From assembly GCA_018350325.1 (NCBI GenBank), contig JAEVLN010000027.1, forward strand, positions 840,380 to 904,379: a DNA stretch of 64,000 nt, given 5' to 3'. A program made the position numbers and the translations under genes. Below, piece by piece: positions 1 through 64,000 of the stretch (its first letter is position 1; the number at the start of each line of letters is the position of its first letter). This DNA comes from Globodera rostochiensis (lineage: Eukaryota > Nematoda > Chromadorea > Rhabditida > Heteroderidae). The notes below the pieces were generated by a model that saw nothing but the letters and a program-made list of their open reading frames with translations, searched no databases and was not told where the DNA came from.

Positions 1-43
1 AAAAAAAAAAAAATTATATTGTATTTAAAAATCACTTTTTAAG

Positions 44-940
44 ACGTTAGCCGAACACATTGCCGCCGTGCATGCAACATGTTCCGGCGCGCAAGTTTTG
101 TTACCGAACAAGAACAACGGACGACAGCAGAAGCTGGAGGAACAGATGATGCTGAACAAGATGGGCGAGGATGGTCAGGGCGGGGACAAGATGGAGCAAG
201 ACAACAAGGAAGTTGGTGAGGTGAGTTCACGTTTTTAGTTTTTGGTCAACACAATTTTATATAATTCTGATAAAAATCTTTGTGTTAATTTTTTTTTACA
301 TTCTTATCGAGACCCTCCTCATTCTGCAGGATGAGCTGCGCGAAGCGGAGTTGTTTGGTCTTCTGCGCATGGCTGACACACCACTGGAGAACGACGACGA
401 CCATGATGATGATGAGGGCAACAATAAAGACAAGCAGCAGCAGATCAGTGCCTGGCTCAGCGAATTCCTGCCGGTGGCCCGTGCCAATGAGCTCAGCCAG
501 CGCGAGATACAACCGCAGGACGTGCGCTTGCTCAAGCAGTTGATGGAGATGAACAGGTCGGAGGATGAGGAACGAGTGCAGAGAATTGAGGAGGAGGAGC
601 ACGAGTTGCGCGTCAAAATGGGGTGAGCAAATTGTTTTTATATGTGTTGGGCCTGACATAATTACTTCCTTTCCCAACCAAATTTGCTCAAGATGGTGAA
701 AAGTGTTAATAAATATGCTAGTAATGATTATTCGAGCAATTTTATATTAAATTAAAGGCTTAAAAAAATTTTCAACGTTTTTGAACTCGTTTTCCACGTT
801 TTTGGGTTTTGGACATGCAACCCTGGTGATGATTAATGACAAAAAATATTAGATTAATTCAATTATCTCATCAGTTCATTTTCTTTAGTTTGATGCATGA
901 TGACTTCCCAAAATTGGACTGCAAGACGATCACGGAATGA
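44..940 (+). CDS. Unrecognised acidic coiled protein, 3' end of gene (three exons)
   Basis: Three exons join cleanly: 44-220 (AG acceptor at 42-43, GT donor at 221), 330-622 and 889-940, ending in TGA at 938-940. Phases agree (0, then 2). The first exon is polar and rich in Gln, Met and Lys. The second has an acidic patch of Asp/Glu near its start, then a helical stretch ending in a Glu-rich coil (around residues 75-97 of that exon). The last exon adds about 17 residues. The gene begins upstream of the window, so the N-terminus is missing. I do not recognise the family and assign no function. A nuclear or scaffolding role would be a guess from composition only. Splice structure and open frames make real coding likely. 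Confidence 0.6.
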
Positions 941-1369
941 ATTGAAGAAACAACAGACGGGTGTCACCAGCCATTACAAATTGGATCACTGAATGTCAGG
1001 GCTTCCAAAAGAACAAAAAGCCAGAATTCCTTCATTGTTCCCATTTTGAGATAAGCCATATTGTTGTTTGTGAATACACGATTTCCTTTTTGATTTTGTT
1101 TTGTCCTTTTCATTCGTCGTTAGGCATTTGTTGGACTTTTTCGTTCTTCGATAAAGATTAAAAAACAATCAGAATAGATTAGAAATTAATGAAGACTTGA
1201 AAATCAAAAAAGGTTAACTTAACAAATTGGGTCAAAATTCGGAATTTTCTTGCCCGCCGACCCGAAATGTTAGCTACGTATGTGCGTCATGACAAACCTG
1301 CAATTTTATCTGAATAAAAGTTACATCAAATAAATGCTTATAAATGTGATCTTTTTGAATGTGATAAAA
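941..1369. other. Gene-free AT-rich spacer
   Basis: AT-rich sequence between the 3' end of the acidic gene and the TRPM-like relic. Small open frames on both strands have no recognisable domain and no convincing splice context. I see no repeat of known type here. Confidence 0.5.
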
Positions 1370-2495
1370 TTAACAAACAAAAAAATGCAAAAAGAGATCA
1401 AACCCAGCTTCCGATGAGCAAAAGATAATTAATTCAATCATCCAATAATCCGTTGCCTCCATCATTGCGTTGTTGAGCGCCGTATTGGGCCAATCCCGTC
1501 CCATTGTCCACCCGGTTCCAGGCAAATGCCAGCGATAATTGCTCGACTGGCGAGAGATTATGCCCTTCAAAAGAGCAGTCGGAATGGCATAGTCCACATC
1601 CTGTTTCTAATCCTCCCCAAGGCGAAAGACAGTGAGCTTAAATTTTAAGTGAAAAAAATAATGTTCGAGAGACACTACCAAATTTCGTTGGCGAACGCAT
1701 GCCAAAATGTCCATAATAAGAGAAATGGGCATCGTGCTTATCGTAGAAGAAAACGTCTTCGATTATACTGAGAAGCTGAGGCCGAACTCCTTCGGACAAA
1801 TTGCTAAAACAAACCGGTTTCCTAAAAAATGAATGCAAAAAAATAAAGTGAGAAAAAAGAAAGCCTTAAAACGGACCAAAGAAATGTGCTCAATTTTAAA
1901 TTTAAATATTCGTTTTGGCTGCGCCTACGAAAACGTTATAAGGGCTAGTTGGTGCCCATTAAATGTGTTCACACCCATCCTCCTGAATATATCGATGTGC
2001 AAAAGCGAGCAAATTCGACGCACGTCCACTGCCGTCACAAATAACCACGGGCACTTTTGGTGTCCTAGCATTTATTTGTTTTATGTAAACTTTAACAGTA
2101 ACAGACGTCGTCATGTAATCGAGCACTGCGCGAATGGTGTAAGTTCCTGTTGGCAATTTAATTTGTTCTTTTCCTTTGTTTTCTAATATAAAACTCCAAA
2201 CGACGGCGGAGGAGATTATATCTGCCTTAAACCTTAAATTTAATTTGATTTTTAGTCAGAAACTTTTTGACTTTTTCCTTAACATTTAAATGTTTGATTT
2301 GAAAATGCCTTACCTTCCAACCGTTCCGTTGTCCACCAAAAGGAAGTTACGAATGCCGCGATTGTTGAGGACACCAAACGTGTTTTGGGATGAAAGTTTT
2401 GCGGATGATAAAGGACAACTTTTGTCTCGGCCTACAAAGTCCTCTCTCCGCTTCAGCAACCCCCAAGGAGCGATGCCCACACTCACTCTGGAATT
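1370..2495 (-). pseudogene. TRPM-type cation channel, N-terminal homology region, degraded
   Basis: Read on the minus strand from 2495 downwards. The first exon (about 2495-2314, good GTAAGG donor) contains the TRPM motifs APWGLLKRRE and FLLVDNGTVGR. The next (about 2180-1959) has [13 protein letters not shown] followed by LLAFAH, the hallmark of the TRPM homology region. A third piece (about 1830-1690) has LSEGVRPQLLSIIED. A fourth (about 1600-1480) has the ALLKG and EQLSLAFAWNRVD motifs, but these lie in different frames, so a frameshift separates them. No transmembrane or channel-pore exons are visible in the window. In animals TRPM proteins are Ca/Mg-permeable plasma-membrane channels (C. 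elegans gon-2, gtl-1 and gtl-2). The piece covers only part of the cytoplasmic N-terminus and carries at least one frameshift, so I call it a fragment or pseudogene. Confidence 0.7.
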
Positions 2496-2572
2496 ATAAG
2501 AGGTGGGTAAAAAACGTCAGAGGATTGGACCAAATTTATATTTTTGGAGGGAGTCGTCAGGCACGTATTTAG

Positions 2573-2984
2573 TAGTGCTGCACGAGACCCAAAATTTCTC
2601 GATACTCGAGCCCGATACTTTACCTCGAGACTCGAGCCCGATACTTTACCTCGAGACTCGAGCCCGATACTTTACCTCGAGACTCGAGCCCGATACTTTA
2701 CCTCGAGACTCGAGCCCGATACTTTACCTCGAGATTCGGACCCGATACTTTACCTCGAGACTCGAGCCCGATACTTTACCTCGAGCCCGATACTTTACCT
2801 CGAGCCCGATACTTTACCTCGAGATTCGGACCCGATACTTTACCTCGAGACTCGAGCCCGATACTTTACCTCGAGACTCGAGCCCGATACTTTACCCTGA
2901 GACTCGAGCCCGATACTTTACCTTGAGCCCGAGACCCAAAAATCTCGAGTCGATACTCGATATCGAGACTTTCGTGCAGCACTA
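2573..2984. mobile_element. hAT-like MITE with internal 26-bp minisatellite
   Basis: A 412-bp element with 13-bp terminal inverted repeats (TAGTGCTGCACGA) and a perfect 8-bp target-site duplication GTATTTAG at 2565-2572 and 2985-2992. Eight-bp duplications and TA(G)-type ends are typical of hAT superfamily elements. The interior is a tandem array (about 2607-2925) of a roughly 26-bp unit based on CCCGATACTTTACCTCGAGA, with some truncated units. It has no transposase, so it is non-autonomous. Open frames across the array are by-products of the repeat. Confidence 0.88.
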
Positions 2985-2992
2985 GTATTTAG

Positions 2993-3260
2993 GATTATGC
3001 TTTGGAGGGGGTACCGAAAAAAAAGTCGATTTAGGGGTGTATTTTCCCCTTTTTATAAGGAGTTTTCGAAAAAATGCTCGATTTTTAGGGATGAATATTC
3101 TGTTTTTATTGCATTTAAGCAATTTTCAAAAAGCAATTTTTTTTGAGAATTCTGCTTAGCTTCTGGGGGGGGGGGGGGTACGTAACCCCTCGAGCACCCC
3201 CCCCCCCCCCTAAATACGTTCCTGGTAGTCGTATAACAAGAAGGAAAGTACCCCAATTTT
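2993..3260. repeat. Homopolymer-rich repeat relic (G and C tracts)
   Basis: Contains long G and C runs (around 3165-3178 and 3197-3210) flanking TACGTAACCCCTCGAG, with CGTATTTAG-like borders, suggesting nested remnants of TIR elements. Homopolymers of this length are also prone to sequencing error. No gene is seen. Confidence 0.4.
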
Positions 3261-3289
3261 TGTTAAACGAAAATTTTCATAAAACAAAC

Positions 3290-3465
3290 ATTTTGTTGTG
3301 AATCTTTGAAGTGGGAATTGCTTGTTCGAGTGCCACCGCCATATGTCGAACCACCGGCGTTTATTCCGGACGTGAAAATTCAATCGCCGGTTGTGCGAGC
3401 AGCCTTCAACAAACTTTTGCGAAATACGCGGCTCAGTTTTGTTTGAAGACTGAGAAAAGCGATTA
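3290..3465 (+). other. Short possible coding exon, unrecognised
   Basis: A plus-strand frame of about 43 codons, rich in Pro and Val with a PPPYVEPPAF-type stretch, ends in a stop near 3463 and is preceded by an AG acceptor-like site. It is conserved-looking in composition, but I recognise no family. The opposite strand should hold the next Piezo exon and does not show one. Confidence 0.2.
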
Positions 3466-3488
3466 GCATTGATTAAAATCAAAATTTG

Positions 3489-5520
3489 TCATCCCGCCAT
3501 GTATTGTTGCTCCCCTAAAATCGGAATTCGATTACTCTGAATAGAAATAATATTATAAAATAATTGAAACCAAACCAAAGCAATCACAGCGCGTACCTGA
3601 ATGTCCGAAACAACATCTCCAGTGCCCCCTTCACCAAACAACGAATACCCAAAAACGACAATTAACATGCACAACAAGTCTAGGAAGAACATCAACGGGT
3701 AAAGATTGCGGATGTAACGAAACTTTGGGTAAATCAGCTGACATTAAAAAAAGATGAAAAAAGGAAACCAATGAAAAGCCAAAACCCTTTTGAATAAATC
3801 CACCAAAAAAGAAATGCTATTTCGCTTCTCAAAATTCGATTGTAACTTCTGCTGAATTTTAAATAAATTTAAAAAAATTACAGCTTACCATTGGTTCTAT
3901 CGCATTTTCGGTTTTGCGAACATGGTAAGACACATTACTATGGTACAATTACCTGTTGTTGTTCCTTGGATATTGTCTCAAAGTTCTCTGCACTCGATGA
4001 AGGGACGGACGTCGGTCGATTGGGTTGAATTTATGAGGACTTTGTTCGTCAGACGACCCGTCGTATGACGGTTTGTTTGGCATTTTGATGCTCAGCCGAT
4101 TAGAACTTGTGTCCCTCCAAAGTCTGAACTTTCTCAACATGTAAATGAAAATGTTTTTATTCAGTTCAGCAGAAAATTCCACTTTACCGATGAAAAAAAA
4201 GAGCGCTGAGCAAAGCGACGTCTTTAACGGCAAAGCCTTGAATGCGTGAACACCGAATACAAATTCGGTCTTGTACACTCTGTTGTTGCAGCCAGTGCTC
4301 GCATTCCATGGCCAAAATCCGAATTGGAACGCGAATTTGGTCATAATTTCGAACTCATTTGTCAGTGTAAATTATCCTATTAAAAAAATGGGTGCGATTC
4401 ATTGAGTCATCTTCTCACATGCCAAAGACGCACATGACAATCCAGAACAGTTTGGAGGGACGCGGACTCGCCAGCGTTCCCCAAAAGAAGACAAGCGCCG
4501 GCAGTGGCAAAGTCAGCAGTCCAGCGGTGTAACCGTGCACAATGACAACAAAACAATAGCAAATTCTCGGGAGCGTCTGTTGAGAAACGCAGAAATCCAT
4601 TCCATCAGAGACCGGGAAATTTTCAAGACAAACAAAAACAGCGATCCAATTGTTTGACCTGAAGACAAAAAGAAAATTGGTTAAAAAACTAAAAAAGAAA
4701 TTTAATGTAAAAGAACTACCCCAACTTTTGGCTCGTAACTCCCGCTCACTTTTCTCCATCGCTTCCTTCATCCTCCCCCACTGCCACCTTTTCACTTCTT
4801 GGGTAATTTCCGCATCGATGGGACATCCACCTCCTTGGCCCCTCTAAAAGACTTTTGATTGAATTTCATATAAAATCGGACAATTAATCAAAAACAGCCT
4901 CTTTGAGCTGCCACCTTTCGCTTTTCCGCTCGTTCTTTTGCGGTGCCGAAATAAGTGAGCACTTTTAACGCCGGAGAAACCACTTCTTCAGCTCCATTTC
5001 CCACTTTAATTTGACAGAAATTGGGACAATGATCCGATGAGGGCCCCAAACGGCACGAGCACAAGCCAAATGGGCAAGCACCGCCAAAATGTCGTTTAGT
5101 TTTCTCGTACAGAGTGCCTAGCCAGTCGTGACCGACAAGCTGATACTCACGGAGATCACCGCGAAGAAGAAACGGAGTTATAGTTTTGACCTAAATCGAA
5201 ATGATTCTGAATTTTCCTAATTGCAGTGTTAGATGACCTCGGTGGTCTCGAGGGTGTAGCCCATCGGTTGAAATTCCAACGCTGCCACAGCGATGTTGTC
5301 AAGCTGTTTTCGACGATTCACTGTTGTCTGAACTGACTATGAGGCCAGCGTAATCCACATTCTTCAGGCCCGGCTTCTCCTCGCCGGTCAATAGCTATCC
5401 ATCCGTCCGATCATCCGCACTTTCCACTTGGCTGCTTGTCGTCAATTCATGCTCATCTACGGCAAATTGCGAAATTGGCATTTCGTAGCCTATTAATTCC
5501 AGATACCATTGGGCAACTGG
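3489..5520 (-). pseudogene. Piezo mechanosensitive channel fragment
   Basis: Minus-strand exons read downwards. About 5515-5310 is a soluble loop with an in-frame TAG. About 5035-4890 and 4850-4740 are charged linkers ending in a helix. About 4540-4415 holds a hydrophobic segment followed by WGTLASPRPSK, a Piezo signature. About 4344-3950 starts with KFAFQFGFWPWN, also a Piezo hallmark, then a membrane segment and a polar loop. About 3720-3597 contains IRNLYPLMFFLDLLCMLIV and FGEGGTGDVVSDIQ, matching the conserved late-middle Piezo region, with a GTACGC donor. Animal Piezo proteins are over 2,000-residue stretch-gated plasma-membrane channels. Only part of the middle is here, the pore and cap exons that should follow below 3590 are not found, and one stop is visible. 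It is probably a partial duplicate, though missing exons could lie in diverged sequence. Confidence 0.68.
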
Positions 5521-6117
5521 AAATGTAAGGAATTCATTTACTGGCCTAATAGTAAGGGCAAAAAGGGAAAAAGCCCGGGCTAGGCTACCGGTCCGTAGTA
5601 GCCAAAGCTCAAAAAGGCATGGCCAAAAAAGTTAAAAACGCCAAAATTGGCCAATTAGAGTTCTGAGAACCTGAATAGTCTCTGGATAGGAACAGAACGA
5701 TCGAGAACTTGTGGAAGGCTGCTGAGCCATATCCTAAAGCAATGAACGATGTTTTCCAATCTGCGAAACCCTTCTTCAGACACAATCATTCCACCCAATG
5801 AAAAACGGCCACATTTTCATCGCCAAACATTATTTCAATCGACTTACTATACGGAGTTGCCTCTGCCGATGGTGACGGCTGACTAAACGTATAATTAAGA
5901 GAATAAACAAAAAGTCACTGACTCTTCTCCAAACACATCCTTATCAGAAAAGGCGACAATTCGTCAAATGCTGGCCTGAATTCATATGTTTAGTCGGCAA
6001 ATCTAAAAAATTAATGTTTTAGTGCCGGTGAAACACACACTTTAAAAAAAAGTTTTAAAAAGTTTCCGCATTTTTTAAATTTTGATGCAAATCTTCTTAA
6101 CAAATTGAGTTAAAAAT

Positions 6118-6165
6118 CAAAAAAATTTCTCGGCGGCGCCTATCGGCACCGCCGACCCCTTCCCC
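6118..6165 (-). repeat. GGCGGCGCC hairpin repeat, copy 1
   Basis: Sequence TTCTCGGCGGCGCCTATCGG followed by CACCGCCGACC. The arms GGCGGCGCC and GGCACCGCC pair around a TATC loop. The T-rich side always carries the same AT-rich context. It is one of about ten copies in the window. Confidence 0.75.
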
Positions 6166-6261
6166 CGATGTGAAGCAAAATTTTCACTAAAAAACTCGTA
6201 TTTTTGAAAAATTCGAAAGTAGGCAAATATTGAATTTTTACAAAAAATTGCTTAAGAAAAA

Positions 6262-6985
6262 ATGCCAACAAAAATTTTTCAAAATCAGTACATTGGAATC
6301 AAAATATCAGATTTTGGGGTCAAAAATCAGTACATTTTAAAAAATGTCTCAAAATATAATAAATCATTAATTTTTCGCATGAAATGTGCGTTTTTAACCA
6401 TATTTCACTCCTCCAACAATTTTTCTCAACAATTCGGGGTTGGAAATTGCAGCTTTTCACATGGATTTTTGAGTTGGTGGGTCCGACGGCGCCGACAGGT
6501 GCCGTCGGGAAAAGTTTTTTATTTTATAACGTTTTTTTTGTTAAGAAATTGTGCAACATTTCGAAAACCTTGCCGATTTTCGTTTTTTCAAAAAAGCAAT
6601 TTTTTTTGCAAATTCTGCTTTACTGGGGGGGGGGGGTCGGCGGTGCCGATAGGCGCCGCCGAGAAAATTTTTGGATTTTTGACGCAATTTGTTGAGATTT
6701 GCAACCAAAATTTTAAAAATATGGTAATTTTTTGAACTTTTTTAAGAATAGACTGGTCCGGCGGGTCCGGCGGTGCCGATAGGCGCCGCCGGGTAAATTT
6801 TTGGATTTTCGACTCAATTTGTTAACAAAATTGGTCCAAAAATGCGAATTAACCTGAAAATCAGTACAAAATCAGTACGCCGAGCTGAAATCAGTACATT
6901 TCTGACAAATCAGTACATTTTTAATTTGTCAGATTCTGCCTTCTAATATCAGTACATTTCTGATAAATAAGTACAAATGGCATCC
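6262..6985 (+). repeat. Dispersed 'AATCAGTACATT' repeat, copy A
   Basis: Begins near ATGCCAACAAAAATTTTTCA, contains multiple ATCAGTACATT motifs at both ends, two hairpin repeats inside, and ends near AAATGGCATCCCTGA. The same order of blocks occurs at 55440-56040, which marks a dispersed element rather than a gene. Its CAGGGATG-like right edge suggests hAT-type termini, but I found no target duplication. Confidence 0.55.
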
Positions 6986-7229
6986 CTGATTTAGAGACCG
7001 GCAATTTTTGATGAGTAGAGACAAAGGGTCGGTCTTTGTTTAAAATAATACGTCGCATTGGGGAAAAAGTATAACACTTTATCTAATTCGAATGGCGGAA
7101 AAGGCTTCAAGAAAATGGTCCGTTATTTGTAGGTAATATTTGTCGATGGGCGATTCAATGTTCTTTTTGATGAACTAAAAATCATATTACATTACTTTTG
7201 CGCACGAAAGTAAAGTTGCCAAAGCACGG

Positions 7230-8870
7230 ACTAATCGAGATTTCGAGACCCCGATCGACGAAATTTTACCAAGACTTTCGATCGCTCATCAAGTTCATAA
7301 CCTCGTCGGGTATAAATCTCGGCTGCGACTGTTTGATGACCTGAAAAGCATAAAAATTGTATTGTAAATTTCAAATAAAAACCTCTTCTACGAGGGCGCT
7401 GTGCTTTTACTTTTCCTAAGTTTTCAATAAAGTGTTCAACCCAACGAAATGTGGGCGTTTTCCGGCACTTACGTGCTTTCATCTCGCGTACAATGGCACA
7501 TTCTGTGTAATATTTCCGGTCTTGCTGCACGGTGTTGCAAGTCGCCTCCGCCTATTTTTCCTGCGACTTACTCGGAAGAGGCAACATAACTTTGACGCCA
7601 GACGCTTGCAGGTGAATGCGGTATTCAAACGTAGCAGACGCTTGCAGGTGAATGCGGTATTCAAACGTAGAGTGCTTTTGTCCGTCAGCTCTTCTCCCTT
7701 CAGAAAAAGCATATTAGTATGTTTATATGAATCTATTCCTTCAGAGGTCAGCACCATGACATGAATGGGTATGTCCGTCTTGATCTCTTGCTTGAGCATT
7801 AAAATAGTCTAAAGACGCTTATTTGGAAAGGATGTAACATCCAACAGTAACCTCGTGAAAACGTTTGGTGAGAGACTGACTGATGCTTATGTGAAAGAAA
7901 ACCATTAACCCAAAGTGCCAATAAACTGCTTTACATTGTCCGTGAATATTCGTGAAAGTTTGCTGGTGAATTCATATCCGCAAGCCTCCTTCATTTTGTT
8001 GATCATCCATCGTCTCTTCCAAGTCCATTGAGAAGGACAAGCTCGCAATCTAACAACAAAACAAATTGCTTGTTTTCTTAAGAAGCCATCAATAAGCTGA
8101 CCAATCGATTCGAGAGCATTTTAGAGTAAAACTTCTGGAACAGGTCCTTGTCGCCGATGTAACGAAAGATGACGATTGATTTGGACAAAAGCGTGTCGAT
8201 TACCTCTAGCGGTTGAGTTTTTCCGAAATTTTAGGCGGCTGCTTGGCGTCTTCACATGATTGACCACCGACTGAATGGCGCGGTCCAATGCAGCCACAAA
8301 TTCGTTGTCTCCGTTGAAAATCGCGGTGATCATGCGCGTGAACTTCTCATGGATGGAGAGACTGAATATTGGACACAAAATCAGCCGCGTCATTGATCGT
8401 TGTCTTCATGCAATTCATCCCCGACTTCCGCACAAAATGTTCGAATTCTTGCATCAGAATTGGCAAGGCGTTACTTAACGGCTTCAGCAAAGTGTACATG
8501 TTCTGTCCGGGCGCATAGGCACCAAAACGAGAAGCCAAACCATCAACATGGCACCGAGCATGTCCATGGGATACCAAGCGGCAAGAGCCATTGAAACAAA
8601 AGAAGTCTGAAGAAGACCGGGAATTAGTAGTTAGGCCTCAATGTCGGATTACCTCGACTCCCGATTTGTAGAAACCATAGTTGAGGAAAAATTTGGCACA
8701 ATCCCTTAAGCTCTTGTCGAAATCTCGTGGATTATGACCAACGAAAAAAACTTCCGGAGACGGGTAGTGTTAAATTCTACGTTATCGTGAATGTTGTTGA
8801 TACAGCTGTGTGCATCGTGTTGAAGAGGACGGGCACGAAGTAGTCCCGACAGATGTAACAGCTGTGGGGA
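7230..8870 (-). pseudogene. Cullin-1-like gene copy with frameshifts
   Basis: Minus-strand exons match cullin in order. 8870-8650 is weakly N-terminal. 8580-8355 has MYTLLKPLSNALPILMQEFE. About 8350-8230 has HEKFTRMITAIFN and FVAALDRAIQSVVN. About 8010-7925 has MINKMKEACGYEFTSKLSRI, a cullin core signature. About 7800-7740 has IPIHVMVLTS. About 7525-7455 has QQDRKYYTECAIVREMKARK, the neddylation motif with its lysine. About 7345-7270 has VIKQSQPRFIPDEVMNLMSD from the winged-helix tail. Lesions: a 4-bp CCAT duplication near 8350 breaks the frame between SLH and EKFTRM, a 36-bp exact tandem duplication lies at 7605-7677, and a stop interrupts the final helix. Cullins scaffold RING ubiquitin ligases. 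This copy could not make a full scaffold, and the conserved blocks suggest recent decay. Confidence 0.72.
7605..7677. repeat. 36-bp direct tandem duplication within the cullin copy
   Basis: Two adjacent copies of a unit containing GACGCTTGCAGGTGAATGCG and TATTCAAACGTAG. The duplication is a multiple of three, so it does not itself change the frame, but no cullin has such a repeat at this point. Confidence 0.8.
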
Positions 8871-9226
8871 AGTTAAAGCATAAAATTAAAAATTAATCAA
8901 AATACGTACTTTCAAATATTGGCATTTCATTAGTCAAAGAATTAACAAAGTCGAAAAAAGGCGGGGGTTTACCACGGAATGTTGAGAAATAATATTATTG
9001 CAGAATGTCAACAAGCAATATAATACAATAAACATAAATTATAATCCATATCCCGCTAGAATGAGAAAAAACAAACAAACAAAAAATTAGGGAGAATGAG
9101 CACTGGCAGGGAGAAAATGTTTGAAATTCGTTTCTACAAATAAAATTGGGGGACATTTGTTGAGCAAAATAAAACGAATTGAATGGGTACCGCTGCTTCA
9201 TCCGTTCATCAACACGACTCCCCTCG

Positions 9227-12200
9227 TCAGACTTTTTCCAAATATTCGGCGACATTTTGAAAAGTTCGCATTGCGTACGAAATGCCCTCTTGGCATTGAG
9301 CATAGTTTTGTGCGTATTTGACTGTAGTTGCCAAAGTGAACTGAAAAAGGCCATTCAGGGAGGAAATTGTTTTGTTAATTTGTTTGACCAAATTTGGGGA
9401 TGGTGATCATGCAAATACCCTCCGAATTAAGCCCAAAATTGACGTATAAATCTTTAAGTCAATATAAAATTTAGTTACCATCATTTTATCCTCCAACAAT
9501 TGCGGAGTCTCTCTTTCCTGAAGCGCTTTCTGAATTTATTTTAAATTAAAATTCGTTCAAAGAACTTAATTTTAATTATTTTCACATCTCTGGCACACAA
9601 CCTTTACAATTGAAGTGTTGAACAGAGTGAAGGAGTGTTTGTTGTCGATCTCGCCCAAAGCTTCTTTTGGGATGAAGGAGATGAATTGGCACAGAAATTG
9701 GTTGATTTGGAAAATGAGATGCGCTGTAACATTCGGCATTCCAGGAAGTTGAAGGCACATCCGATAAATTGGATCCTCCTGAGAGTTGCGCATAAGCGAA
9801 GCCATCACTAAAAATTGTAGAAGCATAAACCGATGGGAAACGGAAACCACACAATTCCTTTCGCATTAACCTTGATCAAAGTCCGATCGGCGGTGAAGCC
9901 TTTTCCCCTGCTCTGCGCCAGCATCAACACCGGAAGTCCGTTTCGTCGACTTGGCCGCGGCATTGTTCACCTTTGTCTTCGTTTTGCACCGGCGGTCCAT
10001 CCCTTTCCTCTGGCACGGCCGTTTTACCCACATTTTTTGACCAATTTCAAAGCCGTGGTTCGAAATAGGAATTTCAACACGTTCCACAATGCCAAAGCGA
10101 AGTTTTGCCATCTCGTCAGCTTCGTTGTTGCCAGAACCATTCTGATGATCAGCAGCTGGTTCAACATCGATCTCATCTGCTTCACGCTGTTGCAAATGAT
10201 CATCAACAACAACAACAACACTGGCTGACGTCGTTTGTGCCTGTTGCATACGCAATTCGTTCTGTTCCGAAGCCGCACGAAGCTCTGAGACATTTGTGCA
10301 GAGTTTTTCGACAACTTCGTTTATCTAAACTTGCCAAATTTAAGGTTATAAAAGATTTGTGGCATCTCTTCCATTTTCGCCCTCATTTGCCTCACCATTG
10401 CAGCAGCACTAGTGTTGGCGGAAGTAGACAATGACGACGACGCGATAGTGCACGAAGACGAAGACGTACCGCCAGCACTACCACTGCCCGACAGTTCAAC
10501 TCCTCTTACGGCTCCGTCAACGGCACTCATCTGCTGTCGCGAGGCGGTAAAGGCGCACGCCATTTGCCGATCCTCGTCCTCATCATCGCTGCTCAAGCAA
10601 ATTATGTCGAGGTCCGGCGGTGCTGCAGCTGACGGCACGCGCTTCTGTTGTGCCAGAGCAGTTACCTGCTTAAGAGCCTGGAAATTGAATGTGTTCACCA
10701 ATTTAAATTCAATTTTTCTTCATTTAAGAAATTAAAGAGACTTTAATAATCGTGAAATATGCACATGGAAATGCGTTCTAAACGATTCAAACCTCACCAC
10801 CATAATGTCATCGTCATCGTCGGCGGTGTTGACATCGCTTGTACGACCGTCGGTCGCTTCAACGGCTGCATCGGCCTCATCCAATGCCAATGACACCTCC
10901 GATTTCGCCTGCGGCAAGCGCCACGTGCCGTCACGGAGCAGCTCCACCTCGTCCACGCCGGCGCCCACGTTCGACAGCACTTGCTCGAAGTAGCTAAATA
11001 GAACAAAAAACAGTTGTTGTTTTTGTGCTGACAACCAAGGCCGTACGCAGAGGGGGGGGGGGGGGGATCCTAAAAATTAAAATCCAAGCAACATATGCTA
11101 AAAAAAATATATTTTCTTAAACCGAAAATGAATGAAAGCAAAACAAACATAAACATATTCAACAACAAAAATATGAGGTAAAACAATCATTTCGTTAATT
11201 TTCATTTGATACACCTGAACTTAGGCTCAGGCCTAAACCTAAGCTAGCCTAGGCTTAGGCTTAAAGGCTATTCTTTACAGTTAAAAAAATGCGTGAATTC
11301 ACTCATAAAGTGGAAAAGGTTTCGTTTTTATTGACTGCTGCATTTTTATCAGCTTAAAAATAATGGTGTTGGAACAAATTATCATCAAAAAAATTTTCTC
11401 AGCGGCGCCTATCGGCACCGCCGACCACCCTTAAAAATCGAGCATTTTGCGCAAAAATTGCTTAACAAAAATGCAATAAAAAGCAAAAAATACATCCCTA
11501 AGTATCGACTTTCCCCCTCCCCCCTCCACCGAAAATTTTTTCTGCGTACGTCCCTGCTGACAACTCACGCGTCAATGATCAGCTTTGAGTAGATGGTGTC
11601 CTTGTTGCACACAGGGCACTTCCATTTCCATGCGGGCTGTTGCTCGCACATCATCAGGTAGCTGTTCAAGTCAAAACTCTGCAAATGCGTGCATTCGGCG
11701 GTCCGCGAGGGAATTTTGATGCGAGTGAGCATCAGCTAAAAATGGGGAATTTTAAGCTTTTCACAATTTTGGTTGAATTTTAAATCTAAAAAACAGGAAC
11801 AATTGTAGTTTATGGGGGTGTGACCGAATTTGACTTTTTATAGCTCAATCGACTCAGCGAGCTCTGTCGATTGAGCTATAAAAAGTCAAATTCGGTGACA
11901 CGCCCATAAACTACAATTTTACGAAAAAACAAATTTTGTAAGTTAAAATTCAAGACTTTCCGGTTTTTTTAACTTACTGGGTCCATCAGAGAGATCTTCA
12001 ACGCGTCGATTTGCATGTCGTCCTTGTCACTGCCGTTGAACTGCCGGATGATCATTTGTTTGGTCTTCTCAAGCGGACGGCGTGCGTTCGGATTGTTCAA
12101 AATGTGCTCCAACAGCATGTCCGAGTTCAGCCGACGCACCAACGTCACCTGAAAATAAACAATTACCGTAATTTAAAGGAATGGTTATAAATTTTGCTTA

Positions 12201-12605
12201 AACTTCAATTAAATGATTTGACCGAAAATTAATTTGACTGGATAATAAATACTGCAGTTTGTTGTCCTCCCCCCCCCCCCCCCCCCCAATTTTTTGAAAA
12301 AAAAATTATTGGAATGGAGTTCATATTCGGAATCTACGGTCCGAAAACCCTTAGAAACACGTTTTGCGTGACTTAGAATTATTTTTTTTTATATTTTTCC
12401 GAATACAAGGTTTAAAAATAAATGACACCTTTTTGTTCGCTTTTGTCGTTTGGCAGCACAAATCGACGGACGGCGACCTGATGATGTACCGATGGACACG
12501 ATTGCCGCCGAATCGGATCGGCGTCAGTTCCGACGCGTCCTCAATTTCGGACACGCTCAGCGAGTAGTCGACCAATCTTCGACCATTCATCATATCAAAA
12601 AATTG
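9227..12605 (-). CDS. PIAS/Siz-type E3 SUMO-protein ligase
   Basis: Minus-strand gene with agreeing splice phases. Exons: about 12605-12429, 12148-11978, 11735-11569, 10993-10798, 10677-10396, 10324-9871, 9807-9602, 9529-9479 and 9340-9227 (stop 9227-9229). The second exon matches the end of a PINIT domain (VTLVRRLNSDMLL). The second to third exons form the SP-RING/MIZ zinc finger: Cys in RTAEC, His in THLQSFD and the pair in KWKCPVC, followed by YSKLIID. Next come YFEQVL and ELLRDGTWRLP, typical after a MIZ finger. DIICLSSDDEDED is a SUMO-interacting motif plus acidic tail, as in PIAS proteins. The role inferred from the family is attaching SUMO to nuclear proteins. The last three or four exons are unlike known PIAS tails. 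The N-terminal SAP domain and the true start were not found. The intron at 11568-10994 hosts a hAT-like insertion. Confidence 0.8.
11036..11556. mobile_element. hAT-like non-autonomous element in a PIAS intron
   Basis: 521 bp. The ends are CAAGGCCGTACGCAGA and, inverted, CAGGGACGTACGCAGA. The target duplication CTGACAAC is exact at 11028-11035 and 11557-11564. It carries a G-run just inside the left end, a TTAGGC-rich palindromic module at 11221-11272 and a GGCGGCGCC hairpin repeat at 11399-11427. It has no transposase. It sits between the SP-RING exon and the following exon and should be spliced out. Confidence 0.82.
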
Positions 12606-13392
12606 GTGAATATTACACAATAACTTAACTAAAAAAAAATTCGAAATTTTTTGGATGAAATTAGGTTCTAATTGTTAGGGGAATAGGATTTATAGAAAAG
12701 AAAAGCGGCTAAAGTGGAGATTTAGGGGTATAAACTGGTCAAAAAAAGGTAATAGTAGAGCTGGTACCCCACATTTTTTTCAAAAAAAAAAAATTTTCGA
12801 ATTTTAAAGTTGTTTGTTCGAGTCCGGGGTTCAAAAATTTTTTGGAATGAATGTCAGATTTGGATTCTACGACCTCGAATACCCTCTAAAATCTTTTTAT
12901 CGACTTTTAAATCTAATTTTATTAATTTCTCGGTTCGAGACCGAGACTCTCGAGCACCCCTAACTATTACCAAAAAATTTTATCCAAAATAATGATCAAC
13001 AAATTTCAAGAAGCATTTCGAAATGTGAGGGGGTAAGACTGGTGCGATTATCAGACAAAATAGACTTATACATACATCGAGAATGACTTTCGAATTAGTC
13101 GCATCGGAAGTGCAAAATCTCGTAACAATCAAAAAATTTAGTGGCATGTGTAATTCGTAAATCAGACTCTGCAAACATCAGAACATATCGATAAACACAA
13201 ACAGTGCATATGAGCCAGGGGTTCGAACCTGGTAGACTGTAAGGATGAATTTCACCGATTTTTCGATAAACCAGTAACAACTCTACATAGTCTGCCCTCG
13301 CTCTCTTTCTTTCTCTCTTTTTTGCTCTCTTCTTTACTCTTTAAGAAGTTTTCGTGTCAAAAAACTAAAAAAATTCAAAAATACGTACGCGA
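12606..13392. other. Spacer with Merlin-terminus relics and a tRNA-like B box
   Basis: 12770-12960 resembles the inner part of the Merlin terminal repeat found at 57747-59395 (the 'ttcgagtccggggttc...' blocks). 13210-13235 contains GGGGTTCGAACCTGG, a good B-box or T-arm-like palindrome, but no matching D-arm or acceptor pairing was found at tRNA spacing. 13400-13480 has CCACCCTCTAATAATCC blocks related to the TA-flanked elements. Confidence 0.4.
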
Positions 13393-14215
13393 GTGACTTA
13401 CAAATTAGTATGGGTTAAGATCCTCCTCCACCCTCCAATAATCCCCCACCCTCTAATAATCCCCCCACTCTCTGAGTATGTTGAAGAATCTGAGGCCGTT
13501 CTGAGAACTCCCTTATTAATCGATGTTTTTAAGAAGGCAATTGCCGAACCGTCGAAGGACTTTCGTATCAACGAGAAGGGTCTCTCTCTGTTCAATGTTC
13601 CTCATCATCAGCGTCGAGGAGGGGAGGAAGGCCTACCGCTACGACATCGAAGTGACGAATCTGGTCAAACTGAAGAGTCTGACCCGTGGCTCGGACAAAT
13701 GCGATTTTTTGATCACTCACATTACCCCTAAAATTTAAAAATCATCTCCTCCTTAATATTTTAAGAGGCCTGCGTGCGGTTCAACCGCAAAATCTGCTAC
13801 GAACTTCTGATCATCGCCTACGAGAAGACAGGCTAGTTTGGGACGAGCAGGGCAACATGGGTGAGATTGTTTACGACACTCAAGGCCGGCCACTTTGTAC
13901 TTGTCGATGCCGTTCTGTATGGCGGATCCGAAGCTTGAAATGCGCATGACGAAATCGTCGAGCCGGGCTGGGCACTTCGGACTGCTGCCAATATTACTCG
14001 GTTTCCGATTTTTATATTGCGGTTTTTAACGAAAAAGCTGTATTTTACTATAATAGGATAAACTTCCATAAGAATCCCTTTTCAGAAGTAGATTCGATAA
14101 AGACCGATTGGGGATTAATTGTTATGTGGATGATTTTTCCAGTTAATTACCGTTTTATTTCAGAGACAGTTACACGCCGAATGATGCTTTATACGAGGTG
14201 TCTCCGCGGAAGGGC
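13393..14215 (+). pseudogene. Degraded gene fragment, possibly Argonaute N-terminal domain
   Basis: Pieces in order: about 13500-13600 (TPLLIDVFKKAIAEPSKDF), 13590-13735 in a shifted frame (VEEGRKAYRYDIEV then LTRG), about 13768-13855 (RFNRKICYELLIIAYEKTG, then TAG), a shifted frame through 13900 (EIVYDTQGRPL), and 14162-14213 (a short spliced-looking exon). The order 'YxYDVEV ... LTRG ... RKxCxxLLxxAxxKTG ... VYDxxG' is what nematode Argonaute/WAGO N domains look like, but no PAZ, MID or PIWI exon follows. Two frame changes and a stop are visible. The family call is inference from short motifs. Confidence 0.4.
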
Positions 14216-15179
14216 AGGTTTTTGGGTAATGTTTAGTTTATACCTCCCCCCTTTTTTGAAAAATTAACAGAGTCGAGAAAATGCTGTTTCTTGGGGTTTT
14301 CGGGGCCGTCCGTAGATTCCGAATATGACTCCATTTCGACCAATTCCGAACCCCGGACCCGAATTCGAACAATTTTTGTAAATTCAGATTTTTCCAAAAT
14401 AAACATTTATTGCAAAGAAAAAAATCATTCACATGGATAATGTTCAAAAACATGAAGCCAAAAATTGAGGAAGAACGTTGAAATGGGTGACTGGCTCAGC
14501 ATACCGCCACAAGATAGGACGAAAGAATGCATTATTTTGTCCATTAAATGCAATTTTATGCAATAAATGTTCATTTTGAAAAAATGCGAATTTACAAGAA
14601 TTGTAAGAAAAATAAGAACGGGGAAAACACCCCTAAAATCGACGTTTTAGGCTTGCCCCCCACCCTCCGAAAATTTTTTTTGCTACGGCACTGGGTCGCG
14701 CCAAAAAAATTTTAAAAATTTTGTCTGTGCCGCCGCCGCGGATTTATTTAAACATGCAATTGCTTTGAAAATAAACCTCGAGGTTGGGTGGCGCAACGTT
14801 CAGTTTCTGCTGCACATGGGCGGTTTGTGTGATTAAAGGGCGTTCCCGGGGGTGGGGCTGCAGCCCCCTCCCTTCCGAAATGAAATTTGAGAAAAACTCT
14901 ATAGGGGGGGGGGGGGAGGGGGAGTCCTGTTGTGTGATTTGTCGGACAATTTTTTCAATTGACAGAGATGAAGAATTCGTTGTTTCCAATTCGACCGATG
15001 AAAGCGACTATTCGTTGGAGGCTTACGATCGCTGTAAAATTCGCCAGGAACGTCCGTTCAGGCGAGCAGCCACAAACAAAAGCACAACACGGCGAAAGCG
15101 AACAGAAAGGAAACTATCAAAGCTGTGAAGGATGACGGGGATGAGTCCAATTCCCGTAGAGAATTAGGCTTGTAATTTA
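14216..15179. other. Spacer with Merlin-terminus relic and G-tract repeat
   Basis: 14235-14420 strongly resembles one Merlin terminal repeat (GGGGTTTTCGGGG, then the TTCGAACAATTTTT blocks). 14640-14700 matches the right-end region of G-tract elements such as 11036-11556. A plus-strand frame at about 14920-15128 is acidic, then basic (Lys/Arg-rich), and might be an exon of the gene ending at 15474, but I cannot join it with confidence. Confidence 0.4.
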
Positions 15180-15474
15180 AAGATTTTGTTATCTACTTGG
15201 ACCCTCCGCGCAATTTCGGCCCAAAGACAAATACGAGAAACTTGCCGATGGAATTTGCAATTTCTTGACAGTGAACAACGGAAGGGCCAACACCAACGAA
15301 ATATTGACGCGGTTTCAGGTATTTTTTGGATGGATGACAATTTGAAATAATTGTTTTTAATTTGTTTTTTTTGTTCAGAACCGAGTCCATCTTTCGGAAT
15401 CGTTTGTGTTTCGCTCCATTCTCAAACATTTGTGCAAATTGCTTCCAAATTCACAATGGATTTTGCGCGATGAA
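15180..15474 (+). CDS. C-terminal exons of an unrecognised gene (CSB/ERCC6-tail-like?)
   Basis: Two exons: about 15190-15319 (contains FGPKDKYEKLADGICNFLTV, donor CAG|GTATT) and about 15379-15474 (ESFVFRSILKHLCKL, then a Trp-containing end and TGA). The intron is about 60 bp. The pattern, a short helix, then a tri-helical winged-helix-like segment ending in a W-containing strand, resembles the extreme C-terminus of ERCC6/CSB repair ATPases. No SNF2 helicase motifs are present in the window, so this is at best the tail of a truncated copy. Confidence 0.35.
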
Positions 15475-15566
15475 TCCGTTTGAAGTTTCGCCGCCGATTG
15501 TTTATGGCTTTAGCACCAAAGTTCTCCCAATTTTTATTTCGCGTTTTATTTATTCACTTGCATCGA

Positions 15567-15993
15567 TGGCGCCCGGAAAATGCGACACCAAGCGGAAAAT
15601 GCGACACTAATTTAAAAGAAAATTTTTGAATCTATTGAAATTGTTGAAAATTAAGGAAAACCCGACTTTTGGGTAACACTAAAGCCGGATAGAATAACTG
15701 GGAAAAGTTAGAGACTTAGGGGGTTTGTTAGGCTTAGGCCTAAGTCACCCTGGCTTGGAGTTCGTTAGGATTAGGCCTAAGCCACCCTAGGCTTAGGCTT
15801 AAAACAGTGGACCCGCCCTCCGTCTTGCACCTCTACTTGCTTCGTCATCGGCTCGCTGTTGGCGAGTCACTACGCGGCCTTTTATTTCGTAGTAGACTTA
15901 GAATTTGACATTCAGATTTATTTAAAACATTTTCTTACTGTTGCATATTCCGGTGTCGCATTTTCTGGTGTCGTATTTTTCGGCCACCGGGTC
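15567..15993. mobile_element. Foldback-like element with (AAAATGCGACACC)n ends
   Basis: The left end carries GGAAAATGCGACACC units. The right end carries the inverted units CCGGTGTCGCATTTTCTGGT. The centre (15660-15803) contains a block ACTAAAGCCGGATAGAATAA that is also present, inverted, in the element at 53461-54045, and a TTAGGC-rich palindromic module. I did not find a convincing target duplication, so the exact borders are uncertain. Confidence 0.55.
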
Positions 15994-16045
15994 AACGATG
16001 GGTGCACTTCATTTCTAAAGCTAATAAAATGGTTCTACCTCATTT

Positions 16046-16907
16046 CAGCTCCAGTCTTTTCGTCACCGTCAATTCGTCACCAGCATTTCGTCACCGTCAT
16101 TTCGTCACTTCATTTCGTCACCACAAAATTTAAATGTATGGCGTAAAATAAAATTCCGAAAAATTATTATGTAATCTAAAATTGTTTCGTCACCAAAATT
16201 AGTTTTTAAAAAACGTAAAACTGAAAAAAATAATATTAGGTGATATTTCACTTAAAATGCCTGATGTTATTTGTTAATTTAAAAATAGTGTGATTAAAAA
16301 TGGATTATGGCATTCCCAAATGATGAGCGATTGTCCTGAGATAACGAAGCGGGTCATCATCAGCTCTTTGCTGAAACTGTCCAAAGAGTGCCAATAGATT
16401 CTCAACCAGGATTTTGTGCCCCATCTCCATCACTTGAGTCCATCGAAGAAGATAATTCTCCAGCCGATGAAGACAATTCTCCCTCCTCAAAATTAATGTT
16501 ATCATCCGCCATTTTCTGGTTTTTTGGGGGAAACTCTCAATTCAACAAAGAAATAAACGATCGGACCGAAGAGCAACACCATCAAAACAAACATGTGTTT
16601 ACGAATAACAGACGGAAACTTTCCGCTACTCTTTGCTTTGGAAGTTTTACTAAATTCAATTTTTAGGTTGTTAATACTTTAAAGTTTAAACATAAATTAG
16701 ACTCTGAGCTGTGAGCGCTTTATCCCAAAATTTTAAGTTATTTTATTTGCATTACATATTTAAAAGGATATTTATTTTATCGATATTCATGTATAGAAAG
16801 AATAGCTTTACGCCATACATTTAAATTTTGTGGTGACGAAATGAAGTGACGAAATGACGGTGACGAAATGCTGGTGACGAAAAGACTGGAGCTGAAATGA
16901 TGTGTCA
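16046..16907. mobile_element. Foldback-like element with (TTTCGTCACC)n inverted ends
   Basis: About 95-bp inverted termini start TCATTTCAGCTCCAGTCTTT and continue as tandem TTTCGTCACC units, then ACAAAATTTAAATGTATGGC. The right copy (16813-16907) mirrors the left (16046-16144) except for one missing unit. The interior holds a short minus-strand ORF start around 16512-16400 with an acidic Ser-rich N-terminus (MADDNINFEEGELSSS). It could be the eroded start of a transposase but is not recognisable. No target duplication was found. Confidence 0.65.
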
Positions 16908-17276
16908 CCAAATGGATTAAATTCTATACAAATGTAAGGCATTTCTTAATTTATTTTCCCTTTTAAATTTGTTGTTTTCCAAATTTTGCAACATTCGTAA
17001 TTTTTTATTCAAATAATTTTCACGACGATGCTTGTAGGCGCCGTCGGACCCCTACCCGTATTTTAAAAATTTACTTAACAAATTAAAATTTCAAAACGGT
17101 GGCGCCGGTCGGGGGGGGGGGTGGGGTGGGAAACGAGCTGTTCCGGGCAACGATACCCATTTTATTGTTTATGTTGTTACACTAGAACTGGTGATATGTG
17201 GAGATGCCATTTTGTATTTCTGGACAATATGATAAAATACGCTCTCTTCGTAAAAAATATATGTGTTGTAATAGCT

Positions 17277-18525
17277 ACGAATTTTTGTATTCAAACTCTT
17301 CGGGGCTAAGATGGTCGCTAAACGACGAATTTTCGTATTCAAACCCTTCGGGGCTAAGATGGTCGCTAAGCGACGAATTTTCGTATTCAAACCCTTCGGG
17401 GCTAAGATGGTCGCTAAGCGACGAATTTTCGTATTCAAACCCTTCGGGGCTAAGATGGTCGCTAAGCGACGAATTTTCGTATTCAAACCCTTCGGGGCTA
17501 AGATGGTCGCTAAGCGACGAATTTTCGTATTCAAACCCTTCGGGGCTAAGATGGTCGCTAAGCGACGAATTTTCGTATTCAAACCCTTCGGGGCTAAGAT
17601 GGTCGCTAAGCGACGAATTTTCGTATTCAAACCCTTCGGGGCTAAGATGGTCGCTAAGCGACGAATTTTCGTATTCAAACCCTTCGGGGCTAAGATGGCC
17701 GCTAAGCGACGAATTTTCGTATTCAAACCCTTCGGGGCTAAGATGGTCGCTAAGCGACGAATTTTCGTATTCAAACCCTCCGGGGCTAAGATGGTCGCTA
17801 AGCGACGAATTTTCGTATTCAAACCCTTCGGGGCTAAGATGGTCGCTAAGCGACGAATTTTCGTATTCAAACCCTTCGGGGCTAAGATGGCCGCTAAGCG
17901 ACGAATTTTCGTATTCAAACCCTTCGGGGCTAAGATGGTCGCTAAGCGACGAATTTTCGTATTCAAACCCTCCGGGGCTAAGATGGTCGCTAAGCGACGA
18001 ATTTTCGTATTCAAACCCTTCGGGGCTAAGATGGTCGCTAAGCGACGAATTTTCGTATTCAAACCCTTCGGGGCTAAGATGGTCGCTAAGCGACGAATTT
18101 TCGTATTCAAACCCTTCGGGGCTAAGATGGTCGCTAAGCGACGAATTTTCGTATTCAAACCCTTCGGGGCTAAGATGGTCGCTAAGCGACGAATTTTCGT
18201 ATTCAAACCCTTCGGGGCTAAGATGGTCGCTAAGCGACGAATTTTCGTATTCAAACCCTTCGGGGCTAAGATGGTCGCTAAGCGACGAATTTTCGTATTC
18301 AAACCCTTCGGGGCTAAGATGGTCGCTAAGCGACGAATTTTCGTATTCAAACCCTTCGGGGCTAAGATGGTCGCTAAGCGACGAATTTTCGTATTCAAAC
18401 CCTTCGGGGCTAAGATGGTCGCTAAGCGACGAATTTTCGTATTCAAACCCTTCGGGGCTAAGATGGTCGCTAAGCGACGAATTTTCGTATTCAAACCCTT
18501 CGGGGCTAAGATGGTCGCTAATTTG
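17277..18525. repeat. 48-bp satellite array, about 26 copies
   Basis: Unit length is exactly 48 bp, for example positions 17341-17388, containing GGGGCTAAGATGGTCGCTAA and the near-palindrome GTCGCTAAGCGAC. Copies are almost identical. Two marker variants, GGTC to GGCC (17697 and 17889) and CCTTCG to CCTCCG (17776 and 17968), each recur exactly 192 bp apart, showing duplication of a four-unit block. Because 48 is divisible by three and the unit lacks stops in several frames, long open frames run through the array on both strands. They are not evidence of a protein. Confidence 0.92.
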
Positions 18526-19060
18526 TAAGCGTCGTATTCGTTCCAAAGGCTCGTCGCGAAGTTCAATTGCCAAAGGCAGCGGGTCAAACGCACGCGGCCT
18601 CGCGTTCAACGCGAGGCCGCCGCATATCCAATTGTTGCCGTGGATGAACGCCAGCAGATGCAGTCGGAGGCGGCACTTTTGGGCAATATGCCAATGGTTT
18701 GGGAATCCGCTAATTAAAAATTTTTTAACAGGTCGCTAGCTCTTCCACTCTGCTCAATTTGTCCCGCATCCTCCTGGAGATTTGCCGTCGTTGATCCGCG
18801 CAAGGATGCCGTCCACGCGACCATCGCCTCTTTGTGCCTCGGTAGATTCTTTTGGCGCCCACTCTCCGCTCGCGTTGGTCCGTCTGCTCCAGACTCTGAT
18901 CGTTCTGTTGGGTCCAAGCGCAGTGGCTAACTGTTTGCGCATCGGAGAACTCCAAGCGTTTGCGAATGCCACGTGTCGCATTAAAGACGCGGTGTCGGAC
19001 GACGACGTGAAGGCATTGGTCCGCAAGCTGTCCGATAAAATTGGGACGATTTGAAGGCAG
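18526..19060 (+). other. Possible 3' exons of an unrecognised gene after the satellite
   Basis: A perfect hairpin with GCGGCCTCGCGTT arms lies at about 18594-18620. A plus-strand frame at about 18640-18715 (RQQMQSEAALLGNMPMVWES) and another ending at a stop near 19052 (LGPSAVANCLRIGELQAFAN, then SDDDVKALVRKLSDKIG) read like helical coding sequence but lie in different frames. I recognise no domain. They may be exons of a gene interrupted by the array or a relic. Confidence 0.3.
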
Positions 19061-19399
19061 CTAAAGCGATGGCAATTTCTTATTTTCATTGTCAATCATT
19101 CTGCTTTTGACAGATTAATTTGATTGACTGTTTTGTCCGTTGACACACGCGGGTATTTATTGCTATGTTTCTCCATTGTTCCTTTTCATTATTCGTCCTT
19201 AAAAAACTCTCAAGGTCGGCACGCCATGGGCAACTTAGGGCTCCTAATGGAAAATTTTATATTTTATTTAAAAAGGTGGGTTTTATCGTTTTCACCGACT
19301 TCAAATGCGGCCCTCGAATCCGACAAGTTAAGACCTAAGAAACCCTATAAAAGTGGTTTTAGGTGATTTCAAGTCTGGGCCCTATGATCCATAGTTACC

Positions 19400-19619
19400 A
19401 AAATGGACAGCGTTTGGGTGAGAAAGAAAAAAATAAATCAAATTATGGGCAATTTCATTTTTTGATGATTTGCTTAACCAATTTATTTGTGTTATAGTTG
19501 CAGAAACTCCCGGCTTATTTGTCGATTCTGGCACCGAATTGTTCCCATTTGTTTCGTTGTATCATCCTGGCGCCAAAATTGAAGCGAACTTTGGACAAAA
19601 CTTTGAATTCAAATTCTGA
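19400..19619 (+). pseudogene. Orphan last exon of a SPRY-domain (SPRYSEC-like) gene
   Basis: Starts with the end of the preceding exon (NGQRLG with donor GTGAG at about 19415). After a roughly 85-bp intron an intact terminal exon (19504-19619) encodes the strand LFVDSGTELFPFVSL, then KIEANFGQNFEFKF and a stop, matching the C-terminus of cyst-nematode SPRY/RanBPM-like proteins. No upstream SPRY exons lie near, so this is a partial duplicate. Unlike the larger gene at 29709-34542, its reading frame is intact through this exon. Confidence 0.78.
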
Positions 19620-20447
19620 TGATGACCAAGAAGCCCCCCGGACCAAATTTTAATTTGTGTTGTTGCATTCATTGTCTGATTTTTGTTGTTATTTCGCAAA
19701 TCTGGGCTCGATTAAAGAATTTAAGTTTCCGAGACTCGATTAGCAAATTAGCATTTTTAGGTTGTTGAGGCTCCCAATTAATCGCATAAAAACAATTTAG
19801 AATAATTTAGTTGGGACTTGAAGAAATTTGGCCCTTTCTCACTCGACACAAAAAAATCTTCAGACACCTTAGAAGCGACCCTATTTATCAAAAACAACTA
19901 AAATAGGTTTTTTAAATCCGATTAAGATTTTACGACGAGTTTTTGGCGTAAAACATGTTTTCGTCCATAGGTAATTTAATAAATTATGATGAAAGAGATG
20001 TTTTCTTAGTTAGTTACAAAATGGCATTTTTGTTGGTTGAACTTATTTGAACAAGTTCAATTTGCATTGCATAAATGTATTTACGCTTCATTAATATTCT
20101 GTGCCCCCCTGCAGACCGACGTGCCGTTCCCGTCCCCAATGCTTTACGATTAGAACGGTTTTCGAGAGAATAAATAAAAAATTGCGTCTGAGAATCGTTT
20201 ACTGCTTACAAAATGTGTCCAAAAGCATTCATTGAATTAATTTTTTCGTTTATACTTTTTTCGATTAGTTTAAAAATAATAATAAATATTATAGGAAATT
20301 TAAGGCACTATAAAACTAAGAAAAGGGCTGACGATAGACATTATAATGTGCGTTAATCTTTTTATTTTATAAATATTATTAAATTAAATTTTTTTATGAA
20401 ATTTATAAACTGAAACTGCGTTCATTTTTCAACTTTCTGTTTAAGAG
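19620..20447. other. AT-rich spacer upstream of the secreted EF-hand gene
   Basis: Very AT-rich, with no ORF or repeat I can name. It presumably contains the promoter of the gene starting at 20448, but nematode promoters lack motifs I could identify with confidence. Confidence 0.4.
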
Positions 20448-21755
20448 ATGCTTATAAAAATTGGATTCTTCTTATTTGTTGTTTTCATCAAATTGTTGTT
20501 TGTTATCGAAATTGATGAAGTAAGTCTGAATAATTTTAATAAAAATAACAAACAAATGCCGTCAGGTTTCTTCGTGCAAATTAAATATTGATGATGTTGA
20601 TTTGTGTTGCAAGCTCGCGGCGTTTTGGCAAGTCGAGTACGTATTTAGCCGGGACTAACGGGTCTTTTCAAGGGAGAAATTATTATTTTTTGTAATGCTC
20701 AATAGTGAAAGAAATTGTTTTTTTATATTATTAAAAAATATCTTCCTTATTGTCTTCAATTTCAATTGCCTCCTCATCTATCATTAATTTTTGTTTTTGA
20801 GAATCTGCTTAACTTTTAGGGGATGCGGGGGTCGGCGGTACCGATATGCGCCGCCGGGAATTTTTTCTTTGTAATTTTAATGAATCTGGTTACCCCTAAA
20901 ATGGAATTTGCCCCCCCCCCCCTGTACGGGGATCTTCGTTCCCCGGTTTGCTCATCCCCGAAAACGGGGGTCTCCCGTTTGTCCGTCCCCGGTATCTCCG
21001 TTCCGCGGGTTGCCCGGGGATCCCCCCCCCCCGGACCAACCCTAGTTTTAAGCGAGCGGGTAAGAAATGGTAAAACATTTTCATTAAATAGCGATAATGA
21101 ATAATACATATGCAGTATGAAGCAATATCATTTCAATATTTGTGTTTAGTTGTCCTGGAGCCTACAAGCCAAACTGCAACATTTTCTCCCACAACTGTGT
21201 GGGATGCGATTACAGCTACAGCAAAGCGACCGGATGCAAACCAATCGTGCGCTGCAGCTGTTACTATTGTTGCGATTCGAAGTACGCCGCCGAAAGCTGT
21301 CCGAACGGATGCCAGAATTGTGTTAAGGACGGGGAGGGCGGTTGCCCGGCGAACTCGGCACCCATGTTCAAGTCAATTGGGTATGATTTTGAGAGAAATT
21401 GAACTAAAAGTGCATTAAACATTTATTTTAAATAGCAATTCTTCATCATCAATGCACGAATCAGCAACAAATGCGCGGGAACACTTTGACATGGTAATTT
21501 ATTTAAAAATGAAAATATGTGTTTTGTATTTTATTGAATGTCAAATTGCGATTTAAGGTCGATGCAGATAAGAACGGCAGCATTTCGTTGAATGAGGCCA
21601 TCGATCATTTGGGGTCAAAACTCGAAAATGGCACATCGGCCATTGCCGCGAACATGTCCTGGTTTGCCGAGATCGACCGCAATGACAACAAACAAATTGA
21701 ACCCGGAGAGTTTGACCGATCGCTCATTGGAGTCAACAATCAGACGAGCGGATGA
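20448..21755 (+). CDS. Small secreted Cys-rich EF-hand protein (candidate effector)
   Basis: Five exons with consistent phases: 20448-20519, 20566-20636, 21150-21380, 21436-21493 and 21558-21755 (TGA), giving 209 residues. Exon 1 is a classic signal peptide (MLIKIGFFLFVVFIKLLFVI). Exons 2-3 hold about 20 cysteines, with CSCYYCC and CPNGCQNC clusters, suggesting a disulfide-rich extracellular domain. Exon 5 has two EF-hand loops: DADKNGSISLNE, with canonical acidic, Gly and Glu-12 positions, and DRNDNKQIEPGE, also complete. The predicted role is a Ca-binding secreted protein. Its combination of signal peptide, Cys-rich module and EF-hand pair, plus small size, fits a nematode secretory (possibly effector) protein, which is inference. 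A hairpin repeat and G/C tracts sit in intron 2 (20831-21030). The start is the only ATG giving a signal peptide. Confidence 0.82.
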
Positions 21756-22427
21756 ATGAAAAAAATGCCATTTTCCTCTTAATGAACGATAACATTGGTG
21801 TGAGGCTACTAGGTAAAAAAGTTATGGGGTAATGTGCACCTTAATTTGGGAGGGTGCGGGAGGGTATGCCCTAATTTGTTCGCAACTTCAAAGTGCACAT
21901 AAATCAGCGAGAGGTGAAACGACTCAAATCAGCTGTACAGTTACATGGTGACCCTGGACACTGAACTCAGCTATCCGACGGCCGTAAAAGACGCAAAATC
22001 GTGTGCACGCCCGTCCCTATACAGCGTTCATAATTTGGGCGCTTAAAATCGACCGACGAATTTCCAAATCGCCGAGTGTCCATGCCCGTTTCTTTAAATA
22101 AAGGCCCACTAAACCGTTGAGTTTGGCAAATGATCAGCAACAGCTTGAGTTTCAATTAGACAAGCCCAAAGAATGGGAAGATGTTTAACCAAACGTCGTT
22201 GGCAACACGGCTGAAATTTGAGCAAAATATTGCCACTTAAACTTCTTTTTTTTTGTTAGTTAAATCAAACAAGCTTGGTAACAAGCTTGTTGGATGGGTT
22301 CTTTGGGTTTTTGTAAACGAAAATAGAAAGCTTCTTTGGCCATTTGCTCTGCCTAGGGGCGCTTTTCCATATTTTGTCGAAGTAAGGCAATGTATGCGTA
22401 AAAAATGCCATCATAGGCAATAGGGCC
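21756..22427. other. Spacer downstream of the EF-hand gene
   Basis: No recognisable gene. It contains an AAGCTTGGTAACAAGCTT palindrome at about 22270-22287 and short ORFs without domains. Confidence 0.4.
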
Positions 22428-22435
22428 GAAAGTAT

Positions 22436-23028
22436 CGGGTCCGGTCAGTTCGGCGCAGCTGGTTTGGCGCGGCCGGTTCGGCGCCGTCCCGTTTTGGCGC
22501 CGTCCCGTTTTAGCGCCGGCCAGTTCGGCACAGCCAGTTCGGCACCGCTGGTAATTTGGACATTTTGGCGCCGACAAATTTTAATAATAAAATTGTTTTT
22601 ATTCAAAAAATCACTTCAATTCTAGTTCCTAATGTTTTTGCGTGCATTAAGACTTAAATTAAAGTTAATTTTCCAAATGTTTGAATTCGGGTTCGGGGTT
22701 CGATATTAGCTAAATCCAAGCTTCGATTCGTATTCTACGCATACTTTTACCTAGAAAACATCCACTTAAATTTTTAAAAAAATTTTTCGATGAGGCCGCA
22801 ATTTTTAATGATTGTCGATTATCCGTCAATAAAACAGCTTTTAAGCCTAGGCCTAAGCTTAGGACTAAGCTAGCTTAGGCCTAAGCTAGCTTAGGTTTAG
22901 GCCTAAGCCTTAGAAGTGCATAAAAGCGCCAAAATGTCCAAATTACCAGCGGCGTCGAACTGGCCGGCACCAAAACGGGACGGCGCCGAAAAAGCGCCGA
23001 ACCGGCTGCGCCGAACTGACCCCGACCG
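22436..23028. mobile_element. CGGTC-family TIR element, copy 1
   Basis: 593 bp with inverted ends based on CGGTCGGGGTCAGTTCGGCG repeated as degenerate GGTTCGGCGC units (about 120 bp per end). It has an exact 8-bp target duplication GAAAGTAT (22428-22435 and 23029-23036). The interior is AT-rich and includes a TTAGGC palindromic module at 22840-22913 and a Merlin-terminus relic near 22680-22760. No transposase. Confidence 0.88.
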
Positions 23029-23287
23029 GAAAGTATGCCTATGCCAACACCCAAATGCCAAATTTGGCCTCACGCAAAAGCCAATACATTCTCTCACATC
23101 ACTCCACTCTCTTCGTTGACAGTGCTATTTCTAAGGCTTGCCACTTTCATGCAAATTTCGAAACAAATTCACATTCGAAGCCATTGACTGGAAGTTGCAT
23201 GGAATTTTGGAACGTCACGGATACGGGCGGTTACGAGATCTGAAATTAAAAATGTTTTTTTAAAAAATTTTCTGAAAATTTGGGTTA

Positions 23288-23915
23288 CCGTATTTCCTCA
23301 AATAGAAGACTCGGGTCTTCTATTGTTCAACCCCTCTCCAAAGGGATTAGGGGGGAGGGGATCTTCTAATTGAGGGGGGTCTTCTATTGTTCAACCCTTT
23401 TTTGACAAATTATTCAGAGAACATGTAAATTTTGTCAACCTTTTTTTGACAAATTATTCAAAGAACATGTAAAATTTGGCTTTTATTTAAAAAACAAAAG
23501 CTTTGTTGATTAGCATTTTTTTATAAATTTGCTCGATATATTCTAGAGTAGGCCGCGACCGGGATTTTGGGAAAAACCGGGGCCGGGATTTCAGCAAATT
23601 TAAAACCGGGAATTTAATAGGGGATAAAACCGGGAATTCCCGGTTTTTTTCCCGGTCCCGGTGAGACCCGGGACTGAGGTACTCGTTTGTACTTTTTTTC
23701 AGTACCTTAGTCCCGGAACCGGGAAAAATGGCCCACCCTAATATATTCTCAACAACAGTAAAATTTTAACAATCAAAATGTTGGTGATCATCATTTAAAG
23801 TGGCATCAATCGAAACATCGCTTTGATCATTTTCTCCCAAATCAATTTCTTTTATGACCCAAAAAGTTATGGGGGTCTTCTAATTGAGGGGGGTCTTCTA
23901 TTTGAGGAAATACGG
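23288..23915. mobile_element. TA-flanked MITE with CCGTATTTCCTC ends
   Basis: Inverted termini CCGTATTTCCTCAAATAGAA are flanked by TA on both sides, consistent with a Tc1/mariner-type TA target. Subterminal tandem motifs GGGTCTTCTA...TTGTTCAACCC repeat at each end. A younger hAT-like element (23544-23740) is inserted inside it. No transposase. Confidence 0.78.
23544..23740. mobile_element. hAT-like MITE nested in the TA-flanked element
   Basis: 197 bp. The ends are TAGAGTAGGCC and, inverted, TAGGGTGGGCC. The target duplication ATATATTC is exact (23536-23543 and 23741-23748). The interior is a fold-back of CCGGGATTT/CCCGGTTTT units. Its insertion inside 23288-23915 gives relative age: the outer element is older. 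Confidence 0.85.
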
Positions 23916-24083
23916 TATTTATTTTCGGATTTATTTATTTATCTACGATTATAAATAACAAATTTTGTAAAGTGCCTAAAGCAAACTCTTCGGCGAGGCG
24001 GATGAAGCATTTGCTGGACACGGGCTACCGATTCTTAGGGGTGCATTTTTTGAAAAATTTTTAAAAAGTCGATCCTTAGGGGT

Positions 24084-24454
24084 CGGTCGGGTTCGTTTCG
24101 GCGCGGCTCAGTTCGGCGCCGACAAGTTTGAAACGTTATAACTTTTTGTTTATTTGACCAAACCAAAACATTCTTGGTATCATTTGAAAGCACCATGTCT
24201 GTAGATTCTACCTATAATAGAAAAAGAGCTAAGCGATTCGACTTAAACAAAGGAAGTTATGAGTCACCGCGCCAAACTATCACGAAAAATGGCAATTTTC
24301 ACACGTTTTAAGCTATAACTTTTTTTTGAAAAGACGAATCGGTTAGCTTTAGCTTGATCAAAGGTTCAGCATTCTGAGAGCTTTTGTATGATACCAATGG
24401 TTTGCTTTCTTAATAACTATGTTATGACTGATCGCGCCGAACTGAGCGGATCCG
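24084..24454. mobile_element. CGGTC-family TIR element, copy 2
   Basis: 371 bp. The left end is CGGTCGGGTTCG with CTCAGTTCGGCGC. The right end inverts to CGGATCCGCTCAGTTCGGCG. The target duplication TTAGGGGT is exact (24076-24083 and 24455-24462). It is shorter than the other two copies and lacks the TTAGGC module. Confidence 0.82.
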
Positions 24455-24639
24455 TTAGGGGTGTATTTTTCGTTTTTATTGCATTTTTGTTAAGGATTTT
24501 TTTTTTTGAAAAATGGCGAAATATGGAAAAATATGGATTATAAAATAAGATATAGAAGCTCCAACCAAAGTTATAAACACTAAATATTTCTGGCATTTAT
24601 ACGCTGTTCCGTAACAGCCTGGAACGCACGAAAAACATG

Positions 24640-25010
24640 TTTACAACTTGGCTTAAAGAACGCATTTCCATGTGCATATTTTTTCCATCTGACGCGCCAT
24701 TTCGTAACAGAAGTTCAGCGGACGCCTTTGTGCCAATTGTTCATAGATAATTTGCTAAAAACCATATTATTTTTTATAAAATTATATAACATTCTTGTTT
24801 TACCTCTTTATCTAATTCGTTTACACCCATTTTTTTCAACTTTCACTGCATATTCCATTCCTGCTGCGCTCACACACAAATAAACGTCCCCATACAAACC
24901 GGCGCTTAATTTTTTTAAACAGACCAAATCCGCAATTGCCATGCCATTAGACAAAGTTGTGTCCATTGTGATGTAGAGATAGAATCTAACAGTTTTGCAA
25001 ACAACTAACG
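24640..25010 (-). pseudogene. Protein kinase N-lobe fragment
   Basis: Minus-strand frame from about 24943 reads MAIADLVCLKKLSAGLYGDV then YLCVSAAGMEYAVKVE: a Gly-rich loop (SAGLYGDVY, with the first Gly replaced by Ser or Ala) and the AVKVE strand with the catalytic lysine, resembling casein-kinase-1/TTBK-like kinases expanded in nematodes. A run of seven A shifts the frame right after KVEK; with one base fewer it would continue GVNELDKE to a GTAAAA donor. The next exon piece at about 24740-24670 is QIIYEQLAQRRPLNF. No catalytic loop or activation segment follows, so the kinase cannot be active. Confidence 0.6.
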
Positions 25011-25554
25011 AAAATGAAGTTATGATAATGGCTAGCAATAGTTTGTCCTACGCTACCGTTAGGCCCAACCCCAGAATTCAGCATATTTAACCAAACTATT
25101 AACATCACTGACTAAAATTACAACATTTTTTCTCGGCGGAGGGCACCGCCAGGGCAATTCTTAATTAATAAAGCATTTATTACTAAAATCCACTCAAACA
25201 GAAAAAAGGTCAAAAACGCACGAATCCGTAAAAATTTTTAGCGGAAACCACTTTGATGGCTGGTAAAGTCGATATTTAGTCCGAGGTTTAAAATTGGTCG
25301 CAATTGCTTCGGAAAAATACTGATTGCATACAGTGTGTTACATTGATATAACTTCAAATTTTAAGCAACAATAGGGACAGTTTTCGAAAAAATTCATAAT
25401 CAACTTTTCAAAATTTTTAATCATAATGGGGCGCTCTGCTTTGCACAAATTTCGTAAAATATGGGTCTGCGCTCCCGGACTCAAAATCACTCGAAACCAT
25501 TTTTATAGGTTTTCTTAGGGTCTGAAATAGAACAATCAAAAATTTTTTTGTCGC

Positions 25555-26260
25555 TCCGCCCTTAAACCGGGTTTTGAACGGTTTTTGGCCTGAATTTTTT
25601 GTCTTCCTGTCGGCCAATTTCAACAAATTTAATATCATTCGACAGCTCTCGACGAGACAAATCGATCTAGATGTGATCAGAAGCCATTTAGATACCGGAC
25701 GACTGAGTCCCAGTGTAAAAGAGACCTTCAGTACCATTAAGAAACACACAGCCGATTGACCGAATGATACCTATTGGCGCATGGGGAAGTCAAAAGGCGG
25801 GTGTGTGAAAAATTTTCAACAACGGCTAGGTTAATCTGTTAATACCTAATATTAATTAATTTATCTTAGCCGTTTTGATGAAAATAGCTTTTCACACATA
25901 AACCTTTCGACTCCCCCTTAAGAGCCAGCCTGGCTGGGCTTCTGCTTCTGTGCACAGTTGTCTTGTGTTTACAGGTGACTGCGGAGAAAGGGGATTCATT
26001 TTTGCTTTTGGTACTGAAATGTCCCTTTTACACTGGGTCGGCCGGCATCCAAATTGCGTTATCCCGTTACATCTAGATCGATTTATCTCCTCGGGAACTG
26101 TCTATTGAAAAACAAAATTTGTGCATTGGTGCACGGGAAGACACAGCATTTAGTCCAAAAATACTCATTTTGGACATGTTTAAGTGGTTCAAAAACCGGG
26201 TCAAACATTTTTCCTAAACTTTTGACCTATTTTTCCGAGCTTAGCTCGTCGAGACAAAGC
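25555..26260. repeat. Long imperfect inverted repeat (foldback-like)
   Basis: The left arm (25560-25750) and right arm (26000-26240) are inverted relatives: CCAGTGTAAAAGAGAC against GTCCCTTTTACACTGGG, AAATCGATCTAGATGTGATC against TACATCTAGATCGATTT, and GGGTTTTGAACGGTTTTTGG against CAAAAACCGGGTCAAACA. The centre is also symmetric (GGGGAAGTCAAAAGGCGGGT... against ...CCTTTCGACTCCCCC). No transposase ORF and no clear target duplication. Confidence 0.65.
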
Positions 26261-26269
26261 GATTGGTAT

Positions 26270-26810
26270 ATAATTTATGCCGTTTTGGAATGGGCGTTCA
26301 TTGTGATAGAGTTATGCGTTACACAAACTCTTTGTTTTGTGAGAAATTCACAAAAACGATGGGGTTTGCTCGGATCGGGTGGGGGTTGCTTAATTATAAG
26401 TTGGGGTGTATTTAGCTACAAAAATGCCTTTTGGTCGGGTTTGTAAGATCGACTTGAGGTCGAACTGGGTCGTCAAAGTTGGCAAAAAAATTTTTTTGCG
26501 CCAACTTTTATGGTGAAAATTTTGGCTTGGGGAATGGGCTGATTTTGTGGTAGAAGGTGCATCAGGGTTTGGGCTTCAAAATGGTATATCACATGCCAAG
26601 GTTGGTTCGGGTTGGGGGTCGATATGGGGGGTCTAACCATTTTATGCATACCTATATTTTTTGATATGTTCTGATCAAAAATGATAAATCAATTTTGAGC
26701 TAAAATTTAAAAAAGTCTAACCCTAGGAACAAAAGCAAAGCCCCCCTATACAAGCACCCCGCAGGCGTCTAGTTAATATTTAACAATAGAAACATATATT
26801 CTAAATGTAT
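26270..26810. other. Spacer before the Asn/Ile-repeat gene
   Basis: GT-rich low-complexity sequence (TGGGGGTT-type motifs) and AT-rich stretches. Nothing recognisable as a gene. Confidence 0.4.
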
Positions 26811-26814
26811 AATA

Positions 26815-28975
26815 TTTTTAAAGGTGGTTGTGGAAATGTTTTACATACTGGGAACTCAAGCCAACATTTGGGAAATGAGCAGCAACAAAATAATGCGGTG
26901 AGAGGCAATCGTGTTGTGATTGATGGTCGACTCTTGGGAGGAAATGCTCAGAGGTCGGTTGTGATTAATGATTGATCATGGGCACGCAAATTCGATTAAT
27001 CTAAATGGTACTAATTAAAATAGGTTCGTGTAAAAAAAGGAGATGAAAATTTGAATGATATACATGACGCTAATTCAAATTCGCTTGTGATTAATGGCAG
27101 TCGAACAAATTCGGTTGTGATTAATGAAGTGAATTCAAATTCGATTAAAATAAAAGATGAAAAGAAATTCGATTCATGTAAAAGATGCCAATCAAATTCG
27201 ATTAATATAAAAGTTGGAAATGAAAACTCGCTTGGTGTAAATGATGGCAACTCAAATTCGATTGGGATAAAAGATGGCAATAAAAATTCGGTGAATATAA
27301 CAGATGGGAGTAATTTGAATTCGATTCGTGTAAAGAATGGAACAGAAAATTTGATTGAAAAAATAAAAAATGGCAATCCAAATCACTTGATATAAAGTAG
27401 GGTTGTCACCCCGGCCCGGTCCCCGACCCTGCAAATTTAGGGCTTTTTCCTGTGTTTTCCCAGACCCCGACCCCGACACTTCTGACCCCGAAAAACCCCG
27501 AACCCCAACCCCGACTCGGGGTCGGGGTTAGCATATGGCATCATTGAGTGAAAAAATTCATTTTTTCCGAGGGCGTGACTATGGTGGACGTGCACTTTTT
27601 GTCAACAAATTTATTTCTTTTTTACAAAATCCGTGACAAGAAATCGATGGTCAGTTGGTTTGTCTCTTCGGCAAGTAAAATGTTCGTGTGGGTGCGCATC
27701 CGCTTGAGTGCGATCCGTTATTAAATTTTATTCGGCTTTTAGTCTCTTCGTCTTTCATTAAAGAAACATTTTTTAATCATTTTCAAATATTCTAATTAAA
27801 ATGAGCGCAAAAATAAGATTTTTTGAAAAAACTTCCCCCCATCTTCTGAATTTTGCTGCAATTTTCTTATCAAAGATTGCCATTTTTGGTTGCAAGTCTT
27901 TCAACAAATTGAGTATAAAATTCAAAATTTTTCTCGGCGGCGCCTATCGGCACCACCGACCCACCCACCTTCCTCAGAAGTGAAGCAGAAATCTCAAAAT
28001 CTTCCTGACAATTTTAAACAAAATGTTAAAAAATTCTAAAAATTTCCCGCCGGCGCTGAATGGAACTTTTTTAATAAAATTTCAAATATTTTTTCCGGTT
28101 TTCGGACACTGTTTGGGATCCGGTTACATCACGGATGCCCTTCCCTTCCCTTCAAAATAAGAACAAAGTTAAAAAATATCGGCTCTAATGTACAATAAAT
28201 TCCGGAAATTATTAAAAAAACAAAAATTTGACCTCTAAAAAAATTTTGAAGAAAAATTTTAAAAAACCCCGCAACCCCGACCCCGATCGATTTGGGTAAC
28301 CCCGACTCCGACAGTCCCGCCCCCGAAAAACCCCGACCCCGCAATTCTCAACCCCGCACGCGGGGTGACAACCCTAATATAAAGGCTGCTGCTGTTAATG
28401 CCAATGTGGTTTTAATGGAAAAAACAAGCGAAAATGTACGAGCAAATACGATTACGACCAACGATGGCAAAGAACATTCGATTGAGATTAATGATGATCA
28501 TATTATAGTGAATGATCAACGCATTCAAATGAAGCAAAAGATCATCAACATGAAGATGAAGCAAATTCGATTGTGATCAAAGAAGGAAGAACAAATTCTG
28601 TTGTGATCAATAATGGTCGAGAAAATTCGATTGAGATAAATGATGCACATATTGTAGTGAATGGTCAACTGATCAGAAATGAAGCGTGCAATTTGAGAAA
28701 TATGCAAGTTTCAATAATTAATGGTCAACTTATCATAAATGGTCAACACATCTCAGCTGAGCAATGGAATTTGGGAGATTTGCGCCGTTCTATAATATTG
28801 TTGTGACAAATGGACATGTTACGATAAATGGTCGACACCTTCCACAAGAAGCATGGACAAATGGAGAACAGAGCGCCCAAAATGTGCCAAGAGCAGCGCG
28901 GCATAGCTCAACAGCATGGTTGCGTCATTCAATGACACCATTCTCCCGAATTACCCATTTAAACTTGTCATTTTA
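26815..28975 (+). pseudogene. Asn/Ile-repeat protein gene split by a hAT-like insertion
   Basis: The plus strand encodes two kinds of short repeat. First, NSI-type units (27050-27380 and 28440-28640) in which AATTCGATT recurs about every 30-36 nt, as in NSIGIKDGNKNSV. Second, (V/I)-x-(V/I)-N/D-G-(Q/R)-x-(L/I) units (26920, 28500, 28660, 28720, 28810), such as VVIDGRLLGG, VVNGQLI and TINGRHLPQEAW. Frames change several times (stops near 26970, a one-base loss just before 27390) and a 979-bp element sits at 27398-28376. The flanks of that element match the same repeat family, so the gene was continuous before insertion. Function unknown. Repeated beta-strand-like units suggest a structural or secreted repeat protein, but no signal peptide was found. 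Confidence 0.55.
27398..28376. mobile_element. hAT-like non-autonomous element inserted in a coding repeat
   Basis: 979 bp with inverted ends TAGGGTTGTCACCCCG and an exact 8-bp target duplication ATATAAAG (27390-27397 and 28377-28384). The subterminal parts are CCCCGACCCCGAC-rich on both sides. The interior contains a GGCGGCGCC hairpin repeat at about 27935-27962. No transposase. It interrupts the Asn/Ile-repeat gene. Confidence 0.92.
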
Positions 28976-29001
28976 GAAATTAAAATTCAGCATGTCATTA
29001 C

Positions 29002-29636
29002 TAGGGCCCGCAAACCCATGGAAATCCATTTTTTTGCGAACTGGGGATGCCCTGAAATGCACAAAAACACATTTTTAGCTTGATTTGAAGTTTCTAGGAC
29101 CGATTTTTATATCCATATTTTCCATATTTTGCGATATGTCCATATTTCGTCCATATTTTCCATTTATGTCCATATTTTTCATCCATATTTCGCATTTTAT
29201 GCCAAAAAATGTGCATATTTGGCATTTTGCAAAAAAATTTGTGATCTTGGCAAGAAAAATTTTGATTTTATCTCATTTTCTAAAGAAATTTTTGAAAAAA
29301 GCGCAAAATAATCACAAAGTTCAAAAAAGTCGTCAAAGTGCTAAAATAATCACAAAAGTTCAAAAAAGTCGTCAAAAATGCCAAAATAGTCACAAAAGTC
29401 TAAAAAAGTCGCCGAAACACTTGAAAATTTGGAAATGTATCTCATCAGCAATTTTAACCAGTGATGAATGAATTTGAAGAATTTTGGGGAAATTTTTTAT
29501 TGAATTTGGAAAAATTTATGTCCATATTTTCAATTTCTATGTCCATATTTTGGTGTTTTGTCCATATTTTGAGGATTTATGCCCATATTTTATGGCCATA
29601 TTTCACGATTTTATATCCATATTTTTGCGGGCCCTA
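29002..29636. mobile_element. hAT-like element filled with 'CCATATTT' repeats
   Basis: 635 bp. The ends TAGGGCCCGCAAA are perfectly inverted and the target duplication GTCATTAC is exact (28994-29001 and 29637-29644). The interior has many CATATTT/CCATATTT motifs near both ends and AAAAAAGTCGTCAAA-type tandem units in the middle. The Phe/Ile-rich frames it opens are artefacts of this repeat. Confidence 0.9.
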
Positions 29637-29708
29637 GTCATTACGTCTGAATCAGCCATTTTGTTAATTTAAGAAACTGAAATCTAAAGTTTTATGTTAA
29701 ATTAAAAT

Positions 29709-32700
29709 ATGTCAATTTCGCCCGAATCAACCGGAGAGGACATAACAGCTGATCAGGGTAAGAAACCCGATGTTTTATTTCATATTAATTAAATAATTGT
29801 TATTGTTTTCAGAACATTTGTGGCCAATTTTCGAAGAATTGCTTCGTTTACAGGACAGAATCAGAATTGCCCTGTTGGAACGCCAACAAACGATCAATTC
29901 GCTGACTTCAAGCGCCAGTTCCGATTTAGTGACACCAAATGGAAATGGTAAAATACTTCAAAAGTGCCGATTCTTTAAAGTTTGGTTGAAAATCTCTTAA
30001 CAAATCGAGTCAAAAATCGCAAAATTTTCTTGGCGGCGCGTGTCGGCACCGCCGACCCACCCGCACCCCTAAAAGAAGTATAATTCGCAAAAAAATTTGC
30101 ATTTTTGAAAAATGAAAATTGACAAAATTATTAGAAATTTCAACAAAAATGTTAAAAATTATACAAAATTTACTGAAAATTAAACTTTTTTGGAAAAATT
30201 TTCTAAGAAAAATGCAATAAAACCAAAAAATACACCTAAAATCCAATTTTTACGAATTCGTCGTCCTTAAATTTTTACTGTTTCTTTAAGTTTCCGTTGA
30301 ACATTTTTCGCTGCTACGAGCAAAGATCGATGAGTTGGAGCGTAAGCAAAAATCTGATCATGAGGAACATCGCGCAAAGATTGACGAGGTGATAAATTCT
30401 TTTAAAATGAATTTGATTAATAACAAAATGGGCATTTTTGTTAGGTATGTTTAAGTAGATGAGGGGGCGGGGTCGAATTTTTTTAAATGCAAAACCGGGA
30501 GGGGGGGGGGGTCTAAAAATAAGTTTTTTTCAAAAACCAACCGGTTCAAAACTATTTCTACATATTTCTAATTGTCGCTTTTTATAAAAAAAAAGAATTC
30601 TACATAAATTTTGATTAATATTGGATTTGAATCGACCCACCCATCTACCGTATTTCCTCAATAATAGACCCCCCTCAATTAGTAGGCCCCCCTCTAATAA
30701 TAGACCCCTTTGGAGAGGGGTTGAACAATAATAGACCCCCCTCAATTAGAAGACCCCCCCCCCCCAATAATAGACCCCCATAACTTTTTGTGTCATAAAG
30801 TGCCCATGTTATAAATAGGCGCTTAAAAATGTTACTACCTACATACCTACCTACCTATTTACATACCTTTTCATTATTTTCATTTTATGTCAGGACAAAT
30901 AGAGCGCAAATTGCATAAGTTATTATTTGTTAATATTAAAATATGAATTCCGGAAACGATTCGACTACCTCTTCAGAAAAACTGGTAAACCTCAAACATG
31001 CTAAACCATTCCTAAAAGCAGGGGTGCTTACGGTTACCAATTTTCATAACCGTAACCGCCCGTCCTCAAACACTCGTAACCGTTAAGCGCCCGTAACCGA
31101 CCGTCCTCAAAATCTCGTCCGTCCTCAAAATCTCATAACCGTTAACCGCCCGCGGTTATCCGCGGTTAACCGCATTATTGAAAAATCAATAAAGTTTTCC
31201 AGATTTCGAAAAATTAAAACTAATTTTTTCCGATCGTGATGTGGCGTCTTTCTAAAATTAATCAAAATTGATGTGTATTGAACTTAATAAGTGATTTTTA
31301 TCAGATTTTGTCAATGAATAAAATTTTTAAATTTCTTCTAACACTTTCATGATTAAAATCTAACAAAGCGCGACCGATCAGAGTAATTTTTTTCTGTTTT
31401 TTGCGCATTAGTTTCCTAAAATATTTTTAAGAAGTGGGGTGGGGGTTCGGCGGTGCCGATAGGCGCCGCCGAGGGGAAAAAAAATCGAATATTTAACGAC
31501 TTATGCTGAGAAAAATCGTCCGAATTTTAGGTGAGTTCTAAAAAAATGCACTAATTATTTATGTAAATACTTAGAATTTTACTTTTTATAGCTAAAATTT
31601 TTGCAAAAAATTGAAAGAATACTAAAAAGGAGGGATATTAAAATATAAATTAAAAAATAAAGTGATACAGCGGAAGGGGCTTGAACCTAGACCAAAAATC
31701 TCAATCAAAGACTTTCACCACTGAGCCACTGGATAAATATAAGAGTTTGGTGAAATGTGAATAAAAGTCAAGTTTTATATTTCTTTGAATAATTTTTCAA
31801 AAAAGGTTGAACAATAATAGACCCCCCTCAATTAGTAGACCCCCCCCCCCCTAATAATAGACCTCTTAAAAGAAAGGGTTGAACAATAATAGACCCCCCT
31901 CAATTAGTAGGCCCCCCTCTAATAATAGACCCCTTTGGAGGTGGGTTGAACAATAATAGACCCGGGTCTATTATTAAAGGAAATACGGTATATAAGTGTC
32001 ATAAATAGAGACCGGATTTTTAGAGTTTATCCTATTTTTTTTTGCGGATAGGGTTAACTATTGGGCTTTTTAGTCCCTATGGTTCTGGGTCTTTTATTTT
32101 TATTAAATTTAAGTCCTATTTTATATGTCCCTATTTCACGTTTTTTAGTCCCTAAAAATCCGGTCTCTAGTCATAAAAAGCACAACGGGACGTGAGATGG
32201 GTGCCTAAAATAAGTTTCAATTACAAAATTTAAATTTGTGAAAATATAACAATGAAAGTTTGTTGTTCAAAAGGCGACCAAAGTGAAGGTCGCTGCTGAA
32301 TGGAAACATCAGCAACTGCTCATAGAGCACAAGGCTCTGCAAACAAAGATGGAGGAGTATCACAGACAACAGCAGCAGAAGATGAAGGAGGAGCAGCAGA
32401 AGATGAAGGAGGAACAGCAACAGAAGATGAAGGAGGAGCAGCAGAAGATGAAGGAGGAACAGCAACAGAAGATGAAGGAGGAGCAGCAGAAGATGAAGGA
32501 GGAACAGCAACAGAAGGTGAAGGAGGAGCAGCAGAAGATGAAGGAGGAGCAGCAGAAGATGAAGGAGGAACAGCAACAGAAGATGAAGGAGGAGCAGCAG
32601 AAGATGAAGGAGGAACAGCAACAGAAGATGAAGGAGGAGCAGCAGAAGATGAAGGAGGAGCAGCAGAAGATGAAGGAGGAACAGCAACAGAAGATGAAGG

Positions 32701-34542
32701 AGGAGCAGCAGAAGATGAAGGAGGAGCAGCAGAAGATGAAGGAGGAACAGCAACAGAAGATGAAGGAGGAGCAGCAGAAGATGAAGGAGGAACAGCAACA
32801 GAAGATGAAGGAGGAGCAGCAGAAGATGAAGGAGGAGCAGCAGAAGATGAAGGAGGAACAGCAACAGAAGATGAAGGAGGAGCAGCAGAAGATGAAAGAG
32901 CAACAGCAACAGACCATCGACGAGTTGACAGAAAAACAAAAGGGTAAACTTTTAAATGCTCTCATTATGGTCTTTTTTTTGAAAAATAATATTTAAATTT
33001 AAATAAAAATAAAATTTTAGGGCTTACCCTTCAAAATCGATGGGATTCTGCTGCATGTCACCAGGGCCTCGCGCTCTCTGAGCCCAATCGATTGATTGCC
33101 CAATATAATGGAAAGCATAGGGGTAAAAATTTTCGGTTAAAATGATTTGATTAAAATGGTTTACCGTATATACTCTTGTAAATCCACATGTGGAATTATT
33201 TTTCAACCTCCTCAGAAAGGGCGGAATTATTAGAGGGTGTGGAATTATCAGAGGGTGTGGAATTATTTTTCAACTGTTTGGTGATATGTTCAGCTATCAC
33301 GAAAATTCTCCACTTTTCCATACTTCAGCTGGCGAAAATTTTTTTGAGAAAAAACCATAAAATGACCCTTTTGTTTTGAAAATTTGTAGTTTTTGGACCA
33401 ATTTTCTTTACAAATTCCTTTAAAAAACACAAAAAAAATTTGACCTCTAAAATTGATTTTGGAAAAAATTTTCTCTGAAAAAATTCCTTAAGAAAAATGC
33501 AATAAACTCCAAAATTGCACCCCTAAAGATTGAGATTTCAAATTTTCAAAATGCACCACTAAAATCCAACTTTTTCCGAAAAAATTCCTTAAGAAAAATG
33601 AATGAGGAAGAAGCGGGATTATCCGAAGATGAGAATATTTGGAGCTTGGCGGTGTTTGCGTAGATGATGAATTATTTTTTGAAACTTAGAACATCTTAGT
33701 TTTATCCTTGTTCCTTTCCCGTTACATCTCGTCAAATTTTACCCAGTGGAAAAAGGTGATAAAATTGGATTCAAATCGTTAAATAAGGTGTGGAATTATT
33801 AGAGGGTGTGGAATTATTTTTCAACCTCCTCAGAAAGGGCGGAATTATTAGAGGGTGTGGAATTATCAGAGGGTGTGGAATTAAAACAGTATATACGGTA
33901 TGTAAAGAATGCAAAACATTTGAATTGAGCTTATTTTTCAGTGTCGTGCTCTGTCCTCGCCGAACGGCCAATTCAAAAAGGAAATTTCGGCATTTTTTAC
34001 TACGAAGTGAAAATCCTACGGATAAAATCGTAACTTATAACTATTATAGAAAAAAGTGTCCTCTGAAATATTATTATATTTAGCTTTATTCCCATTGGAC
34101 TTGCGACGAAAGAAATGCCATTGAACAAAACGGTTGGAGATTTTAAAGGCTCTTACGCATACAGCGGACGCCGTGGCCATTTTTTTGGTCACGAGGTCAA
34201 GGTATCTTCCAACATCGTTGGATGCTCGTACATCGAAGGAATTCCTTCGTTTGGCGTCGGTGACGTCATCGGATGCGGCGTGGATTTGGCAACTCGCCAA
34301 ATCATTTACACAAAAAATGGGCAGCGTTTGGGTGAGAAATAAAAAAGTCAATAAAATTAAAGGGAAATTTAAGTTTAAAAAATACACTCTAAATTTGTCC
34401 TGTGGATTTATTTTGGTTTTTGCAGAAACTACCGGTTTATTTGTCGATTCTGCCGCCGAATTATTTCCATGCGTCTCGTTGTTACGCCAATGGCGACAAA
34501 ATCGAAGCAAACTTTGGCTCGAATTTTGAATACAAATTCTGA
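29709..34542 (+). CDS. SPRY/B30.2-domain protein, SPRYSEC/RanBPM-like, with coiled coil
   Basis: Eight exons: 29709-29757, 29813-29947, 30291-30388, 32274-32943, 33021-33122, 33942-34029, 34084-34331 and 34426 to 34529 or 34542. Phases agree up to the last exon. The N-terminus ([11 protein letters not shown]) has no signal peptide. Exons 3-4 are a charged coiled coil, with more than 25 Lys-Met-Lys-Glu-Glu-Gln units encoded by 18- and 21-nt repeats. Then come [19 protein letters not shown], an [20 protein letters not shown] strand, [11 protein letters not shown], the GxFxGHEV-type strand and the signature [20 protein letters not shown]. The family in cyst nematodes includes secreted SPRYSEC effectors and non-secreted RanBPM-like proteins; lacking a signal peptide, this one looks intracellular. 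In the last exon the frame of ELFPCVSL and that of [15 protein letters not shown] differ by one base, so the end is frameshifted (real, or an error). Three TIR elements lie in its introns. Confidence 0.8.
30005..30060 (-). repeat. GGCGGCGCG hairpin repeat copy in SPRY-gene intron 2
   Basis: Contains TTCTTGGCGGCGCGTGTCGG followed by CACCGCCGACCC, a copy of the dispersed hairpin with a slightly altered loop. It is followed on the T-rich side by the usual CAAATCGAGTCAAAAATC context. Confidence 0.65.
30648..31988. mobile_element. TA-flanked TIR element in SPRY-gene intron 3
   Basis: Inverted ends CCGTATTTCCT(C/T)(A/T)ATAATAGAC are flanked by TA. The subterminal repeats CAATAATAGACCCCCCTCAA occur several times at both ends, as in the related element at 23288-23915. 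The interior includes CCGTAACCG-rich tandem sequence (31030-31170), a hairpin repeat (31447-31472) and a tRNA-like segment (31680-31735). No transposase. Confidence 0.75.
31676..31740 (-). other. tRNA-like / SINE-type fragment
   Basis: On the minus strand the segment has an A-box-like TGGCTCAGTGGT and, about 35 nt later, a strong B box GGTTCAAGCCCC. The D-stem and acceptor do not pair properly, so this is probably a tRNA-derived SINE head or a tRNA pseudogene. Confidence 0.35.
32006..32169. mobile_element. 164-bp hAT MITE
   Basis: Inverted ends TAGAGACCGGATTTTTAG have an exact 8-bp target duplication GTCATAAA (31998-32005 and 32170-32177). It lies in SPRY-gene intron 3. TAGAGACCGG-like relics near 7000 and 43130 may be further copies. 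Confidence 0.88.
32340..32935 (+). repeat. Coding 18/21-nt tandem repeat (Lys/Glu/Gln coil)
   Basis: Alternating units GAGCAGCAGAAGATGAAG and GAACAGCAACAGAAGATGAAG inside exon 4 of the SPRY gene. Their mix creates long open frames in other frames and on the minus strand (Leu-rich, Cys/Phe-rich), which are by-products. Confidence 0.85.
33164..33898. mobile_element. TA-flanked TIR element in SPRY-gene intron 5
   Basis: Inverted ends CCGTATATACT are flanked by TA. The subterminal tandem motif GGAATTATTAGAGGGTGTGG is present at both ends in the same orientation. 735 bp, no transposase. Relics of the same motif lie at 13400-13480 and 34650-34710. Confidence 0.75.
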
Positions 34543-34549
34543 TGAGGAA

Positions 34550-35660
34550 GACGTCCGGACAGCGAAAAACGATTTTTTAAATTTTATTTTTTCTTTGGAA
34601 GAATTTGGTCAACAGATTTTTTTATTTACAATTCGAAGGTGGGGTTTTTAAATTGGATTTGAACTGTTAAATGAGGTTGGGGAAATTATTACAGGGTGGG
34701 TAATTAACCATATTTACCAAAAAAAAATTGCCCAACGAAATCCAAGGCCAGTTACGGCTCCGGTTTCGTGTAAAACCCAAAAGGGGTTGTATTAGGCACG
34801 GTTTTTAAGACCCCTGGCATGGAAACTGGAGGTTCAAATTCGAAAGATACGAGCAGAAAGGAAACACCGAGGACATAAAGAACAATTTCATGTTGAAAAA
34901 ACGTAACAATTTCTGAAAAAGGTTTCACGGGAAAAGGGTCAAAAAAAACGGAATACGACGGGGGAATTGCATTATCAAGCAGTACACTGTATCCATTAAA
35001 TGTCACGCCAACAATATCCAGAAATCGGCGCCCCTTCAAGCAAGCCATTTTTCGGCATCACCGTCAGGGCTTTCAACCTTAAAATAGAAAAATAATTAAA
35101 ATTTTCAGTGTCTTTGAATTTGTATTAATAAAAAGAACATTTTAATCAATTAAACCCTACAGTAAGGGCATTTTTCGTTTTGAGCTCATCAAGAAAGCGC
35201 TCGCGCCAAACAGCTGCGTCAAATTCGTCCGACGCCTTAAAAACGATAAATTATTTTTATGTACAGGCGGTGATGGGAGAGGTCCAAAAATAGTCGAAAA
35301 ATGTTTCAATTAGAGCGACTTTAGCAGTTATAAAACCCTATTTCGAGGTTTTAGAAAGGGCGTGCCAGGGATGTAACCGGATGCTAAAAAAATGTCCGGA
35401 ATTCGGCATGCCGGACCAAAAGGTCCGGAAATCTGGAAACATCTCTTGGGCGTACCCAGGCCCCGCCCATACATAAATAATAGGAGGGGGGGGGGGGGGG
35501 TCGACTGAATTTGTTGATTATTTTTTTACTTAATTCAATGTCATTTTTAAGAAATACACGAATCGTAAGTCGATACAAAAAGCTGTTTCTATAGGTTACA
35601 TATTTTCAGACAATTTTTAATTGCCAATTTAAAGCCACCACAAATATTAGCCAATTACTC
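34550..35660. other. Spacer with weak minus-strand coding traces
   Basis: Minus-strand pieces at about 35220-35160 (DEFDAAVWRERFLDELKTKN) and 35080-34760 look exon-like (branch AG/GT signals, helical composition) but carry no domain I recognise. A G-tract at about 35487-35500 and a relic of the GGTGTGG motif at 34650-34710 are present. Confidence 0.35.
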
Positions 35661-35790
35661 ACATGGATAATTTGCCGGTTTGTTTGCCGATTTTGGCGCC
35701 GATTGTTTCCATTCTTTTCGTTGTACTAACCTGGCACTAAAGTTGAAGCAATTTTGGCCCGAACTTCAAATTCAACGTAGCCGCCGATGG
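35661..35790 (+). pseudogene. Degraded SPRY-gene last exon
   Basis: The sequence CCGGTTTGTTTGCCGATTTT and what follows correspond to the 'GLFVDSxxELFP...KIEANFGxNFEF' exon found intact at 19504-19619. After GLFADFGADCFHSF the frame shifts and the expected KIEANFG appears only as a frame-shifted relic. Third copy of this exon in the window. Confidence 0.6.
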
Positions 35791-36017
35791 CATTTAGAAA
35801 GTGAAAAACGAAGGTCTCTTATCGACACTAATTTTCGGCAAATCTTGTCAAAAATTTGGTCATGTTGCCCTTTTTACTTGAAACGCGAAAAGTTTTGGAC
35901 TTTGACCTTTTTTCTGTCAAAATCAATAAATCAAATCCGCAAAAGTCGTTATTTTTATTGCAAAACTTATTATTTTGTTCAAAAGTTTCTTGGATATGGC
36001 GCCCCAGGGTTCTTTCT

Positions 36018-38722
36018 TCAACCATTCATTTCAATAATACGCAGAGCCAGAAGTTCTATAATTTCCCCGTGTCCATTTTCAACAGCTTCATCCAGTGCCG
36101 TATTGCCTTAAACAGAGAATTTTTTGTTAGAAATCAAAAGGCGTCCCATAACCTATTCCCCCCCCCCCCCACCATTGGCATCCGTCCGATCAGCGCGCGC
36201 GCCATTCGACAACAAAAAGCGCACAACGTTTGCCTTCCCTTCGCTCGATGCAATTATCAATCCTGTGGCACCATTTCTGCCCGCAACGTCGATGTTCTGC
36301 AGCTGGCCATTCTCCAAGAAGAATTTGACTGCAATTAGAAAATGCCAAAAATCAAAGTAAATAAAAACGGCATTTCAATTTTAATAAATACAGAAAAAGC
36401 TTTTGTTTATGGTATTAAAAAATGTGTTTAAATCAGGGGTGGCAACAAAAATTTTGCGAAATAAGGATAGTGAAGGTCAAAAATAAGATTTTGTTGCCAA
36501 AAAATAAGTAGAATTTACAAAATGTCCATGGACATTTTTAATTTATAATTCAATCAGTTAAATTCCTTAATAAAAAATATGTCCTAATTTTTCTGGAAAT
36601 TGGCTTTGCTTTTTTTAAACTGACCAATGTCCAAATGGCCTTTTTTGCACGCTACCAACCACGGCGAGGGCAAGCCGTCATCCGACTCGCGGTTAGCATC
36701 AGCGCCGTAGGCGACCAACACTTTGCACACCTCCAAATGGCCTTGATTTGCCGCGAGGAAAAGTGGCGAAAAACCTGCAAATTTAAAATTAGATTCGACA
36801 AATAATGTTTCTCAACCCAAATTACTTATAAAAAGAGAAAATTAATTTTTTTTGAGAGGGGGGAGGGGATGAAAGAACGGAAAAGCAGCTTAAAATGCCT
36901 TACCATCCAGTGTCCGATCAACGCTCGCGCCATTCAACAGCAAAAAGTGCACAACGTCCGTATTCCCTTTAAGAGATGCAGCTATTAACGCGGTATAGCC
37001 GTTGCTATGCGTTGCTTCGATGTCCTGGCCATTGTCCGCGAAGAGTTCGACTGCATTTCAAAATTTGAGAAAATTGAAACCGATGGGATTTAATTTCGAA
37101 TTCTTCCCCTCCTACTCCGATCTCCAGAAAATTTTTGCTGTTTTTCTGCTGAACTGACCGATGTCCAAGTGCTCCGATATGCACGCTTTCAACCAGGGCG
37201 AGCTGTCAGCCGACTCCTGGTTGATATTAGCGCCCATGGCGACCAACTCCCTGCACACCGCCAAATCACCTTCTTTTACCGCGTGGAATAGCGGTGATAA
37301 ACCTTTAATTTTAAAAAAAACATTGTCTGCTTAGAAGAGTGCCAGCAAATAACCCCTAAAACGGCATTTTCTGTTTAAATGCCCTCACCCTTGGCATCAG
37401 TCCGGTCAGTGAGCGCGCCTTTCGATAGCAAAAAGTGCACAATGTTTGTCTTGCCAAAAACAGATGCGACTATTAACGCGGTGTAGCCGTTGCTATGCGT
37501 AAATTCGATGTTTTGGCCATTCTCCACGAAGAATTTAACTGCAATTAATTCCGTTAAAATAACAATTTCGTTGCGGCGTCAATCAGCACGCTCAACTGGC
37601 GCCGCGTTTTTGTGCTCCCCCCCCCCCCCAACAAAAATGTCTGGTTAGGCTTGAGCATCAGTATTCTCCTATCTGAAATTTAACATGAGGCAACTAAATT
37701 TCGAAGCAATTTCCTTTACAATGCTTGTCGGCATGGACAATAGGGTTGGGCGGACGCCAAGCGAATTGTCAAAATTGCGATTTTTGAAAAAATGAATTCC
37801 GCCCACCGATGTGTAAATGGCCTTTCCCGCACGCTTCCAACCACGGCGATCCGCCGTTTTTCGACTCCTGGTTGACATTAGCGCCGTTGGCGACTAAATC
37901 TCTGCACATCTCCAAATGACCTTTGTTTGCCGCGTGGAATAGCGGCGAAAAACCTGAAATTTACGTAAAATCCTTATTTAGTATCAGTTTATTTGTTAGA
38001 AAAGTGCCAGCAAATAACCCCTAAAACGGCATTTTCTGTTTAAATTCCCCCACCCTTGGCATCGGTCCGGTCAGTGAGCGCGCCCTTCGATAGCAAAAAA
38101 TGTACAACGTCCGTATTCCCTTTAAGAGATGCAGCTATTAACGCGGTATAGCCGTCGCTATGCGTTGTTTCGATGTCCTGGCCATTCTCCACGAAGAATT
38201 TGACTGCAATTAAAAAATTTCAAAAAATGCTAAAATAAAATCAAATTGAAAACTGTAAAGGGCCCGGGGGGGAGGGGGGTAAAGCCTCCACCCAAGCTCA
38301 AATTACAATGGCTTTGTTGTTTTTTCTACTAAACTGACCGATGTGCAAATGGCCTTTCGCGCACGCTTCCAACCACGGCGAGCTGTTAACCAACTCCTGG
38401 TGATTAACATCAGCGCCGTTGGCGACCAACACTTGCACACGTTCAAATGCCCTTGACTTGCCACGAAAAAAAGTGGCGAAAAACCTGCAAATCAAAAATT
38501 CTCGTCGCCATTCTGAATTAAGCTGAAACACCTTCAATTGTCGAGCTTCGCAAGCAGTTCCATTGGCTTTTACTTAAATGGACATACAGTGAACGCACTC
38601 CCTCGGCATCGTCCTTTTCAATCAGCTTGAAAAGGTAATTTACGATATGGGGATGAAGCTGGACCATTCGAGCAATGAACGAATTGAAAGAGAATCTGTT
38701 GATGATAACGCTAAAAACCGAA
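36018..38722 (-). CDS. Ankyrin-repeat protein, ten exons
   Basis: Minus-strand gene. Exon 38722-38541 starts the visible part (FKLIEKDDAEGVRSLY). Eight repeat exons then alternate two types. Type A (38486-38337, 37953-37802, 37303-37157, 36775-36619) reads like HLEVCKVLVAYGADAN followed by SPWLVACKKGHLDIG. Type B (38206-38054, 37541-37388, 37053-36903, 36328-36173) reads like VKFFVENGQDIETTH followed by GYTALIAASLKGNTDVVHFL and GALTDRTDA. The last exon, 36106-36018, reads NTALDEAVENGHGEIIELL and stops at 36018-36020. Each pair spans about two ankyrin repeats, and exon phases are uniform, so exon duplication explains the array. Ankyrin repeats bind proteins; no partner can be inferred. No signal peptide was seen; the start codon may lie further upstream. 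Exon borders are approximate to a few bases. Confidence 0.75.
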
Positions 38723-38779
38723 AAAAATTAACGGTTCCACAATTGGTGGTCGACTGTCCTTGGATTCATATAGGTACAT

Positions 38780-40926
38780 TGATGGGCCGTTATGTCCCTG
38801 GAAATCAACATTTGTCCTTGGCTCTAATCTTTGATACGAGCCCTGAGATAGTTATTCCTGTTGGAAAATGCAAATGAGGGTCGATACATATGTATAAGTC
38901 ACATCCCCCCCCCCCCCCACAACAGAAATTGTGTCAGAGGAGAAGAAAACGATGGGGGGGGGGGGGCTCGTTCATTGCCGGGGGGGGGCAGATACAAATG
39001 TGTGAAGAAATTGTCTGGAGTTTGTGAAAGTGATGCTAACATCGATTACCATTGTTGTTGGGCCAGGGGCAAGCGACTCAGAAGAGTGGGGGGGGGGGGA
39101 AGATGATCATTCACAATGCCTGCCGTTGTGGATTGGATTGTGTTTTGTTTATTCACAACAACGATGACGAAGAGAATAGGTAATTTCATCTGACTTTATT
39201 TTGATTTTAAACTCTTTTGGTTGTCCCCCCCAAATTTTATTTTCATTTTTAGGAGTAAATCGTTTGTTCTTTTCTCCCCATCCATTAAGCATGCTTGCAT
39301 TTTTTGTCATTTCAGCCAATTTTGTTTGTTCCAAAGTCCAAATTTTTAAGAATTTGGGCCGAATTCCCCAAAATCCAGAGATCCGAGTTCGAATGATTTT
39401 CTTTCCCTTTAGCGACCCGGGTCCCGATTTTAAATAAAATCTTGGATTGAATAAATTTATATACTTTTTTTTAAACCCGTTTTTTTGGATTGCGCCTGAA
39501 TGCTGGGACCGCGATGGGTTTGGCCCGGCCCTCCCCGAGCACGGATGTCAATGTGCCGTTTCTTTATTCGGGGGGAGGGATTACATAATATGGGGAAAGT
39601 TCCCCCGATTCGGGTAGGGAAGTGGGGAGGGGAATAGGTTGGTCGGTCCGGATCCGATTAGAAGTGAGAGTGGGGTGATTAGAGGTGTTGGGTAACAGCC
39701 CAAAAGGTGGGAGAGACCGCCCCCGGGACAGTTGTTAATTGGGGAAAACAATTGAGTGGGGAGGGAAGAATGATCGTTGGTCACGCCCACAACGACTGGA
39801 ATTTGAATAGGCGGGACATTCTTGTAAAATTGTGGTAAACTCGGGCCCCAAAAATGTATGTATTCTTAGAGTAGAAAATACTTAGCATAAGCAATAATTG
39901 AAAGTTGGGATTATCTACAATTTGAATGCATTTTGCTTTAGGCAAATGTTGACCAGAAAATGGGGGGCATTCACTCTCGTTGTTGGGAATTAATCTCTTT
40001 TTATCATAAATATTTGAATGTTTTATTTGCCTCCAGCAAAATGCTGATCCAGAAAAAAAGAAATTCAAAAGTTACAATAAAAACACCTCCTAAACTGTTA
40101 ACGCGTTAAAATTTTTTAAATTATAATACCGGGTAATTGGGAAGGAAAAAGAGAGGAGGAGACAGAGGAAATGCAAGTCAAGGCGCTAATGAGGGGGTGG
40201 AAAATCTCGTCCCTGTCGATCTCTGAACTCCTTACACGGCGATCAGTGCAATTAAGGCTAATTGGTGTCAGGCTGGGGGAGGCTGGGAGACCAATCCATC
40301 CCGATCCCGGGATTTTTGCACTTCATTGATAGAACCTTGACAAAGATGTTTAAAAGATGCTAATCTTAAAAAAGTAGATAGAGTTATAGAAAATTGCAGA
40401 ACTTTGGACACTTGGAGAAAACAATTTTAACTTTCGGTATGGACAAAAATTTTGAAATAACCCATCTGCTGTTCACCCTCTCTGTCCCACTTTGAGATGC
40501 GATCTTATTGTTAGCATCACTTTCACACTCTCCGGTCAATGTTCTCCACATATTTGTATCTGCACCCCCCCCCCCCCCCGACCCATCGTCTTTCTTCTCC
40601 CCCATCCATTTCCACACATTTTTCTACAGAGTGGATTGGTGTTTCGATGATTGGGTTTTTTCTACTAAAATGACCTGACAAAGGCGATAGGTTCTTTACC
40701 ATTCTGTCAACGGCTCCCAAATTTGCTCTAAAAATGCATACATTTTTGGGGTTATAGAGTGTAAATTTGGATGGGTGAGACAGCGCAGAAAATATGTACT
40801 ACCAAAAATTAAATAAATAACGATTTTAGTACAATTTGGAAGTTTTTAAACGAAGGAAGAAGATAAAATATTAGGGCTGCTTGAGTATCTGGATATCATC
40901 GACGAATCTCACTCATCCGAATCAGC
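38780..40926. repeat. G/C-tract inverted-repeat region
   Basis: The left arm (about 38880-39110: AGGAGAAGAAAACGATGGGG, GGCAGATACAAATGTGTGAA, TTTGTGAAAGTGATGCTAAC) is mirrored by the right arm (about 40460-40630: GTTAGCATCACTTTCACACT, CCACATATTTGTATCTGCA, CCCATCGTCTTTCTTCTCCC). This defines an imperfect roughly 1.7-kb inverted-repeat element with many G/C homopolymers. The interior has no recognisable ORF. 40700-40926 is the region just upstream of the SecA-like gene. Confidence 0.6.
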
Positions 40927-43900
40927 ATGGGGAATTCAATTGGGGCGGCGATTGAAGAGCAGAATGAAGACGGTAATTTTGATTGGGATTTTTTAAAGTT
41001 TTAAAACTCCAAATTTTTGTTATTGAAGGTAATTCAAAGAGTGCCGAGGAATTGCTGGACGAGTTGGCGCATCTCAACCACAACGATAAAGGCATCTCCA
41101 GTGATTCGTTGGCCCAAATGCTGGGGGATGTCCGCGCGTGCATTTGCCTAGGCGAGTCTTCCGATCGGAACTTTTCCGTTTTCCTCATAGCGCCCCCACC
41201 AAAAAATGATTTAAATTTGTTTAAATGGTGTTAAATTTTACAATCTTTATTTCAGATGGAGTACAACAGCATCCCATTTCCAAATGGACGACAGAAGACA
41301 TCAAGTCGTGGGCGGAAGACTTGAAGAAGCAACGACAAACGCGCGAATTGTCCGAACTGCTCGCGGTTGCTTGCCGCGCCTGCAAGCTTGCTAATGGTAC
41401 AGTTTAATATGGCAATTACGGCACAAAATACAAAATGCCGGAATTCAGTTTTTTGGGCTTCCAAAATCTTCCAATTGAACAAATAAAAACTTATTAATTG
41501 AAAAGCATATTCAGGGTATTATCCCCGAGATGCGCAGCTCATTCCAATTCTGTTGATGCTTTCACCTTCAAAAACTGGGCTTCATGGACAGTTGCAGCAG
41601 ATTGCCACTGGCGAAGGAAAAACCGCAATTGTGGCGTTGTTCGTTGTTGTGAAGGCATTGCGGGACCGCGTTAAGGTGAGTTGCGTTCGAATCCACATAA
41701 AGCACAAATTTGTGCATACGTGATCGAGGGGGGGGGGTTGGCCAAAGCCGAGTTTCCATTGGAGGCCGGATCGGTCGATTTTTTTAAATTTTGGACCAAG
41801 ATTTTTTGAGATTATCAATCGGTGCCCATCAGGCTTGCTCCGAGTTACCCGAAAAGGATAACCCTGCATACGATATTCACATATTTTCTCACCAAAAACA
41901 GAGCAGAATTCCAGGAATCGAGATTTTTTGGCACCAATTCTCTTTTACAGGAATCGGGAAAATCAAGAGTTTATTTCCCCTACAAAATAGTTTCAGATTC
42001 GATTTGGAATTAGGGGTGATGAAATAGGGGTTTGCTGTTGTCACATAACAGAAAAGTACCTTCCCACCAAGAACCGAGTAATTTCCGGCACCATCTCAAC
42101 TTTTACATGGGTCGGTAAAAAGGGGGTTTGTCATATAAAATCCGTTTTTGAAATATTTGTATCTCGATCCCAGTTTTTTCTAAAAATACCGGTTTTGCTC
42201 TACTCTCCACAAAACTAACTTAGCGATTTTTTCTTTCCACTAATCGGGATCTCTATCTCTTACTAACGTTCGTTTTTTCACTAGTGTACGAAATGTCCGG
42301 ACACCGCTATTTGCCTATAAAACAGTTTCTGAATTTCCTGCCCCTCAAAAATATTCGGTTTGGAATTAGGGGAGATGAAATCGGATAGAGTAGAAAATTT
42401 TCTAAAAAATATTCCTATGATTAAATAAATTCCTTCAAAATTTACAAATTAGATCGATGTTGTGACCAGTTCGGATGCATTGGCAAGGCGCGACGCGAAG
42501 GATCTCAAAACGTTCTACGGCATGTTCGGACTAACTGTGGACCATTGCACCGGCGGCCTCAGTCCTCGCTACAAGAAATGTTACGCTGCTGACATTTTGT
42601 ACGGCGACATTGGCTCATTCCAAGGCGACATTTTGTCCCATGAATTTCAATCTAAGGTAAGTCACATCCATTGGACAATTTGTCCATTTTTGCCCATTGG
42701 TGGTCACCTTGTTCATTATTTTTTGCTTATTGGTCTATTTTATATGGTCAAAACTCAAGTTGATCAAATCACAATCCTATCGATCTCTAAATGCAAATTT
42801 GGCTAAAACCATAAATTTTCGAAGCAATGAAGAAGGTATGAGCCCTTGAACTGAAGTGCCCCTTTCAATTGGGGGCGTATCAAGCTCTGAGGCTTAAACC
42901 TAGGCTTTTAAGTAGAGATCGGAATTTTCAAAACAATGGGCAAGTGTCGCCGACCTACGCTAACCCGTAGCCCGCGAAACCCGTGTCGGCCCAAAACGGG
43001 TCCTTGCCCGTGCCCGTTCTCTATTATTAAGTTGTAGAAACTGTGCCCCAATTGAACAGAGACGATTCAGTCCAGTGCTCACTTTAGGTTGCGAAAAAGT
43101 GGATTCTAGCTTTATAGTCAGAGGAGTTGATTAGAGACCGGACAACTACCAAATAAATTCTGGACATTTTGAATCTTGTACGTTTCGTCCGTTTGACATT
43201 TTGTTTATTGGGAGGGGGCACTTTGTCAGTAAGGTTTAACCATTGGCTTTTAATCACTAAACGTACGTTAGGATAAGAATTCTTTCCTCAATTATCATTG
43301 TTTTGCGTTAATTTACTAACTATGGTCGAAATCCAAAACTTCTTTTGTCTAATTGCTAGTTTAATTTGTGCAGAATGTTCGTGGAACGCCGCCCCGGCCA
43401 TTCGAGTGTATTGTAATTGACGAGGTTGATTGCATGCTTTTGGACGAGATGATGCAGGTCCGCCGTCAAAGAGTGCATCCCCTAAGGGGGGGGGGGCGTA
43501 ACTCCCCGAAAGTTGTGGGCAGAAAAGCTCAAATAGGCCCTTTTTGGCCAATTCAGTTAATATATTACTGCTTGAGTGAGTCGGGAAAAATAAACGGGTT
43601 GGCTGCTCTTTATTGGATCGGATACGGCCAAAAATTTCTCGGTCCGGGTTTTGGATACCGGGACGCAAAAAGTTTTAACTTGCTCATAATTGATACTGAA
43701 TAAAACGATATCAGCAATTAGTATTACCTAAATTGTTACAAATTTTTAAACGATATCAGCAATTAGTATTACCTAATTATTGTTACAAATTTTTAAACGA
43801 TATCAGCAATTGGTATTACCTAATTATTGTTACAAATTTTTGTTCAGGAAAGGATTTTGATGCTTTCATTTCACGTTCCCGGCATGGAATATTTGCAAAG

Positions 43901-46900
43901 CATTTTGACAATGTGTTGGGCCCACTTTGTGCAGTTTTGCGGCACTTTGAAAAGAGATCCGGAGGATGAGAATAAACTTATTCTGTGCATTAACGGCGAA
44001 GAGTATCGAGCTGAAGCGTGGAAGCATTATGAAAATTGTGTGAAAGATTTGGAGGAGCAGCTGACGAATATGATCAACGAAAATGGGAAAAATGTAAATT
44101 TTGTTTAAAATTATTTTTTGTAAATGCATTTTAAAGAGTCTAGGTTTTGTCTCCCAGCAAACCAGCTTGTCCCCCGACACCGTCGTATTCGAAACGCCAT
44201 AATTTTTTTTTTTTGTAGTCACCCAAATCCTGTAATTATACCGCACTTTTGACCTTCTTTAACCTTTAAAGTTGGGCACCACTTTGACTCCGCTAAAAGT
44301 ATTGGATTTTGTGGTTTTTTTAAATACATTTTTACAAATTTTAGATTTTTTCCGGGGTCCAGTTTTCGTTTTCTGCTGGTGCCAATCTTTCTGTTCAGTT
44401 TCCGGCACTCGGAAAACTACCATCTCCCTCCCTCTATAAAGTGCCATTGCCCCAGGGTACGGTATTCATATTCCTCTTAAATGAATGTATTCAGGGTGAG
44501 CTGCTCGTCATCCCTCCCCATTTGCGTGCGTTTGTGCGTCAGCAAATACCGAAATGGATGAATTCGCTGAAGAGGGCCGTTCAAATGAACGAGAATTGCC
44601 AATATGTCATTCGCAAAGGCGACGTTGTCCCAGTTGATTACCAAAACACGGGCACACAGCAGCGCAGCACCAATTGGTCGGACGGGTTGCACCAGTTTCT
44701 GCAACTGAAGCACGGACTGCGCATGAACCCGGAAACGCTTGTCACCAGCTTTATCACAAACCCCGGGTTCATTAATAGGTAATTTAGACGTTTAACTGTG
44801 TCCTAGACTTTTAAGCTTTACCGTTTTTTCTCAGAACAAGTCAGGGATGCCATTTAATTGGGGGGAGGGGGGGAGGGAATCCGTGCCGTTTTTGAATGCT
44901 AAGAAACAAGAAATTTCTTAAACTTACAATTTGCAGATACGAAGAAATTTACGGACTTAGCGGAACACTCGGAAGCAAATATGAGCATTCGTTTCTGAAG
45001 GAGCACTACAAAGTCAACATAACACTCATTCCAACATACAAACACACTCAATTGGAAACAATGGATCCCATTATTGCAAATGATCTGCAGAGCTGGATTG
45101 CCGAAATCTGCAAAAACGTAATGGAAATAGCGGATTGTGGTGATTTAAAGCGTGGCCTGGTTACAAATTTCTTAACCATATCAGCCCGCCCTCTTGACCG
45201 CTAACCGCCCGTATTGCTCCAAATTCGAAAATGATATGTTCGAAGCAACTTTCTTCCGATCTTGTTGTGACTTTTGAACCGAAATTTTAGGAACACGGGG
45301 GGTTGACTCAAAAAAGAGTGCGCGATTTTACTTATAAGCGTTTAGGGGTTAAGTCTCGTATCGCTTTCGAGCATCGCACCCTTTTTCATTTGGGGCGAAG
45401 CGACGTTTAAAATGCCATAACTCTTCTTGGACAGTTTGATGAATAAAAGGAAAAATTTGTGCCCTAAAAATCCGTCTTGTGCCCCATTTCTCTTTCGGTT
45501 TTTGACATCGTAAGGCTTCGACCTACCCCTGGTGGTGGGGGGGGGGGTTTGAGGTTGCTTAGTTTCACCCACCCCCCATGGTTTTTCTGCCAAATTTTAT
45601 TTTTGGCGAAGGGGGGGGGGATCTTTCCTACGCCCTTGGTACAAAGCTCTTGGTTTGACTAAACTTAAAAGCGATTAAACCGTAAATTCATACTTTCTTA
45701 AGATTTTCGTCCAAGTTACACTGTGCAAACGAGCTGCTCTGATTATTTGCCTGACCAACGACATTGTAAATCAGATAATTGAAATCGTCAAAGGCACGTG
45801 TCGGACATCAATGTACACAAATATACTGACGATGACGAACATCTTCCGACAGAATTTGTCGGCCCAATGGATGTCGTTTTCTCTACAAATTATGCCGGCC
45901 GCGGCACTGACATTAAAACCAGCGCCGAAATTGAAGCCAACGGCGGCCTGCACGTGATCGTCACGTTTATGCCGAAGAACAGTCGGGTCGAACGGCAGGC
46001 ATTCGGTCGCACGGCACGACAAGGCAAAAAGGTGGCACGGCACAAATTTGTTATAATAATTAAAGCCGGTCTTATCCAACCCTACTCCAAAATTGAGTCT
46101 GAAATTCCAAAATTTTTCTCGGCGGCGTAGACGGGACCCCGTCGAGCCCTTCCCCTCCTACTATAACATGTATGATTGAACCGGTTTAATCATTAATGAA
46201 CGTTTTTTGGGCCAAAAATTATTAAAAATTGAAAGTTTGATGCAATTAGAAAATATATTCGTCTTTTATTTTTGTGCTTATTAAGGGGACGGCACTGCTC
46301 ATTCTTGACAAATGTGACTTGGACGATGATTTATTTGACCAAAACATGGACATATTGGCGAAACGCGACCAATTGGTTAAGCAATCTTTTGAAAAGTGCA
46401 AAAAAGAAGTGCTGCCAAAAATGCTCGCCAGGGATCGATTGTTCGAAAAGGTTTCAACGTTTATGGCAGAAGTTCGCAAAAGTACAGCCGACGCCGTAGG
46501 GGGCAACGTAGAAATTCTGGCGCAGATTGAGGAGCACTGGGGCTTTTGGCTGCGGGAAAAAGTGGAGATGCGAGACAAAAACGCTCCAATGCCTTCAGGG
46601 TAAAAACATCACTAATTAATTAACCAATGCCCCCAAATCAGCGGATGCATTTGATCATTTGTTATAGAAAAGGGAAATTCCCATTCTGTTTTGAAACGCC
46701 CAGTTCGGCGTTGGCACACTTAAAGTTATTAGCTAACCAATGCAATCGAAAGCTTTTTCTGAACTTTGATCAAGCGAAAGCAAGCATTTTTGTCTTTCTT
46801 TGAATAAGTTAAAGCTTAAAACGTGTAGAAATCTCAACTTATCGTATTTCACCAAAGCGTCTAATGGACAAAATGTCTAATGATGGAAATTCAAGGACTG

Positions 46901-49900
46901 AGTTGGACGCCTTCATCGTGGATGAACGTCGGAAAGCAAAGGACCTGAGCATCTTCACGAATCCGTGCTATTTGGTGATGAAAGGGTACAACTTGGACTA
47001 CGGAAATGCCATCAACCATTTGGAGAAGGCAATCGAATTGGATGAGAACCAAAGTGGTTTTGCTGCTCCTGCGCATTATTATATGGCATTGGCACTTGTC
47101 AAGAAGGATCACTATATCAGGTAGAGTAATTGTCAAATTTTTATTTATTAATACAGACATTTGTATATTAAATATTAATAATAATTATAAAATATGAAAA
47201 CAATTCTTTACTTTGTGTCTCAGGGTATAAATTAATGCAGGGTTCGGATCGGGTTAAGACATTTCCCAAGGACAGACATGTTGATTTCCAAGGACATAAC
47301 AGAAAATTTGGTTTTCCATTTTAAAACAAAACGCTTTTTTCTTTTCAAATGGATTGTATTTCTCGCCGGAATGAATCTTTTATACAATTTATTTTCTGTA
47401 TAAATTCCAAAATTTGATTATTTAGCGTGAAAAAATGCAAAGTATGCCTCGAAAATCAACAAAAAGCGGCGGAGCATTTGAACAAAGCAAATGAATTAAT
47501 TAATAACAAATTAATTCCTTGGCTATCGAGAGGAGTGCTAATGAGGCCGGGTGAGAAGAATGGGGAAGGGGAAGGCAGCGCGCAAAGCACGGAATTCTAT
47601 CAGCAAATTGTGAACAAAGTGCAGTTACTTCAACGACTGAGTGAGCAATGCGAAAAATGGTACAATGTGAGCTAATTTTTCAAAATATTTATGTTTGTGA
47701 TTTTGATTGGTGAAATTTTATTTGGGATGCCCGATCGTAATATCGGTTGCTCGGTTCGGGGGTTCTCCAGGATTTAATGTCTTTTTCTTATTTGACTGTA
47801 AATATAACAATTTAAGTTTATTGCCAAGTGCCCTGCTGGCCATGTTTGCAAGTTCAAAGGATGGGTACAGCCGGATCCGGACAAAAAACTGCCGCAAAGG
47901 GAAGTGGCGGAATTTGGCACTTTCGGTGTTTTCGAATTCTATGAGCTTGATTATGTCAAACCGCCAAAAGCATGGGGCTCCATTTTTTGGATGGCTTTCC
48001 TCGGAGTTGCACAAGTCTGCTTTGGAGTGTACCTCGCATGTAATGGCGCTTTTGGACTTGCTGCTTCTTTTCTTAAAGTATCCAATTAATTTAGGAAACC
48101 AATATATATGGGAAGTTCCAACAATATTTTTTTGACATTTTTATGAAAGTATTGATTAATATGCACAAATATTCAGTGCGGAATTAGCGATATCGTCGAA
48201 GCCGCAAGGGCTGCGTTTGGCGATTCTGTCATCAGCTGGGGCAAGAATATTATTGACAAAATTTTGGACTATGGCCCAGTGTTGGCACGTTGGGCCTCCA
48301 ATTATCTCTCGAAATGCAAAAATGGCATTGGCAAGTGGCTGTTCAAATGTGTCAATCGCCTCACAAAACCATTGGAAACAGTGTCGCCAACGAGTATAGA
48401 TTTTGCAGAACAAAAGCGCGCCTTCTTGACCAACGTCTTTATCAGTTCTGGTGCAACGGAATTGAAACGTACGTTTTGGTGTATTTTAATTTTTGGGCAA
48501 TTAAATTTAAAAATTTATAATTGATTACATGGGATTTGAGGTCTGCCGATATTTCTCGAATCGGGGTATGCCAAACGGACTAACCCTGACCGGACATTTC
48601 GGTATCCGTCCCCAGAGAACTGCAAAAAGGGGCAGGGACCGCAAGGGGCCTGGCTTAAAATCAAAAAGGGCATATGGAGCCAGGAAAACATTAAAACAAA
48701 AAAATAGTCTATTTGCTCGAGTTATTTGATAAATTGCCGAGTTTTTTCACCCCGGAATTGTTCCAAGATCATTTCTGACAGTCAAAATTTAGAATTTGTG
48801 GTCGAAAAGACGGGGACGTCGATGCCAGACTTAAATCTCATCGAGGGACTGTGCCGCCAGGGCTTGGCAGCGTCGCTCGGCCGGGACTCAATTCAAAATG
48901 TGCTCAAACTTGGAGACAATTATTGGCGTGACACTGTCAAAGGAGAAATGAGCAAAATAATTTCAAAAAGTGCTCGAAAAGTGTTTGGGGACGGCAAGGG
49001 TTTTGTGAAGAATTTGACCGAGGTCGGTAATTGAATTTGTTGATAATTTAAATCTTAATTACCCTCCCATGGATAAAATGCGTTTTTTGTTAATTTCTTT
49101 GCAAACAATCTGAAAGAACCTCCTCCCGAAACAAAATTTCGCTTATTTTGGCAAAAAATTATTTGTTTGTAATTTTTTTGCGATTTTTGGTGCATATAAT
49201 ACGCTCCCTTTCTGTAATATATACTCCAAGGGTTTGCTATTTTAGCCGGGATTCGGAATCCCGCACTGCATTTATACATAATAAATTACTTAAGCCTAAA
49301 TTAAAATTAAATATTTTCAGTCAGCCCTTGTTCGAACATTCACTAATATATGCGGGGAGGAATTGGACAAATTTGCTGACAAATTTTTCGATGATGCTTT
49401 AAGGACAATAAAAAAAACATTTTCGCAAAATGATGAATCAACGGCGTAAGTGAACACATTAAATTCAAAACAATTTTTTAAAATACCTAAATTTATTTGC
49501 TTCGTCCATTTCGCAAATTATCAATCCCCGTAATCGATGATAATGTTAAATTTTAAAATTAAGTACCGTTCCGCCTTCCGAAGATGCAATCGAAAAGATC
49601 AAGAAAGTGCTTAATGATCCTCTGCCTCCTTCAACAAAGGACAAATATGCCGCACTGCTTAATCGACTCCGCAAACTCAATTTGGGCAGCGAATATGATA
49701 ACTTTCTGAAGGCTTTGGCAAAGCAATTTTCCACGTGCCCGCCGGACAACGACGACAACGACGGGGGTGGCGCCGGCGGGGCATCGAATCGCCCGACGGA
49801 CAACGACGATATTGTTAGAGAAGCTGCACAATCTGTTATTGCCGGACAGCAAAACTCTGAACGAGCAGATTTGAGCTTTTTGCCGCCCGGGGCTGCCCAA

Positions 49901-52900
49901 AACATTTCCTTTTTTAACGTAAGCATTTATGGCATTTTTTACACTAGATTTAGAAGACATTAATTCAAATTCCTGCTTTCATATTACAATTAAGGATTGG
50001 GCGAGGGCCTTTTTTATTTTTTCAAAAATTGTGAACCTTATTTATAGAAAACGGTCTGGTCCTGATTTTTAAGTTCCGGTCTTGACTTAATTACCCGGCG
50101 GCTTCCATCGACACAGATGGACTCACCCAGAAAGCTAAAAGTTTGCTAAACAAATTGTCAAACCCTGAAGTGGGGCCTTAACTGAAACGTCAATTTTTAG
50201 GCGTAATGCCGTTGGCAAATTTCTCTCTTCTGACGGGCAGCCGAGACTACTCTCGATGTCCAATGTCATAAAGGAACAGCAGCCATTAGACCTTTTCTTT
50301 GTGCGACCCCATGAAGCCAAAGTGTTGTCCCTTATAAGACAGCTCGAATCAGGCACAGGTCCCAAGTAAAATTTTGATATCGATTTTAAGGCTCAAGAAT
50401 TTCGGTTTGATACATTTATTGGTGTACATTATTAGGAAGCAATTGGCAAATGCCAACATTCTTAACTATTTAAAAAATTTAGTGATCAAAATTTGTTGCT
50501 AACACATGATCATTAATTCTTTACCAAAATGGCATCGCCCGGGCATGGATTATAAGCATTTTGCATAATTTTAGTGTTAAGCTTCAAACGGTGTTTACGT
50601 TGGCATGGTCCTTTTGAGCATTTTGATGCCATTATTAATCTGAAAATGAATTTTTTATAGTTTAATAGAATTATATAGGTTTTTTTGTTGTTATATACTG
50701 CTAATTAAAAATGCTATTTTTATTTTAGCCAATTTTAATTTTTGGTTAAAAATTTGCTTTAGGGCGTACGGAGTGATTGTCATGGTCGTGCCCGAAGGCG
50801 CTACATTTAAGAAGACACAGGGGGCTGCGGATCGACTGAATCGGGCCATTTTGAAAGAAGAGTACGGCGTGGATTCAATCGAAAAATTGCCATGTGCGAA
50901 AGTGTTGGTCTTTATGGAAAAGTTTTTGGGCAAATTTCCGTTGTGTATACGAAATGAAGCCTCACTGGAGCGCCTGAAGAGTGCAAATAAGTGCTCGGAA
51001 GCGGAATTCGAGCGGATTAAAGCCCAAAGTAAAGATGCAAAAAGCGTTATCGACAAATTGATGAAGGAGAAAAAGATATCGAAAGAAGATTACGACATTG
51101 TGTATCCACCGCCCCACACGTAAATTTTCATTTTATTTCATGAGCGATACTTTGGGCGCCAGGGTGAGGATCATCCAAATCCATCCCGGGCAAAGAGTAC
51201 ATGAGGTCCTGGATGTTTTTAAAAATATTCTCGGTCTTGGTTGGAACCAGGGGACCTCAAATGCTCTCAGATCAGAACTCTGAAATTCCTGATTTTTGAC
51301 CAAAAATCCTCAGGTTCCATCTTAGGGGTCTGTCTGTTCGAACGGCGCCCTTCCCTTTTATACAAAAATTTTTGCATATGTCGAACCCCGAACCCGAATT
51401 CAACAATTGGTCGAAGAACCCTCAATAATTTTAAAGTAGTGCATTTTTGGTCTAAGAAAAAGCTTCGATTCTACGACCTCGAAAACCCATTGAAATAACT
51501 TCTTTTTTTTTATCTTTATTTTTTGAAAATGAGGGGGAGGGGATTTTGTCTGTTTCAATGTTTAAGGAGCAGTGTATACCCCTCAAATGCGGTCGGGGCA
51601 TACCAATTCATCAGCAATACACTGGCGCCATTAGTGGAAAAACACAAATTGGAGAACGTTCCTTTCAGCCCTAAAGTTCAGGTGAAATGATTATTTAAAC
51701 GAAATAATAATTTAACTTCACATAATTACATAATTAGGGCTGGGAATTTTTAGGCACAAAAAATGCGAAATAGGCCGCCGCTAATAAAAACCAAAAACCC
51801 CCCAAAATAAGCACTAAAAATGCCAAAATAGACACCAAATATTATAACGATTAATACAATTTCTTGGCTAATCCAAACATATTTATACATACACTTATTT
51901 TATCATTTTCAGGACTTTCTGGCCTGTAAATTGTTGCATAAGAGGCACTTTGACGACTTTTTGAATAAAACACTTGTGAAGGAAGAATTAAAAATAACTA
52001 AGAAGCGCCTCATAGTGACTAAGCACGAGGGCAAGATCAAAGTGACTGAAGAAAATATCAAAGTGATTAAGCAGAAGGGCGACATCAAAGTGACTTTGGA
52101 GGAATTTGCTGAGAATTTGAGCAAGGAATGGGCCTCATTTCCTTATTCGGCCGACGGTCTAAGCTATTATCACGCGGATGGCCAAAACAAAGCGCTTGTG
52201 AAGTGGAGTGAACTGCTTGACGTGCTGAAGGAAGCAAAGGTGCACTATACAAAAATTAAATTAAAGTGCGAGTGTTTTGATCTGTGGGATCGAAAAAATC
52301 TCTGGGGGTATTTTTGGGGGCTTTGAGTCAAGCAAATCTCGGGGCCTCAGTCTTGGGGAGTTTCGAGTCGCGAGAAATTTTGGTCGCCGAACAGCCTCCA
52401 ACAAATTGATAGTCCACACTCAATTTTTAGGTGCTGTACGATGAGATGAAAAAGAGAGAAAAAGAGGAGGCGGAGAAAAAAGCAAGCACCATTGGCAAGT
52501 TTTTTTGGCTTTTTAAAAAAAATTTTGTCAATAAGTTTCGCTTCTGTGCCTTTTAAATTAAAAGTGCATAACGCGGTGGCATATGTCACCATTCATTTCA
52601 AGTGGGAGAAGCTCGCGGGAAGAGGAAACACTCATTTGTCAGGGGGAAAATAATAAACAAGCGCGAGGACATCTTCAATTTTCAAAAAATTTTTTACAAT
52701 GAGAAATCGGAAATTGTTAAAAATCGGCACTTAAGATTTGCCGGGCAACTAACTACCGATCCCAGACTTTTCATTTTCAAAAAATTGCTGGGTTTGTAAG
52801 AAATTGGGCAATATAGGAACGGCTGGTCTCTCCAAATTTTTGTTCTTCAGAAAAGACACTAATTTGTTTAGTTGTTTAATTTTTGCTATAATAAGGATTT

Positions 52901-52963
52901 TTTTTTTTTTGAAAATTTGAGTTTTCACAATTCAATTTTTGCTTTTTTTCAGTTACCAGCTGA
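40927..52963 (+). CDS. SecA-like ATPase/helicase protein, intron-rich
   Basis: About 25 exons, roughly 1,670 residues. It starts MGNSIGAAIEEQNEDG (40927). 41515-41675: GYYPRDAQLIPILLML and the Walker A block ATGEGKTAIVAL. 42453-42656: VTSSDALARRDAKD, then ILYGDIGSFQGD. 43374-43457: Walker B CIVIDEVDCMLLDE. 44495-44778: YVIRKGDVVPVDYQNTG and NWSDGLHQFLQLKHG. 44937-45159: EEIYGLSGTL and LIPTYKHTQLETMD. 45703-46031: STNYAGRGTDIKT, NGGLHVIVTF and QAFGRTARQGKK (motifs V-VI). Bacterial SecA (about 900 residues) drives preprotein export; here the ATPase core is kept, but the long C-terminal part (46286 onward) has TPR-like repeats, an EFYELD-KPPKAWGSIFW segment with a hydrophobic stretch, a CGISDIVEAARAAFG block and charged coils. 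Similar extended SecA-like proteins exist in some other eukaryotes. GC donors occur at 41152 and 52495. A one-base frame break lies near 45795 and some junctions (46600-46858, 50117-50201) are uncertain. Function unknown; secretion is not implied. Confidence 0.85.
41515..41675 (+). other. Exon with SecA Walker A (nucleotide-binding domain 1)
   Basis: Exon 4 of the SecA-like gene. It aligns with the SecA stretch 'GmxPyDVQLiGgmxLhxGxiaEMxTGEGKT': here GYYPRDAQLIPILLMLSPSK, then QQIATGEGKTAIVALFVVVK. Gly-Glu-Gly-Lys-Thr is intact, so ATP binding is plausible. Confidence 0.85.
43703..43846. repeat. Intronic tandem repeat, about 48 bp x 3
   Basis: Three near-identical copies of AAACGATATCAGCAATTAGT followed by ATTACCTAATTATTGTTACA, just before the acceptor at 43846-43847 of the SecA-like gene. 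The repeat ends at the acceptor tract. Confidence 0.8.
45703..46031 (+). other. Exon with SecA motifs V and VI (nucleotide-binding domain 2)
   Basis: The exon opens with RAALIICLTNDIVNQIIEIV, corresponding to the SecA 'PVLVGTxSIExSExLSxxL' strand-helix, then YTDDDEHLPTEFVGPMDVVF and the motif V block NYAGRGTDIK, followed by NGGLHVIVTF and the arginine-finger block FGRTARQGKK. The first part and the rest differ by one base in frame near 45790-45800. An alternative reading splices a roughly 60-bp GC-AG intron (GCACGT...CGACAG) and keeps the frame at VKEFVGPMDVV. Confidence 0.8.
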
Positions 52964-53319
52964 ATTAACGGCCATTCAGATGACCTGAAGTTGTGAGCCT
53001 TAATTATTGTTCAATCTTTTTATTGTTGTTCCATTATCTTTTGGCATTTACAAATCATTCCCTTATTTATGACAAAAATGTTGAGGGCATGACATTATAT
53101 AGGCTGCGAAAATGGGGTCGACTCTCGCACAATGAGATTTAATTAATCGAAAGCGGCGCCTTTTGCTTAAAAATAACTTTAGTCTTTTTTCCGACATTTT
53201 CTCCTAATTTTGAAAATCCCGTTCTTAACTTATTAATTGGGGGCATTTCGCAGGGACTGAACTTTTATCGATCTTTGGGGGGGGCGGTTGGTAAGAAAAA
53301 ATAATCGTGTCGGAATTGG

Positions 53320-54129
53320 GGCCGGGCTGACTTTGCTGATGGGCAAAATGGCAAAGGCCCCAGGCAAACGCTGATAGCCAATGAGCAAAGTGATGGAAAA
53401 GACAGTGCAAAGAATGATCAGAAGAACGCTCTGGACGTTGCCAAAAAGTGCACAAATAACCGGATCGTCTCAGTTCGGCGCGACCGGTTTGGCACGATTT
53501 TTTCGGCGCCGCTCGTTTCGGCGCGACCAGTTCGGCGCCCACACAAAAAATATTATTTCGGCGCCGACAAAACTTAATTTGAATAAATGCAAATGAGCTT
53601 AGGCTCAAGCCTAAACCTAAGCTAGCTTAGGCCTAAGCCTAACGAATCCCTAAGTCTCAACTTTTACTCAGTTATTCTATCCGGCTTTAGAGTTACTTTA
53701 AAAAAGCCGTTTTTTGCTTAATTCAAAAAATTGCTCAAAATTTTCGTTAGGAATGCGTGATCGATTATTGTTATTTATTTTATATTTATTTATTGTATTT
53801 TGCCAAAAAGCTTATTCGGATGTTTAAAATATCAGCTTTAAGTCTTGATGGTGCATGCTAAAACATTAGGAAATAGAATTAAAGTGAATAATTCTAATTA
53901 AAATCATTTTTTCTTTAATATGATTCGTCGGCGACAAAATACATTTTTTGTGTGGGCGCCGAAACGAGTCCGCGCCGAAACAGGTACGGCGCCGAAAAAA
54001 TTGCGCCAAACGGGTCGCGCCGCCGCGCCGAACTGACCCCGACCGCAAATAACGACTTTAGGGATCAAATCCGAAAGTTGGAAAACGAGGCGGAAAACAG
54101 TGATCAAAATGCACGGCAATTAAATATTT
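53320..54129 (+). pseudogene. Coiled-coil coding exon split by a CGGTC-family element
   Basis: The left part (about 53350-53460) reads GKDSAKNDQKNALDVAKKC. The right part (54054-54129) reads FRDQIRKLENEAENSDQNAR and ends at TAA. The two are joined in frame if the 585-bp element and one copy of its 8-bp target duplication are removed, so the insertion hit an exon. Upstream exons are not obvious. It might be the tail of another gene or a relic linked to the SecA-like locus. No domain beyond a polar helix. Confidence 0.5.
53461..54045. mobile_element. CGGTC-family TIR element, copy 3
   Basis: 585 bp. The ends are CGGATCGTCTCAGTTCGGCG and, inverted, CGGTCGGGGTCAGTTCGGCG. The target duplication CAAATAAC is exact (53453-53460 and 54046-54053). 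The interior has the TTAGGC palindromic module (53595-53643) and the ACTAAAGCCGGATAGAATAA block (inverted, about 53660-53695) shared with 15567-15993. Confidence 0.88.
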
Positions 54130-55300
54130 AACCCTAATTTATTACAAATACCCTAGGGCAGGGAGCTCAATTTGCCCTCCCCTGGATTTTTTGTCCAGAA
54201 AATCAGGTCCAGGCATTGGGCGCGGAGTTTATGACGCTTTTTATTTTTAGAAAAATTTGTTTTACCCGAGTTCGGACCCCCGACCGGATACAAACAATTT
54301 TCCAAAAGCAAATTTTCCCAAAATTGGCCTCAAAATCGTTTAAAAAGCAAAAAATACAATAAAAATAAGAAATGCCTCGAATTGATGCTTTTTAATGAAG
54401 GCCAAATGTGGAGGAGGCTCATAAAAACTCAAATAAAAGAGCCGGAATGACAATTTAAAACTTTTTCGGATTTTTATTTAATTTGAATTCACTGAATTTT
54501 TTGAAATTCATATAATAGTGCCAATCCTAATAAATAGGGAACGGATTATATGCATTTTGCATATTTTGTTTTCTCATATGCTTTGAAGAATACGGCTTAA
54601 AAATAGCCTTTTCGCGTTGGTTTGAGCTTTTTTGGTCAAGTTTAAAAAAACATATTTTTCATATTTTGGGGGTTCGTGCATATTTTTTACATATTTTGCA
54701 TATTTTGGCATATTTTGCATATTTCGAGCATATTTTAGCATTTTTGTTCAAAAATTTGATAAAATGAACCCAAAATCATGGATTTCTGGCTGTTTTTGAA
54801 AAATAATTCATATTTTTAACAATAAGGTTTAGTCATTTTTGAAAAAAATGCTTGAAGAATTGAACATTTTCATAAAAATAAGGGGAAAAATCGCGGCACT
54901 GAAATGGCGCAGCGCTCGAGTGGCTGGCGCGGAGATGGCCAGCTGGCGATGAATTGGCCTGACAGTTAAAATTCCGGAACTTTTTTCTCAATTTGTTCAA
55001 CTTTCCAAAAATACTAAAATAATATGCGAAAAGGCTTTAAACCTACTTATCAGACGTTAAAAGATGAAAAAATTAAGTATTAAGCAAAATAGTGAACTAA
55101 AAGTGCTATTTTTCGATGCATATTTCGGCATTTTTGGTGCATATTTCGGCATTTTTGGCATATTTTGGTGCATATTTTGGCCTTTTTTTGGTGCATATAT
55201 ATGCGCATATTTGGCCATTTTTGGTGCATATCGGTCCGATCCCTACTAATAAAATTGAAATACCGTTTTTATTTACTTTGATTTTTTGGCATTTTCTAAT
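54130..55300. other. Repeat-derived spacer
   Basis: Includes a Merlin-terminus relic (about 54240-54310) and two stretches of CATATTT-type repeats (54600-54760 and 55110-55220) like those inside the hAT-like element 29002-29636. No gene recognised. Confidence 0.45.
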
Positions 55301-55384
55301 TTCAGTTAAATTCTTCTTGGAGAATGGCCAGCAGCAGAACATCGACGTTACGTATAGAAATGGTGCCATAATGGACGAATTTTG
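55240..55384 (+). pseudogene. Duplicated ankyrin exon fragment
   Basis: Intron end and exon start nearly identical to the minus-strand ankyrin exon at 36328-36173, including the intronic CGTTTTTATTTACTTTGATT. The exon part (55306-55384) encodes KFFLENGQQQNIDVTYRNGA before diverging into a stop. A partial, inverted duplicate of the ankyrin locus about 19 kb away. Confidence 0.75.
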
Positions 55385-55439
55385 ATTTTTAACAGCAAAT
55401 TCTCGGTTTAAGGCAGGGGTCGTATCGAAAATTTTTCAA

Positions 55440-56040
55440 AATCAGTACATTGTAATCAAAAAATCAGATTTTGGGGTAAAAAATCAGTACATTTTAAAAA
55501 AATATCTCAAAATGTAGTAATTCTTTATTTTTCCGCATGAAATATGTGTTTTTAATCATATTTCTCTACATTAATAATTTTCTCAACAATTCGGGCTTGG
55601 CCATGTCGAGGTCGGGGACGACGACCCAACTTTGGTCTTCGGGGAGCTAACCTAGTTTAAAAATTAAATAATTTTTTGAGAATTCTGATCCACTTCTGGA
55701 CATGGATTTCCGAAAATTTTGCCGATTTTTGATTTTCAGAAATGCAATTTTTTTTTGGGCATTCTGCTTTAGTAGGGGTGGGAGGTCGGCGGTGCCGATA
55801 GGCGCCGCCGAGAAAATTTTTGAATTTTGGACTCAATTTGTTAACAGATTTGCAGCCAAAGTTTTAAAATTACGGTATTGGAATGGGAAGGGCCTGCGGT
55901 GCCGATAGGCGCCGCCGGGAAGATTTTTTGATTTTCTACTCAATTTGCTAAGAAAATTGGTCCAAAAATTCGAATTATCCAGAAAATCAGTACAAAATCA
56001 GTACGCCAAGCTGAAATCAGTACATTTCGATAAATAAGGG
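55440..56040 (+). repeat. Dispersed 'AATCAGTACATT' repeat, copy B
   Basis: Same block order as 6262-6985: ATCAGTACATT motifs at the left, two GGCGGTGCCGATAGGCGCCG hairpins (about 55785-55811 and 55888-55917), then ATCAGTACATT motifs at the right. Copy B is truncated on the right by the element starting at about 56046. Confidence 0.6.
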
Positions 56041-56045
56041 CTAAG

Positions 56046-56636
56046 TACATTTCGACACTGGACATTTCGACACTAGACTTTTCGACACTGAGTTTTAAAT
56101 GTTTCCAAAATAGGGGTTTCGGGGCCGTTGAATCCAAATCTGACCTCTGTTTCGACCAATTCCGAATACTAACAATTTTTCGAAATTTCCAAAAACTATT
56201 TACGAGCTCAAAATTTTCAAAAGAATGAAGGACATTTCAGTTCTGCCTGGGGTCGCAACTCAAATTTTAAAGCAAAAAAATTTCACTCGTTTTCCGACTT
56301 GCACCATGCCAGATCTAAATCGATTTGTATTTATTGGACCACAACCAAGCCCAAAATTGAAGTAAATGTGAATTTGTGACCCCAGAACGGAAAGTACTAG
56401 AATGAATTAGATTGTTACTTAGTTGCCTTTTTGTTTGTGCTTTGAATGATTTTGAAACACATAAATTATTTTTGGAAATTTTTGAATTTTCGAAAAAAAG
56501 TTCGAGTCCGGGGTTCGAAATTGAGGCCAGATTCGGATTGAAACTCTAAAAAGGACCCTTTTGGAAACTTTTAAACTCAGTGTCGAAAGTCCAGTGTCGA
56601 AAAGTCCCGTGTCGAAACGTCCAGTGTCGAAATGTC
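56046..56636. mobile_element. Foldback-like element with (TTTCGACACTGGACA)n ends
   Basis: The left end has ACATTTCGACACTGGACATT units. The right end carries the inverted units (CCAGTGTCGAAA). Both then run into ACTCAGTG(T)/GAGTTTTAAA. The interior contains Merlin-like relics. It has no transposase and no target duplication that I could fix. Same architecture as 15567-15993 and 16046-16907. Confidence 0.65.
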
Positions 56637-56669
56637 CTGCAACGTAAATAAGTACAGATATGACCTCTG

Positions 56670-57141
56670 GTTTAAGGCAATAACGGTTGGCCGGGACCCC
56701 ATATTTTGTATCGACCAAATTTTGGACCCAAGGGTTAGGGATCCTATAGCTTTCGATGATTCAACAGAATTCAGGCAAAAATTGATCACCACAATACGAC
56801 TGGCATGGATGTGCGCAGCGGAAGCCAATGAAGAGGCACAACAACTCATGAAGGCAAAGTATGACCGATTAATTCGTCCGTCCAAAATTTCGGTAGGAGA
56901 CAGGGTTTTGCTCCGTAATTACGCCGGGAAAGTTGGGACATCGAAGAAATTTCACTTGCCTTGGAAGGGAATATATAGGGTAGTCAATTTGGAAGGGGTT
57001 CATGCCACAATCATTTTGTGCCTATCCCCGCAATCAAACCCGAAAAGGGTTCACATTAATCAATTAAAACAATGCTTTGAGGAACCCGGCCCAGCCTGCA
57101 CACTTCCCAAACTTTCGGCCGAAGAACAACAACTGCTTTAA
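56670..57141 (+). pseudogene. Gypsy-like retrotransposon integrase C-terminal tail
   Basis: An open frame of about 150 codons up to TAA near 57141 contains KYDRLIRPSKISVGDRVLLR followed by a HLPWKGIYRV stretch, the pattern of the chromatin-binding GPY/F end of Gypsy-type integrases. Reverse transcriptase and integrase core are absent in the window, so this is a 3' remnant. The apparent start is not a real start codon context. Confidence 0.6.
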
Positions 57142-57738
57142 CAAGCAGAATCGTAAGAACTTGTTGATCTTCCGGGCTTTTCACACCGAAAAGGCAGTCC
57201 GAGCGAAATACAACTGAGTCAAAACGTCGAAGAAAGACCAACAACTTTCAACAGTACGGACCAAACCAAAGAACCCGATAGTGAGGTAAGTATCGGAAAA
57301 GAAAGAAAGGGACTCAATCTGCGGGACAGGTCCAAGATTCAACGCCCGAAAAGATTTGATGAGTAAATGAAGATCACATACGGTCGCAAGAAAAGAAAGG
57401 TTTTCCATTAGTGGAAATTAATCCCGAGCATTAAATTGAAACCATCTTAGCCCAGAGTGAAGATAGAGCCCCAAATGATAGCTCATTCAAAAGAGCGGAT
57501 TCGGTTTAATAGATCACCAAGAAAACATTTTCACTTTTATGCCAAACAAAAATTTTAAGAAAACCAAAATTTTTTTTCTTTTCACAAACTTCCAGAAAAT
57601 GAAATCCATAATAACTTAGTTCAGAGTAATGCTCCCACCCCGTGGGATAGCTCATTCGACAGAGCGGATTCGGTTTAATAGATCACCAAGAAAACATTTC
57701 GACATTTGAGTCGGGTACGGGTCTCCGTAAAAATCCAA
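57142..57738. repeat. 3' remnant of the retroelement with a direct repeat
   Basis: A segment of about 50 bp, GCGGATTCGGTTTAATAGAT then CACCAAGAAAACATTT, preceded by ATAGCTCATTC-AGAG, occurs at about 57478-57530 and again at 57648-57700. This direct repeat might be part of an LTR or untranslated region. The segment resembles a tRNA D-arm at first glance, but no T-arm follows. Confidence 0.45.
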
Positions 57739-57746
57739 AATTTTTG

Positions 57747-59395
57747 GGTAATAGTCTAGTTTGTCCCCCCCATTTTTGAAAAAAAAAAACTTTTTTTGAA
57801 GTCATCTAAAACATGTTTCCGGGGGTTTTCGGGGTCACTGATCACGATTCTGACATTTTTTTACCCAATTCCGAACCCGAACCCGAATTCGAACAATTTT
57901 TCGGAAATTTTTTTTTTTTTAAATTCACATTTATTGCCCATAATCGATTCAAATGCACGCAATGGCAAGTAACAACACAGATTCACATGATAAAAGACTA
58001 TTCACATGGGTAAATGTGACGAATATGATCCCACAATTCATAAAATGCATCATCACCAAATCGCTTTCGCCAGAGAAATTCAGCAAAATAAGTGTTAAAA
58101 GTAGTAGAAACATTGCCAGATTGAGGGCGGAATTTACGCTTGTAAGTGGACCACATGCCTTCGATATTTTGCGTATGAACATCGGGGTCATTGGGGTTGA
58201 GAAAATTCTCATTGTGGTTTACAGTATAGTGCTGGTAGCCCTGAGGTAAATTCGGTATCCCCCCATAGGCTCTCCACATATCGGAATAAATTATTGACCC
58301 CGGGGCGATGTATTGCTCAATCAAGGGCAGCAAATCTTGGGCCCTTCGGCGAAGGACTGGCACCATAAATGCCCTCTGTCCATTGGTGCCGCGCTCAACC
58401 CCGCCAAATAGCCATTCATTGGCATTTCCCCTCAGTCGCCCTCTGTTGTATTTTCGTCGAACAATGCATGTCTCGTCGATCTCTACGACGATGCCTTAAG
58501 GATACCATATCCAATTTAACCCAAAACTAGTCCCACCCTGGCCCCCAATTTGGATTGAGTGTCGCACAAAATATTCGGCGCATATATCGCGGAAAAAGTT
58601 CGTCCAATCGGTGATAGTCTGCCTTGCGACACCAACATCCTTTTGGATGTCGTCAAAAGTACCGAACTTGCGAGCCCATAGGTAAGACAAATGAACAACT
58701 TCTTTCGTTGTCAGGTGAGACCCCTCGAAAAATGTGCCACCCAAATAGCCCACTTCCCGTCTTCAATCCCTTGTGCTGCACCGCCAGGTGCCATAACGGC
58801 GATCAGGTTTCGCATTACGATAGGTCGTGCTGCCGCCACACTCACAAGTTCGACGGGAATGGAGAAGCCCCATTTGTTCAAGTCGTTGGTCAAATTCGTT
58901 GTCCGGGGATGACAAAAATTCATAGAAATTTGGGACGTTAAGGCCTTGGAGCTGATCAATTGCCATTTTTTGGGGAAAATGTTAGGATTTTGAAGAATGA
59001 GTGAAAGAACCATTGCTGACAGCCGATGATGGACGGAACCCCCCTCCCCCGGGTAAGGGGTAACAAAAGAATGAACGTTAGCTGCGACTGGCGAATTCCA
59101 AAAGGCGTTCAAAATGTAGATGAGATGGACAAAAGCCAGCAGAATTTGAATTGGCGAGTGAACGGCTCACAACGAATGGCCATTTCGTGCATTTGCATCG
59201 ATTTTGGGCAATAAATGTGAATTTAAAAAAAAAAAAAATTCCGAAAAATTGTTCGAATTCGGGGTTCGGAATTGGGTAAAATAAATGTCAGAATCGTGAT
59301 CAGTGACCCCGAAAACCCCCGGAAACATGTTTTAGATGACTTCAAAAAAAGTTTTTTTTTTTTCAAAAATGGGGGGGACAAACTAGACTATTACC
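57747..59395 (-). mobile_element. Merlin-superfamily DNA transposon, complete ends
   Basis: 1,649 bp with about 200-bp inverted terminal repeats starting GGTAATAGTCTAGTTTGTCC. The target duplication AATTTTTG is exact (57739-57746 and 59396-59403). One minus-strand transposase gene lies inside. Merlin elements are related to bacterial IS1016/IS1595. The long, nearly intact ends and exact duplication indicate a fairly young copy. Confidence 0.93.
57998..58966 (-). pseudogene. Merlin transposase with two in-frame stops
   Basis: A single reading frame from ATG at 58966 to 57998 (about 322 codons) is broken only by TGA at 58760-58762 and TAA at 58493-58495. It has a Cys pair region CECGGSTTYRN with a later TWRC (zinc-ribbon-like), a helix-turn-helix region (VGVARQTITDW), then the catalytic region: VVEIDETCIVRRKYNRGRLR (first Asp), IYSDMWRAYGG (second Asp) and TQNIEGMWSTYKRKF (Glu or Glu-equivalent), as in ISXO2-like/Merlin DDE domains. 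With two stops it cannot act unless these are read through, but frame integrity indicates recent inactivation. Confidence 0.88.
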
Positions 59396-59403
59396 AATTT
59401 TTG

Positions 59404-59639
59404 TCCTTCCCAAGTTTTGGTGCCCAAATCAGATGCGGACAGTAATAACTCCGTCCAAAAGGATACCAGAAAAAGTAAAGGGCACAGGTCGGACATAAGA
59501 CTGAAAGTACGACAAAACACCAAAGCAGAATTTCGGAAGTGCCCATGATTTACAAAATAAGATTAGAATCAATTTTTTTTCTCAAAGTTTTATTTTATTT
59601 TTTATTTTTTTAACATTTTACAGGCGAAATGGGGATCAC
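59404..59639. other. Short spacer
   Basis: AT-rich, no feature seen. Confidence 0.4.
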
Positions 59640-59990
59640 AAGCGGTAATCCTTATCATGGACATCACCGCATGACGAGGACGACGAAGACGAGCTTTCTT
59701 CGTACTCGTGGCTGTCCGGGTTGATGAGGCCACCGGACTCCCGTTTCAGACGGGTTTGCGCCGCCTTGAATTATGCGCCATGGGGCCTGTCGATGTTGTG
59801 CATCCACGGCCGGCCCTCGACATGCCACTCGGCCACATGAATGGCCTCGTGCGCAATAGTGTTCACAAGCCGCGAGACCGGCAACCGGATGCGCGCGCCC
59901 TTCACCCAAATTTGGTTTTTGTAGGCACATCCCCAGGTTTTCTTGTCTCCGGGCTCAGTGAACTGCCACTGGATCATCGGAAGTTTGCCT
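59640..59990 (-). pseudogene. SprT-like metalloprotease domain fragment
   Basis: The minus-strand exon begins after an AG acceptor near 59990 and contains KLPMIQWQF, GARIRLPVSRLVNTI and the zinc motif HEAIHVAEWHVEG (HExxH), then HNIDRPHGA, a TAA stop at 59769-59771, and in the same frame FKAAQTRLKRESGGLINPD ending in an Asp/Ser-rich tail. 'HG..FK' after the zinc helix is the usual SprT order, so the TAA looks like a nonsense lesion. SprT-family proteases (Spartan, GCNA) cut DNA-protein crosslinks in the nucleus. The upstream exons are unclear (60150-60560 has Ala/Glu-rich and Phe-rich pieces that may belong to it). Confidence 0.6.
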
Positions 59991-60762
59991 ACAAATTACT
60001 AATCCAGCACACTAAACTTAATTGTTACATGCTAATTCGACATAATGCAACGACATTCCCACCCCTCGAACATATTTCTCTCACACAAAATGCCAACTAT
60101 CCCCCAATATTTATCACATTCATTTCTTTTCATTTTCTTTTACATTTCGCCCACCCAATTTCTCCCAAAAATGCTTGACTACGGTGCCCCAAAAAGTCCT
60201 TGGCCACGCAAAATAACTGACCAGCGAAGAAAAGGCGACTTATTTCCTCGAGGATGTGTTGGCAAAAAGAGAAGAAGAGACTTGGCGGGGGGTAAGGCAC
60301 TTTCAAGGCCAGCAGCTGCCTGACCGCCGCAATCTCGGCGTCCCCGCACCCTCCACTGCCCCATTGTCCACCACGGACGGCCCCGCCAAATCCGCATCCG
60401 CAACCTCCTTTTCCTTCTCGACCACTGCCTCCCCGCCCTCGTTTTCCTTCTCGACCACCGCCTCGGGCCCTTCCTCCACCACAGGCAGATCCGCCGCCTC
60501 CGCCTCCTCCCTCCTCCTACGCGCGGCGCGCGCAGCCGCTGCAGCATTTAAACGCGCGACCTTATTTTTTGTTGGTCAGACCATTTTTGAATTTGATCTT
60601 AAATGTCACTAATTGCATACATGTTAGACGATATTATTTTTAAACAATTTCTCCCACTTTAGATTCAAAAAACGCTGTTCAAACCGTTCTCAACGAAATG
60701 GAAAATTTTAATGTGTCATTAGTGACTTCAAATCCCGACAAATCGAAAATAAAGGCACCGAA

Positions 60763-62222
60763 ATGCTGTGTGAAATGAAAAAGAATGAGGAAAGAGAAAG
60801 GGGTGACAATGCGGATGATGAACAAATGGAAGTCGAACTGAGCGACGGAGAAAATGATGAAGATGAAGCCGTAAACGTGGCACTTCAAGTGTGGTGGTCC
60901 AAGCCCAAAATGGTCATGTGGTGGTGGTCACGAGAAAGCAAAAAGGGAACTGGCCCCGGTTCATCGGCATTTCCAATGACCTCTCAACTGACGCCGATCG
61001 CCAGTTGAGAATGGGGGATGAAGTTGAGGTAATTAAATTTGACTGGAGGTCCGGATATGAGTCACTGAGCGAAACTGATCAAACGGGAGGACGCCCGCCA
61101 TGGATCAATGTGGGGAATATTAATTCACAGGCAATGGCAACAAATGTGAAAATTACCCGGGCGTCAAAAGTCGTGCCGACAATGGGGATTGTTCTGCAGG
61201 TGAACCGGAGACCAGGTCGGGGTGCAAACGCAATTCAAAGCATCACGGTCATTTCCCACTGGATGAAAATGGCACAACGCCTTCCGCGTTGGATGCTGGG
61301 AGGTAAGGACTGGTTCAGAAGGGGTCAAACGGTGCTCGTAGAGACAGTTGAACTCACGAGACCGAGCATGTGGAAGGTAAATGCCGGGTACGCGTTGCCA
61401 TACGGCTGCCCGTTCGGTCTGCTGGGGGAACGGAAGGCTCATCGGCCCATCGTGGCAATTGGTGCCGACCGAGCCCCAATCCTCCACAAATTCCCATTCA
61501 GGGAAACTGACTCAGATGTGGTCGTGGAGCAAGCCGAGAAGGTGATTGCAGCAGCAATCACGGCATGCCTGGATAAAGTAGAGGAGGACTTCGAACGGTT
61601 CACAATCACAGCGGAGCCAAAAATCAACCCCGGAGGATCGAGCGGAACGGCGGTTGTTTCAATCCGGCACGTCGTCGAAAAGAAACAACAATTCGTCAGC
61701 ATGGCAAAAATGTGGACCGAGGATCAGCCGGTTCACGTTCGGCTTTCGGCAGCAGGGGCTAAGCCATGCGCAACCGGCTTCATCCAAAGTGTGGAACGAC
61801 AGGAGCACGAGCAGGGATTTGTACTGCTCGCCAACCTCTTTCTGGCTTTTCAAGAAGCTAGAGACTACGACAGCTGGGAGGATTGGGAAAAAATTATGGA
61901 CGGAGCGGAAATGGATGTTGAACCGCTGCACTCAAGGAAAACGCTCATGCAGCGTTCATCAAAGTTCGCCCTGCATCAATTCACCGAATTGGCAAAGGAC
62001 AATTCACCGACGGGTAAAATCATGGCCATATTGATGGCAAGGCAAGGTGAGAAAGTGCCACCAGCAGTCACTTGGGAAGAGCTATTAGTAGCTCATAATC
62101 CAGCACTGAACGATTTGGTAGGAGGACAAAGGCAAACGGCACAATTGATGTTGGATACAGTACCCCGTGTAGTATACAGGCAGGCACCGCCCAGTACCGG
62201 AAAACGAAAGTTTCGATCATGA
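60763..62222 (+). pseudogene. UPF1-like SF1 helicase, N-terminal part, ends at Walker A
   Basis: From an ATG at 60763 an acidic N-terminus (EQMEVELSDGENDEDEAVNV) runs into the main 443-codon frame (60891-62222) only after a one-base shift near 60880. The main frame has a beta-rich accessory region (HVVVVTRKQKGNWPRF, MGDEVEVIKFDW), and ends with LVGGQRQTAQLMLDTVP and APPSTGK. This is the Q motif 'LNxxQRxA' and Walker A 'GPPGTGKT' order of UPF1/DNA2-like helicases. Walker A is broken: with one more A the frame would read TGKTKVSIM, but as is it gives KRKFRS and a stop. No helicase motifs II-VI follow. Such helicases act in RNA decay or small-RNA pathways; this copy is truncated. Confidence 0.6.
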
Positions 62223-62639
62223 CATAATCATCGCTCAATGGAAAACGATAAATATGCAAAATGTGTGTGACATTTTAAAAATACAGTAATTTTTCGAAAC
62301 TTTTTAGAATTGGGAGGGGCGCGGAGGAAATTTTTTTTTGAAGATTTAACGATATGTTGAGAAATTGGACCAAAAATTACGATGGACTTACCCTCCCCTC
62401 CTATTATTTATGTATGGGGTGGGGGGGGAGCCTGTCCAACACCTTTCCAACCACCTTTACCGCTTTGTCGGAATTCTCTGTGTGCCCTACAGTAGGGATT
62501 AAGAGTCTGGTGCTCTCTGATCGACACTGATCGGGCCCCTTTGAAACATTTAATCTTTCTCATTACTTTGTTTCGGAAATTGGCCATCTTTCTGGTCTGC
62601 CTTTTCCCATACAATTCATGACAATTCCTCTCTGACGGG
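62223..62639. other. Junction between helicase fragment and retrotransposon
   Basis: Contains a G-tract element relic at about 62300-62440 and the beginning of gag-like sequence of the BEL element. No separate gene. Confidence 0.4.
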
Positions 62640-64000
62640 CGCCCAAAAATTAACCTATTTGATAGGGCGTCTCCGGGGAAGTGCTCGCACCCTGGTGGAT
62701 GGCTTCGCTTTAACTGATCACAATTGCCCGATAGTCGTTGATCTAATGAAGGGGCGTTTTGGTGACGACGCAACGAGGGTAAACCGGAAGCGAGCTCTTC
62801 CATTTGGCCAAACCAACTATCCACTCGACTTCGTTAAAAACTTTTTCCGAAAACAGACCGGATATGCCGTCAGTTAGAAAGTTTGCGGAATAATTTGGAC
62901 GATAAACCTTTTTTGACCGTTGCAATCAAAGAAATACAACGATGAAGTTCGCTTCACCGCTCTATCTGATCCGCCTTCGTCGCAAGGATGGAGGATGGGA
63001 ATCGGTCAATTAAACCAAACTGAAAGAATAATCCCCCCGGTGGAATTTTTGAAGGAAGTAAACTGGTCCCCGGCCCAAGATCTTAAAATGGGGATGACGA
63101 TTAAGGAACCAAAGATTCTGTTAGGGGTTCGAGAATTTTGGAAATTTTTCCTCGGAAAAAAGGAGACCTTCCCAGGACTTTTGTATCGATACTTTTTTTG
63201 ACACAATTTTTGGAGGCAAAATTGACCGTTACTGTCTGTCATTGCACCTTCCCCCAGCCCGGCACTTTCCTTTGCCTGCGGTACTGTGGTGAGAGAAGAA
63301 CCGTCTGACGAACCGAGCAAGAAACTAGTGTCTCGAATCCATTGGCATTTGTGATCCGTTGTACAATAAGGACGGTGACTTAGCCTTGGCCCTTTTTAAA
63401 AATTCTGTCACCTTTAAAGAGGGAAGATACGAAGTAGGTTGGCCCTGGCGGCCCGGGAGGAGAGATCAGCTGCCAGACAACTTTTCGTTGACATATTCTC
63501 GTTTAACCGCCCTTTCCCGACGCCTTTTGGTCAACCGAATTTCTTGAGAAATATCAAGCGACTATTTCCGACCAACTCGAACGAGGAATAATCGAACCCG
63601 CGGACCGGACCGGGTGGGACGAACATTACATACCGCACCAAGCGGTGGTAACTCCTATGAAGCTTAGGGTAGTTTACGACGCTTCCGCACACGAAAAGGG
63701 GAAACCTTCATTAACTGAACTCCTCTTCCCCGGCCCCAACTTAGTCCAGGAATTGGCCGGAGTTTTGTTACGGTTCCAGGCCACGGCTTATCTCGTGCTG
63801 GGGGAGGCTACTGGAAGAGGACAGAGAAGTGGCTAAGTTCCTCTGACTAAAGGACCCTTCCCAGCCCTTAACCCCGGGGAATTTGGCCATTTACCGCTTT
63901 AATCGGATTGCCTTCGGAGTCAACTCTTCCCCTTTTTTGCTCGCGTCAGTTTTACAGCATCAGATGGCGATGGCCGGGATGCGACTTCGTGAATTGGTCG
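62640..64000 (+). pseudogene. BEL/Pao retrotransposon gag-pol, frameshifted, runs off the window
   Basis: In order: 62659-62877, a gag/DUF1759-like segment (SARTLVDGFALTDHN); 62920-63201, a region like the DUF1758 aspartic protease end (ILLGVREFWKFF); 63359-63540, the pre-RT linker (LPDNFSLTYSRLTALSRRL); 63560-63840, reverse transcriptase (KLRVVYDASAHEKGKPSL); 63880-63970, RFNRIAFGVNSSPFLLASVL. Pieces lie in different frames, so several frameshifts are present. The catalytic aspartate motif of the RT lies beyond or near the window edge. The element is a retroelement fossil and not functional as it stands. Confidence 0.72.

What the first reader, a model, noticed from the sequence alone, without database searches (positions are those of the whole stretch)
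40927..52963. SecA-type ATPase encoded by an intron-rich animal gene
All diagnostic SecA core motifs are in order: ATGEGKT, IDEVDCMLLDE, NWSDGLHQ, YGLSGTL, NYAGRGTDIK and FGRTARQGKK. They lie across about 25 exons with GT-AG and two GC-AG introns, next to clearly nematode genes. SecA is a bacterial and plastid export motor and has no known role in animals. The protein adds roughly 900 C-terminal residues unlike bacterial SecA. It may be an ancient transfer or a eukaryotic SecA-like family with an unknown role. This is the best candidate for an undescribed system.
Basis: partly seen in the sequence, partly recalled or inferred. Interest (0 to 1): 0.93.

Follow-up and report, generated by a model that had tools for sequence, protein, structure and literature searches.

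The report
Nematode gene with SecA-motor toxin architecture
A genome that is likely a potato cyst nematode's carries intron-bearing genes built like giant bacterial toxins, a SecA-type ATPase followed by a phage-type lysozyme end that would likely act on bacterial cell walls, which suggests that an animal has taken over a bacterial weapon.

Summary
The SecA motifs and the intron-rich gene are real. It is one of at least seven motor-bearing loci in this genome, likely Globodera rostochiensis. It is not SecA proper: the paralog P0001 scores 121 bits on NCBIfam's secA model (cut-off 800). It belongs to a separate clade (100/100) of often giant proteins from Rickettsiales, Legionellales, Chlamydiae and Amoebophilaceae, with patchy members in rotifers, insects and an ostracod. 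In some members the SecA-type ATPase and a shared trunk are followed by a known toxin domain at the C-terminus (colicin D, WHH, AHH, LHH, Tae4, RES). The nematode genes keep the trunk. This copy ends in a lambda-type lysozyme; two G. rostochiensis relatives end in an exonuclease. Animals do not form one clade (AU p 3e-53), so transfers were likely repeated. 'Eukaryotic-like secA' genes were reported in 2013 in Wolbachia, insects and protists; I found no nematode report. The motor is under purifying selection (omega about 0.5); the tip shows no sign of it (0.7-1.2), and this copy has a frame interruption. Working model: a taken-over bacterial toxin, likely used against microbes. Function is untested.

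The parts
40927..41151 (+). Exons E1-E2, N-terminus (start codon 40927); E2 ends at a GC donor
   Evidence: identical N-terminal 17 residues in G. pallida P0002
41256..43457 (+). Exons E3-E6: first nucleotide-binding domain (ATGEGKT, VIDEVD)
   Evidence: PF07517 on the guide proteins
43848..45117 (+). Exons E7-E9: clamp-equivalent region (predicted) and NWSDGLHQ / YGLSGTL motifs
   Evidence: the equivalent region of P0001 superposes on SecA
45703..45792 (+). Exon E10, start of second nucleotide-binding domain
45792..45807 (+). Frame interruption in this copy between E10 and E11; guide proteins read through here
45807..46031 (+). Exon E11: NYAGRGTDIK, FGRTARQGKK
46286..46599 (+). Exon E12: long helix equivalent to the SecA helical scaffold (predicted on P0001)
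46896..47666 (+). Exons E13-E14: TPR-like trunk (TPR under Pfam's cut-off in P0001)
47817..49022 (+). Exons E15-E17: trunk with hydrophobic hairpin (PPKAWGSIFWMAFLGVAQ...), shared with bacterial relatives
49321..49918 (+). Exons E18-E19: distal trunk and linker
50169..51123 (+). Start of lysozyme domain (VLSLIRQLESG...) plus a long insert; splice ends partly unsettled
51565..52254 (+). Core of lambda-type lysozyme domain (AVGAYQFI..., EWASFP..., SYYHADG)
52431..52556 (+). Probable last exon (VLYDEMKKRE...) and stop
   Evidence: similar to P0242

Best explanation
This is an intron-bearing nematode gene of a family, also found in bacteria of intracellular groups and in other animals, in which a SecA-type ATPase and a conserved trunk are followed in some members by exchangeable C-terminal toxin domains, and it would likely use ATP to unfold and pass its own lysozyme tip towards a bacterial target. 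Shown: motif order, family clade, shared trunk, toxin tips in some relatives, the lysozyme tip here, and an RNase T-type exonuclease tip in two G. rostochiensis relatives (ISG20-like in the one tested). Predicted: the full SecA fold including the clamp, modelled on the paralog P0001. Inferred: a bacterial toxin origin; self-translocation or unfolding of the tip by the motor; antimicrobial use by the nematode, against intracellular symbionts such as Cardinium or against invading microbes. The tip kinds, a peptidoglycan hydrolase and an RNA exonuclease, fit such a use. Whether this particular copy makes a full-length product is doubtful because of its frame interruption.
Against: No expression data. 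Frame interruption in this copy. Lysozyme-tip omega 0.72-1.24 over six pairs, all intervals spanning 1. One C67 copy has about 2 kb inserted inside an exon piece; another has 12.6 kb inserted, probably in an intron; so decay is possible. Only 3 of 22 bacterial C-terminal stretches scored over a Pfam cut-off (colicin D, an ADP-ribosyltransferase, LysM) and 2 more had toxin-like matches below theirs; 19 of 43 relatives reached E 1e-5 on the trunk, 24 did not (some are truncated). The window tip alone found no lysozyme in the PDB and no Pfam family. No secretion signal or partner channel was tested; a cytosolic lysozyme would need delivery. The Globodera branch sits on a long stem in a polytomy, so the donor is unknown. 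The tip's predicted structure was too poor to use (mean pLDDT 56.7).
Confidence: 0.6

Rival explanations
1. A decaying remnant: the family entered the nematode lineage, multiplied and is now degenerating; this locus is a pseudogene without function.
For: Frame interruption; tip omega near 1; partial copies on C67, one with an insertion inside an exon piece.
Against: Motor omega 0.46-0.52 with upper bounds below 0.7; long gene models in both G. pallida (P0001) and G. rostochiensis (P0003, P0007).
Confidence: 0.22
2. A eukaryotic SecA-like ATPase with an unrelated regulatory or transport role; the lysozyme and exonuclease exons are separate neighbouring genes fused by gene prediction.
For: G. 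rostochiensis P0241 is a separate short model with the lysozyme part, and P0242 joins it to a model named BTB; exon ends between 49918 and 50760 unsettled; the G. pallida model P0002 has motor and lysozyme but skips the middle trunk.
Against: Trunk followed by lysozyme on one strand recurs at the window and at two C67 loci; trunk followed by exonuclease at C49; toxin tips at the same place in single-ORF relatives.
Confidence: 0.1
3. The family arose in eukaryotes and passed into endosymbiotic bacteria, as argued for wBol1_1092 in 2013.
For: PMC3639933 passages; PMC5062602 passages say phage WO SecA is closer to invertebrates than to bacteria.
Against: Deepest branches in my trees, rooted on canonical SecA, are Legionella and Parachlamydiaceae; 23 of 31 genome-contig loci belong to Rickettsiales, Legionellales, Parachlamydiales or Amoebophilaceae by title (two, Arcanobacter, by recall); several tips are interbacterial toxin domains.
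Confidence: 0.07
4. Bacterial contamination or an endosymbiont contig in the assembly.
For: Family is common in endosymbionts; Cardinium is recorded in G. rostochiensis (PMC12842512 passages).
Against: Seventeen modelled introns with splice dinucleotides at both ends, a 904-kb contig, seven motor loci on four contigs, close relatives in G. pallida.
Confidence: 0.01

Closest known systems
Canonical SecA (TIGR00963) and accessory SecA2 (TIGR03714)
   Different: P0001 scores 121 and 124 bits against cut-offs of 800 and 930; no PF07516 or PF02810 match; extra trunk and tip; separate clade
'Eukaryotic-like secA' genes of Wolbachia wBol1/wHa phage WO, insects and protists (PMC3639933, PMC5062602; passages read)
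   Same: Very long SecA-domain proteins shared by endosymbionts and animals, distant from bacterial SecA
   Different: No nematode in the passages I read; toxin tips and an animal tip exchange are not described there. Not aligned here: those sequences were not fetched
Giant actinobacterial secreted toxins with SecA-like ATPase domains (PMC8195603, passage read)
   Same: SecA-like ATPase built into a giant toxin, predicted there to help its secretion
   Different: Actinobacterial, with GT4, HTH and MFS domains; relation to this family not tested
Bacterial polymorphic toxins, and Amoebophilus effectors with SecA-like domains (PMC3482391, passages read)
   Same: Long trunk with variable C-terminal toxin domain; small ORFs directly after two bacterial members
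   Different: Trunk carries its own SecA-type ATPase; immunity function of the following ORFs not shown; nematode genes have introns
Phage lambda lysozyme family (1am7, 3d3d; phrog_90)
   Same: AVGAYQFI, FSPxxQD, EWASFP and SYYxxDG motifs; Glu of LESG aligned with the Glu conserved in 6 of 6 relatives
   Different: Split by introns, with two inserts, as the tip of a large protein

Membership tests
SecA proper | Walker A/B and motifs V-VI of both nucleotide-binding domains | tested here: met
   PF07517 3.5e-27 on P0001; motifs read in the window
SecA proper | Full SecA fold including clamp and helical scaffold | tested here: met
SecA proper | Curated equivalog score | tested here: not met
   P0001: TIGR00963 121.3 bits against 800
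SecA proper | Wing/scaffold Pfam PF07516 and SEC-C PF02810 | tested here: not met
   Neither among the matches of P0001, P0002, P0003 or P0007 at E up to 1
SecA proper | Works with a SecY/Sec61 channel | not testable with these tools
   -
SecA-motor giant protein family (this report) | Motor clade apart from canonical SecA | tested here: met
   100/100
SecA-motor giant protein family (this report) | Post-motor trunk with hydrophobic hairpin | tested here: met
   E 1.2e-30 to L029; 19 of 43 relatives at E 1e-5 or better
Polymorphic toxin | Exchangeable toxin domain at the C-terminus | tested here: met
   Some bacterial and metagenome relatives; lysozyme and exonuclease tips in Globodera
Polymorphic toxin | Immunity gene directly downstream | tested here: inconclusive
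   Small ORFs follow L046 and L021 (weak DUF6312, DUF6980); function unknown; not tested in the nematode
Polymorphic toxin | N-terminal secretion or trafficking module | not tested
   -
Lambda-type lysozyme | Sequence match to solved members | tested here: met
   1am7/3d3d E 1.5e-4 with a profile of P0241 and six unnamed relatives; the window tip alone had no lysozyme match in the PDB
Lambda-type lysozyme | Catalytic glutamate | tested here: inconclusive
   LIRQLESG aligned by a short match, E 0.008
Eukaryotic-like secA of phage WO | Clade with wBol1_1092/wHa genes | not tested
   Those sequences were not fetched

The most novel reading that the evidence does not exclude
An animal has turned a bacterial SecA-motor toxin into its own multi-copy antimicrobial weapon family with exchangeable warheads: a phage-type lysozyme in some copies and a eukaryotic ISG20-type RNA exonuclease, gained after the transfer, in others.
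Probability: 0.3. Interest if true: 0.9.

Novelty: new variant of a known kind. Interest (0 to 1): 0.72.

Why it matters
It links three threads: 'eukaryotic-like secA' genes of endosymbionts and animals, polymorphic toxins, and gene transfer into plant-parasitic nematodes. It predicts that a SecA-type motor can be built into a toxin to move its own tip, and that an animal can swap that tip for one of its own enzymes. Both are directly testable.

Tried and rejected
Rejected: contamination (introns, 904-kb contig, seven loci). Rejected: orthodox SecA, such as an organelle import motor (NCBIfam cut-offs). Rejected on the rows at hand: one clade of animals (AU test); some animal records could be contaminants, which was not tested. 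Not decided: whether the divergent C18 subfamily shares one entry with the main one: AU p 0.3. Two introns appear to share position and phase (after EFQSK/EFFGK and after CKN/VKK), which favours one entry; the E8/E9 and E11/E12 introns are not shared.

Led nowhere: own-genome search with P0007 (not completed); the tip structure (pLDDT 56.7), not searched further; viral structure library (mostly helicases at low TM-scores, no SecA named); N-myristoylation of MGNS, dropped because P0001 and P0003 start with MSNS. A possible exonuclease tip of the C20:243-257k copy was not found in the 7 kb fetched; the exonuclease in P0007 comes from the database protein. The first tree held two window exons out of frame; corrected.

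Rows dropped: of 34 bacterial loci (L017-L050) 30 entered (L038, L042, L045 and L049 left out); of the 92 rows, 60 entered (29 near-duplicate, partial or long-branch family rows and three canonical rows dropped). C-terminal scans used 22 of the 34 loci.

Literature: ten searches. 'SecA' with 'Globodera' gave three papers, irrelevant by title. Passages read: PMC5062602, PMC3482391, PMC8195603, PMC9203015, PMC3639933, PMC9111745, PMC8163844, PMC12842512. All others seen only as listings.

Full report
Observation. The window is G000:C20:840380-904379 of a 92.6-Mb assembly. Guided by Globodera proteins, nineteen coding pieces from 40927 to 49918 were placed by hand. Seventeen introns have splice dinucleotides at both ends, all AG acceptors and GT donors but one GC. 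Further open pieces run to about 52556. The reading frame is interrupted between about 45792 and 45807, where the guide proteins read through. The exon ends between 49918 and 50760 stay open.

Which organism. Four G. rostochiensis proteins match loci of this genome at 93.5-98.2% in their best stretches (P0003 at C49 95.1 and 98.2%, P0006 at C20 93.5 and 97.8%, P0007 at C20 97.1%, P0005 at C67 97.6%), so the genome is most likely G. rostochiensis. Not every figure agrees: P0005 falls to 85.5% and P0007 to 87.4% in adjoining stretches, P0008 reaches 88.1%, and a short stretch (84 aa) of G. pallida P0009 reaches 98.8%. The window gene itself is closest to the G. pallida protein P0004 (90.3%).

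A gene family. PF07517 rings at six places in the genome: C49, two on C20 and three on C18. A seventh locus with part of a motor lies on C67. The three C18 genes form a divergent subfamily, 97% alike among themselves; the two whose trunk was read (A and C) show the same trunk hairpin. Lysozyme-tip pieces lie at the window and at five places on C67 (11 matches). An exonuclease tip lies at C49.

Relatives. In the first protein search (120 listed of 5897 hits) the Globodera proteins lead. Then come Lutzomyia, Anopheles, Wyeomyia, Brachionus and unnamed metagenome proteins; ordinary SecA follows from about E 1e-37. On plasmids the three best of 105 records are giant genes of Megaira (E 2e-99), Bandiella and Legionella geestiana. 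A scan of one genome per prokaryote species gave 31 loci (five genomes gave two each). Of these, 23 belong to Rickettsiales, Legionellales, Parachlamydiales or Amoebophilaceae by title (Arcanobacter by recall), 3 are other Bacteroidota and 5 are less specific. Their ORFs, with the three plasmid ones, are 712-4871 aa within the stretches held, many cut by an end. A second protein search, set to long proteins, gave Tisiphia, Rickettsia and Megaera together with Darwinula, bdelloid rotifers, Nesidiocoris, mosquitoes, seed beetles and Tenebrio (120 listed of 687). Some of these animal records could be contaminants; this was not tested.

Trees. In the careful tree of 60 rows, the 55 family rows are split from 5 canonical SecA rows at 100/100. 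The four Globodera rows form one clade at 100/100 on a long stem within a polytomy. The 14 other-animal rows need at least 7 label changes on well-supported branches. All 18 animal rows as one clade is rejected (AU p 3.3e-53). The deepest branches are Legionella and Parachlamydiaceae.

Trunk and tips. An HMM of the post-motor region of five Globodera proteins matches 19 of 43 relatives searched at E 1e-5 or better (L029 1.2e-30, L021 2.5e-22, L041 7.6e-19; E-values for that small set). The hydrophobic GVAQ/GLTQ hairpin and a following EG..D....FSW..Y segment can be read in L029 and L039. Of 22 bacterial C-terminal stretches scanned, 3 hold a domain above Pfam's cut-off: colicin D in L046, an ADP-ribosyltransferase-like domain in L025 and LysM in L019. 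Two more are below it: colicin E3-like in L021 and RickCE-like in L017. In 25 of the 120 rows I read a precomputed accession as a toxin or effector domain (names partly recalled). Eight proteins were scanned, seven of them chosen for such an accession: six have a nuclease, amidase or RES domain ending 3-43 residues from the C-terminus, P0218 (Rotaria) has its peptidase ahead of the motor, and P0164 has none. Small ORFs follow L046 and L021 directly; whether they are immunity genes is open.

The tip of this gene. The exons at 51565-52254 match phrog_90 endolysin (2.1e-12) but no Pfam model and, alone, no PDB lysozyme. They match a Rhizobium phage lysozyme-like protein (30% over 96%, E 2e-4) and unnamed standalone proteins of 156-223 aa (33-37%). 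A profile of six of these with the G. rostochiensis protein P0241 matches PDB lysozymes 1am7 and 3d3d (1.5e-4) after an entry named '66 kDa protein' (7e-6). An upstream exon carries VLSLIRQLESG, aligned with the segment of relatives that holds their conserved Glu. P0003 and P0007 end in RNase_T; the tip of P0003 is ISG20-like (ISG20L2 8e-25), a eukaryotic type, which suggests a tip gained in the nematode.

Selection. Between copies, omega is 0.46-0.52 in the motor for three pairs (upper bounds 0.59-0.68), 0.49 and 0.51 in the trunk for two pairs, and 0.72-1.24 in the lysozyme tip for six pairs, all intervals spanning 1. The other four trunk pairs gave 0.49-0.84 as point values. The motor is under constraint; the tip could be diversifying, relaxed or decaying. 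Relative to the window, one C67 copy has about 2 kb inserted within an exon piece and another 12.6 kb, probably in an intron.

Prior knowledge. PMC3639933 (passages) reported very long secA genes shared by Wolbachia wBol1-b and wHa, insects, Daphnia and protists, and inferred transfer into the bacteria. PMC5062602 (passages) placed them in the phage WO eukaryotic association module. PMC3482391 (passages) mentions SecA-like domains in Amoebophilus effectors. PMC8195603 (passage) mentions SecA-like ATPase domains in giant actinobacterial toxins, predicted to help their secretion, so a SecA-like motor inside a toxin is not a new idea. Cardinium is recorded in G. rostochiensis (PMC12842512 passages). 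New here, as far as my ten searches show: the nematode branch, the C-terminal toxin tips of this endosymbiont-animal family, and two tip kinds on one animal trunk.

Mechanism. Shown: architecture and relationship. Inferred: a toxin of intracellular bacteria entered the cyst-nematode lineage, gained introns and duplicated. The motor would use ATP to unfold and pass the tip. The lysozyme tip would cut bacterial peptidoglycan and the exonuclease tip RNA. Delivery is unexplained: no channel, signal or expression was tested.

Noticed in passing
G000 C18 (L009/L014, L010/L015, L011/L016): Three near-identical genes of a divergent second SecA-like subfamily; trunk hairpin read in two of them; best summed motor score is to Darwinula; two introns appear to share position and phase with the window gene.
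   Followed up: partly
L062/L061 and L063 (C67): Copies of the lysozyme-tip gene with insertions of about 12.6 kb (probably intronic) and 2 kb (inside an exon piece) relative to the window.
   Followed up: partly
window 58001-58495 (-): ISXO2-like transposase domain (PF12762, E 1.4e-17).
   Followed up: no
window 38040-38573 (-): Ankyrin-repeat pieces on the opposite strand just upstream of the SecA-like gene.
   Followed up: no
window 17172-18736 and 32220-32993: Long open frames made of short tandem repeats.
   Followed up: no
L021 5269-5846 and 6402-7043: Two DUF6980 ORFs (one below Pfam's cut-off) directly after a giant SecA-motor gene with a colicin E3-like end, and a DUF4272 ORF further on; candidate immunity genes.
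   Followed up: partly
P0218 (Rotaria magnacalcarata): Ulp1/RickCE-type peptidase domain lies ahead of the motor (1264-1379), not at the C-terminus, so effector domains can sit on both sides of the motor.
   Followed up: no
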